Shown piece after piece: positions 1 through 64,000 of a DNA stretch of 64,000 bases (position 1 is the stretch's first letter; every line of letters begins with the position of its first letter). The position numbers were made by a program, and so were the translations under genes. This DNA is from Candidatus Rifleibacterium amylolyticum (GTDB lineage Bacteria > Muiribacteriota > Ozemobacteria > Ozemobacterales > Ozemobacteraceae). The stretch lies in assembly GCA_009917695.1 (NCBI GenBank), contig JAACJG010000003.1:310001-374000 (forward strand). The letters run 5' to 3'. Under the pieces are notes generated by a model. That model worked only from the letters and a program-made list of their open reading frames with translations. It had not been told where the DNA came from and made no database searches.

Positions 1-305
1 TAAACATTCATCATCAATTCGATGGCAGCTGAAGTTATCAGAATCGACAGCAGGGTTTTCCAGGCAGAGCGTCGGCCGATAAGCCAGGCCTGTAGCGAAA
101 TCAGAATTATGTTGCCACCGAAAACAACAGCGCCAACCGGGGTTCCGATCATGTAATACAAAATGGTGGCTACGCCGGTAAGACCACCGGTCGCGATTTT
201 ATTGGGAACGGTAAAGGCTGACAGGCTGAATGCAACCAGTATCGAGCCAACCACTATGTAGAGGATGTCTCTGATCCGGACTGCCGGCAGTGGTGCTTTG
301 GGCAT
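1..305 (-). CDS. YitT/DUF161-family membrane protein, partial (C-terminus beyond window)
   Basis: About 100 N-terminal residues are present and the rest lies left of the window. The translation begins MPKAPLPAVRIRDILYIVVG, then a hydrophobic segment, then IATGGLTGVATILYYMIG. The glycine-rich IATGGLTG stretch following the first membrane helix is typical of the YitT/DUF161 family of polytopic inner-membrane proteins, whose substrate is not established. At least three membrane segments are visible. The ATG at 305 is the only sensible start, since the sequence upstream is not coding in this frame. The zinc-ribbon gene at 488-622 lies upstream on the same strand with a 182-base gap. Assignment rests on that motif and the hydrophobicity pattern. 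Confidence 0.75.
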   Translation of the reverse strand, partial: MPKAPLPAVRIRDILYIVVGSILVAFSLSAFTVPNKIATGGLTGVATILYYMIGTPVGAVVFGGNIILISLQAWLIGRRSAWKTLLSILITSAAIELMMNV

Positions 306-487
306 GGAATCTCCGAACAGGAAAAGATTGGATAGAATCCATGCATTTTAGCACAGGGGTGATTATTAGACAATCTGCCGAACAGTCTTTCTTGCTTTAT
401 CGGCAGGGTTGATTTAGCATTCTGCCATGATCCTGATGTGGTAAAATAATCAGGCAGGGTTTAAGTTCGTCGAAAAGTTATGAATGA

Positions 488-622
488 TTACTCTTCGTTA
501 TTGAAGTTGCCACGGTAAAATATGACAAATTTGCAGTGGGCGCAGTTAAGAGTAAAGTAAGGGCTCTGACGACCTGAATGAGACTTTCTGACCATTGGGG
601 TACTGCATTGTGGGCAAAGCAT
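488..622 (-). CDS. 44-residue single zinc-ribbon protein
   Basis: A 44-residue ORF starts MLCPQCSTPMVRKSHSGRQS and carries CPQC at residues 3-6 and CAHC at residues 27-30, a classic two-knuckle zinc ribbon spaced by 20 residues. A full Shine-Dalgarno AGGAGG (complement at 629-634) sits six bases before the ATG, which is strong support for real translation despite the size. The tail is acidic (FNNEE). No partner domain is fused. Such mini zinc ribbons are often nucleic-acid or protein contacts, but nothing here fixes a role. The next gene on the strand is the YitT-type protein, 182 bases downstream, and the gene at 705 diverges. Confidence 0.75.
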   Translation of the reverse strand: MLCPQCSTPMVRKSHSGRQSPYFTLNCAHCKFVIFYRGNFNNEE

Positions 623-704
623 TCCGGGCCTCCTGTTTCGTGATTCACGAGTATTGGACTTGTCGTTTTTTTATAGGTTCCAGTAATATTATCGGCATTT
701 ATAT

Positions 705-2054
705 ATGAAAAGTTTAGAGTCTTTAACCGGAAAATCTGGCAAGGTCTGGCTCAAGCCGGCGAAGCTGCTGGCTTTGGCTGGCATTGCCGCCAGCATCTGT
801 GTGTTTTTTCTGGCTGCGTGGTTATATCGTTTTCCAGAAAGACTGGCGCAGGAACAGGCCTTGCAGAGAGCTGACGGAATAGTGAATCTGGCTGCCGAGA
901 TAGTGGTGCGGCCGGTGCAGCAGCTCAGAAATTCTCTGGCGCTTATGGCTAAAAACCCGGACTTGCGGCAGGTTGCCAGTGCCAGTGTTGTTGTGGCCTG
1001 GCAGCAAAAAGTTCAGGGCGATCTTTTGTTGCTTCTTGACTCTTATGAGCCGTTTCTCGGGCACCTGTATGAACAGATTCTGGAATTCTCACGCGGTATC
1101 GACTATTTTCTCGAACTGCCATCTGCTCTGGCGCGGCGACTGGCGACTATTGCCGGAATGTCATTCAACGACGACGAATCGGGTGATCCGCCAGCTATGT
1201 TGGCGCCGACCAGCATTTCAGAGGATGAACTCATGCGAATGAATGCGCAGACGGATTTCGTTCGCGCCAAAGTGGCTGCGGCCCGTCAATTGCTGATTGA
1301 TTCGTGCGGTTATTATCTGCAGGCGGCTGTGACGATTGAACGGCTGGCCGGTTTTGGCAGCCAGTCTTTGCGCGATGTCGCTGCTGTTGAAGACTTTTTT
1401 TCGGCGGCACTCAATGACGAAATGTTGCGCGCAATAACATTGAGAAGCCTTGATGGTGAGGTTCTGGCAATAACAGGCGATGTGTCAGCTGAAAGTTTGC
1501 GCCTTGACGCGCGTGATTGCAGGGCAATTGCTGCCGGCAGTATTTTCTTTTCCGGCCCGGTAGGTTATGATACTCGACGCAAACATGCGCTATGGTGGGT
1601 TGCTGTGCCGGTGCGCGATGAAAACCGCAATCCGGTGGCATGCCTGACCGCATTTATCGATGTTGACTTTTTATGCCGGGCTGCCGAAAAAATTGCTGAG
1701 ACAACCGGCAGCCGATTGATTTTTTCTGACTTGAATGGTGTGGTCATAGGCCATGCCGATCGTGAAACGGTTGCCAAACAGGTTAACGTCAGCCGGGTTT
1801 TTCCATCTTTTGTCCGCGAGGCAGATCGTGGGTTCAGCTGCCGTTTTGTCAGACACGATGGCCGCCTGCTTTTACAGGCGGGTAAGAGCATACGCTACGG
1901 TAACGTCAGGCATCTGCCGGACTGGTATGTTTACTACGAGCACGATCTAACTGGATTTGCAGCGCAAAGTCAATTTCTTGTCACTCTTTCAGTAATTCTG
2001 CTTGCCGCTATGGGTATGTATGCTTTATCCTGTTGCGTTGTACGTTTGTTCTAA
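705..2054 (+). CDS. Membrane protein with periplasmic Cache-like sensor region and no output domain
   Basis: This 449-residue protein has one membrane helix near residues 22-42 and a second at about 423-446, with some 380 residues between them that should lie outside the cytoplasm. The end of that region (about residues 285-420: a Tyr-Asp-rich beta segment, then FIDVDFL, then LIFSDLNGVVIGH) resembles the membrane-distal and proximal halves of double-Cache sensor domains. In Cache sensors the second helix usually leads into HAMP, kinase, GGDEF or chemotaxis domains. Here the protein ends about three residues after it. No good ribosome binding site is seen before the ATG. It is followed after 23 bases by a TPR gene and may form an operon with it through 7153. 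The Cache call is moderate, and no ligand can be proposed. Confidence 0.6.
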   Translation: MKSLESLTGKSGKVWLKPAKLLALAGIAASICVFFLAAWLYRFPERLAQEQALQRADGIVNLAAEIVVRPVQQLRNSLALMAKNPDLRQVASASVVVAWQQKVQGDLLLLLDSYEPFLGHLYEQILEFSRGIDYFLELPSALARRLATIAGMSFNDDESGDPPAMLAPTSISEDELMRMNAQTDFVRAKVAAARQLLIDSCGYYLQAAVTIERLAGFGSQSLRDVAAVEDFFSAALNDEMLRAITLRSLDGEVLAITGDVSAESLRLDARDCRAIAAGSIFFSGPVGYDTRRKHALWWVAVPVRDENRNPVACLTAFIDVDFLCRAAEKIAETTGSRLIFSDLNGVVIGHADRETVAKQVNVSRVFPSFVREADRGFSCRFVRHDGRLLLQAGKSIRYGNVRHLPDWYVYYEHDLTGFAAQSQFLVTLSVILLAAMGMYALSCCVVRLF

Positions 2055-2077
2055 ATTTTCATATTCGAGGAATATAA

Positions 2078-3667
2078 ATGGCATCTTTGCAACGGCTGTT
2101 TGCCATAACATTCATTGCAGCAGGAATTCTGCTGGTCGCAGAGCCTGCGTCTGCTTCGCGAAAAGCTACAGATCTGATGTCGGCAGCCTTGAAACAACGG
2201 GCGGCTGGAAACATTCATGAGGCGATTTCGAGCTTTGAGTATGCACTTGAAAACACAAACAGCCCCGTTCAAAGGAATCTTGCCCGCTTTATGCTGGGTG
2301 ATTGTCAGATAGAGGCTGGCCTGCACCGTGAAGCAGTGCGCACCTTCAATGAATTGCTTGAATCGGTAAGCAATCCGGAAGAACAGGCTGAGGCTATTTA
2401 TCGTTTGATGCAGGCAGAGTCGGCTCTGGGCAACCGCAGTCGAGCCGAAAGTCTTTTTGCCCGGATGCGGCGAAACCATCGTTCGAGCCCTTATTACGAG
2501 CTGGGACAGGCTTTCATGAAATCGGAAGGTCTGCGCATGGAAGCGGATGAACTGCCTGAGACTCCGACCGCAAAAAAGACTGCTGTTGCCGCAGTTGTAG
2601 CTCCAGTCACACCGGAACCGGCACCAGTCCCAGCGCCAGTTTCCGTTCCCAAACAGTCGAAAAAGGAAGCTCCAGCGCGCAGCGAAATCGTTGAAGAGCC
2701 TGTTGCGCCCAGTCCGAAGCCGGCCGCGGCGGCCCCGGCTCAGCCCGTCACAAGACCGGCTCCCGGATCCGTTAAACTTGGAAATGAAACCACGCGGCTG
2801 TTACAAAGTGTCTTACGAGTTGAAACTGCCGAAGCAGACAGAAAAGAAGAACTGGCTACCCGCATTCTCAGCCTTCAGGATAGTCTTAAAGACGGAGCCG
2901 ACCGACCGGGAATGGATAAAGTTCTTCTTGAGCTTGCTGAATGCACTGCTTCTTTTGGTGAATTGCTCGAGGCCTGCAAAACTTACGATCAGCTGTTGTC
3001 GAACCACCCAGCTTCTCCTCTGGTCGAAAAGGCTTATTATGAAGCGATAAGATTGCGGGCCATTCTTGGTGTGCATGAAGCCGTGATTGGCTGGGCAAAG
3101 GCTTTTCTGGCCGCATTCCCGACTTCTGAATATCGGGCACGGGTGCGCGCGCTGGTAGAGTATTCTCAGGCTGGTGGTCGCGTTGATCTCGGTCAGCCAG
3201 TTGATGCTTCGGCTTCGGCAAAAACTGTTGCCAAAAACAGCCCTTCTGGCGCAACCACCTCAATAGAAGCTGCCAATTCTGCTCTTACCGCAGATTCAGA
3301 ATATACAGCCGCTTCGCAGAAGATGAAAGATGGTCGCTATAATCTGGCTCTGCTTGATTTTAAGCGCTTGTCGGGCAAACATGCTCAGGCGCCCCAGATA
3401 TGGTGGGATCTTTCTCTCGTTTATGTACAGCTCGAAGAATTTGCTAACGCAGAGAAGGCGATCAAGCAGATGCTCAGGCTCGATCCCGACAACCAGGACG
3501 CAAATTCATTGCTTGGTTACATTCATTATCGTCTTGAAAACTACGAAGAGGCCGCGACAGCTTACGAACAGGCTGGCGAAAGCGAAGGCCGCGGAGTTAA
3601 TTTTTTTGATGCGAAAAACGCATCACAACGTATGAAAAAAACAGCCGGGAAAAGACAGGCAGACTAA
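2078..3667 (+). CDS. Exported TPR protein with Pro/Ala-rich linker
   Basis: A 529-residue protein with a signal peptide (hydrophobic core in residues 5-20, likely cleavage after PASASA-like residues around 27). Tetratricopeptide-like helices occupy about 30-140 (AISSFEYAL, AVRTFNELLE), then a Pro/Ala/Val-rich low-complexity linker runs from about 167 to 230, then more helical repeats including clear TPRs at about 405-510 (NLALLDFKRL, AEKAIKQMLRLDPDN, YEEAATAYEQAG). This is a periplasmic scaffold architecture with two TPR blocks on a flexible linker. Partners are unknown, but neighbours are a Cache sensor upstream and another TPR protein 12 bases downstream, so it may link envelope sensing with the CHASE2 cyclase at 4760. 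Confidence 0.75.
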   Translation: MASLQRLFAITFIAAGILLVAEPASASRKATDLMSAALKQRAAGNIHEAISSFEYALENTNSPVQRNLARFMLGDCQIEAGLHREAVRTFNELLESVSNPEEQAEAIYRLMQAESALGNRSRAESLFARMRRNHRSSPYYELGQAFMKSEGLRMEADELPETPTAKKTAVAAVVAPVTPEPAPVPAPVSVPKQSKKEAPARSEIVEEPVAPSPKPAAAAPAQPVTRPAPGSVKLGNETTRLLQSVLRVETAEADRKEELATRILSLQDSLKDGADRPGMDKVLLELAECTASFGELLEACKTYDQLLSNHPASPLVEKAYYEAIRLRAILGVHEAVIGWAKAFLAAFPTSEYRARVRALVEYSQAGGRVDLGQPVDASASAKTVAKNSPSGATTSIEAANSALTADSEYTAASQKMKDGRYNLALLDFKRLSGKHAQAPQIWWDLSLVYVQLEEFANAEKAIKQMLRLDPDNQDANSLLGYIHYRLENYEEAATAYEQAGESEGRGVNFFDAKNASQRMKKTAGKRQAD

Positions 3668-3679
3668 GGAGATCTTAAT

Positions 3680-4756
3680 ATGAACAGTGAAAAATATAGT
3701 GAAATCCAGGCTCACGTGAATGACGGCGATGCCCGCAGAAACGCCGGAGAGTGGGGTGAAGCCAAGATCAGTTATCTCAGGGCTCTTGAGGAATTCAATG
3801 CCGTGCGTGAGATTGATCCCGATGCACCTATGACTGCCGAACAGGTTGATCTGCAAAAAACCATCAATGCCCGCATTGAAGATGTTAACAGTCATCTTGC
3901 CACAGTTCATCTCGATAAAGGCCGGGCGGCCATGGGCAACAAGGCCTGGCAGATCGCTATCGACGAACTTGAAGAAGCGACCAGACTTGCCAAAGATGAC
4001 AATATAACTTTTCTTGAAGAAGTTAAGGCTCTGCTTGATAAATCTCGCAACAAGCATCGCGATGCCATGATGCGGCTTGAACTCAATCCGTTCGTCGAGC
4101 GTGGTGATGATTTTAAACGTTCAGGCAATTATGGCGAAGCCATTCTGGAATATCAGGAGGCCATGAAAAAGGCCGCCGGTATGCCAGAGAATCATAAGTT
4201 CGTAGTTTATATCAAGAATTGTCTGACCGAGTGTCGTCGCAGCATTATCAGGCCTTATCTTGCCCGAATCAACAAGGCCTGCCATGCTGGAAAATTCGCT
4301 CAGGCGTCTGGCTTTTTAAAGCGAGCCCAGCTGCTTCTCGACAATTCCGACAACGTTTATCATGCTTTTCTTGAGCAGTTGAAAGAACGCATTCAGCAGA
4401 ACCTCAAGGAAGACGAATACGTCGAAACCGAAGAATTTGAATCACCTGAAGTCTGGGAAAAAGCAGTAAAGGACTACGAAGAAGCTCTCGACCTCTATTC
4501 TTCGTTCACTGTTACCGATCCTTTCGCTCCAGCCTATACCGGTGTCAACGTTTTCGAAGACAAATTCGTCGATTCTCGTCGCAAGCTGGGCAAGCTCTAC
4601 AAGACCCGTGCCGATCGTCTCAGAGACCAGGCCAAGGTCGAAAAGGCCATTCGCAACTATAAAGAAGCGATCAGGCTGCTTCCTCGCTCTGACAAGCTGT
4701 TTCATGAAGCATTTAAAGAAATGAAAAAGCTGCGAGCTCAGATCGCTGTTCCCTGA
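3680..4756 (+). CDS. Cytoplasmic TPR-like helical repeat protein
   Basis: A 358-residue, highly charged, all-helical protein without a signal peptide or membrane segment. TPR-like units can be seen at about residues 7-40 (GDARRNAGEWGEAKISYLRALEEF), 137-165 (GDDFKRSGNYGEAILEYQEAM) and 315-342 (AIRNYKEAIRLLP). A strong AAGGAG ribosome binding site precedes the ATG. It lies 12 bases after the exported TPR gene and 3 bases before the CHASE2-GAF-GGDEF gene, so cotranscription is very likely. The cytoplasmic location contrasts with the upstream exported TPR protein, giving the operon one TPR scaffold on each side of the membrane. Specific function unknown. Confidence 0.75.
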   Translation: MNSEKYSEIQAHVNDGDARRNAGEWGEAKISYLRALEEFNAVREIDPDAPMTAEQVDLQKTINARIEDVNSHLATVHLDKGRAAMGNKAWQIAIDELEEATRLAKDDNITFLEEVKALLDKSRNKHRDAMMRLELNPFVERGDDFKRSGNYGEAILEYQEAMKKAAGMPENHKFVVYIKNCLTECRRSIIRPYLARINKACHAGKFAQASGFLKRAQLLLDNSDNVYHAFLEQLKERIQQNLKEDEYVETEEFESPEVWEKAVKDYEEALDLYSSFTVTDPFAPAYTGVNVFEDKFVDSRRKLGKLYKTRADRLRDQAKVEKAIRNYKEAIRLLPRSDKLFHEAFKEMKKLRAQIAVP

Positions 4757-4759
4757 TAA

Positions 4760-7153
4760 ATGAGCCAGAAACAGAACGCGGTGAGCTCAGAAGGCTTTCT
4801 GAGCTCAAGCGAAATAATCAGACTTACCTCTGAAAAACCGGCACCAGTTATACCGCTCTGGGAGATGCTTGCCGGCCTGTTGTTTGCGCTGATTTTTTCG
4901 CTGCTGTTTTATTATGGCTTTCTTGAAGTGCTTGAAAACAAAGCGCTTGATCTGAGATTTCATTTGCGCGGGCCGTTGGCAGGTTACAAAGAAGTTGTTC
5001 TGATCAATATCACCGATGACTGTATAAAAGAACTGGGCACCTGGCCCTGGCCACGTCAGAAGCACGCAGAACTGCTTGATGGTCTTAAAAGAGTCGGAGC
5101 CAAGACTGTAGCATTCGATCTGATTTTTTGCGACGAGTCTTTGCATGGAACCGCCGATGATCAGGAGTTTGCCAGAGGTATCAAGGATTTTGGCCGGGTA
5201 ACCCTGCCGGTTATTCTCAAAGAAGAAACCGGTCTTGATAATGAAACTGGCGATTTTGTGACGCTTGACGCCTCGATTCGACCAAACGAAACATTGATGA
5301 AGACGCAACCTTCACTCGGCTTCATCGATCTTGCCATCAATGAAAAGAATCGCGATGAGGCTTTGCAGATCAGCAACCCAGACGGAGTGATTCGTAAGAT
5401 TCTTCTAAGCCGAACCAATGCAGGCAAAGAATACTATGTACTCGGGTTGGCCGCTGCAGCTGATTATCTTGGCAGTCGTCCGCTTGTCGAAAATTATGGA
5501 GTCAGGCTGGGTACAAGGTTTTTGCCATTTCACGACCGCTACGAAAATGTCGGCCACCGGGTAAAGTCTTATATGATCAATTATGCCGGCGGCTCTGACT
5601 ATTTTACCTCGATCAGTTATTCTGAAGCCTTAAGGCTGTTAAATGATGACCAGGCAGATATTCGCCAGAAAGAAAAGCTGCAAAGTACTTTTTATAACCG
5701 TCTGGTGCTGATAGGCACTACTGCTACCGGGAACTCGGCTGAAGACATCAAATTCAGTCCTTATGGGCCTCTCGCCGGCGTTCACATTCACGCCAACCTG
5801 TTGCAGAACATCTTGAGCCAGAGATTTCTGCATCGCTCAACGGTAGAAATGACGATAACCCTGATTTTCATTTTTGCTCTGGGCATTGCTTATCTGCTCT
5901 GGAAAAGCAATGGTCTGCTCACCAACTTTATTACTCTCAGCATAGCCGCTTTGTGGGGTGCGGTCTGCGTGATTTTGTTCAACTTCGATATCGTCTGGGA
6001 AATGGTCCCGATTTGCCTCATGTTGCCGATTCAATGGGCTTTTACCCGTCTGGTTCAGCAGTTTGTGTCATTGCGCGAGAAGAATTACGAGCTGGCACGC
6101 AAGGTCAGAGAATTGGCGATTATCAATGAAGTCAGTCAGGCTGTCAGCTATATGGGTGATCTTGGCAAGACCATCGATGCAATTTTAAGTCGTGGCGTTC
6201 AGGTACTGAATGCTGAGCGTGGCTCTCTTTTTCTGCTTGACGACAAGTATGAAGAACTGGTCGAGCATGCAGCTGTCTTTGGTGTTGAAGGTGAGGTTGT
6301 TATCGACGAAAACCTCAAAACCCAGTTCAAAGGTGGCAAGGGTATTGCCGGCGAAGTGTTTAACAGCGGCAAGCCGCGTTTGCTTCAGAATGTGCGCAAA
6401 GATAAGAGTTTTGCCTTCAGAGATGAAGACCGCGAGCGGGTTCGCTCGATAGTTTGCGTTCCGCTGATGATAAAGGATAATGCCATAGGTGTCATGAATA
6501 TAGTTAACCGGCGCGAGGGCCTGTTCAGTCATGAAGATTTACAGACTGCGCTCACCATGGCGAATCAGGCAGCAGTCGTTATCGAAAAGTCCCGTTTGTT
6601 CAATCTTGCTACCATAGATGGCTTAACCGGTCTCGTTGTTCATCGCCACTTTCAGGCAAAAATGGAAGAGGAATTCAGACGCGCCCGGCGCTACAGTAAG
6701 CCTCTCGCTTATATGATGACCGATATTGACCATTTTAAAAAGTTCAACGACACCTGGGGCCATCAGACAGGTGACATGGTATTGCGCGAGGTTGCAAAAA
6801 TCGTCCGCGACAGTGCCAGAGACACCGATATCGCAGCCCGTTACGGCGGCGAAGAATTTGGTGTAATTTTACCGGAAACCGATTATGAGGGTGCCATGCT
6901 TCTTGCCGAAAGACTGCGCGCGCGCGTAGAAAATGCAGTTTTTCAGGGCCCGCAGGGAGATCTTAAGGTTACTTTGAGCGTAGGCGTTTCGACCATGCCA
7001 AAATTGCAGCCAGAAACCGCCCTTGAAATGATCAAATTCGCTGATGATGCTCTTTATATCTGTAAGCGCAACGGACGCAACCGGGTCGAACATGCACCGG
7101 TCAGCGAAACTACTGAGCAGCAGCCAGAACCTTCGCAGCCTGCCGGCAGCTGA
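4760..7153 (+). CDS. CHASE2-GAF-GGDEF diguanylate cyclase
   Basis: A 797-residue membrane protein. After an N-terminal helix (about 33-55) comes an extracytoplasmic CHASE2 domain (about 60-350, containing the family-typical WPWPR and AFDLIF segments), three membrane helices (about 360-430), a GAF domain (about 455-610) and a C-terminal GGDEF domain. The signature is GGEEF at about 696-700, an active-type variant, with DxDHFKxFND-like metal and nucleotide residues upstream and an RDTD motif five residues before GGEEF that matches the RxxD inhibitory site. It should therefore make c-di-GMP from two GTP under product feedback. The stop of the previous gene lies 3 bases upstream. Ligand of CHASE2 unknown. 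Confidence 0.93.
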   Translation: MSQKQNAVSSEGFLSSSEIIRLTSEKPAPVIPLWEMLAGLLFALIFSLLFYYGFLEVLENKALDLRFHLRGPLAGYKEVVLINITDDCIKELGTWPWPRQKHAELLDGLKRVGAKTVAFDLIFCDESLHGTADDQEFARGIKDFGRVTLPVILKEETGLDNETGDFVTLDASIRPNETLMKTQPSLGFIDLAINEKNRDEALQISNPDGVIRKILLSRTNAGKEYYVLGLAAAADYLGSRPLVENYGVRLGTRFLPFHDRYENVGHRVKSYMINYAGGSDYFTSISYSEALRLLNDDQADIRQKEKLQSTFYNRLVLIGTTATGNSAEDIKFSPYGPLAGVHIHANLLQNILSQRFLHRSTVEMTITLIFIFALGIAYLLWKSNGLLTNFITLSIAALWGAVCVILFNFDIVWEMVPICLMLPIQWAFTRLVQQFVSLREKNYELARKVRELAIINEVSQAVSYMGDLGKTIDAILSRGVQVLNAERGSLFLLDDKYEELVEHAAVFGVEGEVVIDENLKTQFKGGKGIAGEVFNSGKPRLLQNVRKDKSFAFRDEDRERVRSIVCVPLMIKDNAIGVMNIVNRREGLFSHEDLQTALTMANQAAVVIEKSRLFNLATIDGLTGLVVHRHFQAKMEEEFRRARRYSKPLAYMMTDIDHFKKFNDTWGHQTGDMVLREVAKIVRDSARDTDIAARYGGEEFGVILPETDYEGAMLLAERLRARVENAVFQGPQGDLKVTLSVGVSTMPKLQPETALEMIKFADDALYICKRNGRNRVEHAPVSETTEQQPEPSQPAGS

Positions 7154-7174
7154 TCACGTCTGTCGATTCTGCAA

Positions 7175-8596
7175 TCAACCGTTCATCAGGTCTTCGCGCT
7201 CGAGATTCAAAGCTTTGAGCGTGCGGTAAAAAGTGGCTTTGTGTATTCCCAGAAGCTCGGAGGCGCGGGTGATGTTGCCGTTGGCCATCTGATAAGCGCG
7301 GCGCAATTCGCTTTCGCCAAGTTTTTTGTCGCCGTTGATCTTTACTGTCGCCTGTGAGCTATTGTCGGGCATGCCAAGACGTATCGGCTGCTGCCACGGC
7401 AATATGGTTACATCGCTGTAATCTTTGCCGGGAGCATATTGCGCGGCATTCATACGTTCTTCATACCATTCGCGCAATGAGCGCAGACCGATTACATCAG
7501 TCTGGTTCTCAGCAAAAAGGCGTTCCATAAGGTTGCGAAGCTCTCTGACATTGCCAGGCCACTGGTATTGTTTTAGTAGTTGCAGGGCTTCCCGGGTAAG
7601 GCATGAGACGCTGCGACCATACTTTGCGTTGAGATTTTTCATGAAATGCTGAATCAGCAGTTCGATATCGTCTGGCCGCTGGCGCAGAGGTGGAACATGT
7701 ATCTGCAACGCATTGATGCGATAATAAAGGTCGGCCCGAAAACTGTTATTCTGACTCGCTTTCTCAAGGTTGTGGTTAGTTGCAGCGATCACGCGAACAT
7801 CAACCTTTATCGGCGTTTCTGAGCCTACCCTTTCGATCTGGGATGTTTCGAGAACTCGCAGCAGTTTGGCCTGTGATAGAGCCGGCAAATCACCTATTTC
7901 ATCGAGAAAAAGCGTGCCGCCATTCGCACGTTCAAAGCGACCGCGGTGCGAACGCATGGCTCCGGTAAAAGAACCTTTTTCGTGGCCAAATAATTCACTC
8001 TCAAAAAGGGTTTCGGTGATGGCCGAGCAGTTCATGGTAACAAAAGGCTTTGTCGAACGATTGCTCATTTTATGAATGGCTGCAGCTATGCCTTCTTTGC
8101 CTGCGCCGGTTTCTCCGGTAACCAGAACGGCGGCATCAGATGCCGCATACATTCTGATCTTGTTAAAAACACGCTGCATGGGTTCAGAAGTGCCAACCAG
8201 ACCGCAGAATGTCGCTTTCTCGAGAACGACAGGAACTGTGTCAGAGATTTCCTGCATTAAAATGGCGACGAGGCCTTCACTATTATTGTCTGCTGGCAGC
8301 AGAGAATCAATAAGCAGCTGATGGCGCTCGCCATGTTTGTCGATAAGCTGAGCTTTGAATCCATACAGATTTTTCTGCTGCTGACTTGTCTGGCGTATGA
8401 ATTCGCTTAAACCCGACAGGTGTGGCTCCAGCTTCGAATCAAAATCTTCTCCGAGCAATTCCGAAGCTGGTTTGCCTACGTAATCGGCCAGCCAGTCGGG
8501 AATGTCTTCTATTGTCAGTCTGTTTCCGGTTTGCCTGACAATAAGATTTCGACTGGGTGGCAGCAGTAGAAGTGGTTGCGTTACTGTTGTGGTCAT
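7175..8596 (-). CDS. Sigma-54-dependent transcriptional activator (PAS-like, AAA+, Fis HTH)
   Basis: A 473-residue bacterial enhancer-binding protein. Residues 15-130 look like a degenerate PAS-type sensor. The AAA+ domain (about 145-380) has Walker A GETGAGKEG, the sigma-54 contact loop written GSFTGA instead of GAFTGA, and Walker B GTLFLDEIG. A Fis-type helix-turn-helix is at about 435-468 (ITRASELLGIHKATFYRTLK). It lacks a response-regulator receiver, so it is probably controlled by ligand or protein binding at the N-terminus. It is transcribed away from the beta-barrel gene at 8723. No convincing -24/-12 promoter was found in the 126 bases between them, so its targets are not evident here. 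Confidence 0.93.
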   Translation of the reverse strand: MTTTVTQPLLLLPPSRNLIVRQTGNRLTIEDIPDWLADYVGKPASELLGEDFDSKLEPHLSGLSEFIRQTSQQQKNLYGFKAQLIDKHGERHQLLIDSLLPADNNSEGLVAILMQEISDTVPVVLEKATFCGLVGTSEPMQRVFNKIRMYAASDAAVLVTGETGAGKEGIAAAIHKMSNRSTKPFVTMNCSAITETLFESELFGHEKGSFTGAMRSHRGRFERANGGTLFLDEIGDLPALSQAKLLRVLETSQIERVGSETPIKVDVRVIAATNHNLEKASQNNSFRADLYYRINALQIHVPPLRQRPDDIELLIQHFMKNLNAKYGRSVSCLTREALQLLKQYQWPGNVRELRNLMERLFAENQTDVIGLRSLREWYEERMNAAQYAPGKDYSDVTILPWQQPIRLGMPDNSSQATVKINGDKKLGESELRRAYQMANGNITRASELLGIHKATFYRTLKALNLEREDLMNG

Positions 8597-8722
8597 ATTC
8601 TGGGAATATACAATTTAGCTCTGATAATTTTCAATGCTTTCCGTTTAAGCTTTGCTCATTTCTGCCGAATATAGATGCGACAGACTATATTCTGTCAGTT
8701 TCAGATCGAAAGAAAGCAGCTG

Positions 8723-10231
8723 ATGAAACGAGTTCTAAAACTTTGCAGGGCAATCCTGGTGCTGGCTTTGCTCTTGCCGGCCCTAAAGGCGTCTGCCGCT
8801 GATGATAATTTTAAGCTGGTATTGGACTACGACTCGCGTTCAGTAGTCGATAGTACCAGGCGGGACTGGTATGAAAATATTTACGATCCGGCCTCTCTGA
8901 CGCCAACTGTCACTCGCCGTCAGTATGACAAGACTTTCATTGGCAGCCGAAGTGATCTGTTTCTGGCGCTCAACGGAGATCTCAATGAGACTCACTTTCT
9001 CGATATCAGAGAGCGCATAAATTATTTGCACTACAACAAGGAAGATATACTCAGTCGTGACTACTCTTCGTTCAAATACCGGGAACTCGATCATCATCTG
9101 AACGTTGTCTGGGGCATAGCAGCTGGCGATCACGATTATTTTCAGCTCGATTTTCACAATCGCTATCTGGATATTCCAGAAATAGAGAATTACGGGTTCA
9201 GATCTAATATGGGCAGCGCCCTTCTCAGTCATGAATTTTCACAGCGGACCTGTTTCAATATTCTCGGCAGTTTTGAAGAACGTCAGTTTGAAGAGGATCT
9301 CGATGCCGATTATCGCGAAGCTCGTGGCGGTTTTGAAATTGTTTCGCTGATACCTGGTCGCCACAAATATACTGCTGTTGCCAACTCGTCCCGTGGTGAA
9401 CGCAGTTATTTTGCATCGTTTCCCAACGGCATGGCGGCGCGCCGTGCTGTCGATTACTACACCGACTATGTTGCCAACCCCCGCGACGATGATCCGCGAG
9501 CTAAATACGTAAGACATAAGACCCGCGGCGATCTTTTTCTGAAAGTCTTTGCGGACTTTTCTTCGCGTGATCGCACGCGCATCGACAACAGCTATAATCA
9601 GGTTGCTGGCGGTTTTGAAACAGCTTATGAAATCGCTGACGATCTGACGCTGCGCTTGCGCGACACTTATCGCAAGGTTGACTATCAGCGTGAGTCTGGA
9701 GCTTATTTTTTGCACGATTATTCGGGTAATATGCTGTCGTTGGCAGCAGACTATGACTATTCTGAGAACATGACACAGACATTCACATTTATCGACGAAG
9801 TGCAGAATCACCAATCAGCAACAGAAGAAGACTTCAGGATCAATTCTTTGATTTATGAGGGTCTCTATGCTTTCGGGCGTTCACGGGCCAGTGTGGTTTT
9901 ATCTGGCTTGCGGCGCAGATATGACTCAGCGCGCGCCATGTACCCCGATGAGAACGAATTGCGTGCATTGGTCGGCTGGGACTACCTGATTACCGATACA
10001 GTTAAGTTCAGAATGAAGTCTGAGTTTATAAATCGCGAATATCCTGATTTTGAAGATGAGCTCTATTCAAGTCACAGTCGTAATAACTGGCGAATGGGTG
10101 TCGAAAAAGCTTTTTCACAGGCTAATTCGCTTGAGCTTGCCTTTCAGCTGGGCAGCGAAAAACACGACACCTTTACCAGTAACAACATTGAAGAGAAGAG
10201 TCTGCACCTTTCCTGGATCAGTCATTATTGA
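8723..10231 (+). CDS. Predicted outer-membrane beta-barrel protein
   Basis: A 502-residue protein beginning MKRVLKLCRAILVLALLLPA, a textbook signal peptide with likely cleavage after ALKASA. The mature part has no long hydrophobic stretch. It is rich in alternating polar and aromatic residues (repeats such as HYFQLDFHNRYLDI, LTLRLRDTYRKVDY), acidic turns and Tyr/Arg pairs, and ends in SWISHY with an aromatic last residue, as outer-membrane barrels do. An in-frame ATG at 8675 was rejected because it would place 16 hydrophilic residues before the signal peptide. No family name can be given. It stands alone between the sigma-54 activator and the YmdB-like gene. Confidence 0.65.
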   Translation: MKRVLKLCRAILVLALLLPALKASAADDNFKLVLDYDSRSVVDSTRRDWYENIYDPASLTPTVTRRQYDKTFIGSRSDLFLALNGDLNETHFLDIRERINYLHYNKEDILSRDYSSFKYRELDHHLNVVWGIAAGDHDYFQLDFHNRYLDIPEIENYGFRSNMGSALLSHEFSQRTCFNILGSFEERQFEEDLDADYREARGGFEIVSLIPGRHKYTAVANSSRGERSYFASFPNGMAARRAVDYYTDYVANPRDDDPRAKYVRHKTRGDLFLKVFADFSSRDRTRIDNSYNQVAGGFETAYEIADDLTLRLRDTYRKVDYQRESGAYFLHDYSGNMLSLAADYDYSENMTQTFTFIDEVQNHQSATEEDFRINSLIYEGLYAFGRSRASVVLSGLRRRYDSARAMYPDENELRALVGWDYLITDTVKFRMKSEFINREYPDFEDELYSSHSRNNWRMGVEKAFSQANSLELAFQLGSEKHDTFTSNNIEEKSLHLSWISHY

Positions 10232-10412
10232 TCAACACCCTGATGATTGTCTGTGGCAGCGCATTCAAGTTGGATGGGCTTCGATCATCATCGCGCCAGA
10301 TGGTTATAAATTCAGCTGACTGAAGGGTGTAGAAGAAGTTCGGGCGCAATAATAATTTATTACCATGGTTTTTGTTGTGGTCAGACTGGCTATATGATAA
10401 AATAAATTGCTT

Positions 10413-11198
10413 ATGCCAGTCTTTGCTTTTTTGGGCGTTTTTCAGCACGAAGTTGCTTTACAGCAGCTTCGCAAGCTTGTTGATGCCGTCAGGGCTTTGG
10501 CTGGCAGCAGTTGTGTTGTTATGTGCAACACCGGTGGTCTGTTTGCCAATGCTGCAAGGCTTGACTCTCAGGTCGAAGTGCTCTTTGAAAGTGGAATAGA
10601 TCTGGTTTTCCCTGGTGAACAGGCTATCGCCAGGGGTGCTGCCCGCTCGCTTGTCGGCTCGGGGCGCTGGCCAATGGTGCGACCATTGAACTTGCCGGCT
10701 GATTCTCCGGGGCAGGGGGCATTGCTGCTTAACAGGCATGCTGAACCCGCCTGGGTTGTAAGCGTTCTTGACGGCAGCGGTAGAATCCCTGTTGAACCTG
10801 CCCACACAGTTCTTGAGAACTTTTTCGGGAACAAAAGTGACAAATTGCCCGTATTAATAAATGTACACGGGAATGATTTCGACTATAAAAGGGCTCTGGC
10901 ATGGAAATACGAAAATTCAGGCCATCAGATCAGCTGGTTTGGTAGTGGTGGCGGCCCTTTGTCGGCTTACTGCGAAATCATGGGAGATGGTTCTTTCTTC
11001 CAGCCTGAAGCGGGGAAAGCTGCCAGCCGCGATTCCATAGGCGGTCTTGCCCCTGACATCTGGTGGAAGCGTAGAATCGATCGTCTGCCAGTTTCTCCTC
11101 AGCCGGGCTGGGGGGCATGGCGTTGTGACTGTACTTTTTTGTGGCTTGACATCAACGGAAAAGCACAAAAATTTAGAAGTGAGACATTCGAATTTTGA
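10413..11198 (+). CDS. YmdB-like (TIGR00282-type) phosphoesterase homologue, apparently without catalytic residues
   Basis: A 261-residue protein. The middle and end follow the YmdB metallophosphoesterase family in order: a LFESGIDLVFPGEQAI segment where YmdB has the ‘GVDVITTGNH’ region, MVRPLNLPADSPGQG for the ‘iRPaNyP…pGkG’ region, PVLINVHG for ‘vDfHaE’, and RDSIGGL...WWKRRIDRLP for the C-terminal ‘DSViG’ region. The metal ligands expected at the first strand (GDI), NGEN, GNH and GTHTH are not there. I infer a pseudoenzyme. The start could be ATG 10413 or TTG 10407, and ATG fits the family N-terminus. No clear ribosome binding site. It precedes the HD-GYP gene by 55 bases. Confidence 0.55.
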   Translation: MPVFAFLGVFQHEVALQQLRKLVDAVRALAGSSCVVMCNTGGLFANAARLDSQVEVLFESGIDLVFPGEQAIARGAARSLVGSGRWPMVRPLNLPADSPGQGALLLNRHAEPAWVVSVLDGSGRIPVEPAHTVLENFFGNKSDKLPVLINVHGNDFDYKRALAWKYENSGHQISWFGSGGGPLSAYCEIMGDGSFFQPEAGKAASRDSIGGLAPDIWWKRRIDRLPVSPQPGWGAWRCDCTFLWLDINGKAQKFRSETFEF

Positions 11199-11253
11199 CA
11201 GATCTTTTCACACTGACGAATGGTTAAAAAATAGAAGGAGTTAACGGGCTAAA

Positions 11254-13083
11254 GTGGCTGAAACATTGACAGCATCGCATCAGCAGCTGCTGTATGAAGC
11301 GCAGAAACAGATTCTTTCGTGTGGAAAGAATACCGACAGCATTCTGCGGGTGCTCAGCCGTACTTCGCAAGACCTGTTTGGCAAGCCTGCTCTGGGTGTC
11401 ATTTTTTACGACCCCTCGGCGCAACTGACCCGTATCAGGTACAACGACGGCTTCAGTGACAAGAGTCTCGGCTGCCACTGCGTTACTTTCACCCGCGAAA
11501 AACTTGGCCGTGATAAAATCTCGGCGAGAACCGTAGCCGATGAAGATGGTGAAACCCATCAGCTGACTCCTCTTGGGTCAGACGACGACATTCTAGGCAT
11601 GCTGATCATGCCAGAATACTCTGGCGACTTGTCGGTTGCAGCTACAGCGTTTCGCGAACTGGCAACGACATCGATAAATACTTTCCTTGAAGTAGAACTC
11701 GTGCAGCTGCGCATGGAAGAAATGGGCGCATTGCTCGAAGTCGGCCGGGTCGTCAGCTCAACTCTTGATCTGCGCGAACTGCTGACCAAGATCATGAGCA
11801 CAGCCACCAAGGTCATGCGCTGCGAAACCTCGACGGTTTATCTGATTGATGAGCAGACCAACGAGCTGTATTTTCATATTGTATCGGGTGACCCAAATGT
11901 TGGCGCCAAACTCCAGGAAATAAGACTGCCAATGGGTACCGGCCTGGCCGGCTGGTGCGCGCAGAACAACAAGCCGATCATCGTTCCTGACACCGAAAAA
12001 GATCCAAGATTTTTCAAGGGTGCCGATAAGAAGTCAGGCTTTGTAACGCGCTCGATGATCTGTGTGCCGATGCGCCTCAAAGACCGGGTTATCGGCGTTC
12101 TTCAGGTTCTTAACCGCACCGGCACTATTCCATTCAACGATCATGATCTCGAAATGCTTGAAAATATGGCGAATCAGGCCGTATCTTCAATCGAGAACGC
12201 CAGACTCTATGAGAACATTCAAAAGGTATATCTCTCTACCATCGAAGTTCTCGCTACGGCAATCGACGCCAAAGATCCTTATACTCAGGGGCATTCCCGC
12301 CGCGTTACTCAGTATTCGGTCGCAATTGCCGAAGAAATGAATCTCTCACCCAAAGAAGTCGAAGATATCCGTTATGCTGGACTTCTTCACGATGTCGGCA
12401 AAATAGGTATCAAAGACAGTATTATCAGGAAACCCGGTCGATTGACCGACGAAGAATACGCCATTATCAAGAAGCATCCTGCAATCGGCGCCAAAATTCT
12501 GCGCCCGGTTGATTTTCTGGCTGATAAAATTCCTGGTGTCCTTCATCACCATGAATATTACGATGGTAGAGGCTACCCCGATCACCTGACAGGTGAAGAC
12601 ATACCGCTTGCCGGGCGTATAATCTGCGTTGCCGACGCCTTTGATGCGATGACTACCAATCGTCCTTATCGCAAAGGTCTGACTGTCAAGACCGCCGTTG
12701 GAGAGCTCAAGAAGTTTTCAGGCAAGCAGTTCGACCCGGTGTGCGTCGAAGCCTTTTTGAAAGCTTTTGACCGCAAGCTTTTCCAGTATTTCGAAAAGGT
12801 TGAAGACACTGATGATATGGTTCTTATCGACGATGGCACCGAAGTAAAAGATGCTGCCGATGCCGTTCATGAACTCGAAGGCCAGCCTTATCCGCCCATG
12901 GCTGCTCATGAGATCAAAGATGAAAAGAAACTCGAGAGTCAGCCATACCCACCGGTAATGGCACATAAGTCTCCAGACCAGCCGTCATCACAGCCATATC
13001 CGCCGGTCAATGCCAAAGACTCTGAAAAGCCCTCAACTCAACCTTTTCCGCCAATTTCCGGCGACGACAAAGACAAAAGCTGA
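11254..13083 (+). CDS. GAF-GAF-HD-GYP cyclic-di-GMP phosphodiesterase with repeated QPYPP tail
   Basis: A 609-residue soluble protein starting at GTG 11254, with AGAAGGAG about 13 bases upstream. A divergent N-terminal GAF-like region (1-140) and a clear GAF domain (about 150-320) precede an HD-GYP domain (about 330-500). The domain has HD in LLHDVGKIG (near 379), HHHEYYDGRGYP (431-442) and DAFDAMTTNRPYR, all the metal and GYP signature residues, so hydrolysis of c-di-GMP is expected. Residues about 543-600 form an acidic, disordered tail with four copies of QP[YF]PP[MVI] spaced by 16-20 residues. It lies in the same window as two GGDEF proteins. The tail is discussed in the findings. Confidence 0.93.
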   Translation: MAETLTASHQQLLYEAQKQILSCGKNTDSILRVLSRTSQDLFGKPALGVIFYDPSAQLTRIRYNDGFSDKSLGCHCVTFTREKLGRDKISARTVADEDGETHQLTPLGSDDDILGMLIMPEYSGDLSVAATAFRELATTSINTFLEVELVQLRMEEMGALLEVGRVVSSTLDLRELLTKIMSTATKVMRCETSTVYLIDEQTNELYFHIVSGDPNVGAKLQEIRLPMGTGLAGWCAQNNKPIIVPDTEKDPRFFKGADKKSGFVTRSMICVPMRLKDRVIGVLQVLNRTGTIPFNDHDLEMLENMANQAVSSIENARLYENIQKVYLSTIEVLATAIDAKDPYTQGHSRRVTQYSVAIAEEMNLSPKEVEDIRYAGLLHDVGKIGIKDSIIRKPGRLTDEEYAIIKKHPAIGAKILRPVDFLADKIPGVLHHHEYYDGRGYPDHLTGEDIPLAGRIICVADAFDAMTTNRPYRKGLTVKTAVGELKKFSGKQFDPVCVEAFLKAFDRKLFQYFEKVEDTDDMVLIDDGTEVKDAADAVHELEGQPYPPMAAHEIKDEKKLESQPYPPVMAHKSPDQPSSQPYPPVNAKDSEKPSTQPFPPISGDDKDKS

Positions 13084-13113
13084 GAGGTTTTTTGGTTCAG
13101 GGCTGATTCTTTA

Positions 13114-15042
13114 TCAGATTACACGCAGCTGAGGTTGCTGTTGTACCTGGCTCTTATTTTCGCGAATCTGGCGGTCATTGTAAATCATGTCGCGATTGGG
13201 GGCAAATGAAGGCACGATTTCGGAGAATCCTCTGATAATTCCGCGTATCTTGCCACTTCTGGCGGCAACTTCAAGACGCTCGACCTGCGCCATCAGTGCC
13301 GCTTCGTCTACCTCTTCCGGGCGGGCAATAAAAATTTTGCGGTTACGCGTGGCAGTAATGCCTTCAGAAGCCGTGAGAAGCTCTTCATACAGCTTTTCAC
13401 CCGGTCTGATCCCAGTGAATTTTATCTCGATGTCCTTGCCTACTTCGAGGCCCGAAAGCCTGATGAGATCTTCAGCGAGATCGACAATGCGAACAGGTTC
13501 ACCCATGTCGAGAATAAAAACTTCGCCGCCCTTGCCGTATGAACCGGCCTGAATAACCAGTTTGCTGGCCTCAGGAATGGTCATGAAATAGCGGATCATT
13601 TTGGGGTGCGTTATCGTAATGGGGCCACCTTTTTCAATCTGTTCCTTGAACAGAGGAATCACGCTGCCGCGGCTGCCGAGAACATTACCAAATCTTACTG
13701 CTACAAATCTTGTTTGACTGCGGCGGGCATAGCATTTGAGAATCTTTTCGGCGACACGTTTGCTGGCTCCCATGATGGACGTCGGATTAACTGCCTTGTC
13801 GGTAGAAATCATGACAAATCTTTCGACTTTTGTATTATGAGCAGCATCGACCAGATTGCGGGTGCCCAGCACGTTGTTCTTAACAGCTTCTTCCGGGTTC
13901 AGTTCCATGAGAGGAACATGTTTGTGCGCGGCAGCATGAAAGACTATGTCGGGACGGTATGCGTTAAAAAGACTGGCGATTTTGTCGCGATCCTGAATAT
14001 CGGCAATTAGCGGAATAAGCGCGATGTTGCCAAGATTTTCGTTGCCAAGCAGATCTTGATTGGTCTTAAAAATACTGTTTTCGCCGTGACCGAGCAGAAT
14101 CAGCTTTGCCGGCTGAAACGGCAGAATCTGGCGGCAGATTTCGCTGCCGATGCTGCCACCAGCACCAGTGACCATGACGACTTTATTGGTTACATAGGCG
14201 GCGATTTCGGCAAGATTGATCTCTGCCGGCGGGCGCCGCAGCAGATCTTCGATTGCTATATCTCTTAGTTGCAGACTGACGAGTTTGCCGGCGATTATAT
14301 CCTGAAGTCCGGGCAGCGTTTTGAATCTCACTCTGGTGTCCTGGCACAGCTTGATTATGCGTCGCAGTTCGTGCCCCGAAGCAGAAGGAATCGCAATGAT
14401 GATTTCATCAACACTGTGTTCTTTTACTATGCTGGAGATTCTTTCACTGCCACCCAGGACCTGTACCCCGTGAATGATCTGATTCTGCTTTTTGAGACTG
14501 TCGTCAATCAAACCGACAACGTTTATGGGCAGATTTACGTTACGTCTGATTTCACGCAGAATGCTTTCGCCAGCCTGTCCTGCGCCAATGATGAGAACGC
14601 GCTTGGCTTTTTGCGAGGTTTTATTGAAGAGCCAGCCGCGGAACGGGCTTGCCTCAAGCATGCTCAAAGCAACTCTTGGCGCGATTCTACTGCTTCCGAT
14701 GAGTATCAGAGAGATCATCCAGTCGATCACAAATACCGCGCTGAAATTGGCAAAGCTCTGGGTAAAGTAGATCGAGGCAATTTTAAGCATTGAATAGGTT
14801 GTTACAGCCGTAAACACCGCGACCATATCGGGGAGCGAAGTAAAGCGCAGCGTGCGGTTGTACAATCCCATAAACCAGAAACATGCCAGTCCGACGGGAG
14901 TGAGAATTGGAATGATGAAAAGCAGATACTGGACATGCTGGGGTTGCAGGTTGTCGAATTTGAGCCAGATGGCGGCCACAAGGGAAAAGGCAATACAGAT
15001 AATATCTGTAAGAATAAAGAATATCTTGCGGAAAGGTGTCAT
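13114..15042 (-). CDS. Membrane-bound nucleotide-sugar 4,6-dehydratase (CapD/FlaA1/PglF type)
   Basis: A 642-residue protein with four membrane helices in the first 120 residues, a CoA-binding-like Rossmann domain (about 145-270, VLIIGAGQAGESI) and an extended-SDR epimerase/dehydratase domain (about 290-575). NAD binding is shown by VTGAGGSIGSEI, and the active site by MISTDKAVNPTSIMGASKR, where Met replaces the usual Tyr of YxxxK exactly as in the long CapD/WbpM/PglF enzymes. These convert UDP-GlcNAc-type substrates to 4-keto-6-deoxy sugars for surface polysaccharides or protein glycans. Length and architecture are standard. It is divergent from the exported SLH-like operon at 15191. Confidence 0.93.
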   Translation of the reverse strand: MTPFRKIFFILTDIICIAFSLVAAIWLKFDNLQPQHVQYLLFIIPILTPVGLACFWFMGLYNRTLRFTSLPDMVAVFTAVTTYSMLKIASIYFTQSFANFSAVFVIDWMISLILIGSSRIAPRVALSMLEASPFRGWLFNKTSQKAKRVLIIGAGQAGESILREIRRNVNLPINVVGLIDDSLKKQNQIIHGVQVLGGSERISSIVKEHSVDEIIIAIPSASGHELRRIIKLCQDTRVRFKTLPGLQDIIAGKLVSLQLRDIAIEDLLRRPPAEINLAEIAAYVTNKVVMVTGAGGSIGSEICRQILPFQPAKLILLGHGENSIFKTNQDLLGNENLGNIALIPLIADIQDRDKIASLFNAYRPDIVFHAAAHKHVPLMELNPEEAVKNNVLGTRNLVDAAHNTKVERFVMISTDKAVNPTSIMGASKRVAEKILKCYARRSQTRFVAVRFGNVLGSRGSVIPLFKEQIEKGGPITITHPKMIRYFMTIPEASKLVIQAGSYGKGGEVFILDMGEPVRIVDLAEDLIRLSGLEVGKDIEIKFTGIRPGEKLYEELLTASEGITATRNRKIFIARPEEVDEAALMAQVERLEVAARSGKIRGIIRGFSEIVPSFAPNRDMIYNDRQIRENKSQVQQQPQLRVI

Positions 15043-15190
15043 CGGTCTGTTGTGTACCCCGTCAAATTCCCTTTAAGTGCTTTAATTTCGCAATTTTAGC
15101 ACAAGGCTTGAGAATAGTCGACAAAATCCTTCGGCATTTCATCGGACATATTTAATAAGAATCGTTGGATTTTTTGTCGATAAATATCAA

Positions 15191-15664
15191 ATGCAGATAG
15201 TCAAAATCAGATTTGGTCGATATTTGCTTTTTGCCGGTTTTATACTGCTGTTCGTAAGTTGCGTTACCTGTATGATTCTTTTGAACAGCAGAAGCGCTGT
15301 GGCGGCCGACAACATATACGTTGATCTTCCATTGGATCACCCATCTTACCAGATGTGCAGGAATATGATAAATCTCGGAGCCATAACTCCGCGCGCCGGC
15401 CAGACTTTTGCCCCGTTTGAAAAAATTACCGCTGAAGAGTGGAACTACGCTCTGCAAAGAATTGGCAACCATCTTGGGCGTGTAATTCCTCAAGCCGCCA
15501 GATTTACCTCAGACCATGAAATATCCGGTCACTCAATGCTTTTGCGACTTCATAGCTTTGTTGATGATACCTGCGGGCTTGGCTCGCTCAATCGGCTCGA
15601 CAATACAAGGATTTCGGCCTTCTTTTTGCTCGAGCACTGTCTTCTGGCCTATATAAATGATTAA
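15191..15664 (+). CDS. Exported SLH-like domain protein, 157 residues
   Basis: The N-terminus has a long hydrophobic segment (about residues 10-32) ending SAVAADN, consistent with a cleaved signal peptide near residue 40. The mature part contains one S-layer-homology-like unit: DLPLDHPSYQMCRNMINLGAI followed by FAPFEKITAEEWNYAL, matching the SLH pattern of acidic start, small-residue helix, Gly turn, F-P and a TR/TxxE helix. SLH units bind secondary cell-wall polymers or pyruvylated glycans. It overlaps the next gene by 8 bases (15657-15664), so translation is probably coupled. No clear ribosome binding site precedes the ATG. Function beyond anchoring unknown. Confidence 0.6.
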   Translation: MQIVKIRFGRYLLFAGFILLFVSCVTCMILLNSRSAVAADNIYVDLPLDHPSYQMCRNMINLGAITPRAGQTFAPFEKITAEEWNYALQRIGNHLGRVIPQAARFTSDHEISGHSMLLRLHSFVDDTCGLGSLNRLDNTRISAFFLLEHCLLAYIND

Positions 15665-16409
15665 GTTCAGTAAAAAAACACAACGACGCATATATATGTT
15701 TTATCTCATTGTACTTCTGTTTGCGTTGAGCTGGCGACTGGCCAGAGCCGGCAGTGGTTTTTCTGGGATCAGCAACATAGCCATTGAAGAACTCGCCGGT
15801 GAAACCGGTATAGTTGTTTCCCTGACACATGTTAACAGGCCTGTAGTATCTTTTTCGGGTGAAGAAAAATGTCTTGTTCTTGATTTCAAGAATGTTTCAG
15901 TTGCCGGGAAGCTTATCGATACAGCCTTTGCCGGTCGAGATCTCCGTCTTGGTTATATTACAATCTTGCCGCAAAAGCCTGATTGTGCAAGGATACGTTT
16001 ATATCTCATGCCGGGCTGCCTTGCTTCGATCCGTTACAGTGACAGCGATGTCATTGTCAGATTGGCTGAGAAAAAAGCGATGACCACATCAGCGACAATA
16101 GAGCCAGGGTTTTTACTCAGTCCTGCCGAAGAAAAATATGCTCCCGTCGTAATCAGTCTGCATGATGCCCCTTTGTTGCCGGTAATAACCGAACTGGCAG
16201 ACATTGCAGGTTTGCAGATCGAACTGACTGGAAATCTGCCTGAAAAATTTACGCTTGAAGTTCAATCCGAGAGCCCTCTGGATGCGATAAAGAGGATCTC
16301 TCAGGCTTGTGATCTCGAATTGATGCGTCGTGGTCAGGCGTGGCACATTTCGCCCCGTGACTCTGACAAACCCAAAATTTATGCTTATTCTGGAGATCTT
16401 TTGCAATGA
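15657..16409 (+). CDS. Exported AMIN-like plus secretin N0/STN-like domain protein
   Basis: A 250-residue protein with a membrane/signal segment at about residues 12-30. Residues 38-130 (VVSLTHVNRPVVSFSGEEKCLVLDFKNV...) resemble the AMIN domain of PilQ and AmiC. Residues about 160-235 (VVISLHDAPLLPVITELADIAGLQ, then PLDAIKRISQACDLEL and AWHIS) match the STN/N0 domain of secretins. PilQ has this order followed by a secretin barrel, but here the barrel is missing. It overlaps its neighbours on both sides (8 and 4 bases), so the three genes 15191-17269 form one operon. It may be a periplasmic adaptor binding peptidoglycan and another N0-type partner. Confidence 0.65.
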   Translation: MIKFSKKTQRRIYMFYLIVLLFALSWRLARAGSGFSGISNIAIEELAGETGIVVSLTHVNRPVVSFSGEEKCLVLDFKNVSVAGKLIDTAFAGRDLRLGYITILPQKPDCARIRLYLMPGCLASIRYSDSDVIVRLAEKKAMTTSATIEPGFLLSPAEEKYAPVVISLHDAPLLPVITELADIAGLQIELTGNLPEKFTLEVQSESPLDAIKRISQACDLELMRRGQAWHISPRDSDKPKIYAYSGDLLQ

Positions 16410-17269
16410 TGAGAGCTCCGGCAAAATTATTCGCTACTCTTCGGCGTATGCTGAAAATGAAAGTCAGGCGTCTGCGAATCAGTCGATATGCTCTGAAGAG
16501 AAGAATAATACCGGCATTGATGACATTTGTTCTCATATCGATACTTGTATTTATGCCGGCTTACAGATTTGAAGAGCCAGATAATCGCCTTACCCGTTTT
16601 GATCTTGCGCAGATGTTCGAAAATGTTCTCGAAAGTTGCCGAATAGCAGCGCAGCCCGATATGCTGCCTGAATATATCGATCTTGACGACGAACAGCTGT
16701 TCAGCGTATATCGGACACTTTCGTGCAATATTATCAAGGGTTTTCCTGATCGCAGATTCAAACCTCACGCATTCTTGCGCAATATTGAAACCATGGGATA
16801 CATGCAGAATCTCGTCAGGTTTTTACGTCAGGTTAAACCTGACTCTGATGCTGGGCGGCAGCTTGTGCGACTTATGGCGTATCAGGATACCCCAGCCGAA
16901 ATTATGGCAGGCAATATGTCGAGCTTTATGCCGGACAGTCTGCATGAGCCTTCTGGTTATACCGACCGGGAGGTCATGGCAGATCTCATGGCCGCTATTA
17001 TCGGTCAGCTTCGTCCAACCGCTCTTAAAGGTCGAGTTGTCAACGCTATTAGCGGTAAACCCCTGTCACGTGCTTTTGTTGCCAGCGAAAAAGTTGCAAC
17101 AGTAACAGATGAGAATGGCTTTTTCAGTATTGAATATCCGGTTGCCGACTTTGAAGAGGTGACTGTTATGGCTGCTGCTGAGTATTTTCAGCCGGTTGAA
17201 CTGAAAAAGAATATAAAATTCAACCAGAATGTGGTTATCAGACTCAACCCCGCGAAAGTAACTGAATAG
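16406..17269 (+). CDS. Membrane-anchored SLH-like plus carboxypeptidase-regulatory-like domain protein
   Basis: A 287-residue protein with an Arg-rich N-terminus, one membrane helix (about 36-53), an SLH-like region (about 60-150, including TRFDLAQMFENVL and IIKGFPDRRFKPHAFL) and a C-terminal beta-sandwich at about 210-280 (LKGRVVNAISGKPLSRAFV, TDENGFFSIEYP), which is the carboxypeptidase regulatory-like (CarboxypepD_reg) fold. The first ATG overlaps the previous stop as ATGA, and a second ATG follows at once. The predicted topology is a short basic cytoplasmic tail with the rest outside the cytoplasm. Convergent with the radical SAM gene, only 10 bases between stops. Likely works with the two preceding proteins. 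Confidence 0.65.
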   Translation: MMRAPAKLFATLRRMLKMKVRRLRISRYALKRRIIPALMTFVLISILVFMPAYRFEEPDNRLTRFDLAQMFENVLESCRIAAQPDMLPEYIDLDDEQLFSVYRTLSCNIIKGFPDRRFKPHAFLRNIETMGYMQNLVRFLRQVKPDSDAGRQLVRLMAYQDTPAEIMAGNMSSFMPDSLHEPSGYTDREVMADLMAAIIGQLRPTALKGRVVNAISGKPLSRAFVASEKVATVTDENGFFSIEYPVADFEEVTVMAAAEYFQPVELKKNIKFNQNVVIRLNPAKVTE

Positions 17270-17279
17270 CGGGGTGTCT

Positions 17280-18215
17280 TCAGTCTGTCAAGGTCCAGTC
17301 GCCGTTGCTGGTTTGTCTTACCTTGCCCTGACCGGCCAGTTCCAACAGCAGCGCTGTAATTTTGTCGGGAGCCGAACTCAGCACCTGTTCGAGCTGTTTC
17401 TCGCTGCATGGGTGCCTGAGAAGAAGTTTGAGAACATCAGAAGAAAGCGCCGGCCGGTTCCAGTTACTGCTGCGTGGTGGCACAAAACTATGCTCAAAGG
17501 CCGTAGTTACAGGCACCGATAGATTCAATGCCGTGCGAAAGTTATTCAGCAGGCCCTGATCGGCAGTGCTTATCTCACTTTCTACAGGCATGCGCACGGC
17601 GGTATTCAGATAGACAGATTCGAGATTGGGCAGGCTGCGCAGGTAGTCGCGAAGACCAGCAATTTCTTCGGCTGAGTCATTGATTCCCGGACAGACAAAC
17701 ACTTCTATTTCTATAGAGCCTTTGAAATCGCGTGAAAACAGCTGGATACCCTCTAAAATTGAGGCAAGTCTAAGATCTGCAGTCGGGCGATGAATGCGTT
17801 CAAAACTGCGCTGGTTGACTGTTGTGACTGTTGGCAGCAGTCTATCTGCCAGCATCAGTTCTTGTCTCACTTCGGGAAGATGCATGAGCGAAGAATTGGT
17901 AATTACGCATGAGGGGGCGCTGTCGAGTTTCTTGATTTCGGCAAGAATAAAACCGAGGCCGGTATGCAGAGTCGGTTCGCCGGTTCCTGAAATTGTTATC
18001 CAATCGGGGCGTGCAATTTCGCTGAGCACGGCTTTGAGCTCGGTTATCACACATTCGGGGTCGCAAAATTGAGAGCGAGTCGAAGTGTGAAACCTGGTTT
18101 TCGAAAGCTGGCAGTAAAGACAGTCAAAAGAACAGGTTTTTGTTGGCGTCAGATCTACGCCCAGCGAAATGCCAAGACGCCGTGACGGCACGGGGCCAAA
18201 TATATAGGTTCGCAT
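17280..18215 (-). CDS. Radical SAM protein of the COG0731 type
   Basis: A 311-residue radical SAM protein. It opens with the conserved FGPVPSRRLGISLGVDL segment, followed by the 4Fe-4S ligands in CSFDCLYC (Cx3Cx2C), the SAM-binding GTGEPTLH segment and VITNSSL. The last 60 residues look like a winged-helix domain (SSDVLKLLLRHPCSEKQLEQVL...GKVRQTSNGDWTL). COG0731 includes wybutosine-like and uncharacterised enzymes, and the winged helix hints at nucleic-acid contact. The exact reaction cannot be given. Convergent with the SLH/CarboxypepD operon. It may be cotranscribed with the upstream minus-strand TPR lipoprotein and small membrane protein, with a 20-base gap. Confidence 0.88.
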   Translation of the reverse strand: MRTYIFGPVPSRRLGISLGVDLTPTKTCSFDCLYCQLSKTRFHTSTRSQFCDPECVITELKAVLSEIARPDWITISGTGEPTLHTGLGFILAEIKKLDSAPSCVITNSSLMHLPEVRQELMLADRLLPTVTTVNQRSFERIHRPTADLRLASILEGIQLFSRDFKGSIEIEVFVCPGINDSAEEIAGLRDYLRSLPNLESVYLNTAVRMPVESEISTADQGLLNNFRTALNLSVPVTTAFEHSFVPPRSSNWNRPALSSDVLKLLLRHPCSEKQLEQVLSSAPDKITALLLELAGQGKVRQTSNGDWTLTD

Positions 18216-18235
18216 AAATCAACAATCGGTCTGGC

Positions 18236-18493
18236 TTAGCGACAATCTTTCTTGAGAATTTTCGAAAAGTAGTAGACGCCGACCAGCGCGAATATCAGAA
18301 CGAATGGCAGTGCCACGACATAATGACCGGTAAAGGGGCGCACCGGGTTCATTTTTTCTCGTGCGCGCAGCAGATTTTTGAGAGTTTTTTCGAGCTCTTT
18401 TTTTACCTCGGCGTCAGATACGTTATCGATTGACTTTTTAAGTTCGGCAATAGCCGCGTCGAGACTTTCGAGTGTGGTTTCTTTTGGGGTCAT
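18236..18493 (-). CDS. Small tail-anchored membrane protein with coiled coil
   Basis: An 85-residue protein. Residues 8-48 form a charged heptad-like helix (LDAAIAELKKSIDNV..AEVKKELEKTLKNLL), then a basic/proline turn, then one membrane helix at about 58-78 (YVVALPFVLIFALVGVYYF) and a short KKDCR end. The topology suggests a cytoplasmic coiled coil anchored by its C-terminus. The start codon overlaps the stop of the upstream TPR lipoprotein gene by four bases (18490-18493), which indicates translational coupling. No family recognised. Confidence 0.7.
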   Translation of the reverse strand: MTPKETTLESLDAAIAELKKSIDNVSDAEVKKELEKTLKNLLRAREKMNPVRPFTGHYVVALPFVLIFALVGVYYFSKILKKDCR

Positions 18494-20970
18494 TGATTAT
18501 TCTCCTCTGATTGTGAAGAAAGATTGGTGCCCAGTCTCTGGTCAAGTTTCTTCAACTGAGCCTGGTTAAGGTTCATTCCCTTGATCCGGCCGAGAACTCT
18601 TTGTGCATCTATCTCACGTCCGATCTGGCGGAATCGGTCGGCGATGTCGAACATGCTGTCGGGTTCGATAAAGCCGGCTTTAAGGGCTTTGTGATACTCT
18701 TCAGCCGCGCTGGAAAGCTGGCCGGAAGCGATGAACAGGTCGCCCATTCTGATATATGGCTCGGGGTTCTGCGGTTCGCGGCTTAGAGAAGTTTTGTATG
18801 CTGCCAGTGCAGCCTCATACTGGCCCTGACTCTTATAAACATCACCCTGGAGCAGGTATAGTGAGTTGAGATCGCCCTGTTGGGCGATTCCGGTGTTCAC
18901 TAATGCCAGAGCTTCAGTAAAGAGTCCTTCGTTGATCATGGCTTTCGCCAGAGGTTCGTAAGCACGAGGGTTGCTCTTGGGGTTTTTCTGGGCATATCTC
19001 GGGAAGCTTTCGAGCTGATCAGGGTTGGTCAGGCGTACTTGCTCGGTAATCTCGGCGGCAAGACTGTGCATTCCGATTTCTGAGTAACCATTAGCCAGTG
19101 CGCGCAGCGCAAACACGTTGCGAGGATCGAGTTTGAGAGCTTTCAGGTAGTTGGCACAGGCCATTTCATGGCTTCTGGTAGCGGTATAAACCTTGCCGAG
19201 ATTCATCAGTGCATTGAAGTTTTCAGGGGTTCTTTGCAGGACATGTCTGAATGCTTCTATCGCTTCGTTAAAAAAGCCGCCCCGTGCGTATTCGAGCGCG
19301 CGCTCATAGTCTGCGTCAGCCGGAGACTCTTCGATCACGCTGCGCGGAACATACGCCGGAGTGCTTTCAGATGCCGTCGTCGCGCTGAGTGACGGTGGTG
19401 GCGAAGAAAGGCTTACGACAGGCGTCTGAGTGTCTTCTTCGCCAAGTGCGCGCAGAATTCTGGCTGCATAAGGATCTTCGTGATTGAGTGAATTGCGTGA
19501 TGCAGCCCAGAGTGAGTGTGCCTGATCCTTCAGTCCGCTCTGAATCAGGTTTATCCCGGCAAAATAGCGGTATTTGTGGTTGAAAGGTTCTTTGCGAATT
19601 GCCTTTTCGAAATATTCCTGAGCTTCTTTGTGCTTTCCTGATTCCATCTCAAGCTGGGCGTAATTGAAAAGAGTTGCAACATGCTCGGGATCAGTTGTGA
19701 GGACTTGCTGCCAGATTTTGCGGGCTTCATCAAAGTTGCCGCTGCGCGCGAGGATCTGACCTTTTTCTGCCATGATTTCGAGTTTATCATGATAAGAGGG
19801 CTCGATTTCTTCGATCAGTTTCATGGCGCGATCGTTTTCGCCAAGCTGATAAAGGCATCTTGCCATCTGTAGTTTCCCGGATGATGACTCGGGATTGTTG
19901 TTCAGATAGCGCTCAGCATATTTGTAGGCCTCATCGATCACACCCAGCTTCTCGCATACCATGCTCAAGTTCAGCAAAGCCGACGATTCTGATGGGTAAA
20001 GTGTTACCAGGTTTTCGAGCAGCTTTTTCTGTTCACTGAGATTTCCGGTGCGCTCAAGAGTTTTCAATCTTGCATTTATTGTCTCGAGGCTGGTGGTGCT
20101 TTCGCTCGATGCATCTGCACCCGCCGGCAGATCGCGAGAAAAGGATGCTCTCAGTTCAACGGCTTCAGCATTCTGGGGGTCCAGCTTTAGGGCCTTGTTT
20201 AACATGTCGCTGGCCTTGCGGACTTCACCCATGCGATGCAGAAGGGCGGCATAGGCAGTTAACCCCTCAACAAAGTCAGTACTCATTTCCGTGAGGGCGC
20301 GTAACTCTCTTTCGCTTTCCATGAGGCGGTCGCCCTTCATCAGCAGGCGAGCCAGCAGGAGTCGAGTTTCTGGCTGGTCAGGCAGCAGATTGACCGCTTC
20401 TCGCAGCATTGACTCGGCTTCAACCAGATTTTCTGTGTCGATCAGTCTGGTAGCGGTAATATTATAGGCCTTTGCCAGTTTTGGTTCGATTTCTTCTGAC
20501 TTGTAACCGGCCTGAATCAGCTTTTTGCCGAGCTCTATCGCTTCACTGGCCATATTTTTGCCAAGCGCGACATCTATCATCTGTGCCAGACAATCATGCA
20601 ATGCTCTTGTGTAGTTGCGATCGTCCGGCGCCAGTTCTACTGCTGTTTCATAGCTTTTGCGGGCCTCAGCGTATTTTTTCTCGCCAGCCAGAGCCTGGCC
20701 GAGCAGAAAGTGGGCTCGGGCATCGCCGGGAGTCTCTGCAATGCGTGAAGAAGCCAGTGATCTAGCGGTTGCATAATCCTGAGCTTCAATCGCGGCTCTG
20801 ATTTCGGCATTGTCAGACCAGGTTGAGAATTTACCATCTTCGGCTGCTGCTGTTTCGCTGACCGGCGCCACCGGATTTTTGCTTTTTTTCTTGCCGCCAC
20901 AGCCTGCGAGGTTGAGAGCTAACATGGCACCACAGGCTGGAACCAGAATTAACTTTGTATAAAAATGCAT
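18490..20970 (-). CDS. Large TPR lipoprotein
   Basis: An 826-residue protein with a lipoprotein signal: hydrophobic core then lipobox LAGC with Cys at residue 24, followed by a GGKKK spacer. The rest is a long superhelix of tetratricopeptide repeats, for instance ARAHFLLGQALAGEKKYAEARKSYETAVELAP, and many P-D/P-E/P-N capped helix pairs. A Ser/Pro/Thr-rich linker near residues 525-555 splits two TPR blocks. It should be anchored to a membrane face by its lipidated Cys. Downstream partners are the 85-residue coiled-coil protein (overlapping) and the radical SAM gene. It starts 20 bases after prs on the same strand, so may be read from the same transcript. Confidence 0.85.
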   Translation of the reverse strand: MHFYTKLILVPACGAMLALNLAGCGGKKKSKNPVAPVSETAAAEDGKFSTWSDNAEIRAAIEAQDYATARSLASSRIAETPGDARAHFLLGQALAGEKKYAEARKSYETAVELAPDDRNYTRALHDCLAQMIDVALGKNMASEAIELGKKLIQAGYKSEEIEPKLAKAYNITATRLIDTENLVEAESMLREAVNLLPDQPETRLLLARLLMKGDRLMESERELRALTEMSTDFVEGLTAYAALLHRMGEVRKASDMLNKALKLDPQNAEAVELRASFSRDLPAGADASSESTTSLETINARLKTLERTGNLSEQKKLLENLVTLYPSESSALLNLSMVCEKLGVIDEAYKYAERYLNNNPESSSGKLQMARCLYQLGENDRAMKLIEEIEPSYHDKLEIMAEKGQILARSGNFDEARKIWQQVLTTDPEHVATLFNYAQLEMESGKHKEAQEYFEKAIRKEPFNHKYRYFAGINLIQSGLKDQAHSLWAASRNSLNHEDPYAARILRALGEEDTQTPVVSLSSPPPSLSATTASESTPAYVPRSVIEESPADADYERALEYARGGFFNEAIEAFRHVLQRTPENFNALMNLGKVYTATRSHEMACANYLKALKLDPRNVFALRALANGYSEIGMHSLAAEITEQVRLTNPDQLESFPRYAQKNPKSNPRAYEPLAKAMINEGLFTEALALVNTGIAQQGDLNSLYLLQGDVYKSQGQYEAALAAYKTSLSREPQNPEPYIRMGDLFIASGQLSSAAEEYHKALKAGFIEPDSMFDIADRFRQIGREIDAQRVLGRIKGMNLNQAQLKKLDQRLGTNLSSQSEENNQ

Positions 20971-20990
20971 TGCAACACGTCTCCTCTGTA

Positions 20991-21938
20991 TTATAAAAAC
21001 AACTCGCTTACCGAGCGTCTTTCAAAAATTCGTCTGATTGTTTCGCCAATGAGCGGCGCCAGCGATAGAACGGTCAAACGGCATTTTTCTATTTTTTCGG
21101 GGCTGAGAGCTACTGAATTTGTGCAGATAATCTCTTTTACCGCTGATTTTTCGATTCTTTCGACCGCGGGTGGAGACAGCAGGGCATGTGTACAGCAGGC
21201 CATGACTGTTTTGGCACCTTTCTCGATCAGGCTCTCGGAAACGGTGACAAGAGTTCCCGCAGTATCGATGATGTCGTCGATTATGATGCAGTGCTTACCC
21301 TCAACATCGCCGATTACGTTCATGACTACGGCCTTATTCTTCTCCGGGCGGCGTTTATCGATGATAGCCATGGGCAGGTCGAGTTTTTTGCCAAAGGTGC
21401 GTGCTCGCAAAACGCCGCCGGTATCAGGCGACACAACAACATGGTCGGTGAGGTCTCGTTTTAAAATATGTTCCGAGAGCAGGCGAACCGCTGACAGATG
21501 ATCGACCGGAATATCGAAAAAGCCCTGAAGAGCGGGGTCGTGCATGTCGACTGTCATCATGCGGTTGGCGCCGGCAATGGTAATTATGTTGGAAACCAGT
21601 TTGGCGGTGACAGGCTCACGCCCGGTCGTTTTCTTTTCCTGGCGTGAGTAACCAAAATAAGGAACAACTGCGGTTACGCTTGCGGCCGACGCGCGTCTGA
21701 GGGCGTCCATGGTGATCAGCAGTTTCATCAGGTTCTCGTTAACCGGGGTGCTGGTCGGTTGAATGATAAAGGTATCGCAACCACGCACTGATTCTTCGAT
21801 GCGACAGTAGAGTTCGCCATCGGCAAAGCTGGTGTGAAAAACGTTTCCTTCAGGAATCATGAGAAATCGGCAGACTTCCGAAAAAAGTTCGCGATTGCTG
21901 TCACCTGAGAAAATTTTTACCCGTGAATTAGTATGCAT
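20991..21938 (-). CDS. prs: Ribose-phosphate pyrophosphokinase
   Basis: A 315-residue Prs of normal length. It makes PRPP from ribose-5-phosphate and ATP for nucleotide, His and Trp synthesis. Visible family features are FADGELYCRI near the start, FGYSRQEKK (ATP-contacting Arg/Lys-containing loop), the DMHDPALQGFFDIP segment, VVSPDTGG (catalytic flexible-loop region follows with KRRP) and the PRPP-binding loop IIIDDIIDTAGT. It lies 22 bases after glmU on the same strand, reproducing the spoVG-glmU-prs order of Firmicutes. Confidence 0.97.
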   Translation of the reverse strand: MHTNSRVKIFSGDSNRELFSEVCRFLMIPEGNVFHTSFADGELYCRIEESVRGCDTFIIQPTSTPVNENLMKLLITMDALRRASAASVTAVVPYFGYSRQEKKTTGREPVTAKLVSNIITIAGANRMMTVDMHDPALQGFFDIPVDHLSAVRLLSEHILKRDLTDHVVVSPDTGGVLRARTFGKKLDLPMAIIDKRRPEKNKAVVMNVIGDVEGKHCIIIDDIIDTAGTLVTVSESLIEKGAKTVMACCTHALLSPPAVERIEKSAVKEIICTNSVALSPEKIEKCRLTVLSLAPLIGETIRRIFERRSVSELFL

Positions 21939-21960
21939 GGCTGCTCCTTGTAATCATGAA

Positions 21961-22968
21961 TTAACCCTCTATCAAGGAAAACGGTTCAATCTGGCTCTTG
22001 TCGGCAACATGAGCGTTTTTAACAATACAGGCTTCGAGACTGCAGCCGTTACCGATAGTGGCGCAGCTGATATGGCAGTTCGGCCCGATTACACAGTCTC
22101 GACCTATTCTGCATCGCCCCGAAATCATGGTGCCCGGATGAATGACTGTGTCCGGTTCTATGCTGACATCTGGTCCGATAAAGGTGTTGTGCGGGCTTGT
22201 AATAGTAACTCCGGCGCTCATGAGCCGATCGAGTATCTGCTTTTGAAGTATGGCGCTTACCTCAGCGAGGTGTTGGCGGCTGTTAATTCCGAGAGTAGAC
22301 GATTCGTCCTTTTCGATGCAGCTGATGACTGGCAGGCCTTGTTCAACCGCCATTTCAACGAGGTCAGTAAGATAATATTCCTTCTGCTGATTGCCAGCCG
22401 TCAGCTTGAAAATATTGTTTTGCAGAAACTGGCCTTCGAAAAGGTATACGGCGAGGTTTACTTCCTTGACTTTGAGCTCTTCTTGCGAACAGTCACGGGC
22501 TTCTCTTATTGCGCAGACCTGGTTGCTCCTGCGCAGAATTCGGCCATAGTTGCCGGGGTTTTCCATGTTGAGAGTCATCATGGTAATCGCCGGTTTCTGA
22601 CTGTCGTGCATTTCGATCATTTCACGCAGTGTGTCGGTAGAAATCAGCGGGGTGTCGCCGCAGACAACGAGCAGTCGCTCCGGCATGGCAGTAATCTCTT
22701 TTGCAAAGCACTGAACTGCGTGACCGGTTCCCAGTTGTTGCGGTTGCTCGACAAAAGAGACATTCTCGCCGGTTAGCAGATCGCGCACCAGTTCGCTCTT
22801 ATAACCTGTTATCAAAGTGACTTTGTCACAGCCAACTGCCTTTACCGCTTCGATGACATAAGAAACCATGGGCTTGCCCAGAATCGGGTGTACTACTTTT
22901 GGTAATTCGGATTTCATCCGGGTGCCTTTGCCGGCGGCCAGAATCAGGGCCTGAAGCTTAGCAGTCAT
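21961..22968 (-). CDS. glmU: GlmU-type UDP-GlcNAc pyrophosphorylase lacking the acetyltransferase part
   Basis: A 335-residue protein. The uridyltransferase domain is complete: LILAAGKGTRMKSELPKV (signature Arg/Lys), QLGTGHAVQ, CGDTPL, NPGNYGRI, and EVNLAVYLF. It should form UDP-GlcNAc from GlcNAc-1-P and UTP. The left-handed beta-helix starts (FIGPDVSIEPDTVIHPGTMI, IGRDCVIGPNCHI) but stops at SQIEPFSLIEG, at the point where bifunctional GlmU continues with its acetyl-CoA site. Full-length GlmU is about 450-460 residues. Only 22 bases separate it from prs, so no split remainder exists here. GlcN-1-P acetylation would need another enzyme. Confidence 0.9.
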   Translation of the reverse strand: MTAKLQALILAAGKGTRMKSELPKVVHPILGKPMVSYVIEAVKAVGCDKVTLITGYKSELVRDLLTGENVSFVEQPQQLGTGHAVQCFAKEITAMPERLLVVCGDTPLISTDTLREMIEMHDSQKPAITMMTLNMENPGNYGRILRRSNQVCAIREARDCSQEELKVKEVNLAVYLFEGQFLQNNIFKLTAGNQQKEYYLTDLVEMAVEQGLPVISCIEKDESSTLGINSRQHLAEVSAILQKQILDRLMSAGVTITSPHNTFIGPDVSIEPDTVIHPGTMISGRCRIGRDCVIGPNCHISCATIGNGCSLEACIVKNAHVADKSQIEPFSLIEG

Positions 22969-23124
22969 ATTCTACCTCACAGTTTTTTTCGCGGTTATTA
23001 TACACAGATTTTTCTCTTTCTGGCCATAAATACTGCAAATTTTCCTGAGCCCGCCTGTATCAACTATCTGGCGACTATGCCGGGTAAAGCATTGTCTTTG
23101 ATATGAATAGTGCAGCATAAAACT

Positions 23125-23148
23125 TAAAAGCCCGCCAGAGGGCGGGCT
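23125..23148 (-). terminator. Intrinsic terminator downstream of tRNA-Gln
   Basis: Read on the minus strand: an eight-base-pair GC-rich stem AGCCCGCC / GGCGGGCT (23141-23148 with 23129-23136) closing a four-base loop, followed by TTTTAAG. It lies 7 bases beyond the tRNA 3' end, so it should end the tRNA transcript. Confidence 0.85.
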
Positions 23149-23154
23149 GGTGAT

Positions 23155-23226
23155 CAGGGGCGGGAGGATTCGAACCTACGAATGCCTGCTCCAAAGGCAG
23201 GTGCCTTACCGCTTGGCTACGCCCCT
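23155..23226 (-). tRNA. tRNA-Gln (anticodon UUG)
   Basis: A 72-base cloverleaf on the minus strand. The acceptor stem is AGGGGCG paired with CGCCCCT, discriminator G. The D arm is GCC...GGC with AAGCGGTAA loop, and the anticodon stem is CCTGC/GCAGG with loop CTTTGGA, giving anticodon TTG. The T loop TTCGAAT is canonical, although the T stem (GTAGG/CCTCC) has one T-C mismatch. CCA is not encoded (the sequence continues ATCA). The acceptor and D arm resemble bacterial tRNA-Gln. It sits between spoVG and glmU. Confidence 0.93.
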
Positions 23227-23331
23227 TCGCCATTTTTGTGGCTGAAAGAAAATAACATATTTGGCCCCGCAGCGCAAGCGCAGTCTGCTCTCTAAAATCG
23301 TGCGCGTGACCATACTGCTTTTTTGTTGCGA

Positions 23332-23622
23332 TTATCGTGAGTTGGCTGGCTGATTTTCCGGTCGGACGGCTTCGTCTTCATAGGCGCGCAGAATTGTCTG
23401 CTTGATTTGTTCGGCCAGTTCTGTGTTAATGGCAAAAATAGTGTCGCGCCAGGTGCCATCTGGCATTTTTCGGCTTGGCATGCCAACAAAGCAGCCTCGT
23501 TGCGAAGAAAAAATCTGAAAATCTTTGATTACCAGGGCATCATCCAGCGTAATTTCGGCAAAAGCCATAAGTTTGCTGCGGGGAGCTTTGATCAGCTGAA
23601 TTCTGACATCGGTAATCTGCAT
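23332..23622 (-). CDS. spoVG: SpoVG family regulator
   Basis: A 96-residue protein of normal SpoVG length. It has the family core MQITDVRIQL, LMAFAEITLDDALVIKDFQI, GCFVGMPSRKMPDGTWRDT and INTELAEQI. SpoVG proteins are small nucleic-acid-binding regulators first named from sporulation and present in many bacteria that do not sporulate. It follows an exported-protein gene with a 3-base gap and precedes tRNA-Gln and glmU. The neighbourhood is the same as the conserved spoVG-glmU-prs order in Firmicutes, with the tRNA inserted. Confidence 0.96.
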   Translation of the reverse strand: MQITDVRIQLIKAPRSKLMAFAEITLDDALVIKDFQIFSSQRGCFVGMPSRKMPDGTWRDTIFAINTELAEQIKQTILRAYEDEAVRPENQPANSR

Positions 23623-23625
23623 CGG

Positions 23626-24498
23626 TCAGAATTTTAAAATGAATTCTGTCCAGACTTTGGTGTCTTTACTCGATTTGGTGTCGGTTACTTCGGGTCTGAC
23701 TTCATTGTTGTAGCCGGCCTTGATCTGTATGTTCTGGTTGGCGTCAACTATGCCTTCTACCTGTAGTTTCTCTTCTGATTCGAAAGTATCGATCATCGAA
23801 CGCCGAAACGATACCTTGCCCTTAAGCGTGGGCTTGAAGCTGTATACCGCTTCAAGATAGTAGCGGGATGCGAGTGCGGTGCTGGACTCATGCGGTTCGG
23901 GCTTCTGTTCTCCGCTTTTGTTGTTGGCATTGACTGAAGCTCGAAGTGTTCTCTGGCTGCCTGTTTCGCCGAAACTGCCGATAATCGGAGAGGCCAGCGG
24001 GGTAATTCGCTGCTGTTCCAGTTCTCCGTAGAGACGCAGGCGGCCGGATCCGCCTCTGATCGAAAGACTTTCTGCTGCTGGATCGTTTGGCCCGATAGAA
24101 TTGTCTTCATAGGCGCTGCTGAGGGTAATTGTCGGGGCAAATTTCTGCTGCTCGCCCAGTCTGCTTGAGCGTAGCGTGAGCTGTGTTGGAACAACCGTTC
24201 TGGCTGGTGTAATGTCTATGGTGCCAAGATCGGAAAAAGTTTCTGCTACTTCGATTCGGGTAATTTCGTTGTTTGATTCGCTTACGGAAATCTTGCTGTC
24301 AGGTTCGCTGAAAAGCTGACTGCCCAAAGAAAGTTTGAATTCTCCGTTGCCCGGCACTGCCGCGGGGCGAGCCGGTTTTCCTTTTGAGTGGCTGAGTTGC
24401 AGGTCGAGATTTTCTATTTTTTGGGCATAAGCAAAGTTCGCCGGCAGTAAAACCGCCAGCAAAACAAGTACTGCCAGAATGTTAACTTTGCTTAACAT
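23626..24498 (-). CDS. Exported protein, possibly a small beta-barrel
   Basis: A 290-residue protein starting MLSKVNILAVLVLLAVLLPA with likely signal cleavage after FAYA. An earlier in-frame ATG at 24525 would add nine charged residues and was rejected. The mature part is rich in beta-prone, alternating polar and hydrophobic segments (LEAVYSFKPTLKGKVSFRRS, NIQIKAGYNN) and ends WTEFILKF with C-terminal Phe, as outer-membrane barrels do. There are about eight to ten candidate strands in the second half. No family recognised. It is immediately upstream of spoVG (3 bases), so probably cotranscribed. Confidence 0.6.
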   Translation of the reverse strand: MLSKVNILAVLVLLAVLLPANFAYAQKIENLDLQLSHSKGKPARPAAVPGNGEFKLSLGSQLFSEPDSKISVSESNNEITRIEVAETFSDLGTIDITPARTVVPTQLTLRSSRLGEQQKFAPTITLSSAYEDNSIGPNDPAAESLSIRGGSGRLRLYGELEQQRITPLASPIIGSFGETGSQRTLRASVNANNKSGEQKPEPHESSTALASRYYLEAVYSFKPTLKGKVSFRRSMIDTFESEEKLQVEGIVDANQNIQIKAGYNNEVRPEVTDTKSSKDTKVWTEFILKF

Positions 24499-24562
24499 GT
24501 GCTCTCTCTGCTTTAAGTATAACAAATTTCAGCCTGTGCTCAACCAACTAATGTACCGCAAA

Positions 24563-25393
24563 TCACCCCTTTTGACAAGCAGATTTTTCTAGCCTGTCAG
24601 AAGAGTTCCAGAAAAGATCTGAATATCTTGCTTCTGCTATCCGGGCAGATGTTTCCAGTTCATCTGGTGTGAGCTTTTGCTCTTTCACCTCGAGGTCCAG
24701 TCCAGAAGCAAAGGCTTCGGCCATAATATCCGGAAGTTTTTCTATCTCTCTGGTTGGGCAGAAGTCTTTTAAAGAGGCCATTTCTACATCATGGCTAATT
24801 TTAAAGCCCTTGTTAAAGCAGCTTTCTGGCGGAAAATTTACAGAGATCGGTATTGATCCGTGAATAACCAGGCTGCTGTTGCGAAACACTCCGGCAGCAC
24901 CGATGAGTTTCTGGTTTCCGGCATAAATTGAATGGCCGGCGGCGGTAGCATAGCAATGAATGTTATTTGAGCTGTGACGCATTTCGCGCGCGTCGGCAAA
25001 ACGGGCGGGTATGCCCATTTTTGTCAAGCCGCTGAGCAGGGGTGAAATGGCCAGCGTGAACATCTCAAGAAAGCTTCTTCCTTTTCCGATTTTGCTTTCG
25101 ATTATCTCTGACGGAAATCCGACGCAGAAAGTATACTCATCATTATGAAACACCATTTTGCCGCCCGACATGCGCCTGACGATATCCAGTCCTGATTCCC
25201 GAACTCTCTCTATATCTACCAGCTTGTCAATTTTCTGATTGTAGCCGAAAGAGAGGGTCGCCGGTTGCCATTTGTAGAATCTCAGATAAGGCTGCTTGTT
25301 GTGTTGTGAAAGTTTTTCCAGAAGCATTTCGTCGATCGCCATATTCATGGCGCCGCTGAAAAACTGCGAATCAATAAACCTTAGTGTCGACAT
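24563..25393 (-). CDS. Lipoate-protein ligase / octanoyltransferase family protein
   Basis: A 276-residue member of the BPL/LplA/LipB fold. Seen are FYKWQPATLSFGYNQ, RRMSGGKMVFHNDEYTFCV (the family RRxxGGxxVxHxxE segment) and GNQKLIGAAGVFRNSSLVIHGSIPI, which holds the conserved lysine. A Cys occurs in NNIHCYAT shortly before it, at the position where LipM-type octanoyltransferases have their catalytic Cys, so LipM-like activity is possible as well as LplA-like ligation. Either reaction loads lipoyl groups on 2-oxoacid dehydrogenase E2 or GcvH. No substrate protein is nearby. Gap of 64 bases to the exported-protein gene downstream. Confidence 0.82.
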   Translation of the reverse strand: MSTLRFIDSQFFSGAMNMAIDEMLLEKLSQHNKQPYLRFYKWQPATLSFGYNQKIDKLVDIERVRESGLDIVRRMSGGKMVFHNDEYTFCVGFPSEIIESKIGKGRSFLEMFTLAISPLLSGLTKMGIPARFADAREMRHSSNNIHCYATAAGHSIYAGNQKLIGAAGVFRNSSLVIHGSIPISVNFPPESCFNKGFKISHDVEMASLKDFCPTREIEKLPDIMAEAFASGLDLEVKEQKLTPDELETSARIAEARYSDLFWNSSDRLEKSACQKG

Positions 25394-25498
25394 GGCCTGA
25401 TTGTACCGCTTTCGTTATGATTCTGCAAAATAATCGTTAAACAAACATCAACTTTTGACGACAGGGTTCATGGATTTGTTTGCCTCCTTATTTTTCAG

Positions 25499-25526
25499 GA
25501 CCGGATTTTCTCCGGTCTTTTTTTTT
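25499..25526 (+). terminator. Intrinsic terminator without an upstream gene
   Basis: Stem GACCGGA (25499-25505) and TCCGGTC (25511-25517) with loop TTTTC, followed by nine T. This is a strong plus-strand terminator in the 252-base region between two divergent genes (minus-strand ligase start at 25393, plus-strand HD gene start at 25646). No annotated plus-strand gene ends here, so it may terminate a small RNA or act as an attenuator in the leader of the HD gene. Confidence 0.75.
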
Positions 25527-25645
25527 GCCCGGACTTTGCAGTAGTTGCTGCTAAAATGTTACCGCAGACAAGATAGAAAAAAATATGGTTGAATGAGGTT
25601 GATTTCGGGTATAAATACTGTAACTTCACTACACGGACAGAAAGC

Positions 25646-26242
25646 ATGAAAATAGAAAGCTCACAACTCGACAAGGTTTTTCACGATTTTCTTACTCTCA
25701 AAAAACTGCGGCGCACAGGCTGGCAACTGCGTGGCATTCGCAATGGCGAGTCGATAGCCGACCACTGTTTCGGAGTAATTCTGCTGACCCACATGCTTGC
25801 CGGAATCATGACCAGTGTTAAAATTAATCGTGAGCGCGCCGTTTCCATCGCCATAGTTCACGAACTTGGCGAGAGTCGGGTTGGTGACATTCCTTATACC
25901 GCTCTCAAGTATTTTCCCGACAAAAGCGCGATCGAACAGCAGGCCGTAGAGGATATTCTCTCTCCGCTGGGTACCGCTGTTACTGCCGAATCCCTGACTC
26001 TTTTCAATGAATTTGAAGAGGGAAGCAGCATAGAAGCGCGGTTTGTGCGCGCAATCGACAAGCTCGACATGTTGATTACGGCAGCTGAATACGAAAAAAC
26101 CGGTTTTGCCGGCTTATCTGATTTCTGGCACAATAATGCAACCTTCAAGCCGCTTGAAGAGTTCCCTGAACTGGCTAAATATGCAGAACATCTCCGATTG
26201 ACCCGCGAGCGGAGGGTTTCTGGACACCATGATCAGCATTAA
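25646..26242 (+). CDS. HD-domain phosphohydrolase of the YfbR / 5'-nucleotidase type
   Basis: A 198-residue protein starting MKIESSQLDKVFHDFLTLKKL. Metal ligands of the HD superfamily are in ESIADHCFGV (H), IVHELGESRVGDI (HE/D with H-E rather than H-D) and AIDKLDML. The pattern, with W-x-x-R-G and S-x-A-D-H-C, is like YfbR 5'-deoxynucleotidases and related HD hydrolases. Substrate not determined. A further in-frame ATG at 25589 was rejected because its 19 extra residues lie before a weak promoter-like segment and break the family N-terminus. The 3' end overlaps the ABC ATPase start by 14 bases. Confidence 0.85.
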   Translation: MKIESSQLDKVFHDFLTLKKLRRTGWQLRGIRNGESIADHCFGVILLTHMLAGIMTSVKINRERAVSIAIVHELGESRVGDIPYTALKYFPDKSAIEQQAVEDILSPLGTAVTAESLTLFNEFEEGSSIEARFVRAIDKLDMLITAAEYEKTGFAGLSDFWHNNATFKPLEEFPELAKYAEHLRLTRERRVSGHHDQH

Positions 26243-26963
26243 AGATCTTACCAAGAGCTACGACAAGAAGCTCGCGGTAAACAATATTTCTCTCGAAGTT
26301 GAGCGTGGAGCAGTTTTTGGTTTTCTCGGCCCGAATGGTGCGGGCAAAACCACAACTCTGCGAATTATGATGGGCCTTCTCAGGCCTGATTCCGGCAGGG
26401 TCGTTATTGACGGCGTCGACGTCGCTTCTGATCCGATTGGCATTCGAGCCCGCGTTGGCTATCTTCCTGACGAAATATTTCTTTACGACTATCTGACCGG
26501 CTATCAGTTTCTCGATTTTGTAGCCGACGTTCATCAGTTGCCGGTCGCGGCGAAAAAACAGCGAATAGAGGAGTTGCTGAGCTTATTCGGGCTCTCAGAT
26601 GCCGCCGACGAATACACAGCTAATTATAGTTTTGGTATGAAGAAGAAAATAGCGCTTGCCTCGATTATCATTCATTCGCCAAAACTGCTGATTCTGGACG
26701 AGCCATTTAACGGCCTCGACCCTCAGGCAACCCGCGATTTTCGCCAGCTTCTCGACAAAATGGTAGAAAATGATACCACTATTATCTTTTCGAGCCATGT
26801 TCTCGAAGTAGTCGAAAAGCTGGTTACGCACGTCGGCATTATTTCTGGCGGTCAACTGCGCCTGGCCGAAAGCTTTGACAGCCTTGTCAAAACCTGGGGC
26901 AGTCTCGAAAACGCCTTTTTTGAGCTCACTGCTTCAAAACAACAGCCTGGTACGCAAGCTTAA
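26229..26963 (+). CDS. ABC transporter ATP-binding protein without adjacent permease
   Basis: A 244-residue ABC ATPase of the bacterial drug/Na+/gliding (CcmA/NatA-like) type. Walker A is GPNGAGKTT, the Q-loop region is RVGYLPDEIF (D rather than the usual Q at this place), the signature is YSFGMKKK instead of LSGGQ, Walker B is LLILDEPFNGLD, and H-switch is FSSHVLE. The ATG overlaps the HD gene by 14 bases, so the two are translationally coupled. The next gene is convergent after 9 bases and no permease ORF is present, so the membrane partner must be encoded elsewhere. Confidence 0.9.
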   Translation: MISIKDLTKSYDKKLAVNNISLEVERGAVFGFLGPNGAGKTTTLRIMMGLLRPDSGRVVIDGVDVASDPIGIRARVGYLPDEIFLYDYLTGYQFLDFVADVHQLPVAAKKQRIEELLSLFGLSDAADEYTANYSFGMKKKIALASIIIHSPKLLILDEPFNGLDPQATRDFRQLLDKMVENDTTIIFSSHVLEVVEKLVTHVGIISGGQLRLAESFDSLVKTWGSLENAFFELTASKQQPGTQA

Positions 26964-26972
26964 AGGCGTGGT

Positions 26973-28382
26973 TTATTCTTCGGGCTTTGGCGGCAATCTT
27001 CTTTTACGCAGTCTGACGCGGCTGGCCTGCTCGTAGTTGTTATCTGAAAGACCGGTGATTGAGCGCGACTCAAAAAGTACTTCGAGGTCGGGCTTGAGGT
27101 TTTCGAGAACCTCTTCGGTCAGTGACGAAAAGGCGAAAAAGACCTCGCGACCATCGTGTCCGCGAATGATACCCATTTTCTTTTCGATATCATAGCGCTC
27201 GATTTTGCCGGGCATTGATTCTGATTCTTCATTCTCGCCGATTTTCTCTATCTGAACGGCAATCGGGCTGACTGAATCTTTTACTATTCCGAATCTGACG
27301 CGGTCACCCTTTTTCAATGACGCTTCGTCTTCAGTTTTAACCGCTGAATAATGCAGAAGAACTTCAGGGTAATCGCTGCAGGTCAAGACGCCCATGCCGG
27401 TTTCCGGGCTATACCACTTGACTACACCTTCGACGTAAGCGTCCGGTGCGGGGTCGTAGATGATTTCTTCAACAGTTCGACCAATTTCGGCACGAATAAT
27501 TTCTATCTGTTCGATAAGCTGAACTACCTCGGGCTGATCCGGGCTGTTTTTAAGGCTGTCGCGCAGAGTCTGCACCGCCATTCCAAGAAGTCTGCGCTTG
27601 AAATAAACGAGTCCGAGATATAGAAGAGCCGCTGAATCGCCGGGAATAAGGCGCAAAGCTTCTAGCAGGTGCTGTTCGGCCTCTTCGGTCATGTCGAGCT
27701 CATACATGACTGCGCCGATGTCACGATGGTAGGCGGCGTTGTATGGGAATCGCCGGAGAAGCTGGCTGTACAGATCGAGCGACTCATCAAAAAACTTCAT
27801 GCGACTGTAAATGTCGGCCAGCTGCTCAATGGCGTCAACATTTTTCGGGTCAACCTGCAGTATGTTTTTGAAAGCCTCGGCGGCATCGAGGTAATGTGTG
27901 TCTGAATTGTCTTCATCATGTTTGAGGCGGTAGATGTCGCCAAGGTTACGATGAAAAAAGGCTTTGCGCTGGCCGGTTTTAAGGCCTTGCTGGAAACTGC
28001 GCAAGGCATTGTCGAAATCGTTGGCAAGTCGGTATGCCAGACCTATGGTTTCGTAATAGTCAGGCTCGCCGGGATCTTTGGCAATACACCAGTTGAGCTT
28101 GTCGACTGCCTCCTGAAGCCGGCCGGCCGACAGATCGGCGACTGCTTCATCGTATTTTTCGTGCAGTTCTTCGAGAAAGTCAGTCAGCTTTTCGTCGTAA
28201 GCAGTTCTTTTGTCGTCATCAGAAAGCAGATCGAAGGCATCTTTTAGCTCGCGCAGCTTTGGAATGTTGGCCAGGGGCGAATCAGAAGAGAACAGTTCGG
28301 CATATTTCTGCTTGTAGGCCGCAGCCAGTTCTTCAAGAGAAGCGAAATTCGATACACCAAAGAGCTGATAAAGGTTTTGCAT
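26973..28382 (-). CDS. J-like / TPR / double cold-shock-like domain protein
   Basis: A 469-residue cytoplasmic protein. Residues 1-70 resemble a DnaJ J-domain (LYQLFGVSNFASLEELAAAYKQK, ELKDAFDLLSDDDKRTAYDEK) but the HPD motif is absent. Residues about 75-295 are TPRs (YETIGLAYRLANDFDNALRSFQQGL, and so on). Residues about 318-380 read like a cold-shock domain: GVVKWYSPETGMGVLT, VLLHYSAV, SLKKGDRVRFGIV. A second, more diverged copy lies at about 398-455 (GKIERYDIEKKMGIIRG, VFFAFSSL). Such a combination should bring RNA binding to a protein-interaction scaffold. Convergent with the ABC ATPase. No partner gene on the same strand. Confidence 0.75.
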   Translation of the reverse strand: MQNLYQLFGVSNFASLEELAAAYKQKYAELFSSDSPLANIPKLRELKDAFDLLSDDDKRTAYDEKLTDFLEELHEKYDEAVADLSAGRLQEAVDKLNWCIAKDPGEPDYYETIGLAYRLANDFDNALRSFQQGLKTGQRKAFFHRNLGDIYRLKHDEDNSDTHYLDAAEAFKNILQVDPKNVDAIEQLADIYSRMKFFDESLDLYSQLLRRFPYNAAYHRDIGAVMYELDMTEEAEQHLLEALRLIPGDSAALLYLGLVYFKRRLLGMAVQTLRDSLKNSPDQPEVVQLIEQIEIIRAEIGRTVEEIIYDPAPDAYVEGVVKWYSPETGMGVLTCSDYPEVLLHYSAVKTEDEASLKKGDRVRFGIVKDSVSPIAVQIEKIGENEESESMPGKIERYDIEKKMGIIRGHDGREVFFAFSSLTEEVLENLKPDLEVLFESRSITGLSDNNYEQASRVRLRKRRLPPKPEE

Positions 28383-28455
28383 CGGTGATTAGGTTTTCCC
28401 GGTCGCAGGATTATTGCCGTAAAATTGTAACCTTTAAGCCCCTGAGTTGACAAGC

Positions 28456-28543
28456 ACGAATCGAGAATTACAGCAATTCTCGATTAAAAGAGGAGAAAAC
28501 GTTGATTCTGCGACTGAGCTTAGCTTTGTGCAGAATGACAACG
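28456..28543. repeat. Dispersed palindromic repeat A, with adjacent 11-bp inverted repeat
   Basis: AATCGAGAATT (28459-28469) and AATTCTCGATT (28475-28485) form a perfect inverted repeat around ACAGC. It is followed by GATTCTGCGAC...GTGCAGAATGACAACG (28504-28543), whose arms ATTCTGC/GCAGAAT pair. The second part is of the same kind as elements near 39027, 41513 and 46883. It lies in the 255-base region between the minus-strand J/TPR gene start and the LptF/G gene. Confidence 0.55.
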
Positions 28544-28637
28544 TCTGCTGTTTGCATATTCGAATGTGAGTTTTGGGCATACTGAGGTAATTATTATACT
28601 TGCTACCTTCACACTCATGGGGTAGTATACATTCCCT

Positions 28638-29741
28638 ATGGCGAAAACGATCAAGACAGTTGACAAATATGTTTTAAAAGAACTGCTGGAGCCGTTTCTT
28701 TTTGGCATGGCTTTCTTTGTTGCGATCTGGTTGATCGACCTGATGATGGGTCTGATCAATCTGATTTTTGCCAAAGGCGTTCCACCAACTGTTGTCGGTC
28801 TTTTTTTTATTTATAGTCTGCCGCCGACTCTCGTAATAAGTTTTCCGATGGCGCTTTTGCTGGCGAACCTGGTAGCTTTCGGCCGAATGTCCTCAGATTC
28901 TGAGATTACGGCACTCAAGGCCGGCGGTTACAGTTTTGCCAGAGTGGTGACCCCTGCGATTCTGGCTGGGCTTTTTATAACTTTTCTGACTTTGTTGTTC
29001 AACGAGAAGCTGGTTCCGGTCGCCAACGAGAAGTTCACGCGCCTGTTCAGGCGCGAGGTCACACTCAAGCGTCCGCTGCCCAAAATTGCCGAAAACCGCT
29101 TTTTTGAGGCCGGCCCTGGCCGTAAGTTTTTTGTTCGCAAATTCAATGAAGAAACCAAAGATATGTTCGGCGTTGTCATGTATGAGGGCCAGGCAAGAGG
29201 TTTCCCGAGGGTCATCGAGGCCGACCGCGCCCGTATCGAAGGCGGAGTCTGCTATTTCTGGGATGGTCGCGTATCTGATATTCACATGAGTGGTGAAGAT
29301 CGTAATTATACTTACTTCAAAGACATGGAATACCCTATTGACACTCATTATGTGAACCCTGACCATGTGCCAGACTCTAAAAATGCCAGCACCATGACAC
29401 TTGTAGAGTTATATGCATTCATCAAGGACTCAGAAAAAAAAGGCATTTCGCCCGGCGTTATTGCTCAGCACTGGATCGAATTCTGGTCAAAGACTTCTAT
29501 TCCGTTTGCAGCACTGATTTTCGTTTTGATTGGAGCACCGCTTGGTTCGCAGACAACCCGCTCAGGTACCGGCATCGGTATTGGCATGTCGGTTGTCATT
29601 ATCTTCTTGTATTATGTTTTGTTCGCTACCGGCAAAGCCTTTGCCAAGGGGGCGGTTGTGTCGCCTTTTCTTGGCGTCTGGCTGCCAAACTTTCTGATCG
29701 GAGCGATCGGGATATGGCTGATCTTCAAATCAAAGGCCTGA
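28638..29741 (+). CDS. LptF/LptG-family lipopolysaccharide transport permease
   Basis: A 367-residue inner-membrane protein: three helices near the N-terminus (FLFGMAFFVAIWLIDLM, TVVGLFFIYSLPPTLVISF, and VVTPAILAGLFITFLTLLF), a periplasmic beta-jellyroll-like region of about 130 residues, and three more helices at the C-terminus (IPFAALIFVLIGAPLG, and so on). This is the LptF/LptG (YjgP/YjgQ) plan. These permeases drive LPS from the inner membrane to the LptC-A-D bridge with the LptB ATPase. The conserved IFVLIGAPLG segment is present. It opens the long plus-strand run ending with rapZ. Which of F or G cannot be said. Evidence for an outer membrane in the host. Confidence 0.92.
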   Translation: MAKTIKTVDKYVLKELLEPFLFGMAFFVAIWLIDLMMGLINLIFAKGVPPTVVGLFFIYSLPPTLVISFPMALLLANLVAFGRMSSDSEITALKAGGYSFARVVTPAILAGLFITFLTLLFNEKLVPVANEKFTRLFRREVTLKRPLPKIAENRFFEAGPGRKFFVRKFNEETKDMFGVVMYEGQARGFPRVIEADRARIEGGVCYFWDGRVSDIHMSGEDRNYTYFKDMEYPIDTHYVNPDHVPDSKNASTMTLVELYAFIKDSEKKGISPGVIAQHWIEFWSKTSIPFAALIFVLIGAPLGSQTTRSGTGIGIGMSVVIIFLYYVLFATGKAFAKGAVVSPFLGVWLPNFLIGAIGIWLIFKSKA

Positions 29742-29766
29742 TCTTGGCCATGGCTAAGGAATATTT

Positions 29767-31533
29767 ATGAAAAAGCGTCTAATCACTCTCATTCACCAGA
29801 AACTGGCCGGCCTGTTTGCGAATTACGGCATCGAAGACTTTGGTTTTATCGATGTTCAGGTGCCGCCTGACAAGGCTAACGGTGACTTTTCTCTGAATGC
29901 CGCCATGAAGCTGGCCAAAGCCGCCAAGTGTGCACCTCAGAAACTTGCGGCCGAAATGGTCACTGCTCTTGCTGCTGAAAAAGACTGGTTTGACCGGGTC
30001 GAAGTTGCCGGGCCCGGCTTTATCAATCTGTATCTGGCCAACAATGTTGTTGAAGAAAGCTTTAACGATCTGGCAACCCGAAATGAGCTGGTCGAAAAAG
30101 CTTCTGCCGGCGGAGAAGTAACTGTAGTCGACTATTCGAGCGTCAATATTGCCAAGCAGATGCATGTCGGGCATCTGCGTTCTACCATCATTGGCGATGT
30201 GCTTGCGCGGGTTGTGGAAGAGCTTGGGAATCCGGTCATCCGTCAGAACCATCTGGGTGACTGGGGTTTACCTATGGCTATGGTCATCTGGAAAGCTGGC
30301 CCCGAAATAGCAGCGATAGAGGGGCGAAATGGAGACCTTGTCAGCGAACTTACACTGGCCCGGCTGGAAGAGCTTTATAAAAGTGTGTCGGCCGAATGCA
30401 AAGAAAATCCAGCGACCGCGGCGGCATGTGCCGACTGTCTGGTGCGCCTGCAGAACGGCGACAGTCAGATGCTTGACCTCTGGCATAAAATCGTCAGAAT
30501 ATCAATGACCGAGGTTTATCGCATTTATCGTCTTCTCGACGTAAAGCTTCTCGAAGAGAACGAATGTGGTGAAAGCTTTTACCGCGATATGCTCGCCGAA
30601 ACCGTCGCTGAAATCGGAAAAAGCGGCAAAATGGTCGAATCTCAAGGCGCGCAATGTGTATTCCTGGATGAATTCAAGGGTAAAGATGGGAGCCCTCTGC
30701 CGGTAATCGTTCAGAAGTCTGATGGCGCCTTCAATTACGGAACTTTTGATCTGGCTGCTCTTCGCTATCGTACTGCAAAGCTTGGCGCACAACGTATCGT
30801 ATATGTCACTGATGCCCGCCAGGCTCTTCATTTTAAGCAGATTTTCGCGGTGGCGCGGGCCACCGGAATACTTGCCCAGGCAGATGTTAAGCTCGAACAT
30901 GTGCCCTTCGGCAGTATTCTTGGCGAAGATAACAAGCCGCTCAAAACCCGCAGCGGGGAAAATGTAAAGCTGGCGGAACTGCTTGATGAGGCTATCGAAA
31001 GAGCCTATCAGGTCGTTAACGAAAAGAACCCCGGGCTGAGTGAAGAGCGCAAAAAGGAAGTGGCGCGTATCGTTGGTATAGGTGCCGTCAAATATGCTGA
31101 TCTGTCGCAGAACCGCAACAATGACTATGTCTTTTCGTTTGACCGTATGCTGGCTTTGAACGGCAACACTGCACCATATCTGCAATATGCACATGCCAGA
31201 ATCTGCTCGATTTTTCGCAAAGCCGGGCTTGATATTGATCAGTATGCGGCGGCAGTTGTCATCTCGCAGGCTGAAGAACGTGATCTGATTATGAAGCTTA
31301 TGGACTTTAACCAGGCGGTAATAGCAGTAGCAGCCGAATTAAGGCCACATATTCTGTGCAATTACCTTTATGAACTGGCGTCCTGTTTTTCATCGTTTTA
31401 TGACAAATGCCCGGTGATAAGCTGTGAGGACGAAAAGGTCAAGGCATCTCGCCTCATGATCAGCAACTTTACCCGGCGGACTCTTGCAAAAGGCCTCGAA
31501 TTGTTAGGTATCTCAGCACCCAGGGAGATGTAA
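29767..31533 (+). CDS. argS: Arginyl-tRNA synthetase
   Basis: A 588-residue ArgS, normal length. The N-terminal Add-1 domain is followed by the catalytic core with SSVNIAKQMHVGHLRSTIIGD (HIGH-like HVGH) and NHLGDWG. The KMSK loop is relaxed to LKTRSGENV, as in many class I ArgS proteins that lack canonical KMSKS. The C-terminal DALR anticodon-binding domain (NTAPYLQYAHARICSIFRKAG, to the end) is complete. It starts 25 bases after the LptF/G stop and ends 1 base before the zinc-ribbon TPR gene. Confidence 0.97.
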   Translation: MKKRLITLIHQKLAGLFANYGIEDFGFIDVQVPPDKANGDFSLNAAMKLAKAAKCAPQKLAAEMVTALAAEKDWFDRVEVAGPGFINLYLANNVVEESFNDLATRNELVEKASAGGEVTVVDYSSVNIAKQMHVGHLRSTIIGDVLARVVEELGNPVIRQNHLGDWGLPMAMVIWKAGPEIAAIEGRNGDLVSELTLARLEELYKSVSAECKENPATAAACADCLVRLQNGDSQMLDLWHKIVRISMTEVYRIYRLLDVKLLEENECGESFYRDMLAETVAEIGKSGKMVESQGAQCVFLDEFKGKDGSPLPVIVQKSDGAFNYGTFDLAALRYRTAKLGAQRIVYVTDARQALHFKQIFAVARATGILAQADVKLEHVPFGSILGEDNKPLKTRSGENVKLAELLDEAIERAYQVVNEKNPGLSEERKKEVARIVGIGAVKYADLSQNRNNDYVFSFDRMLALNGNTAPYLQYAHARICSIFRKAGLDIDQYAAAVVISQAEERDLIMKLMDFNQAVIAVAAELRPHILCNYLYELASCFSSFYDKCPVISCEDEKVKASRLMISNFTRRTLAKGLELLGISAPREM

Positions 31534-31534
31534 T

Positions 31535-34273
31535 ATGGCAATCTGCCCGAAATGTTCTTCTGATTCTGTTTCCGGGCGCTATTGTGGAAAATGTGGCGCT
31601 GTCATCGACAAAAAGCCATCAACAAAAACCGCAACCAGGCAGGCACCCAAAACAGCCGAGGCGGGGTTGCCGCCGACAAAGCCTGATATAGAGGCTCTCG
31701 AATCGGCTCTTAAGAAAAACCCTGCGGCAGCAGAAAACTATTTAAATCTTATCAGCGCTTTGAACAGTATCGGGCGTTACGAACAGTCATATTCAACCTT
31801 CCGGGCTGCTCGCGCGCTGGCTCCAGACAACCCCGATGTACTCAAGGCCGGGGCCATAGTTTATGAACTTATGAACCGGCGCGAGGAGGCGATAGAATGT
31901 CTTGCTGCGGCGCTCGAGCGTCGGCCCGAAGATTCTGAAGCAGTTTTTAGAATTTCCGGGCTGCTTTACGACAGCGGAAAAAAAGAAGAAGCGTTGCGGC
32001 AGATAGAAACTTTGCACTTCAAGAACCCGCGTAATCAGGATGTGCTTATAAGAATGGCGCAGATTCATCTGAGTCTTGGCAACGCGTCTGAAGCCCAGAA
32101 ATATCTTGCGGCCTACAAAGAACTGGCTGGCGCTACTGCTGAGATGTATCTGCTGCTGGGTGAGACTATGCTGGCGCGTAAATTTTATGACGGAGCGGTC
32201 AAAAATTTCCGCGAAGCGATCAGGACTTTTCCGGATGATCCGCAAATGCGTTTTGGACTTGGGCGTGCTTATCTGGGCATGAACGAAAAGGGGCAGGCTT
32301 TACTTGAGTTCGAGCAGGCTCTCAATAAAAAGGCCGATAATCCTGATATTCTTATCGAACTTGGCAAGCTGCAGAATTCGATGGGTATGGAAGAGCAGGC
32401 AGATCAGACCTTTTCCCGTGTCGAGAAGAGCAAGAATTCGAACGGTGAGTGTTTTTTGAATATTGCCCGTCATTTTGTCGAGCGCAGTGACCTGATTCGC
32501 GCGATAAAATATCTTGAAATGGCTCATGAACTCAGCCCATACCATCCTGAAGTTCAGAAAACACTTGGATATACGCTGGCCCGGCAGAAGCGCCATACCG
32601 AAGCTCTTGCAGTTTTTCAGCAGGCAGTCGAAACATATCCCAACTGTGAATGGGGTCACGAAGGCATCATTGGTAGTGCTGAGGCTACCGGCGCTTTTGC
32701 TCTCAAGGCCAGTTCCCAGAAAAAACTTCTGGAAATCAGAAAATCTGGTGCCGAAGACTGGTGCGACTATGGCGAAACCCTGATCAGGCTTGGGCGTTTT
32801 GACGATGCCCAGGATGCTTTCGAAGCAGCTGCCCGCATCGATCCGACCTGCGTGCGTGCTTATCAGGCTCCTGAACTGATAAAAATTGAAAAGGCGCGCG
32901 CTGAGGGCGAAAAGATGGCAGGCCAGGGTATTGAAGCCCTGCAGAAAAAGTTTTATCTCACGGCGGCCGAACGGCTTGAGCGCGCTCTTGAGCTGGTGCC
33001 GAACCAGCCAGAATGGATCAAGCTGCTGGCAGAGGTCTCGCTCAAAACCGCAGAAGTAGATCGGGCTTCGGGTTTGCTGGCCCGTGCCCGTGCTTTTGAT
33101 TCGACAGATTTCACGACCAGTTTCAATCTTGCCCGCGTTTACGAGTTCGAAAACAAAATTCCTCTGGCAATCGAGCTCTTAACTACCATTACACGTGACC
33201 ACCCGGCTGAACTGTCGGCGCATCTTATGCTGTTGCGTCTCAAGCGCAGCCAGATACGTGGTAATCGCGTCGAGCCAGAAATGCTCGAAGCTCTGGTCAA
33301 GAATCTTGAGCTCGAACTCGCTCATATTCGTCGCGATTCTCCGGTTCCTCTCATGGTCAGGGCCTATGCCCGATATGTTTTTGGCAGCCGTTCCAAGTTC
33401 CAGGTCGAGAGCTTTGCCAGCGCCGAAAAGACTTTTAACGAAGTATTGAAAAAGTTTGGTGAAAACGAGGCGGCAATACGTGGTCTGGCATTGATTGAAC
33501 GAGCCCGTGGCAACGTCGAAAAAGCAGTCGAACACACACATGCCCTGGTCAAGCTTTCGTCTGATCCACAGCGTCTGTATGAACTTGCCCGCCTGCACGA
33601 AAACTTTCAGCAGCACGGCGAGGCGCGCAAGTGCTACTCATCTCTACGTAATCTTTTCCCTGAGAATGGTTATTATCGGCGCAAGAATATAGAGATGACG
33701 GCTGAATTGTCGAAGAGCGGCAGCAAAAACGAATTGATGAATATGCTTTCTGACCATCATCAGGCATTGCAGAGCAAGACAGACCAGATCTGGCTCCTGT
33801 ATGAAACTGCGCTTGGCCAGGAGTTGCTCGCCGAATATACGGCTCAGAAAGAGGAGTGGGTTAAAAAAGCTCTTCTCAACTGGCACAAGGCCGCAAGTCA
33901 CAGTGACAGCAATCATTGGATACGTTGGGGAATGTTGCGCTGTCAGTTCAAACACCTTAAGGGCGCCGATCGACAGCGCGCTGCCGCCACTAATCTCAAG
34001 GCCTGCGAGAAAATTATGCGCGAGATGCCTGATAATCCTCTGGCTTTACAGGCTGTCGCCAGATGTTATCTGGCCTATGGTGATCTTACCAATTCTGATA
34101 AGGCACTTGGATTTCTTGAAAAATCGTGGTTTTTATCGACAGAATTCAGCGAAACGGCCGAACTGCTGGCGAAAACCGCCAAAGAACTTGGTAAGTCAGT
34201 TATAGTAGACGCGATTGGTTATAACATGATACTATTGGAACCAGAGCTGGCGACCACCATGTTTCAGCTCTGA
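31535..34273 (+). CDS. Zinc-ribbon TPR protein, 912 residues
   Basis: A zinc ribbon opens the protein (CPKC at 4-7, CGKC at about 18-21), followed by a Lys/Thr/Pro-rich linker and then a very long array of tetratricopeptide repeats, e.g. AENYLNLISALNSIGRYEQSYSTFRAARALAPDNP and MRFGLGRAYLGMNEKGQALLEFEQAL. About 20 repeat pairs are suggested by the spacing of the A/G-x(7)-A motifs. No signal peptide or membrane helix. The ATG has CAGGGAG upstream and follows argS by one base. It is one of six TPR proteins in this window. Role unknown, but the cytoplasmic location and zinc ribbon suggest a scaffold. Confidence 0.85.
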   Translation: MAICPKCSSDSVSGRYCGKCGAVIDKKPSTKTATRQAPKTAEAGLPPTKPDIEALESALKKNPAAAENYLNLISALNSIGRYEQSYSTFRAARALAPDNPDVLKAGAIVYELMNRREEAIECLAAALERRPEDSEAVFRISGLLYDSGKKEEALRQIETLHFKNPRNQDVLIRMAQIHLSLGNASEAQKYLAAYKELAGATAEMYLLLGETMLARKFYDGAVKNFREAIRTFPDDPQMRFGLGRAYLGMNEKGQALLEFEQALNKKADNPDILIELGKLQNSMGMEEQADQTFSRVEKSKNSNGECFLNIARHFVERSDLIRAIKYLEMAHELSPYHPEVQKTLGYTLARQKRHTEALAVFQQAVETYPNCEWGHEGIIGSAEATGAFALKASSQKKLLEIRKSGAEDWCDYGETLIRLGRFDDAQDAFEAAARIDPTCVRAYQAPELIKIEKARAEGEKMAGQGIEALQKKFYLTAAERLERALELVPNQPEWIKLLAEVSLKTAEVDRASGLLARARAFDSTDFTTSFNLARVYEFENKIPLAIELLTTITRDHPAELSAHLMLLRLKRSQIRGNRVEPEMLEALVKNLELELAHIRRDSPVPLMVRAYARYVFGSRSKFQVESFASAEKTFNEVLKKFGENEAAIRGLALIERARGNVEKAVEHTHALVKLSSDPQRLYELARLHENFQQHGEARKCYSSLRNLFPENGYYRRKNIEMTAELSKSGSKNELMNMLSDHHQALQSKTDQIWLLYETALGQELLAEYTAQKEEWVKKALLNWHKAASHSDSNHWIRWGMLRCQFKHLKGADRQRAAATNLKACEKIMREMPDNPLALQAVARCYLAYGDLTNSDKALGFLEKSWFLSTEFSETAELLAKTAKELGKSVIVDAIGYNMILLEPELATTMFQL

Positions 34274-34325
34274 TGTTTGCGTATTTCCAGAAAATTCTTG
34301 CCGAAAATTACGGAAGCAGACTATA

Positions 34326-34808
34326 TTGCACGACAGAATAAGACAATTGATTGAGGAACTGCCGGCTAACGCTACATACATGAAAATGCATGTACAAGGC
34401 AGTTCGGAAACGCTCGCGCTGATTCGCCGGGTGCTGGCTGCCTGTGTGCAGCATCTGAACCTCGGCGCGGCCATGCTCAACGATATCAAGCTGGCGACGA
34501 CCGAAGCCTGTACCAACGTTATCAAGCATGCTTACAAGTTCAATGAGAGGATGTCGTTTGATCTTGAAATCACGACAAGTGAGGAAGTGTTTGTGGTAGA
34601 TGTTTATTATCATGACCCGGATTTCGTTCCTGCCAATATTCCGGTTCCAAACCTGAACGAGATCAAGGAGGGCGGACTCGGCGTCTTTATCATCAGGAAC
34701 ATAATGGATCACGTTGATTATATTACTGAAAGTGACAGCGGCCGTGTCAGGCTGCAGATGGTTAAGATCCTGAAACAGCAGGACAGGAGTGGAGGCCAAT
34801 GTGCTTAA
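34326..34808 (+). CDS. RsbW-type anti-sigma factor / serine kinase (GHKL ATPase)
   Basis: A 160-residue HATPase_c_2 protein. The N-box is in LATTEACTNVIKHAY, and the G-box region is EGGLGVFIIRNIMDHVDY, both features of RsbW/SpoIIAB kinases, which phosphorylate the Ser of an STAS antagonist and bind a sigma factor when the antagonist is phosphorylated. The start is uncertain: TTG 34326 is the reading given, and ATG 34380 is an alternative that leaves the ATP site intact. It overlaps the STAS gene by 8 bases, forming a kinase-antagonist pair. No sigma factor or PP2C phosphatase is next to it. Confidence 0.88.
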   Translation: MHDRIRQLIEELPANATYMKMHVQGSSETLALIRRVLAACVQHLNLGAAMLNDIKLATTEACTNVIKHAYKFNERMSFDLEITTSEEVFVVDVYYHDPDFVPANIPVPNLNEIKEGGLGVFIIRNIMDHVDYITESDSGRVRLQMVKILKQQDRSGGQCA

Positions 34809-35112
34809 GATAGATTGCCAGATAGATGCCGAAAAAAAGATCAAGGTATTCTATGTCGATGGTGAACTCGACATTCAGAGTGCCAAGGCACTCAAGTCGG
34901 AAGTCATGGATTCGATCGAATCGACCGGATGGACATATGAGCTGAATATGGATCGCGTTGGTTATCTTGACAGTTCTGGGCTTGGCATGCTTGTTTATCT
35001 CAAAAAAGAGATTGTCAGGCACAACGGCAAGCTTAGAATCGTAAAGCTCAACGAGCCAGTTCTCAATGTATTCAAGCTCACCAAGCTCGACGACTTTTTC
35101 GAAATCGGCTGA
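34801..35112 (+). CDS. STAS anti-sigma factor antagonist (RsbV type)
   Basis: A 103-residue STAS protein with phosphorylatable serine in YLDSSGLGML, the standard DSSGL motif, and helices LVYLKKEIVRHNGKLRIV and NVFKLTKLDDFF. It should be the substrate of the RsbW-type kinase at 34326. I chose GTG 34801 because GGAGG lies five bases before it. An upstream in-frame GTG at 34789 has no comparable spacing. It ends 16 bases before the thymidylate kinase start. Confidence 0.92.
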   Translation: MLKIDCQIDAEKKIKVFYVDGELDIQSAKALKSEVMDSIESTGWTYELNMDRVGYLDSSGLGMLVYLKKEIVRHNGKLRIVKLNEPVLNVFKLTKLDDFFEIG

Positions 35113-35128
35113 AGACCAGGAAAATAGA

Positions 35129-35776
35129 ATGGCAAAGGGTTGGTTTATTACTTTCGAAGGTCCCGAGGGAAGCGGCAAGACGACGCAGATCGCGCTTTTG
35201 CGTGATTATCTTGCCGGGCTCGGGCTTGAAGTGGTTACCACCCGGGAGCCCGGGGGTACTCCCGCCGGCGATCGAATTCGTGCTGTGTTGCTCGGCAACG
35301 AGACTGGCAGTCTCGAACCAGAAACCGAGCTGTTTCTCATGCTGGCGCAGCGGACTGAGCACTTGCACAAGGTTATAAAGCCGGCGGTTGCTGCTGGCAA
35401 AGTTGTGCTCTGCGACCGCTATTTTGATTCCAGCATGGCATATCAGGGCTATGCGCGCGGTCTCGACCCGCAAAAAGTGCGCGACATTCATGCGCAGTTT
35501 CTGCCTGGTTTTTTGCCCGGCTGTACTGTGTTGTTGCAGATTGCGCCCGAGCATGGCCTCAATCGCGCTCTTCACGGTGGCCGAAAGCAACATGACCGAA
35601 TCGAATCCGAAACGCTCGATTTTCACCGCCGGGTGTATAACGGCTATAATGCGTTGGCACAACAGGAACCCGAACGGTTCGTGGTTGTGCAGGCTGATGG
35701 CGAACCGCAGGCGATTTCGCAACGTATCATCGAAGAGCTCAAACAGCGTCTTACTTTGCCAGGCGGCGATAAATGA
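35129..35776 (+). CDS. tmk: Thymidylate kinase
   Basis: A 215-residue Tmk. The P-loop is FEGPEGSGKTTQ, the DRX-type motif is DRYFDSSMAYQGYARGL, and TREPGGTPAGDRIR is the LID-adjacent substrate loop. It phosphorylates dTMP to dTDP. ATG 35129 was chosen because the upstream in-frame ATG at 35066 lies inside the STAS gene and would add a non-family extension. It overlaps the next gene (GAF-GGDEF) as ATGA. tmk with yaaR nearby is a Firmicutes-like arrangement, though an unrelated cyclase gene stands between them here. Confidence 0.96.
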   Translation: MAKGWFITFEGPEGSGKTTQIALLRDYLAGLGLEVVTTREPGGTPAGDRIRAVLLGNETGSLEPETELFLMLAQRTEHLHKVIKPAVAAGKVVLCDRYFDSSMAYQGYARGLDPQKVRDIHAQFLPGFLPGCTVLLQIAPEHGLNRALHGGRKQHDRIESETLDFHRRVYNGYNALAQQEPERFVVVQADGEPQAISQRIIEELKQRLTLPGGDK

Positions 35777-37677
35777 ACAGACTTAAAGCCAATATAGCCC
35801 TGAAACTTGACCTGTTACTGGTCATCTTCTGGGTGCTTGTCTATCTGGCTTTCAGGTTCATGGGCCGAAATATAGACCCATATTCGTTCATAGCTGCGGG
35901 CGTTGGCACTCTGTTTTTCGTCCATCTCAGCATCATGCAGAAGGTCCTCAAACCGCTGCAGGATTTTATCGAGATTGCCGACAAGGTCGCTGATGGCGAT
36001 GTGCACGAGGGGCTTAAAGACCTGCGCCTGAGCGATCTCGAAGAAGTGCAGGGAAGCTTTACCAAGATAGTCGGCAGCATGATCGAGTCGCGCGCTGCCA
36101 TCGAAGACTACATGGAAAAGATCAGCGATATCAATCGTGAACTCGAACAGAAGGTCGATTCGCTGTCGGCAATTTATTACGCCAGTCAGGCGATGGGTGG
36201 TAGTCTCAACGTCGATACCCTGGTGCGCAATTTTATTACCATATTCACCGAGCGTCTTGGTTTTGCCGGGGCCGGTGTCATGCTTTATAACGATAAAACC
36301 GACCTGGTAAGCGTCAAAGACCTGATCGGAATATCGCCAGAATTGTTCGCCAAGTTCAGATTTTATTCAGACAACCAGATTCTCGCTTACATATTTTCTG
36401 AACAAGGCTACTGGGAACCATCCGACAAAGAAAAGAACCTGATGGTAGCTGAATTCGAGAGTGACGAAGTTCGCCATTTAAAGATCATCTTTCCGATGCG
36501 TATCAAGGATCATCTGGTTGGTCTGCTGATTCTTGCCGATCGTAAAAATGGTAATGGCCTCGAAGAGTCTGATTACCTGATGATTCAGGCAATTGTCGGT
36601 CTTGCCAGTACTTCGATCAATAACGCCATGCTCTTCGAGAATTCTGAAGCCACCAAAAATGAGCTCGATCACAAGGTTTTCAACCTGATGACTTTACAGC
36701 AGTCGGGCAAGGTGCTGAGTTCGACGCTCGATCTGAATGAGTTGATCAAGATTTCGATCGATATGTTTCTTGAAACGGTTTGGGCCAACAAAGGCGTTCT
36801 CATGCTATTTTCTGATGATCGACCCGAGCTTGAGGTCAAGGCTTATAAGGGCTTGAGCAAAGAAGAGATCGATGCTCTCAAAAAAGATCCTGCCGAAGCC
36901 TGGGCGATGACGACCATCGAAAAAGAGCGCAAACCGATTTTTGCCCAGGACCTCTCGGGCAAGGCCTCTTATCAGACATACTCAGCCGCTAATCGTAATC
37001 TGCCATTCGCAATATATGTTCCGATGCTCAAAGAAGGCGAGCTCTATGGCGTAGTTAAAGTCGGGCCGAAGATCAATGGCGAGCCGTTCAGCGAAAATGA
37101 CCTGGAATTCTTTGCTACTCTGTCTTCACAGGCGGTTATTGCCTTCGAAAACGCCCGTCTCTATTCACTGGCAATCACCGATTCAATCACCAAGCTTTAT
37201 GTGCACAGATACTTTCAACTGCGCCTCGACGAGGAAGTTGCCCGCAGCCGGCGTTATAATGCGACGATTTCTCTGCTCATGTGCGATATTGATCATTTTA
37301 AGCCGGTCAACGACAATTACGGCCATCAGCAGGGCGATCTCATTCTCAAGGAAGTCAGTAAAATTTTGCGCAAAAACGTGCGCAATACCGATATTGCAGC
37401 ACGCTACGGCGGTGAAGAATTTGCCATCATATTGCCAGAAACCACTCAGGCCGACGCCAAAATAGTGGCTGAACGCATAAGACGCGATGTCGCACATTAC
37501 GATTTCCCGTCGATCATTCCTGGTCAGCCGCCACTGAAGTGTTCAATTTCAATCGGTGTAGCCGGATTCCCGCTCAACGCTGACAACAAGGATCAGCTGA
37601 TTCAAAAAGCTGACAGTGCCCTGTATAAAGCTAAGGGCAGTGGTCGCAACAAGGTTGTACTGTGCGGGATAGATTGA
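35773..37677 (+). CDS. Membrane GAF-GAF-GGDEF diguanylate cyclase
   Basis: A 634-residue protein. Two membrane helices (about 13-31 and 37-55) are followed by a HAMP-like/coiled region (about 58-110), a first GAF domain (about 130-290), a second GAF (about 315-460) and a GGDEF domain (about 470-632). The active-site signature is GGEEF near 546-550 with RNTD five residues before it, the RxxD inhibitory site, so a feedback-controlled c-di-GMP synthase is expected. It overlaps tmk by four bases and precedes yaaR by one, so this signalling gene is embedded in a housekeeping operon. Confidence 0.93.
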   Translation: MNRLKANIALKLDLLLVIFWVLVYLAFRFMGRNIDPYSFIAAGVGTLFFVHLSIMQKVLKPLQDFIEIADKVADGDVHEGLKDLRLSDLEEVQGSFTKIVGSMIESRAAIEDYMEKISDINRELEQKVDSLSAIYYASQAMGGSLNVDTLVRNFITIFTERLGFAGAGVMLYNDKTDLVSVKDLIGISPELFAKFRFYSDNQILAYIFSEQGYWEPSDKEKNLMVAEFESDEVRHLKIIFPMRIKDHLVGLLILADRKNGNGLEESDYLMIQAIVGLASTSINNAMLFENSEATKNELDHKVFNLMTLQQSGKVLSSTLDLNELIKISIDMFLETVWANKGVLMLFSDDRPELEVKAYKGLSKEEIDALKKDPAEAWAMTTIEKERKPIFAQDLSGKASYQTYSAANRNLPFAIYVPMLKEGELYGVVKVGPKINGEPFSENDLEFFATLSSQAVIAFENARLYSLAITDSITKLYVHRYFQLRLDEEVARSRRYNATISLLMCDIDHFKPVNDNYGHQQGDLILKEVSKILRKNVRNTDIAARYGGEEFAIILPETTQADAKIVAERIRRDVAHYDFPSIIPGQPPLKCSISIGVAGFPLNADNKDQLIQKADSALYKAKGSGRNKVVLCGID

Positions 37678-37678
37678 C

Positions 37679-38122
37679 ATGCCGGTAAAGATTGACAACC
37701 GTAATCTCAATACTGGTGCTGGCGCTGGTCGGCCAGTTTCGGGCAGCCGCTCATCTGGCGCAGATTTTCACAACAGTATCAAGACTGCCCGTGTCGAAAT
37801 CTTTGATGGAAACATGCGCGAACTGATCGATATGGTCAAGGAGCGTGGCGAGAAGTTTGTGCGGGCACCAGAAGAAGGTTTGTTGAATTCTTACAAAGAG
37901 TCGATCCGTCTCTTTCTCAGAAAGCTTAAAGACGAGTTTTTATCGCTTAAAGAAGAGTTCGGTTGCAAAAAGGACGGCGAACAGAAGGTCTATCAGCTGG
38001 TAGAACGTTCAGAGTCTGAGGTTGCCGAACTTACCCGTGAAGCGCTCGATGGTAACAAGGCCATGGAACTGCTCAGCAGTCTCGATGATATTCGTGGTCT
38101 CGTTCTCGATGTTATAGGATGA
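37679..38122 (+). CDS. yaaR: YaaR (DUF327) family protein
   Basis: A 147-residue protein with a disordered Gly/Ser-rich N-terminus and a helical core: NMRELIDMVKERGEKFVRAP, YKESIRLFLRKLKDEFL, MELLSSLDDIRGLVLDVIG. These are the conserved segments of the YaaR/DUF327 family. In Firmicutes it lies beside tmk and the genes for DNA polymerase III delta-prime subunit. Function has not been settled. It ends in ATGA overlap with rapZ. Confidence 0.85.
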   Translation: MPVKIDNRNLNTGAGAGRPVSGSRSSGADFHNSIKTARVEIFDGNMRELIDMVKERGEKFVRAPEEGLLNSYKESIRLFLRKLKDEFLSLKEEFGCKKDGEQKVYQLVERSESEVAELTREALDGNKAMELLSSLDDIRGLVLDVIG

Positions 38123-38997
38123 ATATGGAACAGTCGGCACCACTACAACTGATTATTATTACCGGACTTTCGGGGGCTGGTAAGTCTACGGCAACGCATT
38201 TTTTCGAGGATTCTGGCTATTTTTGCATGGATAACGTTCCGCCGACGCTGCTGCCCAAGTTCATTCAGATCTGCCTCGAATCTGGCGGCCGGCTGACGCG
38301 GGTGGCCGTGGTTATCGATGCGCGTGGTGGCAGCTTTTTCCGCAAGTTTTTTGAGGCGATCGATGAGGTTAAAAAGCTTGGCGTTGAGCTGAGAATGCTT
38401 TTTCTCGACGCAACCGATGATATTCTGATCAAACGGTTCTCTGAGACGCGGCGGCGACATCCGCTTAACCGTGGCGGCCGTATTATCGATGATATTCGCG
38501 AAGAGCGCTCGCTGCTCGAGCAGACTCGTGAACGTGCTGACTACGTAATCGACACCAGCGTTCTGAACGGTCGTGAATTACAGGAAGAAATTCGTCGTTT
38601 TACACAGGGCTTTGTTGGCCCGCGCAACATGTCGGTCGTTGTCGTAAGCTTTGGCTTTAAACATGGAGTGCCGCTCGATTGTGATCTTGTTTTCGACGTG
38701 CGTTTTCTGCCAAATCCGTTTTATATAGCGCAACTTAAAACGCTGACCGGAATCAATAATGAAGTATACGACTACGTTTTTGCATCCGATGCCGCCAAGG
38801 CCTACTCCCAGAAGCTGAAGGAATTCATTGAATTTCAGATTCCACTGTTTATAAGCGAGCCCAAAACTCGCCTGCAGATCGGTATTGGCTGTACCGGCGG
38901 GCGTCATCGCTCGGTTGCATTTGCCGAGTTTCTATTTAAAGAGCTCGCACATGAACGAATTTCAGTCTCTCGTATACATAGAGACATCAATCTCTGA
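38119..38997 (+). CDS. rapZ: RapZ-type RNase adapter / nucleotide-binding protein
   Basis: A 292-residue protein of RapZ/YvcJ length. P-loop is TGLSGAGKST, followed by DSGYFCMDNVPPTLLPKF, RRRHPL-like segment, FGFKHGVPLDCDLVFDVRFLPNPFY and C-terminal GIGCTGGRHRSV, all hallmarks. In enterobacteria RapZ controls GlmS synthesis through small RNAs and senses glucosamine-6-phosphate. In other phyla it is a GTPase/ATPase of less certain role. Start at 38119 overlaps the yaaR stop. The stop of this gene closes the plus-strand run that began at 28638. Confidence 0.95.
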   Translation: MNMEQSAPLQLIIITGLSGAGKSTATHFFEDSGYFCMDNVPPTLLPKFIQICLESGGRLTRVAVVIDARGGSFFRKFFEAIDEVKKLGVELRMLFLDATDDILIKRFSETRRRHPLNRGGRIIDDIREERSLLEQTRERADYVIDTSVLNGRELQEEIRRFTQGFVGPRNMSVVVVSFGFKHGVPLDCDLVFDVRFLPNPFYIAQLKTLTGINNEVYDYVFASDAAKAYSQKLKEFIEFQIPLFISEPKTRLQIGIGCTGGRHRSVAFAEFLFKELAHERISVSRIHRDINL

Positions 38998-39320
38998 TAT
39001 ATCTTCGCGTGCTCGTGCTCGTGCTCGCCTGCTCTGCATAGCTTTAGCAAAGCAGGATGGTCATTTTTTCGTAACTGGTCTGTGTTCTATGCAAAGTCGC
39101 ATTGATTTTTGTTAAATCGCGTTTTTTGGCCACGCGACAAAACTCAATGCTTGTTTATATCGTATTCGACATTACGACCAATCCCTCTAATGTTTCCTGC
39201 TCAATATGCCGAAACGCGCATGGATTCTGTGTTTGCGGGGATTCCTGACGATGCGACAAAATTTGAGTGGCCGAAAGCCGCGCGGGTACAAGTGTTATAA
39301 AGTAATACTTTATTGATGGC
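38998..39320. other. Intergenic stretch with decayed repeat material
   Basis: No supported gene. It opens with GCTCGT triplicate-type simple repeats (about 39007-39027), then a hairpin-like element CCTGC...GCAGG of the same kind as repeats A, C and D (39028-39058). From 39109 to 39300 the sequence is mixed, includes GGATTCTG and GACGATGCGAC pieces like those in the other repeats, and has only short ORFs with no ribosome binding site or recognisable domain. It separates rapZ from the promoter of the first porin. Confidence 0.5.
39028..39058. repeat. Dispersed palindromic repeat B
   Basis: CCTGC(TCTGCATAGCTTTAGCAAA)GCAGGATGG. The arms CCTGC/GCAGG pair. The internal AGCTTTAGCAAAGC part is shared with element C at 41513. 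Confidence 0.45.
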
Positions 39321-39349
39321 TTGACAAATAGGCGGTTTTGCAATACTAT
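39321..39349 (+). promoter_or_regulatory. Sigma-70-type promoter of porin 1
   Basis: TTGACA at 39321-39326 and TACTAT at 39344-39349, spaced by 17 bases. The same -35 and spacing occur before porin 2. It would start a transcript with a leader of roughly 270 bases. Confidence 0.8.
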
Positions 39350-39627
39350 CTCGCGGCAAGGACGGTGGGTATCTGCGTTTTATGAGCGTCGCGAAAGGAG
39401 GTGCAGCTCTAACAGGTAGCTCGTTGAATGCTCCGCCAGTCTTGAGGGTATAAACGCCCGGGGTCAGGCCGAAAGAAGCCGGTAGAAATTTTGAAGAACA
39501 GTTAGTCAGCATTGAAGGAAACATGGACACTCTAATGCCGGCGCTGATCAACAAGGTATTAAACGGCAGCTGAAGGTTAAACCCCAAAGGACAAAATCTT
39601 AAAATCAAATCCTGTATGGGGGAATTA
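39350..39627 (+). promoter_or_regulatory. Long conserved leader of porin 1 (candidate structured RNA)
   Basis: About 275 bases between promoter and start codon that share ordered sequence blocks with the leader of porin 2: CGAAAGGAGGTG...CTCTAA...GGTAGC (39392-39420), GGGGTCAGGCCGAAAGAAGCCGG (about 39460-39482), ATTTTGAAGAA (39488-39498), AAGGAAACATGGACACTCTAATG (39515-39537) and the end TATGGGGGAATT. CCCC at 39582-39585 could pair with the GGGGG of the ribosome binding site at 39618-39622. It does not fit any riboswitch class I can name with confidence. Confidence 0.7.
39523..39573 (+). CDS. Micro-ORF in porin 1 leader (16 residues)
   Basis: ATG 39523 to TGA 39573 encodes MDTLMPALINKVLNGS, preceded by AAGGAAAC as a plausible ribosome binding site. 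The start region is conserved in the second leader (MDTVMW...). It ends 9 bases before the CCCC that could pair with the porin ribosome binding site. Translation is not proven, and the conservation might reflect RNA sequence. Confidence 0.35.
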   Translation: MDTLMPALINKVLNGS

Positions 39628-41508
39628 ATGAAACGTATTTCTATCCTTCTCGTCGCTGTAATGGTTCTTTCAACCATAATAGCTACCGCTGAACCTTTTA
39701 AAGATGTTCCTTTTTCACACTGGGCTTATGATGCAGTCAACAAACTTGCAGCCAAAGGCATCCTTCAGGGTTATCCTGATGGAACCTTCAAGGGTAAGCA
39801 GACTGTAACCCGCTACGCGCTCGCCATGGTAACCGCCAAAATGCTGGCCAACGTTGAGCAGATGCTCGAAACCGGCGTCGGCAGCAACCTGGTAACCAAA
39901 GCTGACCTGCAGACTCTCGAAAAACTGACAGTTGAATTCGCAGACGAACTCGCCCTTCTGGGTGTTAAAGTTACCGCTCTCGAAGACGACATGCAGGTGG
40001 TAAAAGAAGATGTTTCCATGCTCAAGCGCGATGTAGACGGAATCAAAGACTACATGGCCAAAGGTGGCATGGAAAAAGTTAAGCTTTCTGGCGACATGCT
40101 GGTAAGGCACACCAACCTGATCACCAACCGCGATGGCAATCCGGTAGGAAACAATGATAACGTTAGAACTGAAAGCCAGATTCGCTTCAAGTTCAAGGCC
40201 AACATTGATGAAAATATCACTGCCGTAGCTCGCTGGCGCATGTTCATCAAGGCTTCCGACAATAATAATCCTTCTGTCAATCCTGCTGGTCCTATGGGCG
40301 GCGGTTTTGGTAGTGGTGTTGGCGGTATTGGCGCGCTCACCGCTGCTGATGGTATCGTTGACCTCGCTTACCTGCACATCAAAGACATGTTTCGCTTCGG
40401 TGGCGACTTCACCTTTGGTCGCAATCTTTACAGCCATGGACACAATATGCTGCTGAACAACTATGTTGACGCAGTTCGCTATTACAAGCGCTCTGGCGAC
40501 GTCGATGTGGTTTTCCAGAGCATTTATGACCGCCACGTTGGCAATTACAAAGATTCTAACGCCGTTGACTACCGCAACGTCTGGAACCTCAATCTCGACA
40601 CCAAATATCGTGATCATGATCTTTATATGGGCATTTATGCTCAGGAAGAACCTAACGCTCTTGGTGTTGATGTTGCTGCCTATGGTCTCGCTGGCGCTCA
40701 GATTCTTGCTCTTAATAATATTGCTCCTGTTGCTGCCGGAACCTACCAGAAGAGCGACAGTCGCTGGGACGTAGAATTTGGTTCAAAAGGCCCGATCAGC
40801 AGAAACGGTCACTGGGACTATGATCTCGGCTTTGCCTACACCAACTATGAACTTGATGTCGTAAATACTGCCGCTACTACCTGGGTAAGCCCCGAAATGC
40901 AGAGCTGGATGGGTCATGTTGCAGTGAAATGGGACAGCAAAAAAGAATGGGCTGCCAAACTGGCTTACACTTTTGCTGATGACGAATCAATGGGCGCGGT
41001 CTCTGTCAACAATGATATGAGATATCTCGATTTCCCGGAAACTCCTTATGAAGATATTGCACGCGGCAATAACTATTTCCGCAATGGTCTGTTGAATATG
41101 GGCGACCTCAAGCTTCAGGCTGAATATCGCCCCCGCAATACCAAGCATTATTTCAGAGTTGCCGGCGATTTCCTCAATGAACTTGATGAAACCGTAAGCA
41201 ATGACCTGGCAAGATATCAGGCTGGTCATGGCAATGTCGCTATTCCAGTTGCTTTTAATAAGACTAACACCGCTTATGACAGATGGAATAACTTCATGAC
41301 TGCTGATGCTAAGGCTGTCGTATTCACTTTTGAATATCGCTATCAACTGGCTGAAAACACCAGAATCAGAGTTGGCTACACCAATTTTGAAATGGATGGC
41401 GATGAAACCAAGCTTAATGGCGCGACTGCAGCTGTTGCAGCTGGCCGTGGCAACAATGGCGATTACGATTTCAACATGTTCTGGGCTGAAGTCTACAGCC
41501 AGTTCTAA
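39628..41508 (+). CDS. OmpM-like SLH-anchored porin 1
   Basis: A 626-residue outer-membrane protein. Signal peptide MKRISILLVAVMVLSTIIATA, SLH domain at about 24-75 (FKDVPFSHWAYDAVNKLAAKGILQGYPDGTF, TVTRYALAMVTAK), a coiled-coil stalk (about 95-150, LEKLTVEFADELALLGVKV..), then a beta-barrel of alternating aromatic strands ending VYSQF with C-terminal Phe. Known OmpM/SlpA proteins use the SLH domain to bind cell-wall polymer and thereby tie the outer membrane to the wall. ATG 39628 was chosen over in-frame ATG 39616 because GGGGGA lies 4 bases before it. It ends at element C and a strong terminator. Its sister gene follows at 41983. Confidence 0.92.
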   Translation: MKRISILLVAVMVLSTIIATAEPFKDVPFSHWAYDAVNKLAAKGILQGYPDGTFKGKQTVTRYALAMVTAKMLANVEQMLETGVGSNLVTKADLQTLEKLTVEFADELALLGVKVTALEDDMQVVKEDVSMLKRDVDGIKDYMAKGGMEKVKLSGDMLVRHTNLITNRDGNPVGNNDNVRTESQIRFKFKANIDENITAVARWRMFIKASDNNNPSVNPAGPMGGGFGSGVGGIGALTAADGIVDLAYLHIKDMFRFGGDFTFGRNLYSHGHNMLLNNYVDAVRYYKRSGDVDVVFQSIYDRHVGNYKDSNAVDYRNVWNLNLDTKYRDHDLYMGIYAQEEPNALGVDVAAYGLAGAQILALNNIAPVAAGTYQKSDSRWDVEFGSKGPISRNGHWDYDLGFAYTNYELDVVNTAATTWVSPEMQSWMGHVAVKWDSKKEWAAKLAYTFADDESMGAVSVNNDMRYLDFPETPYEDIARGNNYFRNGLLNMGDLKLQAEYRPRNTKHYFRVAGDFLNELDETVSNDLARYQAGHGNVAIPVAFNKTNTAYDRWNNFMTADAKAVVFTFEYRYQLAENTRIRVGYTNFEMDGDETKLNGATAAVAAGRGNNGDYDFNMFWAEVYSQF

Positions 41509-41512
41509 GAAG

Positions 41513-41566
41513 GCCATTGCGAGGAGTTCTGCGTAGCCTTTAGCGAAGCAGAACGACGAAGCGTAT
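41513..41566. repeat. Dispersed palindromic repeat C
   Basis: ATTGCGAGGAGTTCTGCGTAGCC...GCGAAGCAGAACGACGAAGC: arms TTCTGC and GCAGAA pair around TAGCCTTTAGC. It lies directly after the porin 1 stop, before the terminator. It resembles the widespread ATTGCGAGGAG...GACGAAGC dispersed repeats seen in many bacterial genomes. Confidence 0.55.
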
Positions 41567-41614
41567 GCCGAAGGCATAAGCCGCAGCTCTGAGGCTAATC
41601 TCACCGTGTTTTCC

Positions 41615-41646
41615 AAAACCCGCCGGGGTAACCCGGCGGGTTTTTT
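41615..41646 (+). terminator. Strong intrinsic terminator of porin 1
   Basis: AAAACCCGCCGGG (41615-41627) and CCCGGCGGGTTTT (41632-41644), loop GTAA, then further T and CTTT. A 13-base-pair stem. It is nearly identical in the stem to the terminator after porin 2. Confidence 0.92.
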
Positions 41647-41674
41647 CTTTCCTGAAAAAAATAAAAATATTTTC

Positions 41675-41703
41675 TTGACAAAAGAAAAGCATGCAACTAT
41701 TAT
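41675..41703 (+). promoter_or_regulatory. Sigma-70-type promoter of porin 2
   Basis: TTGACA at 41675-41680 and TATTAT at 41698-41703, 17 bases apart. It follows the porin 1 terminator by 28 bases, so porin 2 has its own promoter. Confidence 0.88.
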
Positions 41704-41982
41704 CTTGCTACTAAGCCCTATGGCAGAATTGTATTTAACAGGTATCACGAAAGGGGGTGTAACTCTAGATAGGTAGCCTGTGATAATACGCCAGAGAGCT
41801 GGCAGGTGAAAAATCACCTGGGGGTAAAGCCAGAAGACAGACCGGATTTTGAAGAAGGCCGAAAACGTTAAAGGAAACATGGACACTGTAATGTGGCCGG
41901 CAGTCAGAGAAAAACGGAAAATCGCGAAGGCAGAACCCCAAAAGATCGAAAATCTCAAATCGAAACCTATATGGGGGAATTT
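41704..41982 (+). promoter_or_regulatory. Long conserved leader of porin 2 (candidate structured RNA)
   Basis: About 279 bases. Block CGAAAGGGGGTG...CTCTA...AGGTAGC (41748-41777) matches leader 1, flanked here by TATCAC/GTGATA which pair. GCCAG-AGAG-CTGGC and CAGGTGA-AAAA-TCACCTG (near 41791-41822) are perfect local hairpins. GCCAGAAGACAGACCGG (about 41828-41844), ATTTTGAAGAA (41846-41856) and AAGGAAACATGGACACTGTAATG (41871-41893) are the other shared blocks. CCCC at 41936-41939 could pair with GGGGG at 41973-41977 of the ribosome binding site. Confidence 0.75.
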
Positions 41983-41986
41983 ATGA
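41879..41986 (+). CDS. Micro-ORF in porin 2 leader (35 residues)
   Basis: ATG 41879 to TGA 41986 encodes a 35-residue basic peptide starting MDTVMWPAVREKRKIAK, with AAGGAAAC before the start. Its stop overlaps the porin 2 start as ATGA, so the two could be translationally coupled. The first four codons match those in leader 1 but the tail does not. Translation is unproven. Confidence 0.35.
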   Translation: MDTVMWPAVREKRKIAKAEPQKIENLKSKPIWGNL

Positions 41987-43812
41987 AACGTATTAGTATC
42001 CTTCTCGTAGCTGTTATGGTTCTTTCAACCGTAGTAGCAAGCGCAAATCCTTTCTCTGATGTTCCGTTTTCACACTGGGCATATGATGCAGTAAACAAGC
42101 TGGCTGCCAAAGGCATCCTGCAGGGTTATCCCGATGGCACTTTCAAGGGCAAGCAGACTGTTACCCGCTATGCTCTCGCCATGGTTACCGCTAAAATGGT
42201 TGCTAACGTTGAACAGATGCTCGAGTCTGGCATCGGCACCAACCTCGTAACCAAGTCTGACCTCCAGACCCTCGAAAAACTGACTGTTGAATTCGCAGAC
42301 GAACTGGCCCTCCTGGGTGTTAAGGTTACTGCTCTCGAAGACGACATGCAGGTAGTAAAAGAAGACGTCTCCATGCTGAAGCGTGATGTAGACGGCATCA
42401 AAGACTACATGGCCAAGGGTGGCATGGAAAAGGTTAAGCTTTCAGGCGACATGCTCGTTCGCCACGTTAACCTCATTCACAGCAATGACGCTTTTAACAA
42501 TAATGCCAAGACTGAAAGCCAGCTCCGCTTCAAGTTCAAGGCCAATATCGACGAAAACATTCACGCTGTAGCTCGCTGGTATGTTTTTGAAAGAGGCCTT
42601 GATGGCAATCCGATCGGTAACCCCGCTCTTAACACTGGCGACTTCGGTATGGCCGGTATTGGCGCTACCACTGCTGCTGATGACACCATCGACCTCGCTT
42701 ACTTGCATATCAAAGATATGTTCCGCTTCGGTGGCGACTTCACCTTCGGTCGCAATTTCTACACTCATGGCCACGCTCTCCTGCTGAACGACTATGTTGA
42801 TGCTATCCGCTATTACAAGCGCTCTGGCGACGTTGACGTAGTATTCCAGGCTATCTATGACCGCCATCGTGGTAGCTACAATGATACCGCTCTTGTTGAC
42901 TTCCGCAACGTATGGAACCTCAACCTCGGCACCAAGTATCGCGATCACGACCTCTATTTGGGCGTATACATGCAGGATGAACCCCAGCTCGCTAACCGCC
43001 TGGGCGTAACTGCGTTTGCTCTTGGCAATGTGGCTGCTCGCAGCCAGAAAAGCGACTCTCGCTTCGACGTTGAATTCGGTTCAAAAGGCCCGATCGGTAA
43101 CAACGGTCACTGGGACTATGATCTTGGTTTCGCATACACCAACTACGAAATCGATATCGTTCAGAACGCCGCAGCTACTTTAATTCAGCCCGAAATGCAG
43201 AGCTGGATGGGTCATGTTGCAGTAAAATGGGACAGCAAAAAAGAATGGGCTGCCAAACTGGCCTACACTTTTGCTGACGACGAATCAATGGGCGGCATCG
43301 CTCTTGACAACGACCAGAGATATCAGGATGGAATCGAAACTCCGTATGAAGACATCAGCCGCGGCAACAACTATTTTGCCAATGGCCTGACCAACCTCGG
43401 CGTTCTCAAACTCCAGGCTGAATTCCGCCCCCGCAACACCAAGCATTACTTCAGAATCGCCGGTGACTTCATCGACGAACTTGATGACACTGTATCTAAC
43501 GACCTGGCTAAATATGTTGATACCGGTGTTGTTAATGGTGTCAGAACCAATGCAATGCCCGCCGTTCTTAGAAACACTGTTTATGACAAGTGGAATAACT
43601 TCGGTACTGATGAAGCCAACGCTGCTGTATTCACCTTCGAATATCGCTATCAGCTGGCTGAAAACACCAGAATCAGAGTCGGTTACACTGCATTTGACTT
43701 CACCGGCGACGCCTGGAAATGGGACGGCGTTGGTAAAACCAAGGCTGGTAACGGTCTCTATGGCGACTATGACTACAATATGGTCTGGACTGAAATTTTC
43801 AGCCAGTTCTAA
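41983..43812 (+). CDS. OmpM-like SLH-anchored porin 2
   Basis: A 609-residue paralogue of the porin at 39628. Residues 1-165 (signal peptide, SLH domain, coiled-coil stalk) are nearly identical, with only scattered substitutions such as A-N-P-F-S-D for E-P-F-K-D. The barrel strands are also well kept (FKFKANIDENI, RYYKRSGDVDVVFQ, WDVEF/FDVEFGSKGPI, WAAKLAYTFADDESMG). Differences concentrate in the segments between strands, which should be loops. It ends EIFSQF. The start ATG 41983 follows GGGGGA. The gene is closed by a strong terminator and is not cotranscribed with the following gene. Confidence 0.92.
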   Translation: MKRISILLVAVMVLSTVVASANPFSDVPFSHWAYDAVNKLAAKGILQGYPDGTFKGKQTVTRYALAMVTAKMVANVEQMLESGIGTNLVTKSDLQTLEKLTVEFADELALLGVKVTALEDDMQVVKEDVSMLKRDVDGIKDYMAKGGMEKVKLSGDMLVRHVNLIHSNDAFNNNAKTESQLRFKFKANIDENIHAVARWYVFERGLDGNPIGNPALNTGDFGMAGIGATTAADDTIDLAYLHIKDMFRFGGDFTFGRNFYTHGHALLLNDYVDAIRYYKRSGDVDVVFQAIYDRHRGSYNDTALVDFRNVWNLNLGTKYRDHDLYLGVYMQDEPQLANRLGVTAFALGNVAARSQKSDSRFDVEFGSKGPIGNNGHWDYDLGFAYTNYEIDIVQNAAATLIQPEMQSWMGHVAVKWDSKKEWAAKLAYTFADDESMGGIALDNDQRYQDGIETPYEDISRGNNYFANGLTNLGVLKLQAEFRPRNTKHYFRIAGDFIDELDDTVSNDLAKYVDTGVVNGVRTNAMPAVLRNTVYDKWNNFGTDEANAAVFTFEYRYQLAENTRIRVGYTAFDFTGDAWKWDGVGKTKAGNGLYGDYDYNMVWTEIFSQF

Positions 43813-43857
43813 GCTTGTAGCAACGCTGGCCTGATCTAAGGCATAGCAAACGACCTC

Positions 43858-43891
43858 AAACCCGCCGGGCATCCGCCCGGCGGGTTTTCTC
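43858..43891 (+). terminator. Strong intrinsic terminator of porin 2
   Basis: AAACCCGCCGGGC (43858-43870) and GCCCGGCGGGTTT (43875-43887), loop ATCC, followed by TCT. Stem of 13 base pairs, similar to that of porin 1. Confidence 0.93.
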
Positions 43892-44016
43892 TTATGCAGA
43901 AGTCTCGTTGTAGATATGTAAAACAATTTTTACGGTTGTGAAAGTTGACTTTGCGGCTGGCAGGCCTTATCTTGCAGAGAAGAGTTTATTTTGTACCGAT
44001 TTTGGAGGAGGAACAC

Positions 44017-44940
44017 ATGAAAGCAAAATTTCTACTGGTCGCCGTGCTTTTCGTATTCAGCACTATAGCAGCTTACAGCAACGTGCTGCTGCCGCTCGTT
44101 CCGAGCGATGCCTATCTTATCGTCAATTTTGACCTGGCCGCGATCGTATCGCAGCCAGAAATCAAGGCCGTTATCGATACCCAGATCGAAGCAAGCACCA
44201 ATGAAATGGTGAATTTCTACAAGCGCGCCGGTATCGAACCTGCCCGCGACATTAAAAACGTCATGCTGTTTCTCGATGGCAGCGAGCGCCCCTGCATTCT
44301 CGTTAACGGAACTTTCTCGGCCAAGAAGATATCTGAACTGATTCAGACCGACAAAGACCTGGCAGCCGGTTTCGAAATTACTGATATCGATGGTCTGCAG
44401 GCCGTTAAAAACAAACTTAACGCCAACGGCAACATGATTTTCATCAACGAAACCACCATGGCTTTCGGCAGCGAAGACGTGCTCAAAATAGTTTCGCAGC
44501 TCAGCAGCAACAAGGCTAAAAATATCAACACCAATAAGGCTTTCTCACACCTGATGGAACGCGTTGATACCACAGCTCGCCTCTGGGGTGCTGTCGTCAC
44601 TACGCCGAACTGGGAAAGCCGCGTGCAGATCCCTGTTGCTGGACTGCAGAACATGAAAACCGCCTTCTTCTCAGTCGATTATGACAAGGTTTTCACCATG
44701 GAATTCACCGGCCTCGTCGAAAAGAAAACCGAACTGCCCGAATTCGTCGATGCCATGATCAATCTTCTTGACGCTTTCCGTGGCTGGACTGCCTCCGTTC
44801 CCGAAATGACCGAGCTGCTTAAGGGCGCCAAGGTCGAAGACAACCAGGAAAACCTGGCCCGCATCTTCCTTAGCGTGCCGGCTGATCAGTTCAAGAACAC
44901 CATGCTCAAGCTCTCCGAAAAAGCCACCGAAAAGAAGTAA
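44017..44940 (+). CDS. Exported protein of unknown function, 307 residues
   Basis: Starts MKAKFLLVAVLFVFSTIAAY, a signal peptide with cleavage near SNVLL. A good ribosome binding site (GGAGGAGG) stands before ATG 44017, and the upstream in-frame ATG at 43945 has none. The mature part begins PLVPSDAYLIVNFDLAAIV and has a repeated alpha/beta character (RAGIEPARDIKNVMLFL, NGNMIFINETTMAFGSEDVL) like periplasmic proteins with repeated DUF-type domains, but no family can be named. It has its own terminator and is closed off from the porin by one. Confidence 0.75.
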   Translation: MKAKFLLVAVLFVFSTIAAYSNVLLPLVPSDAYLIVNFDLAAIVSQPEIKAVIDTQIEASTNEMVNFYKRAGIEPARDIKNVMLFLDGSERPCILVNGTFSAKKISELIQTDKDLAAGFEITDIDGLQAVKNKLNANGNMIFINETTMAFGSEDVLKIVSQLSSNKAKNINTNKAFSHLMERVDTTARLWGAVVTTPNWESRVQIPVAGLQNMKTAFFSVDYDKVFTMEFTGLVEKKTELPEFVDAMINLLDAFRGWTASVPEMTELLKGAKVEDNQENLARIFLSVPADQFKNTMLKLSEKATEKK

Positions 44941-44955
44941 GCGACACAACAACAG

Positions 44956-44985
44956 AGCCGGGGATGTTTAATCCCCGGCTTTGTT
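44956..44985 (+). terminator. Intrinsic terminator after the exported protein
   Basis: AGCCGGGGAT (44956-44965) and ATCCCCGGCT (44971-44980) with loop GTTTA, followed by TTGTT. A ten-base-pair stem directly after the stop codon. Confidence 0.9.
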
Positions 44986-45048
44986 AATTCAGGTTGATTT
45001 AAACATCCGCGACAAACAGTGTAATCAGCGGTTTCTGCCTTAGCCTTA

Positions 45049-46800
45049 TCAACTTTCGGCGTTCCATTTGTGGCGGAGGATCTGCAGGACGAAGATAGGA
45101 ATGCCGAGCATGCGCATGAAGCGGCGTGGCTCGAGCCATAGACGGAAAAGCCATTCGATGCCGAAACGCTGCATCCAGTAAGGGGCCCGCGGCAATGTCT
45201 GCGAGATTACGTCGAAACTGCCCCCTACACCGATTGCGACACCCCGTTTGAGACAGTTGCGCAGGCGCGCGATAAAAAACTCCTGGCGGGGCACGCCAAG
45301 CGCTACAAATATGATATCAGGATGAGCTGCGGCGATTTTTTCGAGAACGCTTTCTTCTTCGGCTGAATCGGGTGTGAAATAGCCATGTTCTATACCGCAG
45401 ATTGTTATACCATGCTCTTTTTGCAGTAGACCGGCTGCCTGCTTGGCTATGCCAGGTTTGCCGCCGAGGAAAAAGACTTTCCAGCCGGCTTTACCAGCAG
45501 TTTCGCAGATCTGTGAAACGAGAGCAACCCCAGGCACCCGACCGGGCAGGGGAGTGCCTAAGAAATCGGCGGCCCAGACAACTCCAGCTCCGTCGGGCAG
45601 CACCAGGGCTGCCCGGCGCATCGAATTGCGAAAGCGCTCGTCTTCGCCGGCCCGCACAAGTGCCAGCGAATCAGCAGTTACTATATGAAACAGCGTTGCC
45701 CCATTATTACCTGATGCGTTTGCTGGCGGAGTGTCGGGTGAAACAGAGCTGAGACGAAGATATTGTTCAATTCGAGCAATGACATCTGCTGGCAGAACAG
45801 CATCGATGGTGATACCGAGAATATCGATCTTTGCGGGAACTGGCGCGATTGGAACTGATTCCTTGCGGGCGAAGGTGCTTACAAAAACGAACAGCGAAAA
45901 TATGAACAGCAGAAATAATACAACATAAGCCGGACCCGGGGCGTCGATGATAACGAGCAGAGCCAGAAAGTTCAGACAGAGGAAGAACAGCCCGGCAAAA
46001 AGCACTGTTCTTTCGCGACGCAGTGACCATGAATAGTGTCTTTCATGGCTAATCCCCTGATGCAGGCGATTGCCAAAGTATGACGCCACAATCATAGCGC
46101 TGATCAGGGCAAATGGAAACAGAATTACCATCGAGGGCACAAAAATTCCGAAGATCAACAGACGGCCCGAGCCTTCCAGTAGAGAGATGGCAGCGAGCAG
46201 GAAGCCAGCAGCAAAAATTCCGCTGCTGCCAGTCAGCAGGCGTCTTCCACCGGTTGAATAGAAGAGCATCAACACTGAGGCGATCAAAAGCGAAAGATTT
46301 GCCAGAACCGCAGTCGGTGTGAACTGGTGCTGCGAGAAGAGGATAAACTGCGTAAGGGTGCTCGTTGTCAGCAGAATAAAAGGCATTTCATAGACCAGTG
46401 CCGCAATTTTGAGGCTGAATATTATCAGAAGTGCCCATGCGGTTGCTGATATGACAAACAGGCCACCGGTATCGGTTGCTGCAAAGAGACAGGCTATAAT
46501 TGTGAGCGCACACCATGGCAGAAGACTCAGATAAGAGAGCCTCTGACGGTCTCGCAGGAAGCCGATGAGCGACAGAAGACAGGCTGCTGCTGTCAATGCC
46601 AGAAAACTCTGCTGCGCAAATACCCCGCCTGCAAGTCCGGCGCCAAGCAATGCCCCAAGAAACGGAAATGCTCCGACATAATTGCCGCGTCCGAGCTCGA
46701 AGTTTACATGAGCCGTAAGTCGTCGCCCCAGCGCCCAGAAGAGTATGGCGCCTGCTGTGGCGGTGATGAGCGGTTCAATTTGTCCGGTGAAGTAATTCAT
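45049..46800 (-). CDS. WecG/TagA-type glycosyltransferase fused to a degenerate WecA-like membrane domain
   Basis: A 583-residue protein. The C-terminal 235 residues are WecG/TagA/CpsF: IDILGITIDAV, VTADSLALVR, LPDGAGVVWAADFLG (catalytic Asp), RVPGV, FLGGKPGIAKQAA, FVALGVPRQEFFI. These transfer ManNAc-type sugars to polyprenyl-diphosphate-GlcNAc. The first 335 residues carry about ten membrane helices and follow the WecA/MraY order (GAFPFLG, SLIGFLRDRQRLS, GSSGIFAAGF, HERHYSWSLRRE) but lack the DD pair and the H-rich loop is altered. I infer a dead or remodelled phosphoglycosyltransferase half used as a membrane anchor or substrate guide. Confidence 0.8.
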   Translation of the reverse strand: MNYFTGQIEPLITATAGAILFWALGRRLTAHVNFELGRGNYVGAFPFLGALLGAGLAGGVFAQQSFLALTAAACLLSLIGFLRDRQRLSYLSLLPWCALTIIACLFAATDTGGLFVISATAWALLIIFSLKIAALVYEMPFILLTTSTLTQFILFSQHQFTPTAVLANLSLLIASVLMLFYSTGGRRLLTGSSGIFAAGFLLAAISLLEGSGRLLIFGIFVPSMVILFPFALISAMIVASYFGNRLHQGISHERHYSWSLRRERTVLFAGLFFLCLNFLALLVIIDAPGPAYVVLFLLFIFSLFVFVSTFARKESVPIAPVPAKIDILGITIDAVLPADVIARIEQYLRLSSVSPDTPPANASGNNGATLFHIVTADSLALVRAGEDERFRNSMRRAALVLPDGAGVVWAADFLGTPLPGRVPGVALVSQICETAGKAGWKVFFLGGKPGIAKQAAGLLQKEHGITICGIEHGYFTPDSAEEESVLEKIAAAHPDIIFVALGVPRQEFFIARLRNCLKRGVAIGVGGSFDVISQTLPRAPYWMQRFGIEWLFRLWLEPRRFMRMLGIPIFVLQILRHKWNAES

Positions 46801-46882
46801 TTCCTAACTATAAGTTGCCGTCGCCAGTTTGGCAATATCAGCCAACACAAGAAAATCCGCAGGCCGCGAATAGGTCAGCATA

Positions 46883-46985
46883 AATCAAGTCATCCTGCGC
46901 GCAGTCGCAGGATCCAGAGAGGCAATGAAAACATGGATTCTGAACTTCGCTTTGCTGCGCGCAGAGCGACAGAGAGAGAAAATCG
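46883..46985. repeat. Dispersed palindromic repeat D (two adjacent hairpins)
   Basis: CATCCTGCGCGCAGTCGCAGGATCC (about 46891-46915), arms ATCCTGC/GCAGGAT, and, after GAGGCAATGAAAACAT, GGATTCTGAACTTCGC...GCGCAGAGCGACAGAG. It lies between the WecG fusion and the small membrane protein at 47041. The sequence type is the same as elements A-C. Confidence 0.5.
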
Positions 46986-47040
46986 GAGTAATCTGAGTAA
47001 TCGGCGTATCTATTATTGGAGGCAGAGTTGCTTTGTCGGG

Positions 47041-47262
47041 TCAGGTATTGCCCGAAAGTTCCCAATAGACGATGTAGTAGAGTATGGCAGCGAAATAAAT
47101 GATCTCGACGCCGATCAGCAAAGGAAAACGTTTGCGTTTGGCATCCCACCAGTCCCAGAAGAAGTTCAGACGGTCAAAAACGCCAAGCAGCACATGAACC
47201 AGCAGGTAGCAGAACGCAAAAAGCAGCGTCAGGAAAACTGGAATTGCATAATAGTAAGCCAT
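47041..47262 (-). CDS. Small membrane protein, 73 residues
   Basis: A 73-residue ORF with two hydrophobic helices, about 4-27 (YYAIPVFLTLLFAFCYLLVHVLLG) and 47-67 (FPLLIGVEIIYFAAILYYIVYW), separated by a DRLNFFWDWWDAKRKR loop. The helix-basic/acidic loop-helix arrangement and codon usage suggest a real gene, but there is no clear ribosome binding site and no family match. It is divergent from the beta-propeller gene at 47380 and lies upstream of the WecG fusion on the same strand. Confidence 0.55.
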   Translation of the reverse strand: MAYYYAIPVFLTLLFAFCYLLVHVLLGVFDRLNFFWDWWDAKRKRFPLLIGVEIIYFAAILYYIVYWELSGNT

Positions 47263-47379
47263 GCGCCAATATTACCACAGCTTTTTCCGGCAGGCAAACA
47301 GCAATTATATGCTATAATATCGAAGAATTAAGAATTGCCGGCAGCGACATTGTCGCCCGGCCCCGCAACAGGAGGGAAA

Positions 47380-48351
47380 ATGAAAATCGTCAGAATTCTG
47401 CTGATCGCCTTGTTTATAGCTTTTCCGCTTCTTTGCGAAGCTGTAGAGATTGTTTTCTGCGGCAGCGATGGCTCGCAGTTCGATCTCTATCGCGCTGACC
47501 TCAAAACCGGTGAAATAATAAGGATTACTGAAACCAAAGCTGAAGAGTCGATGCCGGCAGTTTCGCCGGATGGACAGAAGCTGGCTTTCGTTTCTGATCG
47601 CGATGGCGCCAACTCGCTTTATTTACTGTCTCTGCTCGATAACGCCAGTGCTGCTGTTAACATCAGCGCCGGCATGGGCTCTTATGCCAACCCGGCTTTT
47701 TCGCCTGATGGCAGGCGAATTGCGGTTCAATACGCTCCTGACCCCGAACTTGTCTGGGCGAGCACCTCGATTGTTTTGCTTGATCTGACGACCAGGCAGC
47801 AGCAGATAATTGTTGACAGCAGCCGATTGAAAACAAGTGAAAACACTGAAACCACAACCGTCGTTGATCGACCTGTCTGGGTTTCAGACAGTCTGCTTGT
47901 TTATGTGCTCGCCGAATACTCAGATCCCGAATCCGGGCGGATGTCGAAATCGACACTCTATATGTATGACCTTAAAAAGCAGCAGCACGTAAGAATTGCC
48001 GGTGGCGAAAGTTATTACAGTGCAGAAGGCGAAGCCATGGGATTCAAAGCGGTAATGCCTGCAGTAGTTTCAGAAAAAGACCGCAGCCGCTCGCTGCTGT
48101 TTGCCGCCGTTCGAGGCGCAACCGATCGTGCGCCGATGAAGATGGCTCTCCCGGCAGGGAACAAAGGGGTAATAGAGCTGAATGATCCTGAATTCTTCGG
48201 TCCGATGCTTTATCTTGATGGTCACTGGATATATGGCACCATGAACGAGGAAGGCGTTACCGGTATCTCCTGGCGCGCTGGCGAGGGCAAAGAACCGAAG
48301 CAGACGCTGAATTTTGCCGGGCGCATCATTTATCCAGCCATAATCCGCTGA
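47380..48351 (+). CDS. Exported beta-propeller protein of the TolB/PD40 type
   Basis: A 323-residue protein with signal peptide MKIVRILLIALFIAFPLLCEA. The mature part contains WD40-like PD40 blades such as GSQFDLYRADLKTGEIIRI, SMPAVSPDGQKLAFVSDRDGANSLYLL and YANPAFSPDGRRIAVQY. In TolB this fold forms a beta-propeller that binds Pal in the envelope. This protein lacks TolB's N-terminal domain, so it should be treated as a TolB-like propeller. A clear GGAGG lies before ATG 47380. It precedes rqcH by 22 bases. Confidence 0.82.
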   Translation: MKIVRILLIALFIAFPLLCEAVEIVFCGSDGSQFDLYRADLKTGEIIRITETKAEESMPAVSPDGQKLAFVSDRDGANSLYLLSLLDNASAAVNISAGMGSYANPAFSPDGRRIAVQYAPDPELVWASTSIVLLDLTTRQQQIIVDSSRLKTSENTETTTVVDRPVWVSDSLLVYVLAEYSDPESGRMSKSTLYMYDLKKQQHVRIAGGESYYSAEGEAMGFKAVMPAVVSEKDRSRSLLFAAVRGATDRAPMKMALPAGNKGVIELNDPEFFGPMLYLDGHWIYGTMNEEGVTGISWRAGEGKEPKQTLNFAGRIIYPAIIR

Positions 48352-48373
48352 GCAGCATTTTACAGGCGGCATA

Positions 48374-50095
48374 ATGGATTACCTTTCGCTGAAAAAGCAT
48401 GTCGGAGAGCTTACCGATATGCTGGCCGACAGGCCGCTTGTCGTGTGTGCAATCGGTTGTTCCGGGCGCAGCTTCGCGCTGCAGCTTAAACGCAAAGGTG
48501 GCGGCTGGTCGAGTCTGGTGGTCAATCTCGATAATCCCGATCAGGGCCTTCGAGTCGCCGAAACAGCGTCTGAGCTCGATAAGAATTCTTCACTGGTGCG
48601 CGCCGCAAACCGCCTGCTCACTGACAGTCGGCTGATTTCAGTCGAGCTGGCTGGCAGCGAAGCCAGTAAGCGGTTTGATCGCGTGGTTAAGCTGCATTTT
48701 GTGGCGATCGACAGCTTTTTCGGCAATCGCAACGATTACTATCTTTTGTGTGAGTTCACGGGGCGCATTGCGGATGTTTTTCTCTGTGATGCCGAATACA
48801 AGATACTCGACCGCCTTTCGCGCACCTCAAACAATATGATCGGTTCTACTTATCGGCTGCCTGAAAGCATGCCGGTAATCGACCCATGCAAAGCATCCAT
48901 TCAGGAGCTGGCAACGATTTTTGCCGCCCCGCCAGCGGAATGGAAAAACCGTATCGGCGCCCTTTCGCCAACACTGTACGCCACGCTGCTTGCACGCATA
49001 AACATTGCCGGCCGCGAACATGCCGGCGAAGAGTTTGCGCGTCTGCTCGCAGATGTCGTGGCTGACAAGCAGGCTTATGTTTATCATGCCGCCGGCAAGG
49101 TTCTGGCTATATCTGGCTATCGTCTCGACCATCTTGATAAAGCCGAGTGTCAGACTTTCTCCAGCGTCAACGATGCACTCAACTGGGCATATGAAAACAT
49201 GGTGGCGGTGAAACGGCTGAATGAGCGAAAAAAACAATGTGTCGACAAGATCGCGCGCGAAATCAGACAGAAAGAACGCCTGCTTGCCGACCAGCATGCG
49301 CTGCTTGGCAAATATTCAGACTCAGAACATTATCGCCATCATGGCGATCTTCTGATAGCCAATCTCTACCAGATAAAGCCGGGCAGTCGTTCGGTAGAGC
49401 TCGACGACTGGCAAACTGCGCAGCGCATTTGCATAGAAATTGATCCTTCACGCACTCCAGCTGCTTCGGCTCAACGTTTTTTCAACCTTTACAAGAAGGC
49501 CCAGCGTGGTATTGCTGAAGTCGAAAAGCGCATAAAGGTTCTCAGCGAAGATCTTGCCTGGCTGCGAGAGCAGCTGTGGCTGGCCGAAAACGCCGAAAAC
49601 GAGGCTGATCTGCTGATGGATCTCGAAGCTCCCGAGCTGGCTTCGCCCGGTCGTGGCAGTGGGCGAGACAAGTCCGGCGGCCGTTCTGGCAGGCGGCGCC
49701 CTGATTTTAAACCTGTTCTCGATATCGACGGCTGCCGCTATTATGCTGGCCGTAACGCACGCCAGAATGATGCTTTGACTTTCCAGATGGCGCGGCGCGG
49801 TGATTACTGGTTTCACGCTAACGATGTTCCCGGTGCACATGTGATTTTGCGCAAAGCTGAAGGCGAAATCAGCGAAACTGATCTTTACCGTGGCGCCGTG
49901 TTGGCTGCCTGGTTCAGTTTCGCCCGCGAAAGCAGCAAGGTACCGGTCGATTATGCCGACGTTGCTCACGTAAAAAGAATCCCTGGTGGCGGGCCGGGGC
50001 GGGTTTCTTATAGCCACCAGAAAACCCTGCTGGTTGATCCTGCCGCGGCAAAGCCTCTATTCGCAAATTGCAGTTCGGGCGAATCGAATGTATAA
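48374..50095 (+). CDS. rqcH: RqcH/NFACT ribosome-associated quality control protein
   Basis: A 573-residue NFACT protein. The N-terminal NFACT-N domain carries KRFDRVVKLHF, which includes the Asp-Arg pair associated with alanyl-tRNA selection in RqcH. A long coiled-coil middle (about 270-420) is followed by the NFACT-R domain with DGCRYYAGRNARQND, RGDYWFHANDVPGAHVIL. RqcH proteins tag stalled nascent chains with alanine on the 50S subunit. A Lys/Arg/Gly-rich low-complexity stretch at about 425-445 is an insert. Weak ribosome binding site. It follows the propeller gene in the same direction. Confidence 0.92.
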   Translation: MDYLSLKKHVGELTDMLADRPLVVCAIGCSGRSFALQLKRKGGGWSSLVVNLDNPDQGLRVAETASELDKNSSLVRAANRLLTDSRLISVELAGSEASKRFDRVVKLHFVAIDSFFGNRNDYYLLCEFTGRIADVFLCDAEYKILDRLSRTSNNMIGSTYRLPESMPVIDPCKASIQELATIFAAPPAEWKNRIGALSPTLYATLLARINIAGREHAGEEFARLLADVVADKQAYVYHAAGKVLAISGYRLDHLDKAECQTFSSVNDALNWAYENMVAVKRLNERKKQCVDKIAREIRQKERLLADQHALLGKYSDSEHYRHHGDLLIANLYQIKPGSRSVELDDWQTAQRICIEIDPSRTPAASAQRFFNLYKKAQRGIAEVEKRIKVLSEDLAWLREQLWLAENAENEADLLMDLEAPELASPGRGSGRDKSGGRSGRRRPDFKPVLDIDGCRYYAGRNARQNDALTFQMARRGDYWFHANDVPGAHVILRKAEGEISETDLYRGAVLAAWFSFARESSKVPVDYADVAHVKRIPGGGPGRVSYSHQKTLLVDPAAAKPLFANCSSGESNV

Positions 50096-50125
50096 TCTCG
50101 TCATAATGAGAAAATTGGGGAATAT

Positions 50126-51034
50126 ATGAAAAAAACACCGCTGCTCGCCATGGTTCTGATAGTGCTGCTTACCGCGGTTGCTCAGGCACAGACGCCGTCG
50201 GCCGAAAGCCTCATGAAGCTGATACGCGACATCAGACTGCCGCAGGATAACCTGAGTTCTCTGGCGTTCGATATGCGTATGAACCTGCCGATGCCGCTCA
50301 ACATACTCTGCCAGGTTCGCTATCATGCGCCAGACTGCTATTCTTTGCATGTCTTCGACGATCACGATCAGACCCCGGTATTGATAATCATCGATCATAA
50401 GGCGCTGATAAACGATCCGATGGCCGGCAGCCTGACGCTGATAGCTTCAGCGGGTGTCGCCTTCGATCTTGTGCCGCGCGGCGAAGAATATAACGCCCAG
50501 TTTGCCTTTAACATGCCGATTGATGGCAAGATCAACAATCGCATCGAGCTCGATTTTAAAACCATGTTTGCGCGGGTTACCGAGAATGTCAGCGTCGAAA
50601 GCGCCTCGGCTGGCGCGATTATCTTTTCTGGCACGACCAGCAAAAAAAGTCGCTGTACCGCTGTTCTCACGCCTGACGAAAAATTTGCTCTGCGCGAGGT
50701 CAATCTTTATATTGAGGACGAGCCACTTCCGATACTACAGATCAGTGATATCGGAGTCGATGCTGCATCGCAGACGGCGGCCATACTTTTCCCGATGACA
50801 GAACTTGCCGCATCGGGAGTTGAATACAGTCAGATTGAGCCACAGGGAATGGTCGATACCGCACTGGTTGCCACTTCGGTTATCAAAGCGGTGTTTGCCA
50901 GATCGGCGATACGAAATCAGCAGCTGCGTGAGAAAATCGAAGAAATGATTGGCCAGAGAGTTGACTGGGCGGCAATCGAAGCTTCTGATGCAGCGCGCTC
51001 AGAAAAACTGCGCCAGATTTTCAAGCCTCTCTGA
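50126..51034 (+). CDS. Exported protein of unknown function, 302 residues
   Basis: Signal peptide MKKTPLLAMVLIVLLTAVAQAQ, then a beta-rich mature region (LSSLAFDMRMNLPMPLNILCQVRYH, VLIIIDHKALINDP) reminiscent of LolA-like outer-membrane lipoprotein sorting folds, and a helical C-terminal half. No catalytic motif. The LolA resemblance is only in layout (N-terminal antiparallel strands after a signal peptide) and should be treated as a guess. GGGGA precedes the ATG. The 3' end overlaps the Rrf2 gene by 14 bases on the opposite strand. Confidence 0.65.
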   Translation: MKKTPLLAMVLIVLLTAVAQAQTPSAESLMKLIRDIRLPQDNLSSLAFDMRMNLPMPLNILCQVRYHAPDCYSLHVFDDHDQTPVLIIIDHKALINDPMAGSLTLIASAGVAFDLVPRGEEYNAQFAFNMPIDGKINNRIELDFKTMFARVTENVSVESASAGAIIFSGTTSKKSRCTAVLTPDEKFALREVNLYIEDEPLPILQISDIGVDAASQTAAILFPMTELAASGVEYSQIEPQGMVDTALVATSVIKAVFARSAIRNQQLREKIEEMIGQRVDWAAIEASDAARSEKLRQIFKPL

Positions 51035-51449
51035 CGTATTTTGCACAATTGCTGCCGGTAAGCTCGTCAAAAGTGCAGGCGGCATATTCAGCTCGCAGCT
51101 TCTTTTGCAGCTGTTCCAGCCTTGTATGAATCGGGCAGCGGCGACTGCGGTCACAGGCGTCGAGATCCTGGCAACAGATGTTGAGATTGATGGCGCGCTG
51201 GTCAAACAGCTCGAGAACATCGAGAAGCGAAATCTCGGCCGGTTTGCGGGCCAGGAAAATGCCACCCTGTTTGCCGCGATGGGTCGCCAGTATTCCGGCT
51301 TCAACCAGATGGTGCGAAATTTTTCGCAGAAACCGGTAAGGGATATTCATCTTCTCGCTGATTTCGGTTGTCGCAACCGCACCTTCACCACTGTGCTGTG
51401 TCAGATACAATACCGTTCGAATGGCATAATCGGCTTCTCGTGTAATCAT
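51021..51449 (-). CDS. Rrf2-family transcriptional regulator with cysteine cluster
   Basis: A 142-residue Rrf2 protein. The winged helix is ITREADYAIRTVLYLTQHS, then the recognition helix region MNIPYRFLRKISHHLVEAGIL and GKQGGIFLARKP. Cysteines in NICCQDLDACDRSRRCPIH match the three-Cys cluster that binds an Fe-S centre in IscR/RsrR-type members, so it should sense Fe-S status, oxidative or nitrosative stress. ATG 51449 has GGAAG upstream, while the in-frame ATG at 51491 does not. Target promoter not visible, but the divergent DnaB-like operon starts 144 bases away. Confidence 0.92.
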   Translation of the reverse strand: MITREADYAIRTVLYLTQHSGEGAVATTEISEKMNIPYRFLRKISHHLVEAGILATHRGKQGGIFLARKPAEISLLDVLELFDQRAINLNICCQDLDACDRSRRCPIHTRLEQLQKKLRAEYAACTFDELTGSNCAKYVREA

Positions 51450-51592
51450 CTTGTCTTCCGCCAGTTTATAATGATATAAAATGAGTAACAAATATCCGGC
51501 ACTGAGTCAAGCAATAGATTGCCGGCGTGCAATGCTCATTGACAGTGTACGCGCACTGCATTAGAATGATGCAGAATGCAGCGGAGGTAAAC

Positions 51593-53191
51593 GTGGCAGC
51601 AAATAAAAGCGGGCAGCGCCCGGCAAAGCGAAAAGGCAGCGGTCAGGCAGCAGGCAATCCTGATATAAGAAGCAATCTGATTGAGTATCTGCGCGAAGTT
51701 GAGCTCGACGAAGAGCGTATTCTCGCCAATCTGGTATTCGAACCGGTCGTTATTGGGCGTCAGCTCGAAGAGAACCATTTTACCATCACCGATTTTCAGG
51801 GCCCCGAAGCAAACCGCATACTGCTTGGCGCCATGCTCGATCTGATCGAAGACGGCCTGCAGATCAACCTCGCAAATCTAATTTCGCTGCTGGCGCAGGA
51901 ACGCCCCGGCAAGAAAACCAGACTCGAACTGGCCGGTGGTGAAGACCGGGTTAGAGAACTTTTTCTTTCGCCGTTTTCGCGGGCGGGCGTCAGTATGCTC
52001 GACGATATCGAGCCGGTTATCGAGCGCATCAGGGACCGCAATATCAGAGTCGAAGCACATCGCACCATGGTGCAGTTTTCTGAACGCATAATTCATGGCG
52101 AAAAAGACGCATTCGAAATATTGGGCAACAGTATTCAGTCTCTGCGAAATCTCTTTTTGCAGGGCAGTGCCGGTTACATCCGAAGCCTCGATTCGCACCT
52201 CGCCGAAATGGAAGAGCTGATCACCGATCACCGCGAGCAGAAGCGCAGCTATCTTGGCCTGCAGACAAACTTTCCGATTTTGATGGAGCGCCTCAACGGC
52301 TTTCAAAAAGAATTTTATCTCATTACCGGCGGCGTCGGCATGGGTAAGTCTACCTTCGCGACTCAGCTCGCCTGGGATCTCGCCAACCTCAACCCCGATC
52401 TGACCGTTATCTTTTTCAGCCTTGACCTTAATCGCCTCGACGCTACTTCAAAGATTGTTTCGCAGGCGGCCGAAATTCCGATCGACTATGTTAAGAATCC
52501 CTATATTCCGCGCAGCGATATAGAGGAAAAGCGCAAAGCAGCCTTGCAGACGGTCGGAAACATGAGCAGCCGCCTTATTCTCGTCGATGAGTCCTGCGGC
52601 AGGCTTTTCATCGATGATGTTAAAAAATATGTTAAACGTACCCGCCTTGAAAGAGCTGGCGATGTAGCGGTCGTCATCGACCCCATTTTCAAGATACTGA
52701 TGCGCAATCAGGCGCAAATGACCTTTAATGAGCGCTGCAACCTGCTTTCAGCTGAACTCAAAAGCCTGGCAGCGGTAGAGGGCGTTACCGTTATCGCGAC
52801 GGCCGGTTTGCCCAAGGCGATCAGCAGTCGGCGGCCGGTTAAAGAAGACCTCGAAGAAATCATGGGCCTTCTCTATGATCCCTATGCAGTGTTCTTTTTG
52901 TATTGTGACTATCTCAACAACTTTGATACGCCATTCCTCGAATGGGAATGGGGCAAAGAAGACAGTTTCATGATCCCTATCACCGAGGCGTATATCGCCA
53001 AAAACAAGATGGGCAGCACCAATGCGCGCATTTTTTATCGGTACTTCGAGGCTTATTCCAAATTCAAAGAATGTGCGCCGCAGGAAGTCGAAAACTACAC
53101 GGCGATGATCGAAAATCTCGAACGCTTCAAAGAGCAGCAGACCAACCCGCACGCAACCCGCCACGGCAGTGGCCGGTCTGAGGAATTCTAA
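51593..53191 (+). CDS. Divergent DnaB-like RecA-fold ATPase
   Basis: A 532-residue protein starting at GTG 51593, with GGAGG five bases upstream. The first 200 residues resemble the helical DnaB N-domain (ANRILLGAMLDLIEDGLQINLANLISLL). The ATPase domain has Walker A GGVGMGKST, FFSLDLNRLDATSKI for the DnaB ‘ffSLEM’ segment, Walker B VVIDPIFKI and AKNKMGSTNAR for ‘KxRxGxTG’. Changes at functional places are SLD for SLE, TAGLPK for SQLNR and Lys for the arginine finger. It is therefore unlikely to be the replicative helicase. It heads an operon with a TPR and a HEAT protein, end to end. Confidence 0.78.
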   Translation: MAANKSGQRPAKRKGSGQAAGNPDIRSNLIEYLREVELDEERILANLVFEPVVIGRQLEENHFTITDFQGPEANRILLGAMLDLIEDGLQINLANLISLLAQERPGKKTRLELAGGEDRVRELFLSPFSRAGVSMLDDIEPVIERIRDRNIRVEAHRTMVQFSERIIHGEKDAFEILGNSIQSLRNLFLQGSAGYIRSLDSHLAEMEELITDHREQKRSYLGLQTNFPILMERLNGFQKEFYLITGGVGMGKSTFATQLAWDLANLNPDLTVIFFSLDLNRLDATSKIVSQAAEIPIDYVKNPYIPRSDIEEKRKAALQTVGNMSSRLILVDESCGRLFIDDVKKYVKRTRLERAGDVAVVIDPIFKILMRNQAQMTFNERCNLLSAELKSLAAVEGVTVIATAGLPKAISSRRPVKEDLEEIMGLLYDPYAVFFLYCDYLNNFDTPFLEWEWGKEDSFMIPITEAYIAKNKMGSTNARIFYRYFEAYSKFKECAPQEVENYTAMIENLERFKEQQTNPHATRHGSGRSEEF

Positions 53192-55084
53192 ATGGAAACA
53201 GAAACCGCACAGGAATTTTTCGAAAAAGGTGTCGATTTGCAGCAGCGCGGCCTATTTGACCACGCTATTGAAGAGTATGACCGCGCTCTGCGTCTTGATC
53301 CCGACAACATCAATATTATGTTGAATCTCGGCGCCGCCTGTCTGCAGAAGGGGCTTTCTGACCGTGCTGTTAAGCTTCTCAAGAAGGTTCTTGAGCAGGA
53401 ACCCGAAAACAGTATGGCTCTTTATAACATAGGCAAAGCCTATATTTATCGCGAAGAATACGAACAGGCTCTCGCACATTTCAACCGGGCCGCGGCCCAG
53501 CAGCCAGAGGATCGCGACATTAAAAAACTTATCGCAGTTTGTCTGCGGCATCTCGGGCGCATCGAACAGTCGGTGGCAATCACCCTCGGTCAGCTCGACA
53601 CAATAACCGCTGATGCCGATGCGATGTTGCGTCTTGGTGATGATTTGATGAGTCTTGAGCGCTTCGATGAGGCTCTCGATATTTTTCGTCGTACCAGCGC
53701 GGTGGCCTGCGATTCTATATTGCCTTTGCTCGGAATTTATCAGTGTCAGCTTCGTCTTGATAACAGAGAAAAGGCGGTAACAGCGCTCAAGCGGGCGATA
53801 ATGATCGAGCCGACCAATCAGGAGTTGCTGGTGAAACTCGCTGATGTATACCTTGGCGACGGGAGAATTCCGGAGGCGGTCGAAGTTATCAACAAGGGTC
53901 TTGAAACAATTGCCTCGCCGAATCTGCTGCGCGAGAAATATAACGAAATGGCTCGCCGATTACCGGTTTTGCGCAAAAAAGCCGCGGCATCGCGCCTTGA
54001 GTCTGGCTTGAGCCGGCATGAAACTGATGTTTATGATATTCTTGACGGTCTCTATGATGGCCGTATCCGGCTTGAAATTGCCGTAAAAGAGCTCGAGGGG
54101 CTGCGTCGCAAAGATCCTTCCGATCTGCTGGTCGCCGATGAGCTTGCTAACCTGCTGTTTCAGGCGCGAGAATTTGGGCGTGCCGCCGAGATCTATTCAG
54201 AAGTCCATCTGAGCCGGCCAAAAGAGCCCCGTCACCGCATCGATCTCGCAAAATCACTGGCAATGAAAGGCGATACCGAAGCTGCCCGCGCCATTCTCCG
54301 TGATTCTATAAGAGACCTCGGGCACATGCCGGAACTCGATCTGGCAATGACCGAACTCGACCTTTTCGATAAAGAATTCGAACGCGCTGCAGGTCGTCTT
54401 GAGATCATACTGAAAGAATATCCGGCTGAGCAGCATGCGTTGTTTCTCTATGCCTATACAGCCATGCGGCTCGATGAGCTCGAAACGGCCGAAACAACCT
54501 TCAAGCAGCTTTTCGAAAAGAACAGTACTGATGAAGAACTGGCTGTCTGGTATTCGCGTCTCGCGATCATGCAGGGGCAGCCGGCGCGGGCTCTCAAGGT
54601 CTGGGAAAACTTCAGCGACGGTATTGAAAGCCTTGTCGAGATTATCGCCAGGGTGGAGCTGACGCTGGCAACAGGCGACAGCAAGGGAATAATGCGGCAT
54701 CTCCAGAAGATTGGCGATTATCACCCGCGTTTCATCGAAGATCATATGCTGTTTGGCAAAGCCTTTTTCTTTGCCGGTGATTTCTCTTCGGCACAACGCG
54801 AATTTGATCTGGTGCTACGCCTTGAAGCTCGTAACGCCGAAGCTCTGGCAATGTCGGCGATGAATTCTCTGATCCGTAACAAAACAGCAAAATTCTGGAA
54901 TTTCTGGCAACACGCAATCGACTGTGATTCTCTATATGCTGTAATTCCAGCTATGGTGCTAAAAGACAGTCTGAATTTTTCGCAGCGCGAACGTCTTAAA
55001 ACTGAGACGCGCAAAATGGTAGATATTGGCGCTCTCAAAGAGATAGACAAAGCGCGCCTGGCCAGGCTGCTGAAGTGCCTCTAA
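53192..55084 (+). CDS. Cytoplasmic TPR protein, 630 residues
   Basis: No signal peptide. Starts METETAQEFFEKGVDLQQRG and continues with regular TPR units (FDHAIEEYDRALRLDPDN, AVKLLKKVLEQEPEN, EQALAHFNRAAAQQPED). A less regular middle (about 270-420) may be a spacer. It begins directly at the stop of the DnaB-like ATPase gene, so translation is coupled, and the HEAT protein gene follows 14 bases later. Hence likely partners are those two proteins. Confidence 0.85.
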   Translation: METETAQEFFEKGVDLQQRGLFDHAIEEYDRALRLDPDNINIMLNLGAACLQKGLSDRAVKLLKKVLEQEPENSMALYNIGKAYIYREEYEQALAHFNRAAAQQPEDRDIKKLIAVCLRHLGRIEQSVAITLGQLDTITADADAMLRLGDDLMSLERFDEALDIFRRTSAVACDSILPLLGIYQCQLRLDNREKAVTALKRAIMIEPTNQELLVKLADVYLGDGRIPEAVEVINKGLETIASPNLLREKYNEMARRLPVLRKKAAASRLESGLSRHETDVYDILDGLYDGRIRLEIAVKELEGLRRKDPSDLLVADELANLLFQAREFGRAAEIYSEVHLSRPKEPRHRIDLAKSLAMKGDTEAARAILRDSIRDLGHMPELDLAMTELDLFDKEFERAAGRLEIILKEYPAEQHALFLYAYTAMRLDELETAETTFKQLFEKNSTDEELAVWYSRLAIMQGQPARALKVWENFSDGIESLVEIIARVELTLATGDSKGIMRHLQKIGDYHPRFIEDHMLFGKAFFFAGDFSSAQREFDLVLRLEARNAEALAMSAMNSLIRNKTAKFWNFWQHAIDCDSLYAVIPAMVLKDSLNFSQRERLKTETRKMVDIGALKEIDKARLARLLKCL

Positions 55085-55098
55085 ATCAGGAAACCCTA

Positions 55099-56514
55099 AT
55101 GACAAACACCAAACCACAGAAATCACGCAACGTTAAAGCTCTTCGCCGCATGGTTGAACAGCTGGAAAGAGTGCCGGCAAAAAAGCTTGAGAGTGCTGTC
55201 TGCGATATAATCGATTTGGGCGGCTTCTCTCTGGCTGTGCTGCTTGAAAAACTGCCGGCGCTGACGGTTCCGGTTCAGACAGTCGTGGCCCGCAAAATAG
55301 AAGATTTTCTCTATTTTCATCCGGAAAAGGGGGCAAAGCTGTTTGATCGACTCCAGTCCGCCATGCGCGACGCCGACATCTCCTGCCGACCATCGTTGCT
55401 TGCTGCAATTGCTGATGTTTCTGATTCGGTCGCCATAGATCATCTTGCCATGGGCAGGCTGGCTTCTGATGCGCTCGATGCTCTCGACAGCAATATGGAC
55501 TTTGCTCGTATGAGCAGAGCCGTCGAACTGGTGGTTAAAGCCTCCGGCGTTTCAGGAATCCCCGCTATTATCAAATTGATGATTAAATCATCAGAAAAGC
55601 TCGACCAATATTCCAATTATCAGTTTATGGAAACAGCTCTGATGGCTCTTAAGCGTCTTGGCGGGGAGCCGGTGATCAGATTATTGATAAATCCTTCTTC
55701 GGCCGATGCTATTCGTCAGCTGCGTATGGAATGGCGGGCCATGGATCAACAGCTGCTCCAGGAGACAATGGCGGCGCTGCGGCTTGCCGACGCCGATTTT
55801 GCTCAGATCATGCTTAAGGTGATAGACCTTTCTGAGTTTAACCTGCCGTTTGCGGCTATGATAAAAGAGGGCGTGTCACATAGCGATAAATGGGTTCGCC
55901 AGGCTGCCGCTGCCTCAATGCAGAAGGCATCTGCGGCTCTGAGCCCCGAGTCGCTTGCCCGCATGCTTAATGATGAATCTTCAGAAGTTCGCCTTATGGC
56001 AGTAACCTCGCTGGGCGGCTTTGAGCGTGAACAAACAGGCGCCATGCTCGAAGAGCTTGCATCGCGCCAGGGCGAGTCGATAGAAGTTCGTTTAAATGCC
56101 CTTTATGCGCTTTTTGCCCAGAAGAATCGGACTGCGCTCGAAAATCTTGTGCAAACAGCAGATAATCACCGTCTCGCGGTTAATGCCCGCGGCTTGTCTG
56201 CCATGCTTATGCCAAAAGAAGATGGCGCCAGAGTTATGCTTCAGGCTTTCGTTGATATCGGTTCTGACATGCTGACAGAAGCAACTCACTACCTGCTTGA
56301 AATACTTGAGCCTGAGGATATCGAAATTTTGATAAAAGCGCATTCTTCCTCTGGTAGTGAGCCTCGACGAGAGCGTCTTATCGATTTTATGAGATTGTTT
56401 ATCGACCGAAAAGCTGGTCCGAGACTGGATCAGGCAAGAATGCGTCTTTCAGAAGCCGAACAGAAGGCTATAGAGATGCTTGCGCCTAAAAGCCAGGTTT
56501 CGACAGCAGTTTAA
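55099..56514 (+). CDS. HEAT-repeat protein, 471 residues
   Basis: Helical repeat protein with HEAT units such as DKWVRQAAAASMQKASAALSPESLARMLNDESSEVRLMAVTSLGGF and IEVRLNALYALFAQK. The basic N-terminus (TKPQKSRNVKALRRMVEQLERV) is an amphipathic helix. ATG 55099 is preferred to ATG 55075 because an AGGAA ribosome binding site is nearest to it. It ends the plus-strand operon that begins at 51593. No catalytic motif. Confidence 0.8.
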   Translation: MTNTKPQKSRNVKALRRMVEQLERVPAKKLESAVCDIIDLGGFSLAVLLEKLPALTVPVQTVVARKIEDFLYFHPEKGAKLFDRLQSAMRDADISCRPSLLAAIADVSDSVAIDHLAMGRLASDALDALDSNMDFARMSRAVELVVKASGVSGIPAIIKLMIKSSEKLDQYSNYQFMETALMALKRLGGEPVIRLLINPSSADAIRQLRMEWRAMDQQLLQETMAALRLADADFAQIMLKVIDLSEFNLPFAAMIKEGVSHSDKWVRQAAAASMQKASAALSPESLARMLNDESSEVRLMAVTSLGGFEREQTGAMLEELASRQGESIEVRLNALYALFAQKNRTALENLVQTADNHRLAVNARGLSAMLMPKEDGARVMLQAFVDIGSDMLTEATHYLLEILEPEDIEILIKAHSSSGSEPRRERLIDFMRLFIDRKAGPRLDQARMRLSEAEQKAIEMLAPKSQVSTAV

Positions 56515-57160
56515 TACTGACAATCCCGGGTTCTGTCTCTCTTTTGTCGCCGGACCCGGCTAATTACTGCTTTATTAGCGTATTCAGCCTCTCTTGACGC
56601 TGCTTTCAAAACTTTGGCCCGCTTTTGGCGAGTAATTCAGGCCCTCAGAGGAGTTTTCCTTTATAAGCTGGTTTTGGTCGCGGAAGCGGCCATTTTTTGC
56701 TGCAGATTTTACGGTTAAGCGGCTGATGGCGACCAGCGCTCTGAAAAATGCTTTACCCGCAGTTCCGACAGGGTTTTAGCAGTCGCCCGCACATAATTTG
56801 TCGATGAGATGCTGACAAGCGGTCCTGATTTAATGGAGCGCTTCCTGTTTTTGCTCGGGCAATCGCATTTTTAACTTATTTATGTTAAAAATAAGCTTTA
56901 TTTGTTAAAATAGTCTAAAAAATGATTAAAATAATGATATTTTATTGATAATAATGATGATATTAACTATAAATTAGTAAAATAGGCGCTGCGACGAAGA
57001 TCAATATTGTTTCTATGGTTGGAGGGTTGGTCTATGGCGGCGAAGAAATAGTCAGACCACCAGGCGACGCGACCGTTAATCTCTGCTGGTTGCGAGGTCA
57101 GTGGCTTGCAAAAAGATTGTGGAGTCTCTGTGCTATCGTCTGCGAAGCGCGCGTGAGATC
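56515..57160. other. 646-base convergent intergenic region with AT-rich island
   Basis: No supported gene. Between converging genes. The first 350 bases have average composition, with the weak palindrome GCCGGACCCGGC. About 56870-56995 is a strongly AT-rich island containing TTTTTAAC...GTTAAAAA arms and repeated AATAATGAT-like words. No DnaA box TTATCCACA was noticed. The ORFs here, including one from 57015, have no ribosome binding site support or recognisable domain. Confidence 0.5.
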
Positions 57161-58276
57161 TCAGCTCAAAAAGGCTGTGACGGCTTCGATAATGCGTTCC
57201 CCTGCCCTGCCGTCGCCGTAAGGGTTAACGGCTTTGGCCATCTTTTCGTAAGCATTATGATCGCAGAGAAGTTCGCTGGCACTGTTCAGAATTTTTTGTT
57301 TGTCGGTGCCGACAAGCTTGAGGGCCCCGGTTTCGAGGCCTTCCGGGCGCTCGGTTGATTCGCGCAGAACCAGAACCGGCTTGTTCAGACTTGGAGCTTC
57401 TTCCTGGACGCCGCCAGAATCGCTCATTATCAGATGGCAGCGCTGCATGGCCATTATAAAAACCTGATAACTTAAAGGTGCTGTAAGGTGAATGCGGGGG
57501 TGGCTTTTCAGTTGTCTGGCCGCTTCGTCACGCACTTTCGGGTTAGGATGAATCGGAAAGAGTATGTGCACGTCGGCAAACCTGTCGACCAGCTCGAGCA
57601 GGGCTGAGAAGACCTGGCGGTGCGGGTCGCCGAAGTTTTCGCGGCGATGGGTTGTAACCAGTATCAGACGTTCGTTAGACGCAAATATCTCGGCAAATTC
57701 CTTTGGCGCGCTGAGTTTTCGCTGCAGGCTCCAGTGCAGGGCGTCTATTACTGTGTTGCCGGTTACAAATACACTATGTTCAGGTGTGCATTCATTGAGC
57801 AACATCTGGCGTGCCCGCTCGGTTGGCGCAAAATGCAGGCTGGCGAGCGGCGTGACCAGGCGGCGGTTGATTTCTTCGGGAAACGGGCTGTAGCGATTCT
57901 GAGTTCGCAGACCTGCTTCGATGTGGGCTACCGGAATCTTCTGGTAGAAGCCGCCGAGAGCCCCGAGAAAAGCTGATGTTGTGTCGCCCTGCACGAAGAT
58001 CATATCGTATTCGTTGCGCGAGACGATTTCGCCTATGCCTTCGGTTATCCGGCTGGTAAGCTGAAACAGAGACTGGTTGGGCTGCATCACAGCCAGATCG
58101 AAGTCTGGTTCGAGCCTGAAGTGTTTGAACATTTCTTCGGCCAGTTCCAGATGCTGGCCGGTATGGAGTATCTGGACGGTAATGTCAGCTTGTTTTTGTG
58201 CGGCAAAAATGACCGGAGCCATTTTTATGACTTCCGGTCGGGTGCCAAGTATAAATAGAAAGCGGCGATGCTGCAA
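57161..58276 (-). CDS. wecB: UDP-N-acetylglucosamine 2-epimerase
   Basis: A 371-residue WecB of normal length. GTRPEVIKMAPVI is the substrate-binding N-terminus, with VQGDTTSAFLGA, HIEAGLRT, PFPEEINRRL, TTHRRENFG, PIHPNP and SDSGGVQEEAPSL(NK)P(V)L(V)LRESTERPEG as family motifs. It makes UDP-ManNAc, the precursor of the sugar added by WecG-type enzymes, so it may supply the fusion protein at 45049. Two bases separate it from ftsH upstream on the same strand, so it is cotranscribed with it. Confidence 0.96.
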   Translation of the reverse strand: MQHRRFLFILGTRPEVIKMAPVIFAAQKQADITVQILHTGQHLELAEEMFKHFRLEPDFDLAVMQPNQSLFQLTSRITEGIGEIVSRNEYDMIFVQGDTTSAFLGALGGFYQKIPVAHIEAGLRTQNRYSPFPEEINRRLVTPLASLHFAPTERARQMLLNECTPEHSVFVTGNTVIDALHWSLQRKLSAPKEFAEIFASNERLILVTTHRRENFGDPHRQVFSALLELVDRFADVHILFPIHPNPKVRDEAARQLKSHPRIHLTAPLSYQVFIMAMQRCHLIMSDSGGVQEEAPSLNKPVLVLRESTERPEGLETGALKLVGTDKQKILNSASELLCDHNAYEKMAKAVNPYGDGRAGERIIEAVTAFLS

Positions 58277-58278
58277 GA

Positions 58279-60267
58279 TCAGGGGTCTTTTCGATATTCG
58301 CCCGGATTGTAATCTTTAGGGGGCTTAGTCTCAGGCGACTGCTGATTGGTATTAGAACGACCTGCATTCGCTATGGCTTCTACTGCTGCATCTATGGGTT
58401 TGGGCTGTGGTGGCGGCAGCGGCGGCAGTTCGCGCCCGGCAATGAGTTCTTTGAACTCTTCACCGCTGATAGTTTCACGTTCCAGCAGCGCTTTTGATGA
58501 GCGATTGAGCAGTTCGCGATTTTCGCTGAGTATTTCCATCGCCTTGTTCTGTGCCCAGTCTATCAGTTGCCTGATCTCGGCATCTATCTTGCGCGCAGTG
58601 TCGTCAGAAAGGTCGTTGCGTGTATTGAATTCACGGCCGAGAAAAACGGTCTGGTTGTCGTCGCCGAGATGCAGCGGTCCGATCTCGTCGCTCATGCCGA
58701 GTTCGCAGACCATTTTGCGGGCAATCTTGGTGGCGCGTTCAATATCGTTCTTGGCGCCTGAAGTGAGTTCGTTAAACACGATTTTTTCAGCTGCCCGGCC
58801 GGCCAGCAGTACGCACAGCTGGTCTTTGAGATGACTGCGCGAGACGGTCAGGCGGTCTTCAACCGGCAACTGCATGGTCATCCCAAGCGCCATTCCTCGC
58901 GGAATAATGGTGATCTTGTGCACTGGGTCGGTATTGGGCAGAAAGGCTGCAACCAGCGCGTGGCCCATTTCGTGGTAGGCTGTGTTTTCTTTTTCTTTTT
59001 CTGAAATGATACGGCTTTTGCGCTCAGAGCCGGCAATGACCTTGTCGATAGACGCTTCGAAATCAGACATTAAGACGATTTTGCGGCCATGGCGGGCAGC
59101 CAGAATCGCAGCTTCGTTAGTCAGATTGGCAAGGTCGGCGCCGACAAATCCTGGAGTGCGCCGGGCCAGCACTGAGAGATCGACGTCGTCTCCAACCGGT
59201 TTGTCGCGTACATGTATTTTAAGTATTTCTTCGCGTCCTCTTATGTCGGGCTGGTCAACGACAATTCGTCGGTCGAAGCGTCCCGGGCGGAGCAACGCCG
59301 GGTCAAGAACATCGGGGCGGTTAGTGGCGGCTACCAGAATGATACCTTTGGTGTTATCGAAACCATCCATCTCTACGAGCAGCTGGTTTAGGGTCTGTTC
59401 GCGTTCGTCATGACCTCCGCCGAGTCCGGCGCCACGCTGACGACCGACTGCGTCGATTTCATCCATAAAAATGATGCAAGGTGCATTTTTGCGGGCCTGT
59501 TCAAACAGATCGCGAACACGCGAAGCACCTACGCCGACGAACATTTCGACGAATTCAGAACCACTTATATTGAAGAACGGCACATTGGCTTCACCGGCAA
59601 CAGCCCGTGCAAGCAGGGTCTTACCCGTGCCCGGAGGCCCGAAAAGCAACACGCCGCGTGGAATCTTGGCGCCAAGATCGGTAAACTTGCGGGGTTCCTT
59701 GAGGAACTCGACAACTTCCAGCAGATCTTCTTTGGCTTCGGTTACCCCGGCAACATCTTTGAACAGCACTCGTTTTTCGGTCGGGTCGACCATACGTGCC
59801 CGGCTTTTCCCAAAGCTGAGGGCTTTGGCGCCGCCACCCTGCGTCTTTTGCAGAATATAGAGCCAGGCGCCGATCAGCAGTATGAAGGGGAACCAGTTTA
59901 TGAGCAGGTTGAGCCACCATGACATCTGTGCCGGCGGTTCGGCTTCTATGATTATGTTTGAATTCCTGATGATTTCCATCAGACCGGGATCATCGGGCAC
60001 GATAACGACAAAGTCAGTGGTTGGCGCTTCGTTGCTGGAGCCCAGAGTAACCTGCTTTTGCAGACGTCCGGAAATCTCGCGGTCGTTGATCTTGATTCCC
60101 GAAATCATGCGGCCGGTATCTTCGCCTTTGATGATTTTGAGAAATTCAGAATACTTGAGCCGCTGGACCTTCTTGGTGCCCGCAATATTGGTAAATGCGG
60201 TGAGCAAAAGTATCAGCAGCAGAGCGTAAAGTGCGACTGTTTTCATTTTGGTGGGTTGTTCTTTCAT
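58279..60267 (-). CDS. ftsH: ATP-dependent zinc metalloprotease FtsH
   Basis: A 662-residue FtsH. Two membrane helices (about 10-28 and 118-138) flank a periplasmic domain. The AAA+ domain has Walker A GPPGTGKT, Walker [28 protein letters not shown], the pore FVGVGASRV. The protease zinc site is HEMGH with the third ligand further on (KNDIERAT). It degrades membrane proteins and, in many bacteria, regulators such as LpxC. A Pro-rich C-terminal tail follows the protease domain. Standard length. Confidence 0.97.
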
Positions 60268-60362
60268 AATCCTGCGCCTGTTGTTGGTTTTTCAGAAGTC
60301 TGTAAATATGATGCCATGCTATCACAAGCCTGGCTACTTATCAATTTAATGTTCGGCTGCGC

Positions 60363-61502
60363 TCAGCTGTTCTTGAAAAGTCGTTTCTGCTTGGTTTTCA
60401 GCCAGCTGATCCAGCCGGATGACTGTAGAACCTGTTGTTCAAGAAGGTCGAGCAGCATTCCCGCGTATCTGCGACTCTTTTCGGTCTGCCCATTGAAGGC
60501 GAGTATGGTCGAAAGTGCCCGGTCACCCATATTGACGACCTTTCCCGCTATTTTCGTGAATTCGTCGTCGTTTTCGAGGGTTTCGAGCCACCAGGGAATA
60601 CATTCGATGCCATTCTGGCGGAAAAGTGCCTCGCGTGCGTTCTGTCTGATTTTTGGGTGTTCATCGGCAGACATGTCGGCGAGCAGTTCGAGTCGCCCGG
60701 GAATATTGACCTTGTCGAGTACGAATACTGCTGAGGCCTTCATCCATGGGTTGTCGTCGATAGCCATGACTTTTAATGCCGTCAGCAGCTGGTCGTGGCT
60801 TTCCTTGTTCCAGAGCGCCTTGATTACATTGGCACGCACCCGGTTGTCTTCGTCGTTCAGCATTGGCAGAAGAAGTCTGGTGACGTCCGGCAGATCGAGT
60901 CGTTCTATCGCCTCGATGGCATTGGCGCGTACGCGTGCATCTTCTTCCTGCAGGGCCCGGGTAAGAAAGCTGACGACATTGTCGTCAGGAAGTGCCAGTT
61001 TTCCTGTGGCAGCAACGACACAGGCTTTTATGCGCGGGTGTGTCTCAGCTTTGTAGAGGCTCTGGATGGCGCCAAGATTGCTTGGATCTCCGATTCTGCC
61101 AAGGGTTTCGACGGCCAGTGCCGCCAGTTCAGGGTTTTTATGCCTGAACACGCCTATGATCTGTGAACTTGCCGAAGAGTCTTCTAGTTCGCCCAGCGCT
61201 TTAAGGCTGTTATATACGATATCTTCGTCTTCTGATGCCAGCTTTTTTGCGAGCTCGTCAATACGTTCCGGCGTTTGAGGCCGGTCGGGCAGAAGTTTCC
61301 AGATGCGAATTCCCTCACGCTCTATGCTGCGTATCCACGAGGCGCTGTTATAATCAGTATAAGAATCGAACTCACGCTCGGCCTTTTTTAGAGCCGATTC
61401 GCGGTCAACAGCGGCCACAGTATATTCGATCTTGAACTTTTTACGTGGATTCGCCGATTCGCTGTAAGGTATAATGACTTTGTAAGTTTTTGCTGCCTGC
61501 AT
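60363..61502 (-). CDS. HEAT-repeat protein, 379 residues
   Basis: Residues 1-85 form a separate alpha/beta module with charged surface (VIIPYSESANPRKKFKIEYTV, SALKKAEREFDSYTDYNSASW). Residues about 90-345 are HEAT/PBS-lyase-like repeats: EDIVYNSLKALGELEDSSASSQIIGVF, PELAALAVETLGRIGD, DARVRANAIEAIERLD, DNRVRANVIKALWN. No catalytic residue is evident. It stands alone, 95 bases upstream of ftsH on the same strand, and may share its promoter. The plus-strand zinc protein diverges from it. Confidence 0.82.
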   Translation of the reverse strand: MQAAKTYKVIIPYSESANPRKKFKIEYTVAAVDRESALKKAEREFDSYTDYNSASWIRSIEREGIRIWKLLPDRPQTPERIDELAKKLASEDEDIVYNSLKALGELEDSSASSQIIGVFRHKNPELAALAVETLGRIGDPSNLGAIQSLYKAETHPRIKACVVAATGKLALPDDNVVSFLTRALQEEDARVRANAIEAIERLDLPDVTRLLLPMLNDEDNRVRANVIKALWNKESHDQLLTALKVMAIDDNPWMKASAVFVLDKVNIPGRLELLADMSADEHPKIRQNAREALFRQNGIECIPWWLETLENDDEFTKIAGKVVNMGDRALSTILAFNGQTEKSRRYAGMLLDLLEQQVLQSSGWISWLKTKQKRLFKNS

Positions 61503-61588
61503 AGCTGTACATGTTAACAGATACCTTAGTCATTCTCAACCGGAGTTGCAGGTTTTATGACAGCAGTTATCATTATCGGGAGATCGGC

Positions 61589-61864
61589 ATGAATTCAGAG
61601 AATCTCATTTGCAGGTGCTGCGGTTGTTCGTTTAAACAAAGCGTAGCTCACCGCGATTTTCTGGCTGAATACGGTTGTGACGTGCCATCGCTTTACTGTC
61701 CCACCTGTTTTGCCGAAAGATTGCGGCAGATATGGGAAATCCCCGGCGAAAAGCGGGTGGCCGCATGCAGTATGTGCGGCATGCTGACCCGGTTATGCTT
61801 TGTACCAAGCCTCGATCGCCCGGTCTATTGCCAGGAATGTTTTCGCAAGATGAAAGCAGAATAA
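61589..61864 (+). CDS. Double zinc-ribbon CxxC protein, 91 residues
   Basis: ATG 61589 has GGGAGA upstream. Four Cys pairs are seen: CRCC/CGC near residues 9-13, CPTC near 37-40, CSMC near 60-63 and CQEC near 81-84. The last two, in AACSMCGMLTRLCFVPSLDRPVYCQECF, follow the CxxC-x17-CxxC zinc-binding family with PVYCxxCF, which is widespread in bacteria. The first two form another ribbon. Function unknown. Convergent with the exported protein gene on the minus strand. Confidence 0.78.
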   Translation: MNSENLICRCCGCSFKQSVAHRDFLAEYGCDVPSLYCPTCFAERLRQIWEIPGEKRVAACSMCGMLTRLCFVPSLDRPVYCQECFRKMKAE

Positions 61865-61878
61865 GACTGCGTTTGCGC

Positions 61879-62355
61879 TCATTCTTCGCTGATCGGAAAA
61901 CTGACGGTAGCTGGCATAAGTTCTGAGGTTTCTGGCAGTATACTGCTGTCGGTGGCAGTTATATCTATTGCTCTGTCTGAATCGAAAATTGAAACATTGT
62001 TGCTGAGATCGAGTTCATCATAGCCAAGTTCAAGCGCGTTATCGGCTTCAATATCGAGTTTTTCGAGCTGCTGGGTAGACCGGCTGATATCGATATAACT
62101 TTCTTCAGGAACTGGCTCCGGAAAAAGTTCGCTGAAGCCACGCCTGATTCGGCGCATCATTGTTGTTGCCGGCAGAGTTTCGTAACGCAGTCTGAAGAGC
62201 TCTCCTGACTGGTCTGTGTGTTGCAGCGGGTGTCTGATAAGCTCAGGTTCGCCATGTGCTGGTATTCTCTGCCAGTGTGATATATTCTGAGCCGCGGCCA
62301 GGTCGCAGATCAGCAGGCTCAGAATTACTGTAATAATGGCTTTGTTAAACTGCAT
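61879..62355 (-). CDS. Exported protein of unknown function, 158 residues
   Basis: The coding sequence begins MQFNKAIITVILSLLICDLA with cleavage near AAAQ. The mature part is acidic, without Cys, with a Leu/Asp/Glu-rich C-terminal half (STQQLEKLDIEADNALELGYDELDL) and no recognised domain. ATG 62355 overlaps the 3' end of the MBL-fold gene by 11 bases. It probably follows that gene in one transcript. Confidence 0.6.
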   Translation of the reverse strand: MQFNKAIITVILSLLICDLAAAQNISHWQRIPAHGEPELIRHPLQHTDQSGELFRLRYETLPATTMMRRIRRGFSELFPEPVPEESYIDISRSTQQLEKLDIEADNALELGYDELDLSNNVSIFDSDRAIDITATDSSILPETSELMPATVSFPISEE

Positions 62356-63226
62356 ACCACACCGGCAGGTTGTCGAGAACACGGTATTTGATTTCGCCAT
62401 GCTTGTGCAACGATGAAAGATAGCCGTTTACCATGGCACGGTAGAGATAATATTCCCAGTTGGTCTTCTTCAGGCCATAATGGTCGAGAAATGCTTTGAC
62501 CACACGATCCTGAGGCATAGGCGTTTTTAGCAATCCGCGCATGAAGTCGAGAGACTCGTTTAAATGGCTGAGATTGCTGGAGATAAGAGTGTTGATCGAA
62601 TTTTGCGGTTGGAAGTGGCCGCCAATATAGCAGCGGGCTTCGATTTTTCTGAGCTTTTCGAGTGTCTGCGAGTGCGCATTCGGGTCGTAATTGAACGGCA
62701 GTCTTTGTTTGTTGAAAAAGTTGTCAGGAAACAGGGTGTCAGCTAAAAAAGCGACGCCATCCACAAGAAACCCTTTCTGATTAACCGAATGACCCGGCAG
62801 GTCGAGTATTTCTATGCTGAGATCGTCAAGCTGTAGCTCGTTGCCGGAAATTACATCGACCTGGCTGGGGTTGGCCATGATGAAGCGGTTCATCAGGTCG
62901 CCGATCGGAGCTCCGGCAAAAAGTACGGCACATTGAATCAGGGGTTGTCTTATGGTTGGAGCTTCAAGTGTCGAAGCCATGATTTTGCAGCCACATTTTT
63001 CCTGAAAAAGGCTGTTGCCACCTATATGATCAGCATGCGCATGCGTATTGAGAATATGTGAGACCTTGAAGCGATAATCTGAAAGCATTTCCAGAAGCTT
63101 ACCGGCAAACTGTTTGTCGCAGCCGGAGTCGATCAGTGCGACATTACTGTTGCCAAGCAGAATGACGCCGACATTGGCGGGCCCGCGAACCCATAATACC
63201 CGCTCGGTAAGGCGCGCCAGTTCCAT
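62345..63226 (-). CDS. Metallo-beta-lactamase-fold hydrolase
   Basis: A 293-residue MBL-fold protein. The metal-binding motif is HAHADHIGG (HxHxDH), with Gly-His (PGHSVNQ) and Asp (FLADTLFPD) as later ligands and YIGGHFQP supplying another. The C-terminal 80 residues are helical. The substrate is uncertain: this family includes glyoxalase II, lactonases and others. The gene follows the RibK-like gene with a 2-base gap and overlaps the small exported protein. Confidence 0.88.
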   Translation of the reverse strand: MELARLTERVLWVRGPANVGVILLGNSNVALIDSGCDKQFAGKLLEMLSDYRFKVSHILNTHAHADHIGGNSLFQEKCGCKIMASTLEAPTIRQPLIQCAVLFAGAPIGDLMNRFIMANPSQVDVISGNELQLDDLSIEILDLPGHSVNQKGFLVDGVAFLADTLFPDNFFNKQRLPFNYDPNAHSQTLEKLRKIEARCYIGGHFQPQNSINTLISSNLSHLNESLDFMRGLLKTPMPQDRVVKAFLDHYGLKKTNWEYYLYRAMVNGYLSSLHKHGEIKYRVLDNLPVWYAV

Positions 63227-63228
63227 TC

Positions 63229-63675
63229 TCAGCCTGCCGGACGCTCAGAATCATCGACAACCACAAAGCCTTCGCTGCATCGACTGAGAATTTCGATCGA
63301 GCAGGAAGGTTCGCCGCTGAAGCCAATCGGCGGCGCCAGCACTTCGATGTAAAAGGGGTTGTCGTGATATGGCGAAAACTGCGCTTTGTAAATCCATGCT
63401 TTAACCGGCTGACAGCCTTCTACTGTAAGCTTGATGCGCACGAATTTAAAGACTTCGCCACCCTTTACCACTTTGAAAGCCGGATGCCATGGGAGCGGTT
63501 CACTGGTGAAGTCAGGTGTCAATATGACCAGAGGTTTGTCGAGCAGAATATTTATTGTGCCTTCTCTACAACCAGTAACTTCAGGAAAGCAATCTTTAAA
63601 AAACGGCATCTGTTCGCGAACAGTGTTTTTTGATTCGCCAAGACCCCTCTGTATTCTGCCTTTAATGATGCCCAT
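63229..63675 (-). CDS. Possible CTP-dependent riboflavin-kinase-like (DUF120) protein
   Basis: A 148-residue protein. GRIQRGLGESKNTVREQM, an F..G then REGTINILLDKPL, and later VRIKL, KAWIYKAQ and NPFYIEVLAPP resemble, in order, the segments GlGeg.., G..PGTLNv, and vEiiAp of archaeal-type CTP-dependent riboflavin kinases (cradle-loop barrel). The key GTLN-like motif is here GTINI. Without alignment I treat this as a tentative homology. Bacterial examples of this fold are rare. It precedes the MBL-fold gene by 2 bases. Confidence 0.4.
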   Translation of the reverse strand: MGIIKGRIQRGLGESKNTVREQMPFFKDCFPEVTGCREGTINILLDKPLVILTPDFTSEPLPWHPAFKVVKGGEVFKFVRIKLTVEGCQPVKAWIYKAQFSPYHDNPFYIEVLAPPIGFSGEPSCSIEILSRCSEGFVVVDDSERPAG

Positions 63676-63764
63676 GCGGCTGATTCTCCTTCACAGGTTC
63701 TTATCCAAGCATAGAACACTCAGGCTGACTTTTACAAGCAAATAAATCATCAGATATGAATTTA

Positions 63765-64000
63765 CTAAGCGATTTTTTTTATCATCTGCAGGCAGGGATT
63801 GCCTTGTCCCCAGAACACCGGGTATTCTTCGAGAGGTCTGAACCCGAGAGAAAGGTAAAATTTGCGGGTTTCTTCGTAGTGCGGCCAGTTGCTCGATGAG
63901 CTTACCGTTTTTACCTGCATGTATTCATAACCACGCGACCGGCAGTATTCGGTTACTGATTCTATTGCCGACCGCCCGAGTCCATGCCGGTGAAATTCGG
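63765..64000 (-). CDS. GNAT-family acetyltransferase, partial (N-terminus beyond window)
   Basis: The last 78 residues of a GNAT protein, cut by the window end. RHGLGRSAIESVTEYCRSRG is the acetyl-CoA-binding R/QxxGxG/A motif with following helix. YEETRKFYLSLGFRPLEEY is the C-terminal FY..LGF motif. The remaining end reads NPCLQMIKKIA. Substrate unknown. It is followed on the same strand by 89 bases of noncoding sequence before the RibK-like gene. Confidence 0.85.
   Translation of the reverse strand, partial: EFHRHGLGRSAIESVTEYCRSRGYEYMQVKTVSSSSNWPHYEETRKFYLSLGFRPLEEYPVFWGQGNPCLQMIKKIA

Follow-up and report, generated by a model that had tools for sequence, protein, structure and literature searches.

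What might a bacterial protein do that joins a J-like domain without the HPD motif, a run of TPRs and two cold-shock domains (CSDs) in one chain? An earlier note on the window (the whole 64,000-nucleotide stretch of Candidatus Rifleibacterium amylolyticum DNA analysed here; host genome 5.39 Mb, 35 contigs) had placed such a fusion at positions 26973-28382 and suggested an RNA-handling adaptor of an architecture not met before. Those coordinates are exact: an intact frame lies there on the minus strand, and the plus strand of the same stretch carries several stops. The fusion is also as claimed, since the encoded 469-aa protein has a J fold that lacks HPD at residues 1-64, about six TPRs at 87-300 and two CSDs at 317-382 and 390-458. 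The gene and its parts, in window coordinates, are:

28424..28453, minus strand: likely sigma-70-type promoter, TTGTCA-18-TACAAT, from a sequence scan
26973..28382, minus strand: complete gene for pseudo-J, TPRs, CSD1 and CSD2, ATG start, 469 aa
28191..28382, minus strand: J-fold domain without HPD, residues 1-64 (Pfam DnaJ in 17 of 17 orthologues, AlphaFold, Foldseek)
28254..28292, minus strand: replacement loop FxxxSPLxNIPKL, residues 31-43, at the HPD site (alignment columns of 17 orthologues)
27483..28124, minus strand: TPR superhelix, residues 87-300 (Pfam TPR families, AlphaFold helices)
27462..27482, minus strand: linker G-x-TVEEI, residues 301-307, common to the three-CSD relatives
27237..27434, minus strand: CSD1, residues 317-382 (Pfam, residue table)
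27009..27215, minus strand: CSD2, residues 390-458, more eroded (26.8 bits alone)
26976..27014, minus strand: basic C-terminal tail (R-x-RK...), residues 457-469, with invariant R457, R459 and K460

Within the same GTDB family, 21 of the 24 genomes have a full-length orthologue, and the other three are incomplete (64-84% completeness). All 17 orthologues that were scanned separately gave TPR, CSD and DnaJ Pfam matches (best DnaJ E-value 2.5e-11), and the whole architecture is kept at 41-91% identity, which excludes a chance origin of this set of domains. An artefact of assembly or annotation is a vanishingly improbable source of the fusion: the open frame and its architecture recur in 21 of the family's genomes, with identities as low as 41%, so this explanation is already refuted, and we found no point in its support. 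Purifying selection is strong on every segment, with pairwise dN/dS of about 0.01-0.12 where dS could be estimated, a rough range as dS is saturated in several pairs. By mean pairwise identity among the 17 orthologues, the J segment (0.63) is about as well kept as CSD1 (0.66) and better than the TPRs (0.56). AlphaFold gave the full-length protein a pLDDT of 86.5 (TPRs mostly above 90, the two beta-rich ends about 80), with relative domain placement uncertain because the pTM is 0.66. All of the modules are known, but as far as our searches reach no one has described their combination, the invariant loop or the confinement to a single phylum; no NCBIfam model covers the protein and we found no description of a J, TPR and CSD architecture in the open-access literature, in keeping with the novelty first claimed for it.

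The N-terminal segment could have been an unrelated helix bundle, but structural comparison identifies it as a J domain. Scored singly, residues 3-63 match Pfam DnaJ at 1.7e-5 and 25.3 bits, just below the curated cut-off of 27.8 bits; in the whole-genome search the same stretch reaches 29.0 bits and passes it. A phmmer search of residues 1-75 against the PDB lists J-domain proteins, with Sis1 first (8e-8) and E. coli DnaJ at 4e-6. AlphaFold, run on the 75-residue alignment, predicts the four J helices (4-8, 16-31, 40-54 and 56-74; pLDDT 91), and J-domain structures are the named matches among the best 50 that Foldseek returns from the PDB for this model (probability 0.99-1.00), the few others being chains of large complexes. 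As the domain is small, the Foldseek E-values run from a modest 4e-3 upward.

What this domain lacks is HPD itself, as had been suspected. In the alignment with Sis1, Y-HPD-KP stands opposite F-SSD-SP, and the facing columns of the 17 orthologues, between helices II and III, read SSD, TAG, TSG, TTD, TDK, SDK or KSD, never with H or P at the facing positions. Residues 1-64 are therefore J-like and not expected to act as a functional J-domain protein. The loss is specific to the 469-aa protein, because all four other J-domain ORFs of the genome have HPD. Around it, L30, F31, S35, P36, L37, P41 and L43 are invariant in the 17 orthologues; judged from these columns, the loop is not a product of random decay, HPD having given way to an invariant F-x-x-x-S-P-L. 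We also looked for the same loop in other proteins of the phylum and rejected the idea: the J profile finds these orthologues alone above 120 bits, and its other matches, at 44 bits or less, are mostly frames of DnaJ or CbpA size.

J proteins without HPD are a recognised fourth type, exemplified by Pam16 and DnaJB13 (PMC13254874). Residues 1-64 fit this pseudo-J (type IV) class, since here as there the J fold is kept and HPD is non-conservatively replaced (PMC13254874). The cited examples are eukaryotic, however, and none is joined to TPRs plus CSDs; the distinct and invariant FxxxSPLxNIPKL loop is likewise a feature of the 469-aa protein and not of them. Such proteins have been discussed mostly from eukaryotes, and whether HPD is lost by accident or by selection is still called enigmatic (PMC13254874). 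The 469-aa protein provides a bacterial case that is family-wide, with an invariant replacement loop and J-less close relatives for comparison, which opens this question to experiment in a moderately sized protein.

With HPD absent, stimulation of an Hsp70 is not expected, so that of the original description as 'chaperone-like' the fold stands and the activity is weakened. The TPRs bear on the same point. Residues 87-300 form helix-turn-helix repeats of 34 residues that match several Pfam TPR families above cut-off (best 1.4e-16), and TPR superhelices dominate the fold search of the full-length model against the PDB, which is uninformative on both ends. DNAJC7, a cytosolic co-chaperone with TPRs of the EEVD-binding kind (PMC13254874), also combines a J domain with TPRs in a single polypeptide, but in the order TPR then J and without a CSD. 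A TPR clamp on the DnaK tail was considered and rejected here: the DnaK of the genome ends in ...VVDAEFKKAD and not in EEVD, and so offers no classical clamp ligand. This absence also counts against a role inside the Hsp70 network, in which the HPD-less domain would pair or compete with HPD-bearing J proteins (compare Pam16/Pam18) and DnaK would be damped or placed on RNA-bound clients. The clear J fold that Foldseek finds in residues 1-64, the Pam16 precedent (PMC13254874) and the adjoining dnaK and dnaJ genes on contig C12 speak for such a role, but our gene is not near that pair, being on another contig, and we consider such a role rather unlikely.

The two C-terminal domains are certainly CSDs by fold. 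Pfam CSD (PF00313) matches the protein at 3.5e-17 in two stretches (62.5 bits in all, best 318-380), the family is found in all 17 orthologues, and AlphaFold places strands in both regions, upholding the OB/CSD fold predicted for residues 318-455; CSD2, which alone scores 26.8 bits in the whole-genome search, is accepted with its neighbour. The accompanying view that CSDs are normally single or nuclease-fused was too narrow, as multi-CSD proteins and other fusions are known, among them CoCoNuT defence proteins in which CSDs are fused with GTPase, nuclease and coiled-coil modules (PMC11090510). Like UNR/CSDE1 and these CoCoNuT fusions, the 469-aa protein carries several CSDs in one chain with other modules, although the CoCoNuT partners differ from its J domain and TPRs, and Pfam CSDE1 matches are weak and confined to relatives.

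The binding face of these domains is only partly preserved. We compared 17 orthologues with B. subtilis CspB at the stacking and contact residues of Csps; RNP1/RNP2, W8 and F30 are among the nucleic-acid contacts described in PMC4493011. CSD1 keeps K7, W8, H29 and an aromatic residue (Y/F) at position 30 in 17/17, but F15, F17, F27 and F38 are replaced by non-aromatic residues just as uniformly (aliphatic or Met at 15 and 17, Leu at 27). In CSD2, position 8 is R, K or S, positions 15 and 17 are non-aromatic, and His at 29 is missing from 15 of the 17. A full RNP1/RNP2 aromatic face is thus absent from both, being partial in CSD1 and less than that in CSD2. The net charge of CSD1 is -2 to -7, and the tail behind CSD2 is basic in every orthologue (+3 to +7 over the last residues). 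Bacterial Csps such as CspA and CspB have the CSD fold and the W/H/Y of the binding face in common with the 469-aa protein, but consist of just one domain, about 66 aa long, that has the full aromatic face, in place of two eroded copies at a chain end; one such intact 66-aa Csp, with KGYGFI and IFVHY, is encoded separately in this genome.

Our leading reading, held tentatively, is that the 469-aa protein is a lineage-specific, Hsp70-independent adaptor or scaffold that is weakly anchored to single-stranded RNA. Its pseudo-J domain and concave TPR face would serve as docking sites for protein partners and would leave the DnaK ATPase unstimulated; CSD1, through its remaining W/H/Y face, and the basic tail would weakly hold single-stranded RNA, to which the docked partner would thereby be tethered; CSD2 has probably become mainly structural. 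We infer partner docking and Hsp70 independence from the clear J fold, the replacement of HPD by an invariant loop and the purifying selection on all segments, and RNA tethering from W8, H29 and Y/F30 of CSD1 and the constantly basic tail. Independence from Hsp70 has precedent among HPD-less J proteins (PMC13254874, PMC11349236); kinetoplastid Pam18/Pam16 were proposed to work without Hsp70 (PMC11349236). The loss of four CspB contact positions from CSD1, gene neighbours shared by no more than two genera and the uncertain domain placement of the model weigh against the adaptor reading. Of the RNA-handling adaptor first suggested, then, the CSD fold and the conserved scaffold stand, and the binding face does not stand whole, four aromatic contacts being lost from CSD1 and most from CSD2; from the residues that are left, RNA binding by these CSDs is possible. 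A more specific proposal, that the protein is a phylum-specific RNA scaffold whose pseudo-J domain, with its invariant loop, has turned into a docking module that works independently of Hsp70, and that it couples partners to single-stranded RNA via the degenerate CSDs, seems to us somewhat doubtful. If RNA binding is confirmed, the protein would show bacteria coupling protein partners to RNA in a new way.

Almost as likely as an RNA-tethered scaffold is a purely protein-binding role, in which the eroded CSDs were retooled as protein-binding or structural modules and the 469-aa protein is a protein-protein scaffold with no part in nucleic-acid handling. The uniform loss of the four aromatic residues from CSD1, and of W8 and most of H29 from CSD2, fits this, and the intact Csp of the genome can do the ordinary Csp job. 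The acidic charge of CSD1 points the same way without being decisive, because ordinary Csps are also acidic. The invariance in CSD1 of the equivalents of K7, W8, H29 and Y/F30, and a tail that is always basic, argue against it and for the adaptor.

Relatives outside the family show what the CSDs may once have done. A homologue is encoded by seven genomes that belong to three further Riflebacteria families (f2, f4 and f5); the proteins examined (L082, L083 and L084) are homologous to the 469-aa protein over the TPRs, the TVEE linker and the CSDs, but have an extra CSD, a better preserved CSD1, no J domain and no basic tail. Their CSD1 keeps W8, F27, H29 and aromatic residues at 30 and 38. Since this is most of the aromatic face, nucleic-acid binding was probably a property of the ancestral protein. 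Their linker reads G-x-T[VI]EE; G301 and T303-E306 are invariant among the orthologues, and in four Riflebacteria families the G, T, E and E never vary. A five-residue insertion in CSD2 of the 469-aa protein is common to CSD3, not CSD2, of these relatives, which identifies the middle CSD as the one missing. An ordinary RNA chaperone or translation factor, to which the TPRs and J-like part merely add stability or oligomerisation (compare UNR/CSDE1), would suit the well-preserved CSD1 of these J-less proteins, but the family of the host has dispensed with one CSD, eroded the others and kept the J segment highly conserved, and we think it very unlikely here. The adaptor reading agrees with a likely history in which a TPR-CSD protein of the phylum gained a J domain in the family of the host and lost HPD afterwards.

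A profile of the linker plus CSD1 was searched against 382 genomes, 342 of them from other phyla. It found 28 Riflebacteria loci at 129-156 bits over its whole length, and no orthologue in the 342 other genomes, where matches stayed below 78 bits, covered the CSD part and fell in frames under 140 aa; orthologues are thus ruled out within that sample, and other TPR and CSD fusions may exist elsewhere. Plasmid-borne relatives were also considered, and gave TPR-only matches. The named contigs with close orthologues are from Candidatus Riflebacteria MAGs, apart from one filed as Ca. Methylomirabilis (L040, DYKG01000049.1), whose 73%-identical orthologue groups with the Riflebacteria family and which is probably mislabelled. 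The most distant homologue occurs in yet another Riflebacteria family (f6, L087:8715-10133, plus strand). Its CSD1 retains KGFGF and VFIHF, and its N-terminus, PDFYKLLGIDDAADS, resembles J helix I and could be the remnant of an older J domain. A J domain ancestral to the phylum was nonetheless rejected, as this protein (starting PDFYKLLGIDD) scores 0.5 bits with the J profile and has no DnaJ Pfam match.

The gene appears to have its own promoter, the same two hexamers being found upstream of the orthologues in L009, L010 and L011. A long leader of the cold-shock type was rejected, the predicted leader being only about 35 nt. Just upstream of the -35 hexamer, window 28461-28483 holds a perfect 9-bp inverted repeat, TCGAGAATT-N5-AATTCTCGA, which was not seen at the matching place in those three loci and may be an operator specific to the species or a chance occurrence. 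On one side of the gene lies lptF, in divergent orientation; on the other an ABC-transporter ATPase gene runs towards it. These flanks (lptF/argS and the ABC ATPase) are common to two genera (g1 and g4), and the neighbours differ in other genera and families; because of this the context gives no function and points to no operon partner, and we rejected function from gene neighbours. A role in anti-phage defence was likewise rejected: the only PADLOC matches were to a generic CSD model and, weakly, to TPR/PrimPol models, and the neighbours look like housekeeping genes.

The host genome is very rich in TPRs: a genome search with the 469-aa protein gave 45 matches, nearly all to TPRs. The window alone encodes a 912-aa protein in which TPRs accompany an N-terminal zinc-ribbon-like CxxC pair (31535-34273, plus strand), an 826-aa TPR lipoprotein-like protein (18490-20970, minus strand) and a 630-aa TPR protein (53192-55084, plus strand). 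It also contains an apparent duplication, two closely similar tandem genes of about 630 aa (39616-41508 and 41893-43812, plus strand) whose products resemble SLH-domain outer-membrane proteins, and a spoVG-like gene with glmU- and prs-like genes (20991-23622, minus strand) in this non-Firmicute genome.

Follow-up and report, generated by a model that had tools for sequence, protein, structure and literature searches.

The question raised by this locus is whether a DnaB-like ATPase gene, followed by genes for TPR and HEAT-repeat proteins, encodes a replicative helicase or an ATPase of another kind. The gene lies in a window of 64,000 nucleotides (G000:C3:310001-374000; positions below are those of the window) of the genome of Candidatus Rifleibacterium amylolyticum, which comprises 5.39 Mb in 35 contigs and whose named close relatives carry the title Candidatus Riflebacteria. 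The gene and its product are designated c0 here, and the eight groups of its family are designated f1 to f8, the family of the window being f1. A sequence-only reading had taken the protein for a non-replicative ring ATPase with protein-binding partners, perhaps a KaiC- or DnaB-like regulator. The analysis identifies c0 as a real, phylum-wide, non-replicative paralogue of DnaB, derived from DnaB rather than from KaiC.

The ATPase gene (51593..53191, forward strand, 532 aa) begins with a GTG codon at 51593, and a Shine-Dalgarno sequence GGAGG (51583..51587, +) lies 5 nt ahead of it. A sigma-70-like promoter, TTGACA-17-TAGAAT (51539..51567, +), is located 25 nt before the start codon and is the best of 11 such sites in the region, being a consensus match only (11/12). 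The gene for a TPR protein of 630 aa (53192..55084, +) starts at the base directly after the ATPase stop codon, and the gene for a HEAT-repeat protein of 471 aa (55099..56514, +) starts 14 nt past the TPR stop codon; hence, the gapless arrangement of all three genes that had been proposed is exact for the ATPase-TPR junction and does not extend to the HEAT gene. Both partner proteins match Pfam families above the cut-off. The TPR assignment is also supported by profile alignment and the HEAT assignment by a structure model, an all-helical solenoid of 29 helices (pLDDT 88), for which the 50 fold-search matches listed were HEAT/ARM-type and designed repeat solenoids only, with a TM-score over the query of 0.3 or less. 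Downstream, a hairpin followed by a T run (56675..56692, +) is a weak terminator-like signal, 9 such sites having been found against 7.7 expected. Since a promoter-like site lies just upstream of the three genes and a terminator-like hairpin follows them, both as consensus matches only, the ATPase, TPR and HEAT genes are read as one operon. An RNA element search of window positions 45000-64000 found none at the gathering score. A defence system was also considered and rejected, the PADLOC matches being weak only.

The surroundings of the operon include a gene for an NFACT protein (Rqc2/FbpA-type; 48374-50095, +), found upstream in many f1 loci, and a gene for a 302-aa protein (50126-51034, +), which has no Pfam match at E ≤ 0.001 and is kept upstream in some f1 loci. 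A second HEAT-repeat gene (60363-61502, −) lies beside ftsH and a UDP-GlcNAc 2-epimerase gene, with downstream conservation in close relatives.

A search for the true dnaB of the genome found a separate canonical copy on another contig (C20). Its product is the best DnaB_C match of the genome (370.7 bits, against 81.6 bits for the window gene) and carries the canonical SLE, SQL, DLRESGAIEQDAD and KQR motifs. The c0 protein exceeds the Pfam cut-off for DnaB_C (PF03796; 79.3 bits against 27), and PF03796 matches all 36 members of the family alignment, from which locus L112, with a stop inside the match frame, and the fragment L115 were left out, at E ≤ 0.001. The score of c0 is far below the cut-off of the DnaB equivalog TIGR00665 (101.9 against 385.25 bits), and its identity to the DnaB of the same genome is 26% over 228 residues. 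In a tree of 51 RecA-core sequences, 20 of the named family proteins form one clade (support 100/99), and the 17 DnaB rows, which include Virgibacillus, Calothrix and Nostoc plasmid DnaB, phage GBK2 and P1 Ban, form a separate clade (98/99). Because a canonical dnaB exists elsewhere in the genome and the window protein groups outside the DnaB clade, c0 is neither the sole DnaB of its genome nor a member of the replicative branch, which, together with the equivalog score, upholds the non-replicative assignment of the sequence-only reading.

The DnaB origin is also supported by comparisons of structure. When the 36-row profile was compared with solved structures, DnaB ranked first (7e-33), in an alignment that extends from the N-terminal domain onwards, whereas KaiC appeared only at E ~0.01. 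The structure model of c0 (pLDDT 79.6, pTM 0.60) matches E. coli DnaB (9oa1_D) over residues 25-501, with a Z of 31.1 and an rmsd of 5.2 for 437 aligned residues; Z values are about 30 for DnaB, 21 for RadA and 20 for KaiC. The protein shares with DnaB (SF4; TIGR00665, PF03796) the N-terminal helical domain, the linker helix and the RecA core with Walker A and B. The N-terminal domain and linker correspond to residues 26-192 (51668..52168, +), as judged from the model helices and from DnaB chains that align from about residue 25-30. This domain is present in 28/36 family members, PF00772 matching only 1/36, whereas the frames of members of f2, f3, f4, f7 and f8, five of the eight groups, measure 330-374 aa and do not include it.

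The ATP site combines intact and replaced elements. Walker A, GGVGMGKS (residues 246-253; 52328..52351, +), is intact, with G251 and K252 in 36/36 members, as is the Walker B aspartate (Asp363, 36/36) in VVIDP (52670..52684, +), where Pro (32/36) replaces the DnaB Tyr. The catalytic glutamate of the DnaB SLE motif has given way to Asp278 in SLD (52418..52426, +), with D in 36/36 family members and E in 16/16 DnaB proteins. At the finger position, the K-x-R of DnaB (K[QHN]R in 16/16) is replaced by two lysines, K470-N471-K472 (53000..53008, +), the KNK being found in 36/36 members. Compared with the 16 DnaB proteins, the window protein also has Gly405 for the Gln of the SQ segment and DLEEIM for DLRESG, and its finger reads AKNKMG for AKQRNG, with Lys472 for Arg. 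The earlier description of kept Walker motifs and a changed SLE glutamate, SQ segment and arginine finger was, therefore, accurate. No Gln sensor is found in the family (Q in 0/36 rows), and the DLRESG signature of the DNA loop is likewise lost throughout the family.

In a motif table of 20 of the named family proteins and the 16 DnaB proteins, several residues universal in DnaB are replaced: Glu268 by Asp, Arg448 by Lys, Tyr348 by Pro, Thr or Gln and Gln390 by Gly, Asn, Arg, Asp, His or Ser, while Arg409, Ser411, Gly412, Gln416 and Arg426 are lost. The Walker A Gly-Lys, the Walker B Asp, the Arg-Pro pair and the first finger Lys are kept, and the window ATPase still has basic residues around RRP and in loop 1. 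These changes are not sequencing noise, since Asp278 and K470-N471-K472 are shared by 36/36 aligned homologues.

According to passages of PMC9599734, which tabulate the DnaB residues Glu259, Tyr341, Gln381, Lys437 and Arg439, DnaB and KaiC contribute a K-x-R finger and RecA a pair of lysines (K248, K250), each extending no further than the γ-phosphate; passages of PMC2685736 agree on the role of K248/K250 in E. coli RecA. The source genome's own RecA is also of the two-lysine type and reads VKVVKNKVAPPF. As the published RecA lysines and this RecA both match K-N-K, the c0 family combines, at the level of sequence, the body of DnaB with a finger pair of the RecA type. The likeness concerns the motif only: RecA has a PF00154 domain, to which c0 has no match at E ≤ 0.1. 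It is probably convergent, because the overall fold and sequence of c0 are those of DnaB. According to a passage of PMC3236778, the R420A variant of a DnaB is completely inactive, which suggests that Lys472 plus Asp278 may alter turnover.

The C-terminal region carries a family-specific motif that is new relative to DnaB, EC...E...Y..M..N (residues 493-508; 53069..53116, +), with E493, C494, E498, Y502, M505 and N508 invariant in 36 rows. It is followed by a conserved EEF tail (53180..53188, +). Of the 36 rows, 21 end in EEF, 2 in DEF and 1 in EEL, these being the f1-type rows. In most rows, the EE codons (GAGGAA in the window) double as the Shine-Dalgarno sequence of the TPR gene; the conservation of EEF may thus be partly translational, and EEF as a pure protein motif was rejected as confounded by this overlap. 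At locus L095, however, the TPR start lies 46 nt downstream, the codons become GAA GAA and EEF is retained, which makes selection at the protein level likely. Some members that have no TPR neighbour also end in acidic-hydrophobic residues (EDIV, EDIF), and it is plausible that EEF is a recruitment tail. The EEVD/Hop interaction offers an analogy for a TPR carboxylate clamp; the residues that typify such a clamp are not apparent at the N-terminus of the TPR protein, and this reading is not claimed.

The gene is retained by nearly the whole phylum. A single-sequence search found an orthologue in 35/36 phylum genomes, the source genome included, at E ≤ 6.3e-38 and well apart from DnaB matches, and a profile search found one in 38 of the 39 genomes examined, only G028 being without it. 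A scan of 84,980 species with two peptide patterns followed by tblastn yielded 37 confirmed loci, none clearly of another phylum; both patterns derive from the C-terminal region, so that the scan would not reveal distant relatives in other phyla that lack them. The titles of the 37 loci comprise Riflebacteria/Ozemobacter, Wallbacteria, Muiribacteriota, UBP16/17, Cloacimonadota-labelled, unlabelled and stray-labelled MAGs (e.g., Erysipelotrichia, Methylomirabilis). A scan of viral contigs found no relative of c0, and import from a phage or plasmid was rejected; among the matches listed (25 of 291 and 25 of 759), the phage and plasmid matches are mostly annotated DnaB-type helicases with 22-26% identity. 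Between the window and three relatives of the same genus, the dN of the ATPase gene is 0.063-0.082 and the dS is 1.17-2.16, rates by which the gene is under strong purifying selection. The HEAT gene evolves faster, with a dN of 0.17-0.18 in two comparable relatives. Probably, c0 arose by an ancient duplication of DnaB that became fixed in the common ancestor of the Riflebacteria/Wallbacteria/Muiribacteriota group, and it has since been retained as a housekeeping ATPase.

Gene order differs among the groups. Those f1 loci for which enough sequence is available have the order ATPase>TPR>HEAT, and the HEAT gene is confined to f1. Loci of f3 and f8 read ligA>ATPase>TPR, and those of f7 read ligA>ATPase; the ATPase gene of f2, f4, f5 and f6 has neither a TPR nor a ligA neighbour, so that TPR adjacency is missing in these four groups and f7, and ligA adjacency in the same four and f1. 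In the f3, f7 and f8 named loci (L106-L112 and L114), ligA is directly upstream in 8/8, with a spacing of −8 to +16 nt in the seven measurable loci, so that start and stop codons overlap or come close to doing so. In genomes without this linkage, ligA is a single-copy gene on another contig (8/8 checked, including G028, which is without c0). The TPR profiles of f1 and f3/f8 align with each other over 597 columns with a probability of 100, the C-terminal region included, although TPR profiles attract each other. The association with a TPR protein seen in the window is thus conserved in f1, f3 and f8 loci. A TPR search of 14 genomes of f2-f8 gave, at E ≤ 1e-15, two matches adjoining c0, both in g13 (f3), and six others that are partial and lie elsewhere. 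Parsimony suggests that the ancestral operon was probably ligA-ATPase-TPR.

The best explanation, to which we assign a probability of about 0.5, is that c0 is a non-replicative, ATP-gated SF4 ring acting through TPR/HEAT adaptors, probably in genome maintenance; the ring, the ATPase activity and the partner binding are predicted features. The subunits would form a DnaB-type ring or a short oligomer, in which the two lysines of one subunit may sense the ATP of its neighbour, as those of RecA do. The binding of ATP, and its slow hydrolysis with Asp278, would switch assembly or conformation and would not drive replicative unwinding. The C-terminal motif and the EEF tail may hand the ring to the TPR adaptor and, in Ozemobacteria, also to the HEAT protein. 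The pathway would most likely be genome maintenance, i.e., repair, recombination or chromosome segregation, since the ancestral operon is probably ligA>ATPase>TPR. A broader proposal, which we advance tentatively and at less than even odds, is that c0 joins DnaB and RadA as a third SF4 ATPase that is universal in a bacterial phylum: a ring of DnaB type converted to a RecA-style two-lysine ATP switch, constituting a ligase-linked, TPR/HEAT-tethered genome-maintenance machine without a counterpart in cultivated bacteria.

It is possible, though doubtful, that c0 is instead a DNA motor of the RadA kind, specialised for repair or recombination and acting with LigA, either as a hexameric helicase of the DnaB type or as an engine of branch migration. 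The precedent is RadA/Sms itself, which, like c0, is a non-replicative paralogue of the DnaB type and has an altered finger motif; according to passages of PMC5512693, it is a hexameric helicase of this type, has a KNRFG finger of its own and departs from some DnaB motifs, and the loss of such motifs alone does not, therefore, exclude a DNA motor. The overlapping or nearly overlapping ligA genes of three families and the persistent basic residues around RRP and in loop 1 suit a motor too. However, the finger Arg, whose replacement by alanine in RadA lowered ATPase and helicase activity (same passages), is Lys in 36/36 members; the family has lost R409, S411 and G412 of the DnaB loop together with the Gln sensor, positions that mostly vary among its members, and five of the eight groups are without the N-terminal domain. 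Moreover, the source genome already encodes a RadA/Sms-like protein. The zinc motif and Lon-like domain of RadA/Sms were not found in c0 by Pfam search, the KNRFG of RadA/Sms differs from the K-N-K of c0, and the N-terminal domain of DnaB, kept in 28/36 rows of the c0 family, is a further difference from RadA/Sms.

A regulator of DnaB, which would join or cap the replicative ring as part of a mixed hexamer, a loader or a brake with the TPR/HEAT proteins as adaptors, is unlikely. Such a role would be served by the common fold and by coexistence with canonical DnaB, but the two proteins are only 26% identical, dnaB lies on another contig and the N-terminal collar is missing in five of the eight groups.

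The KaiC-like timing or signalling ATPase suggested earlier is very improbable and was rejected. TPR partners are common in signalling, and c0, like KaiC, is a RecA-fold ATPase with trans fingers, but its PF06745 match of 19.7 bits is weak and below the cut-off of 26.6. KaiC has two RecA domains and K-x-R fingers, whereas c0 has one domain, its family does not keep K-x-R, its sequence is nearer to DnaB and its fold seems to be so too (Z ~20 for KaiC chains against ~30). A separate two-domain KaiC-like protein is encoded in the source genome (G000:C6:181224-182588, L126). A decaying relic without function, which the altered catalytic residues might indicate, is refuted by conservation, namely the purifying selection, the phylum-wide retention and the invariant K-N-K and C-terminal motif.

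DnaB is thought to be derived from RecA-type ATPases. To our knowledge, there are few non-replicative DnaB offshoots in bacteria, RadA being the known one, and a literature search yielded neither a described paralogue of this kind nor any work on DnaB in this phylum. The c0 family is another such offshoot, retained by nearly a whole uncultured phylum; its fingers for sensing ATP have shifted from those of DnaB/KaiC to those of RecA, and the DNA-contact signatures were dropped. It may serve as a natural test of the roles of the arginine finger and glutamine sensor in ring motors and as a concrete handle on the biology of the phylum, which is noted for unknown genes in passages of PMC10849945.

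A second divergent DnaB_C paralogue, termed DnaB2, is encoded outside the window (G000:C6:292373-293173, L002; 768 aa). It measures about 500-816 aa across many phylum genomes, and the copy of the source genome has a long proline-rich N-terminal part. Its motifs are TYEQT, KGSGDLEYDLD and KNRD, so that, unlike c0, it retains the Glu and the Arg. The c0-family profile scores DnaB2 above DnaB in most genomes. In the tree, DnaB2 groups with c0 apart from DnaB (98/99), a join that may be false owing to long-branch attraction, the KaiC, RadA and D2_L149 rows being very long branches. Open frames of great length, by which a plain longest-ORF gene call is misled, also lie opposite the ATPase gene on the other strand in some relatives (L048, L050, L061 and L062).
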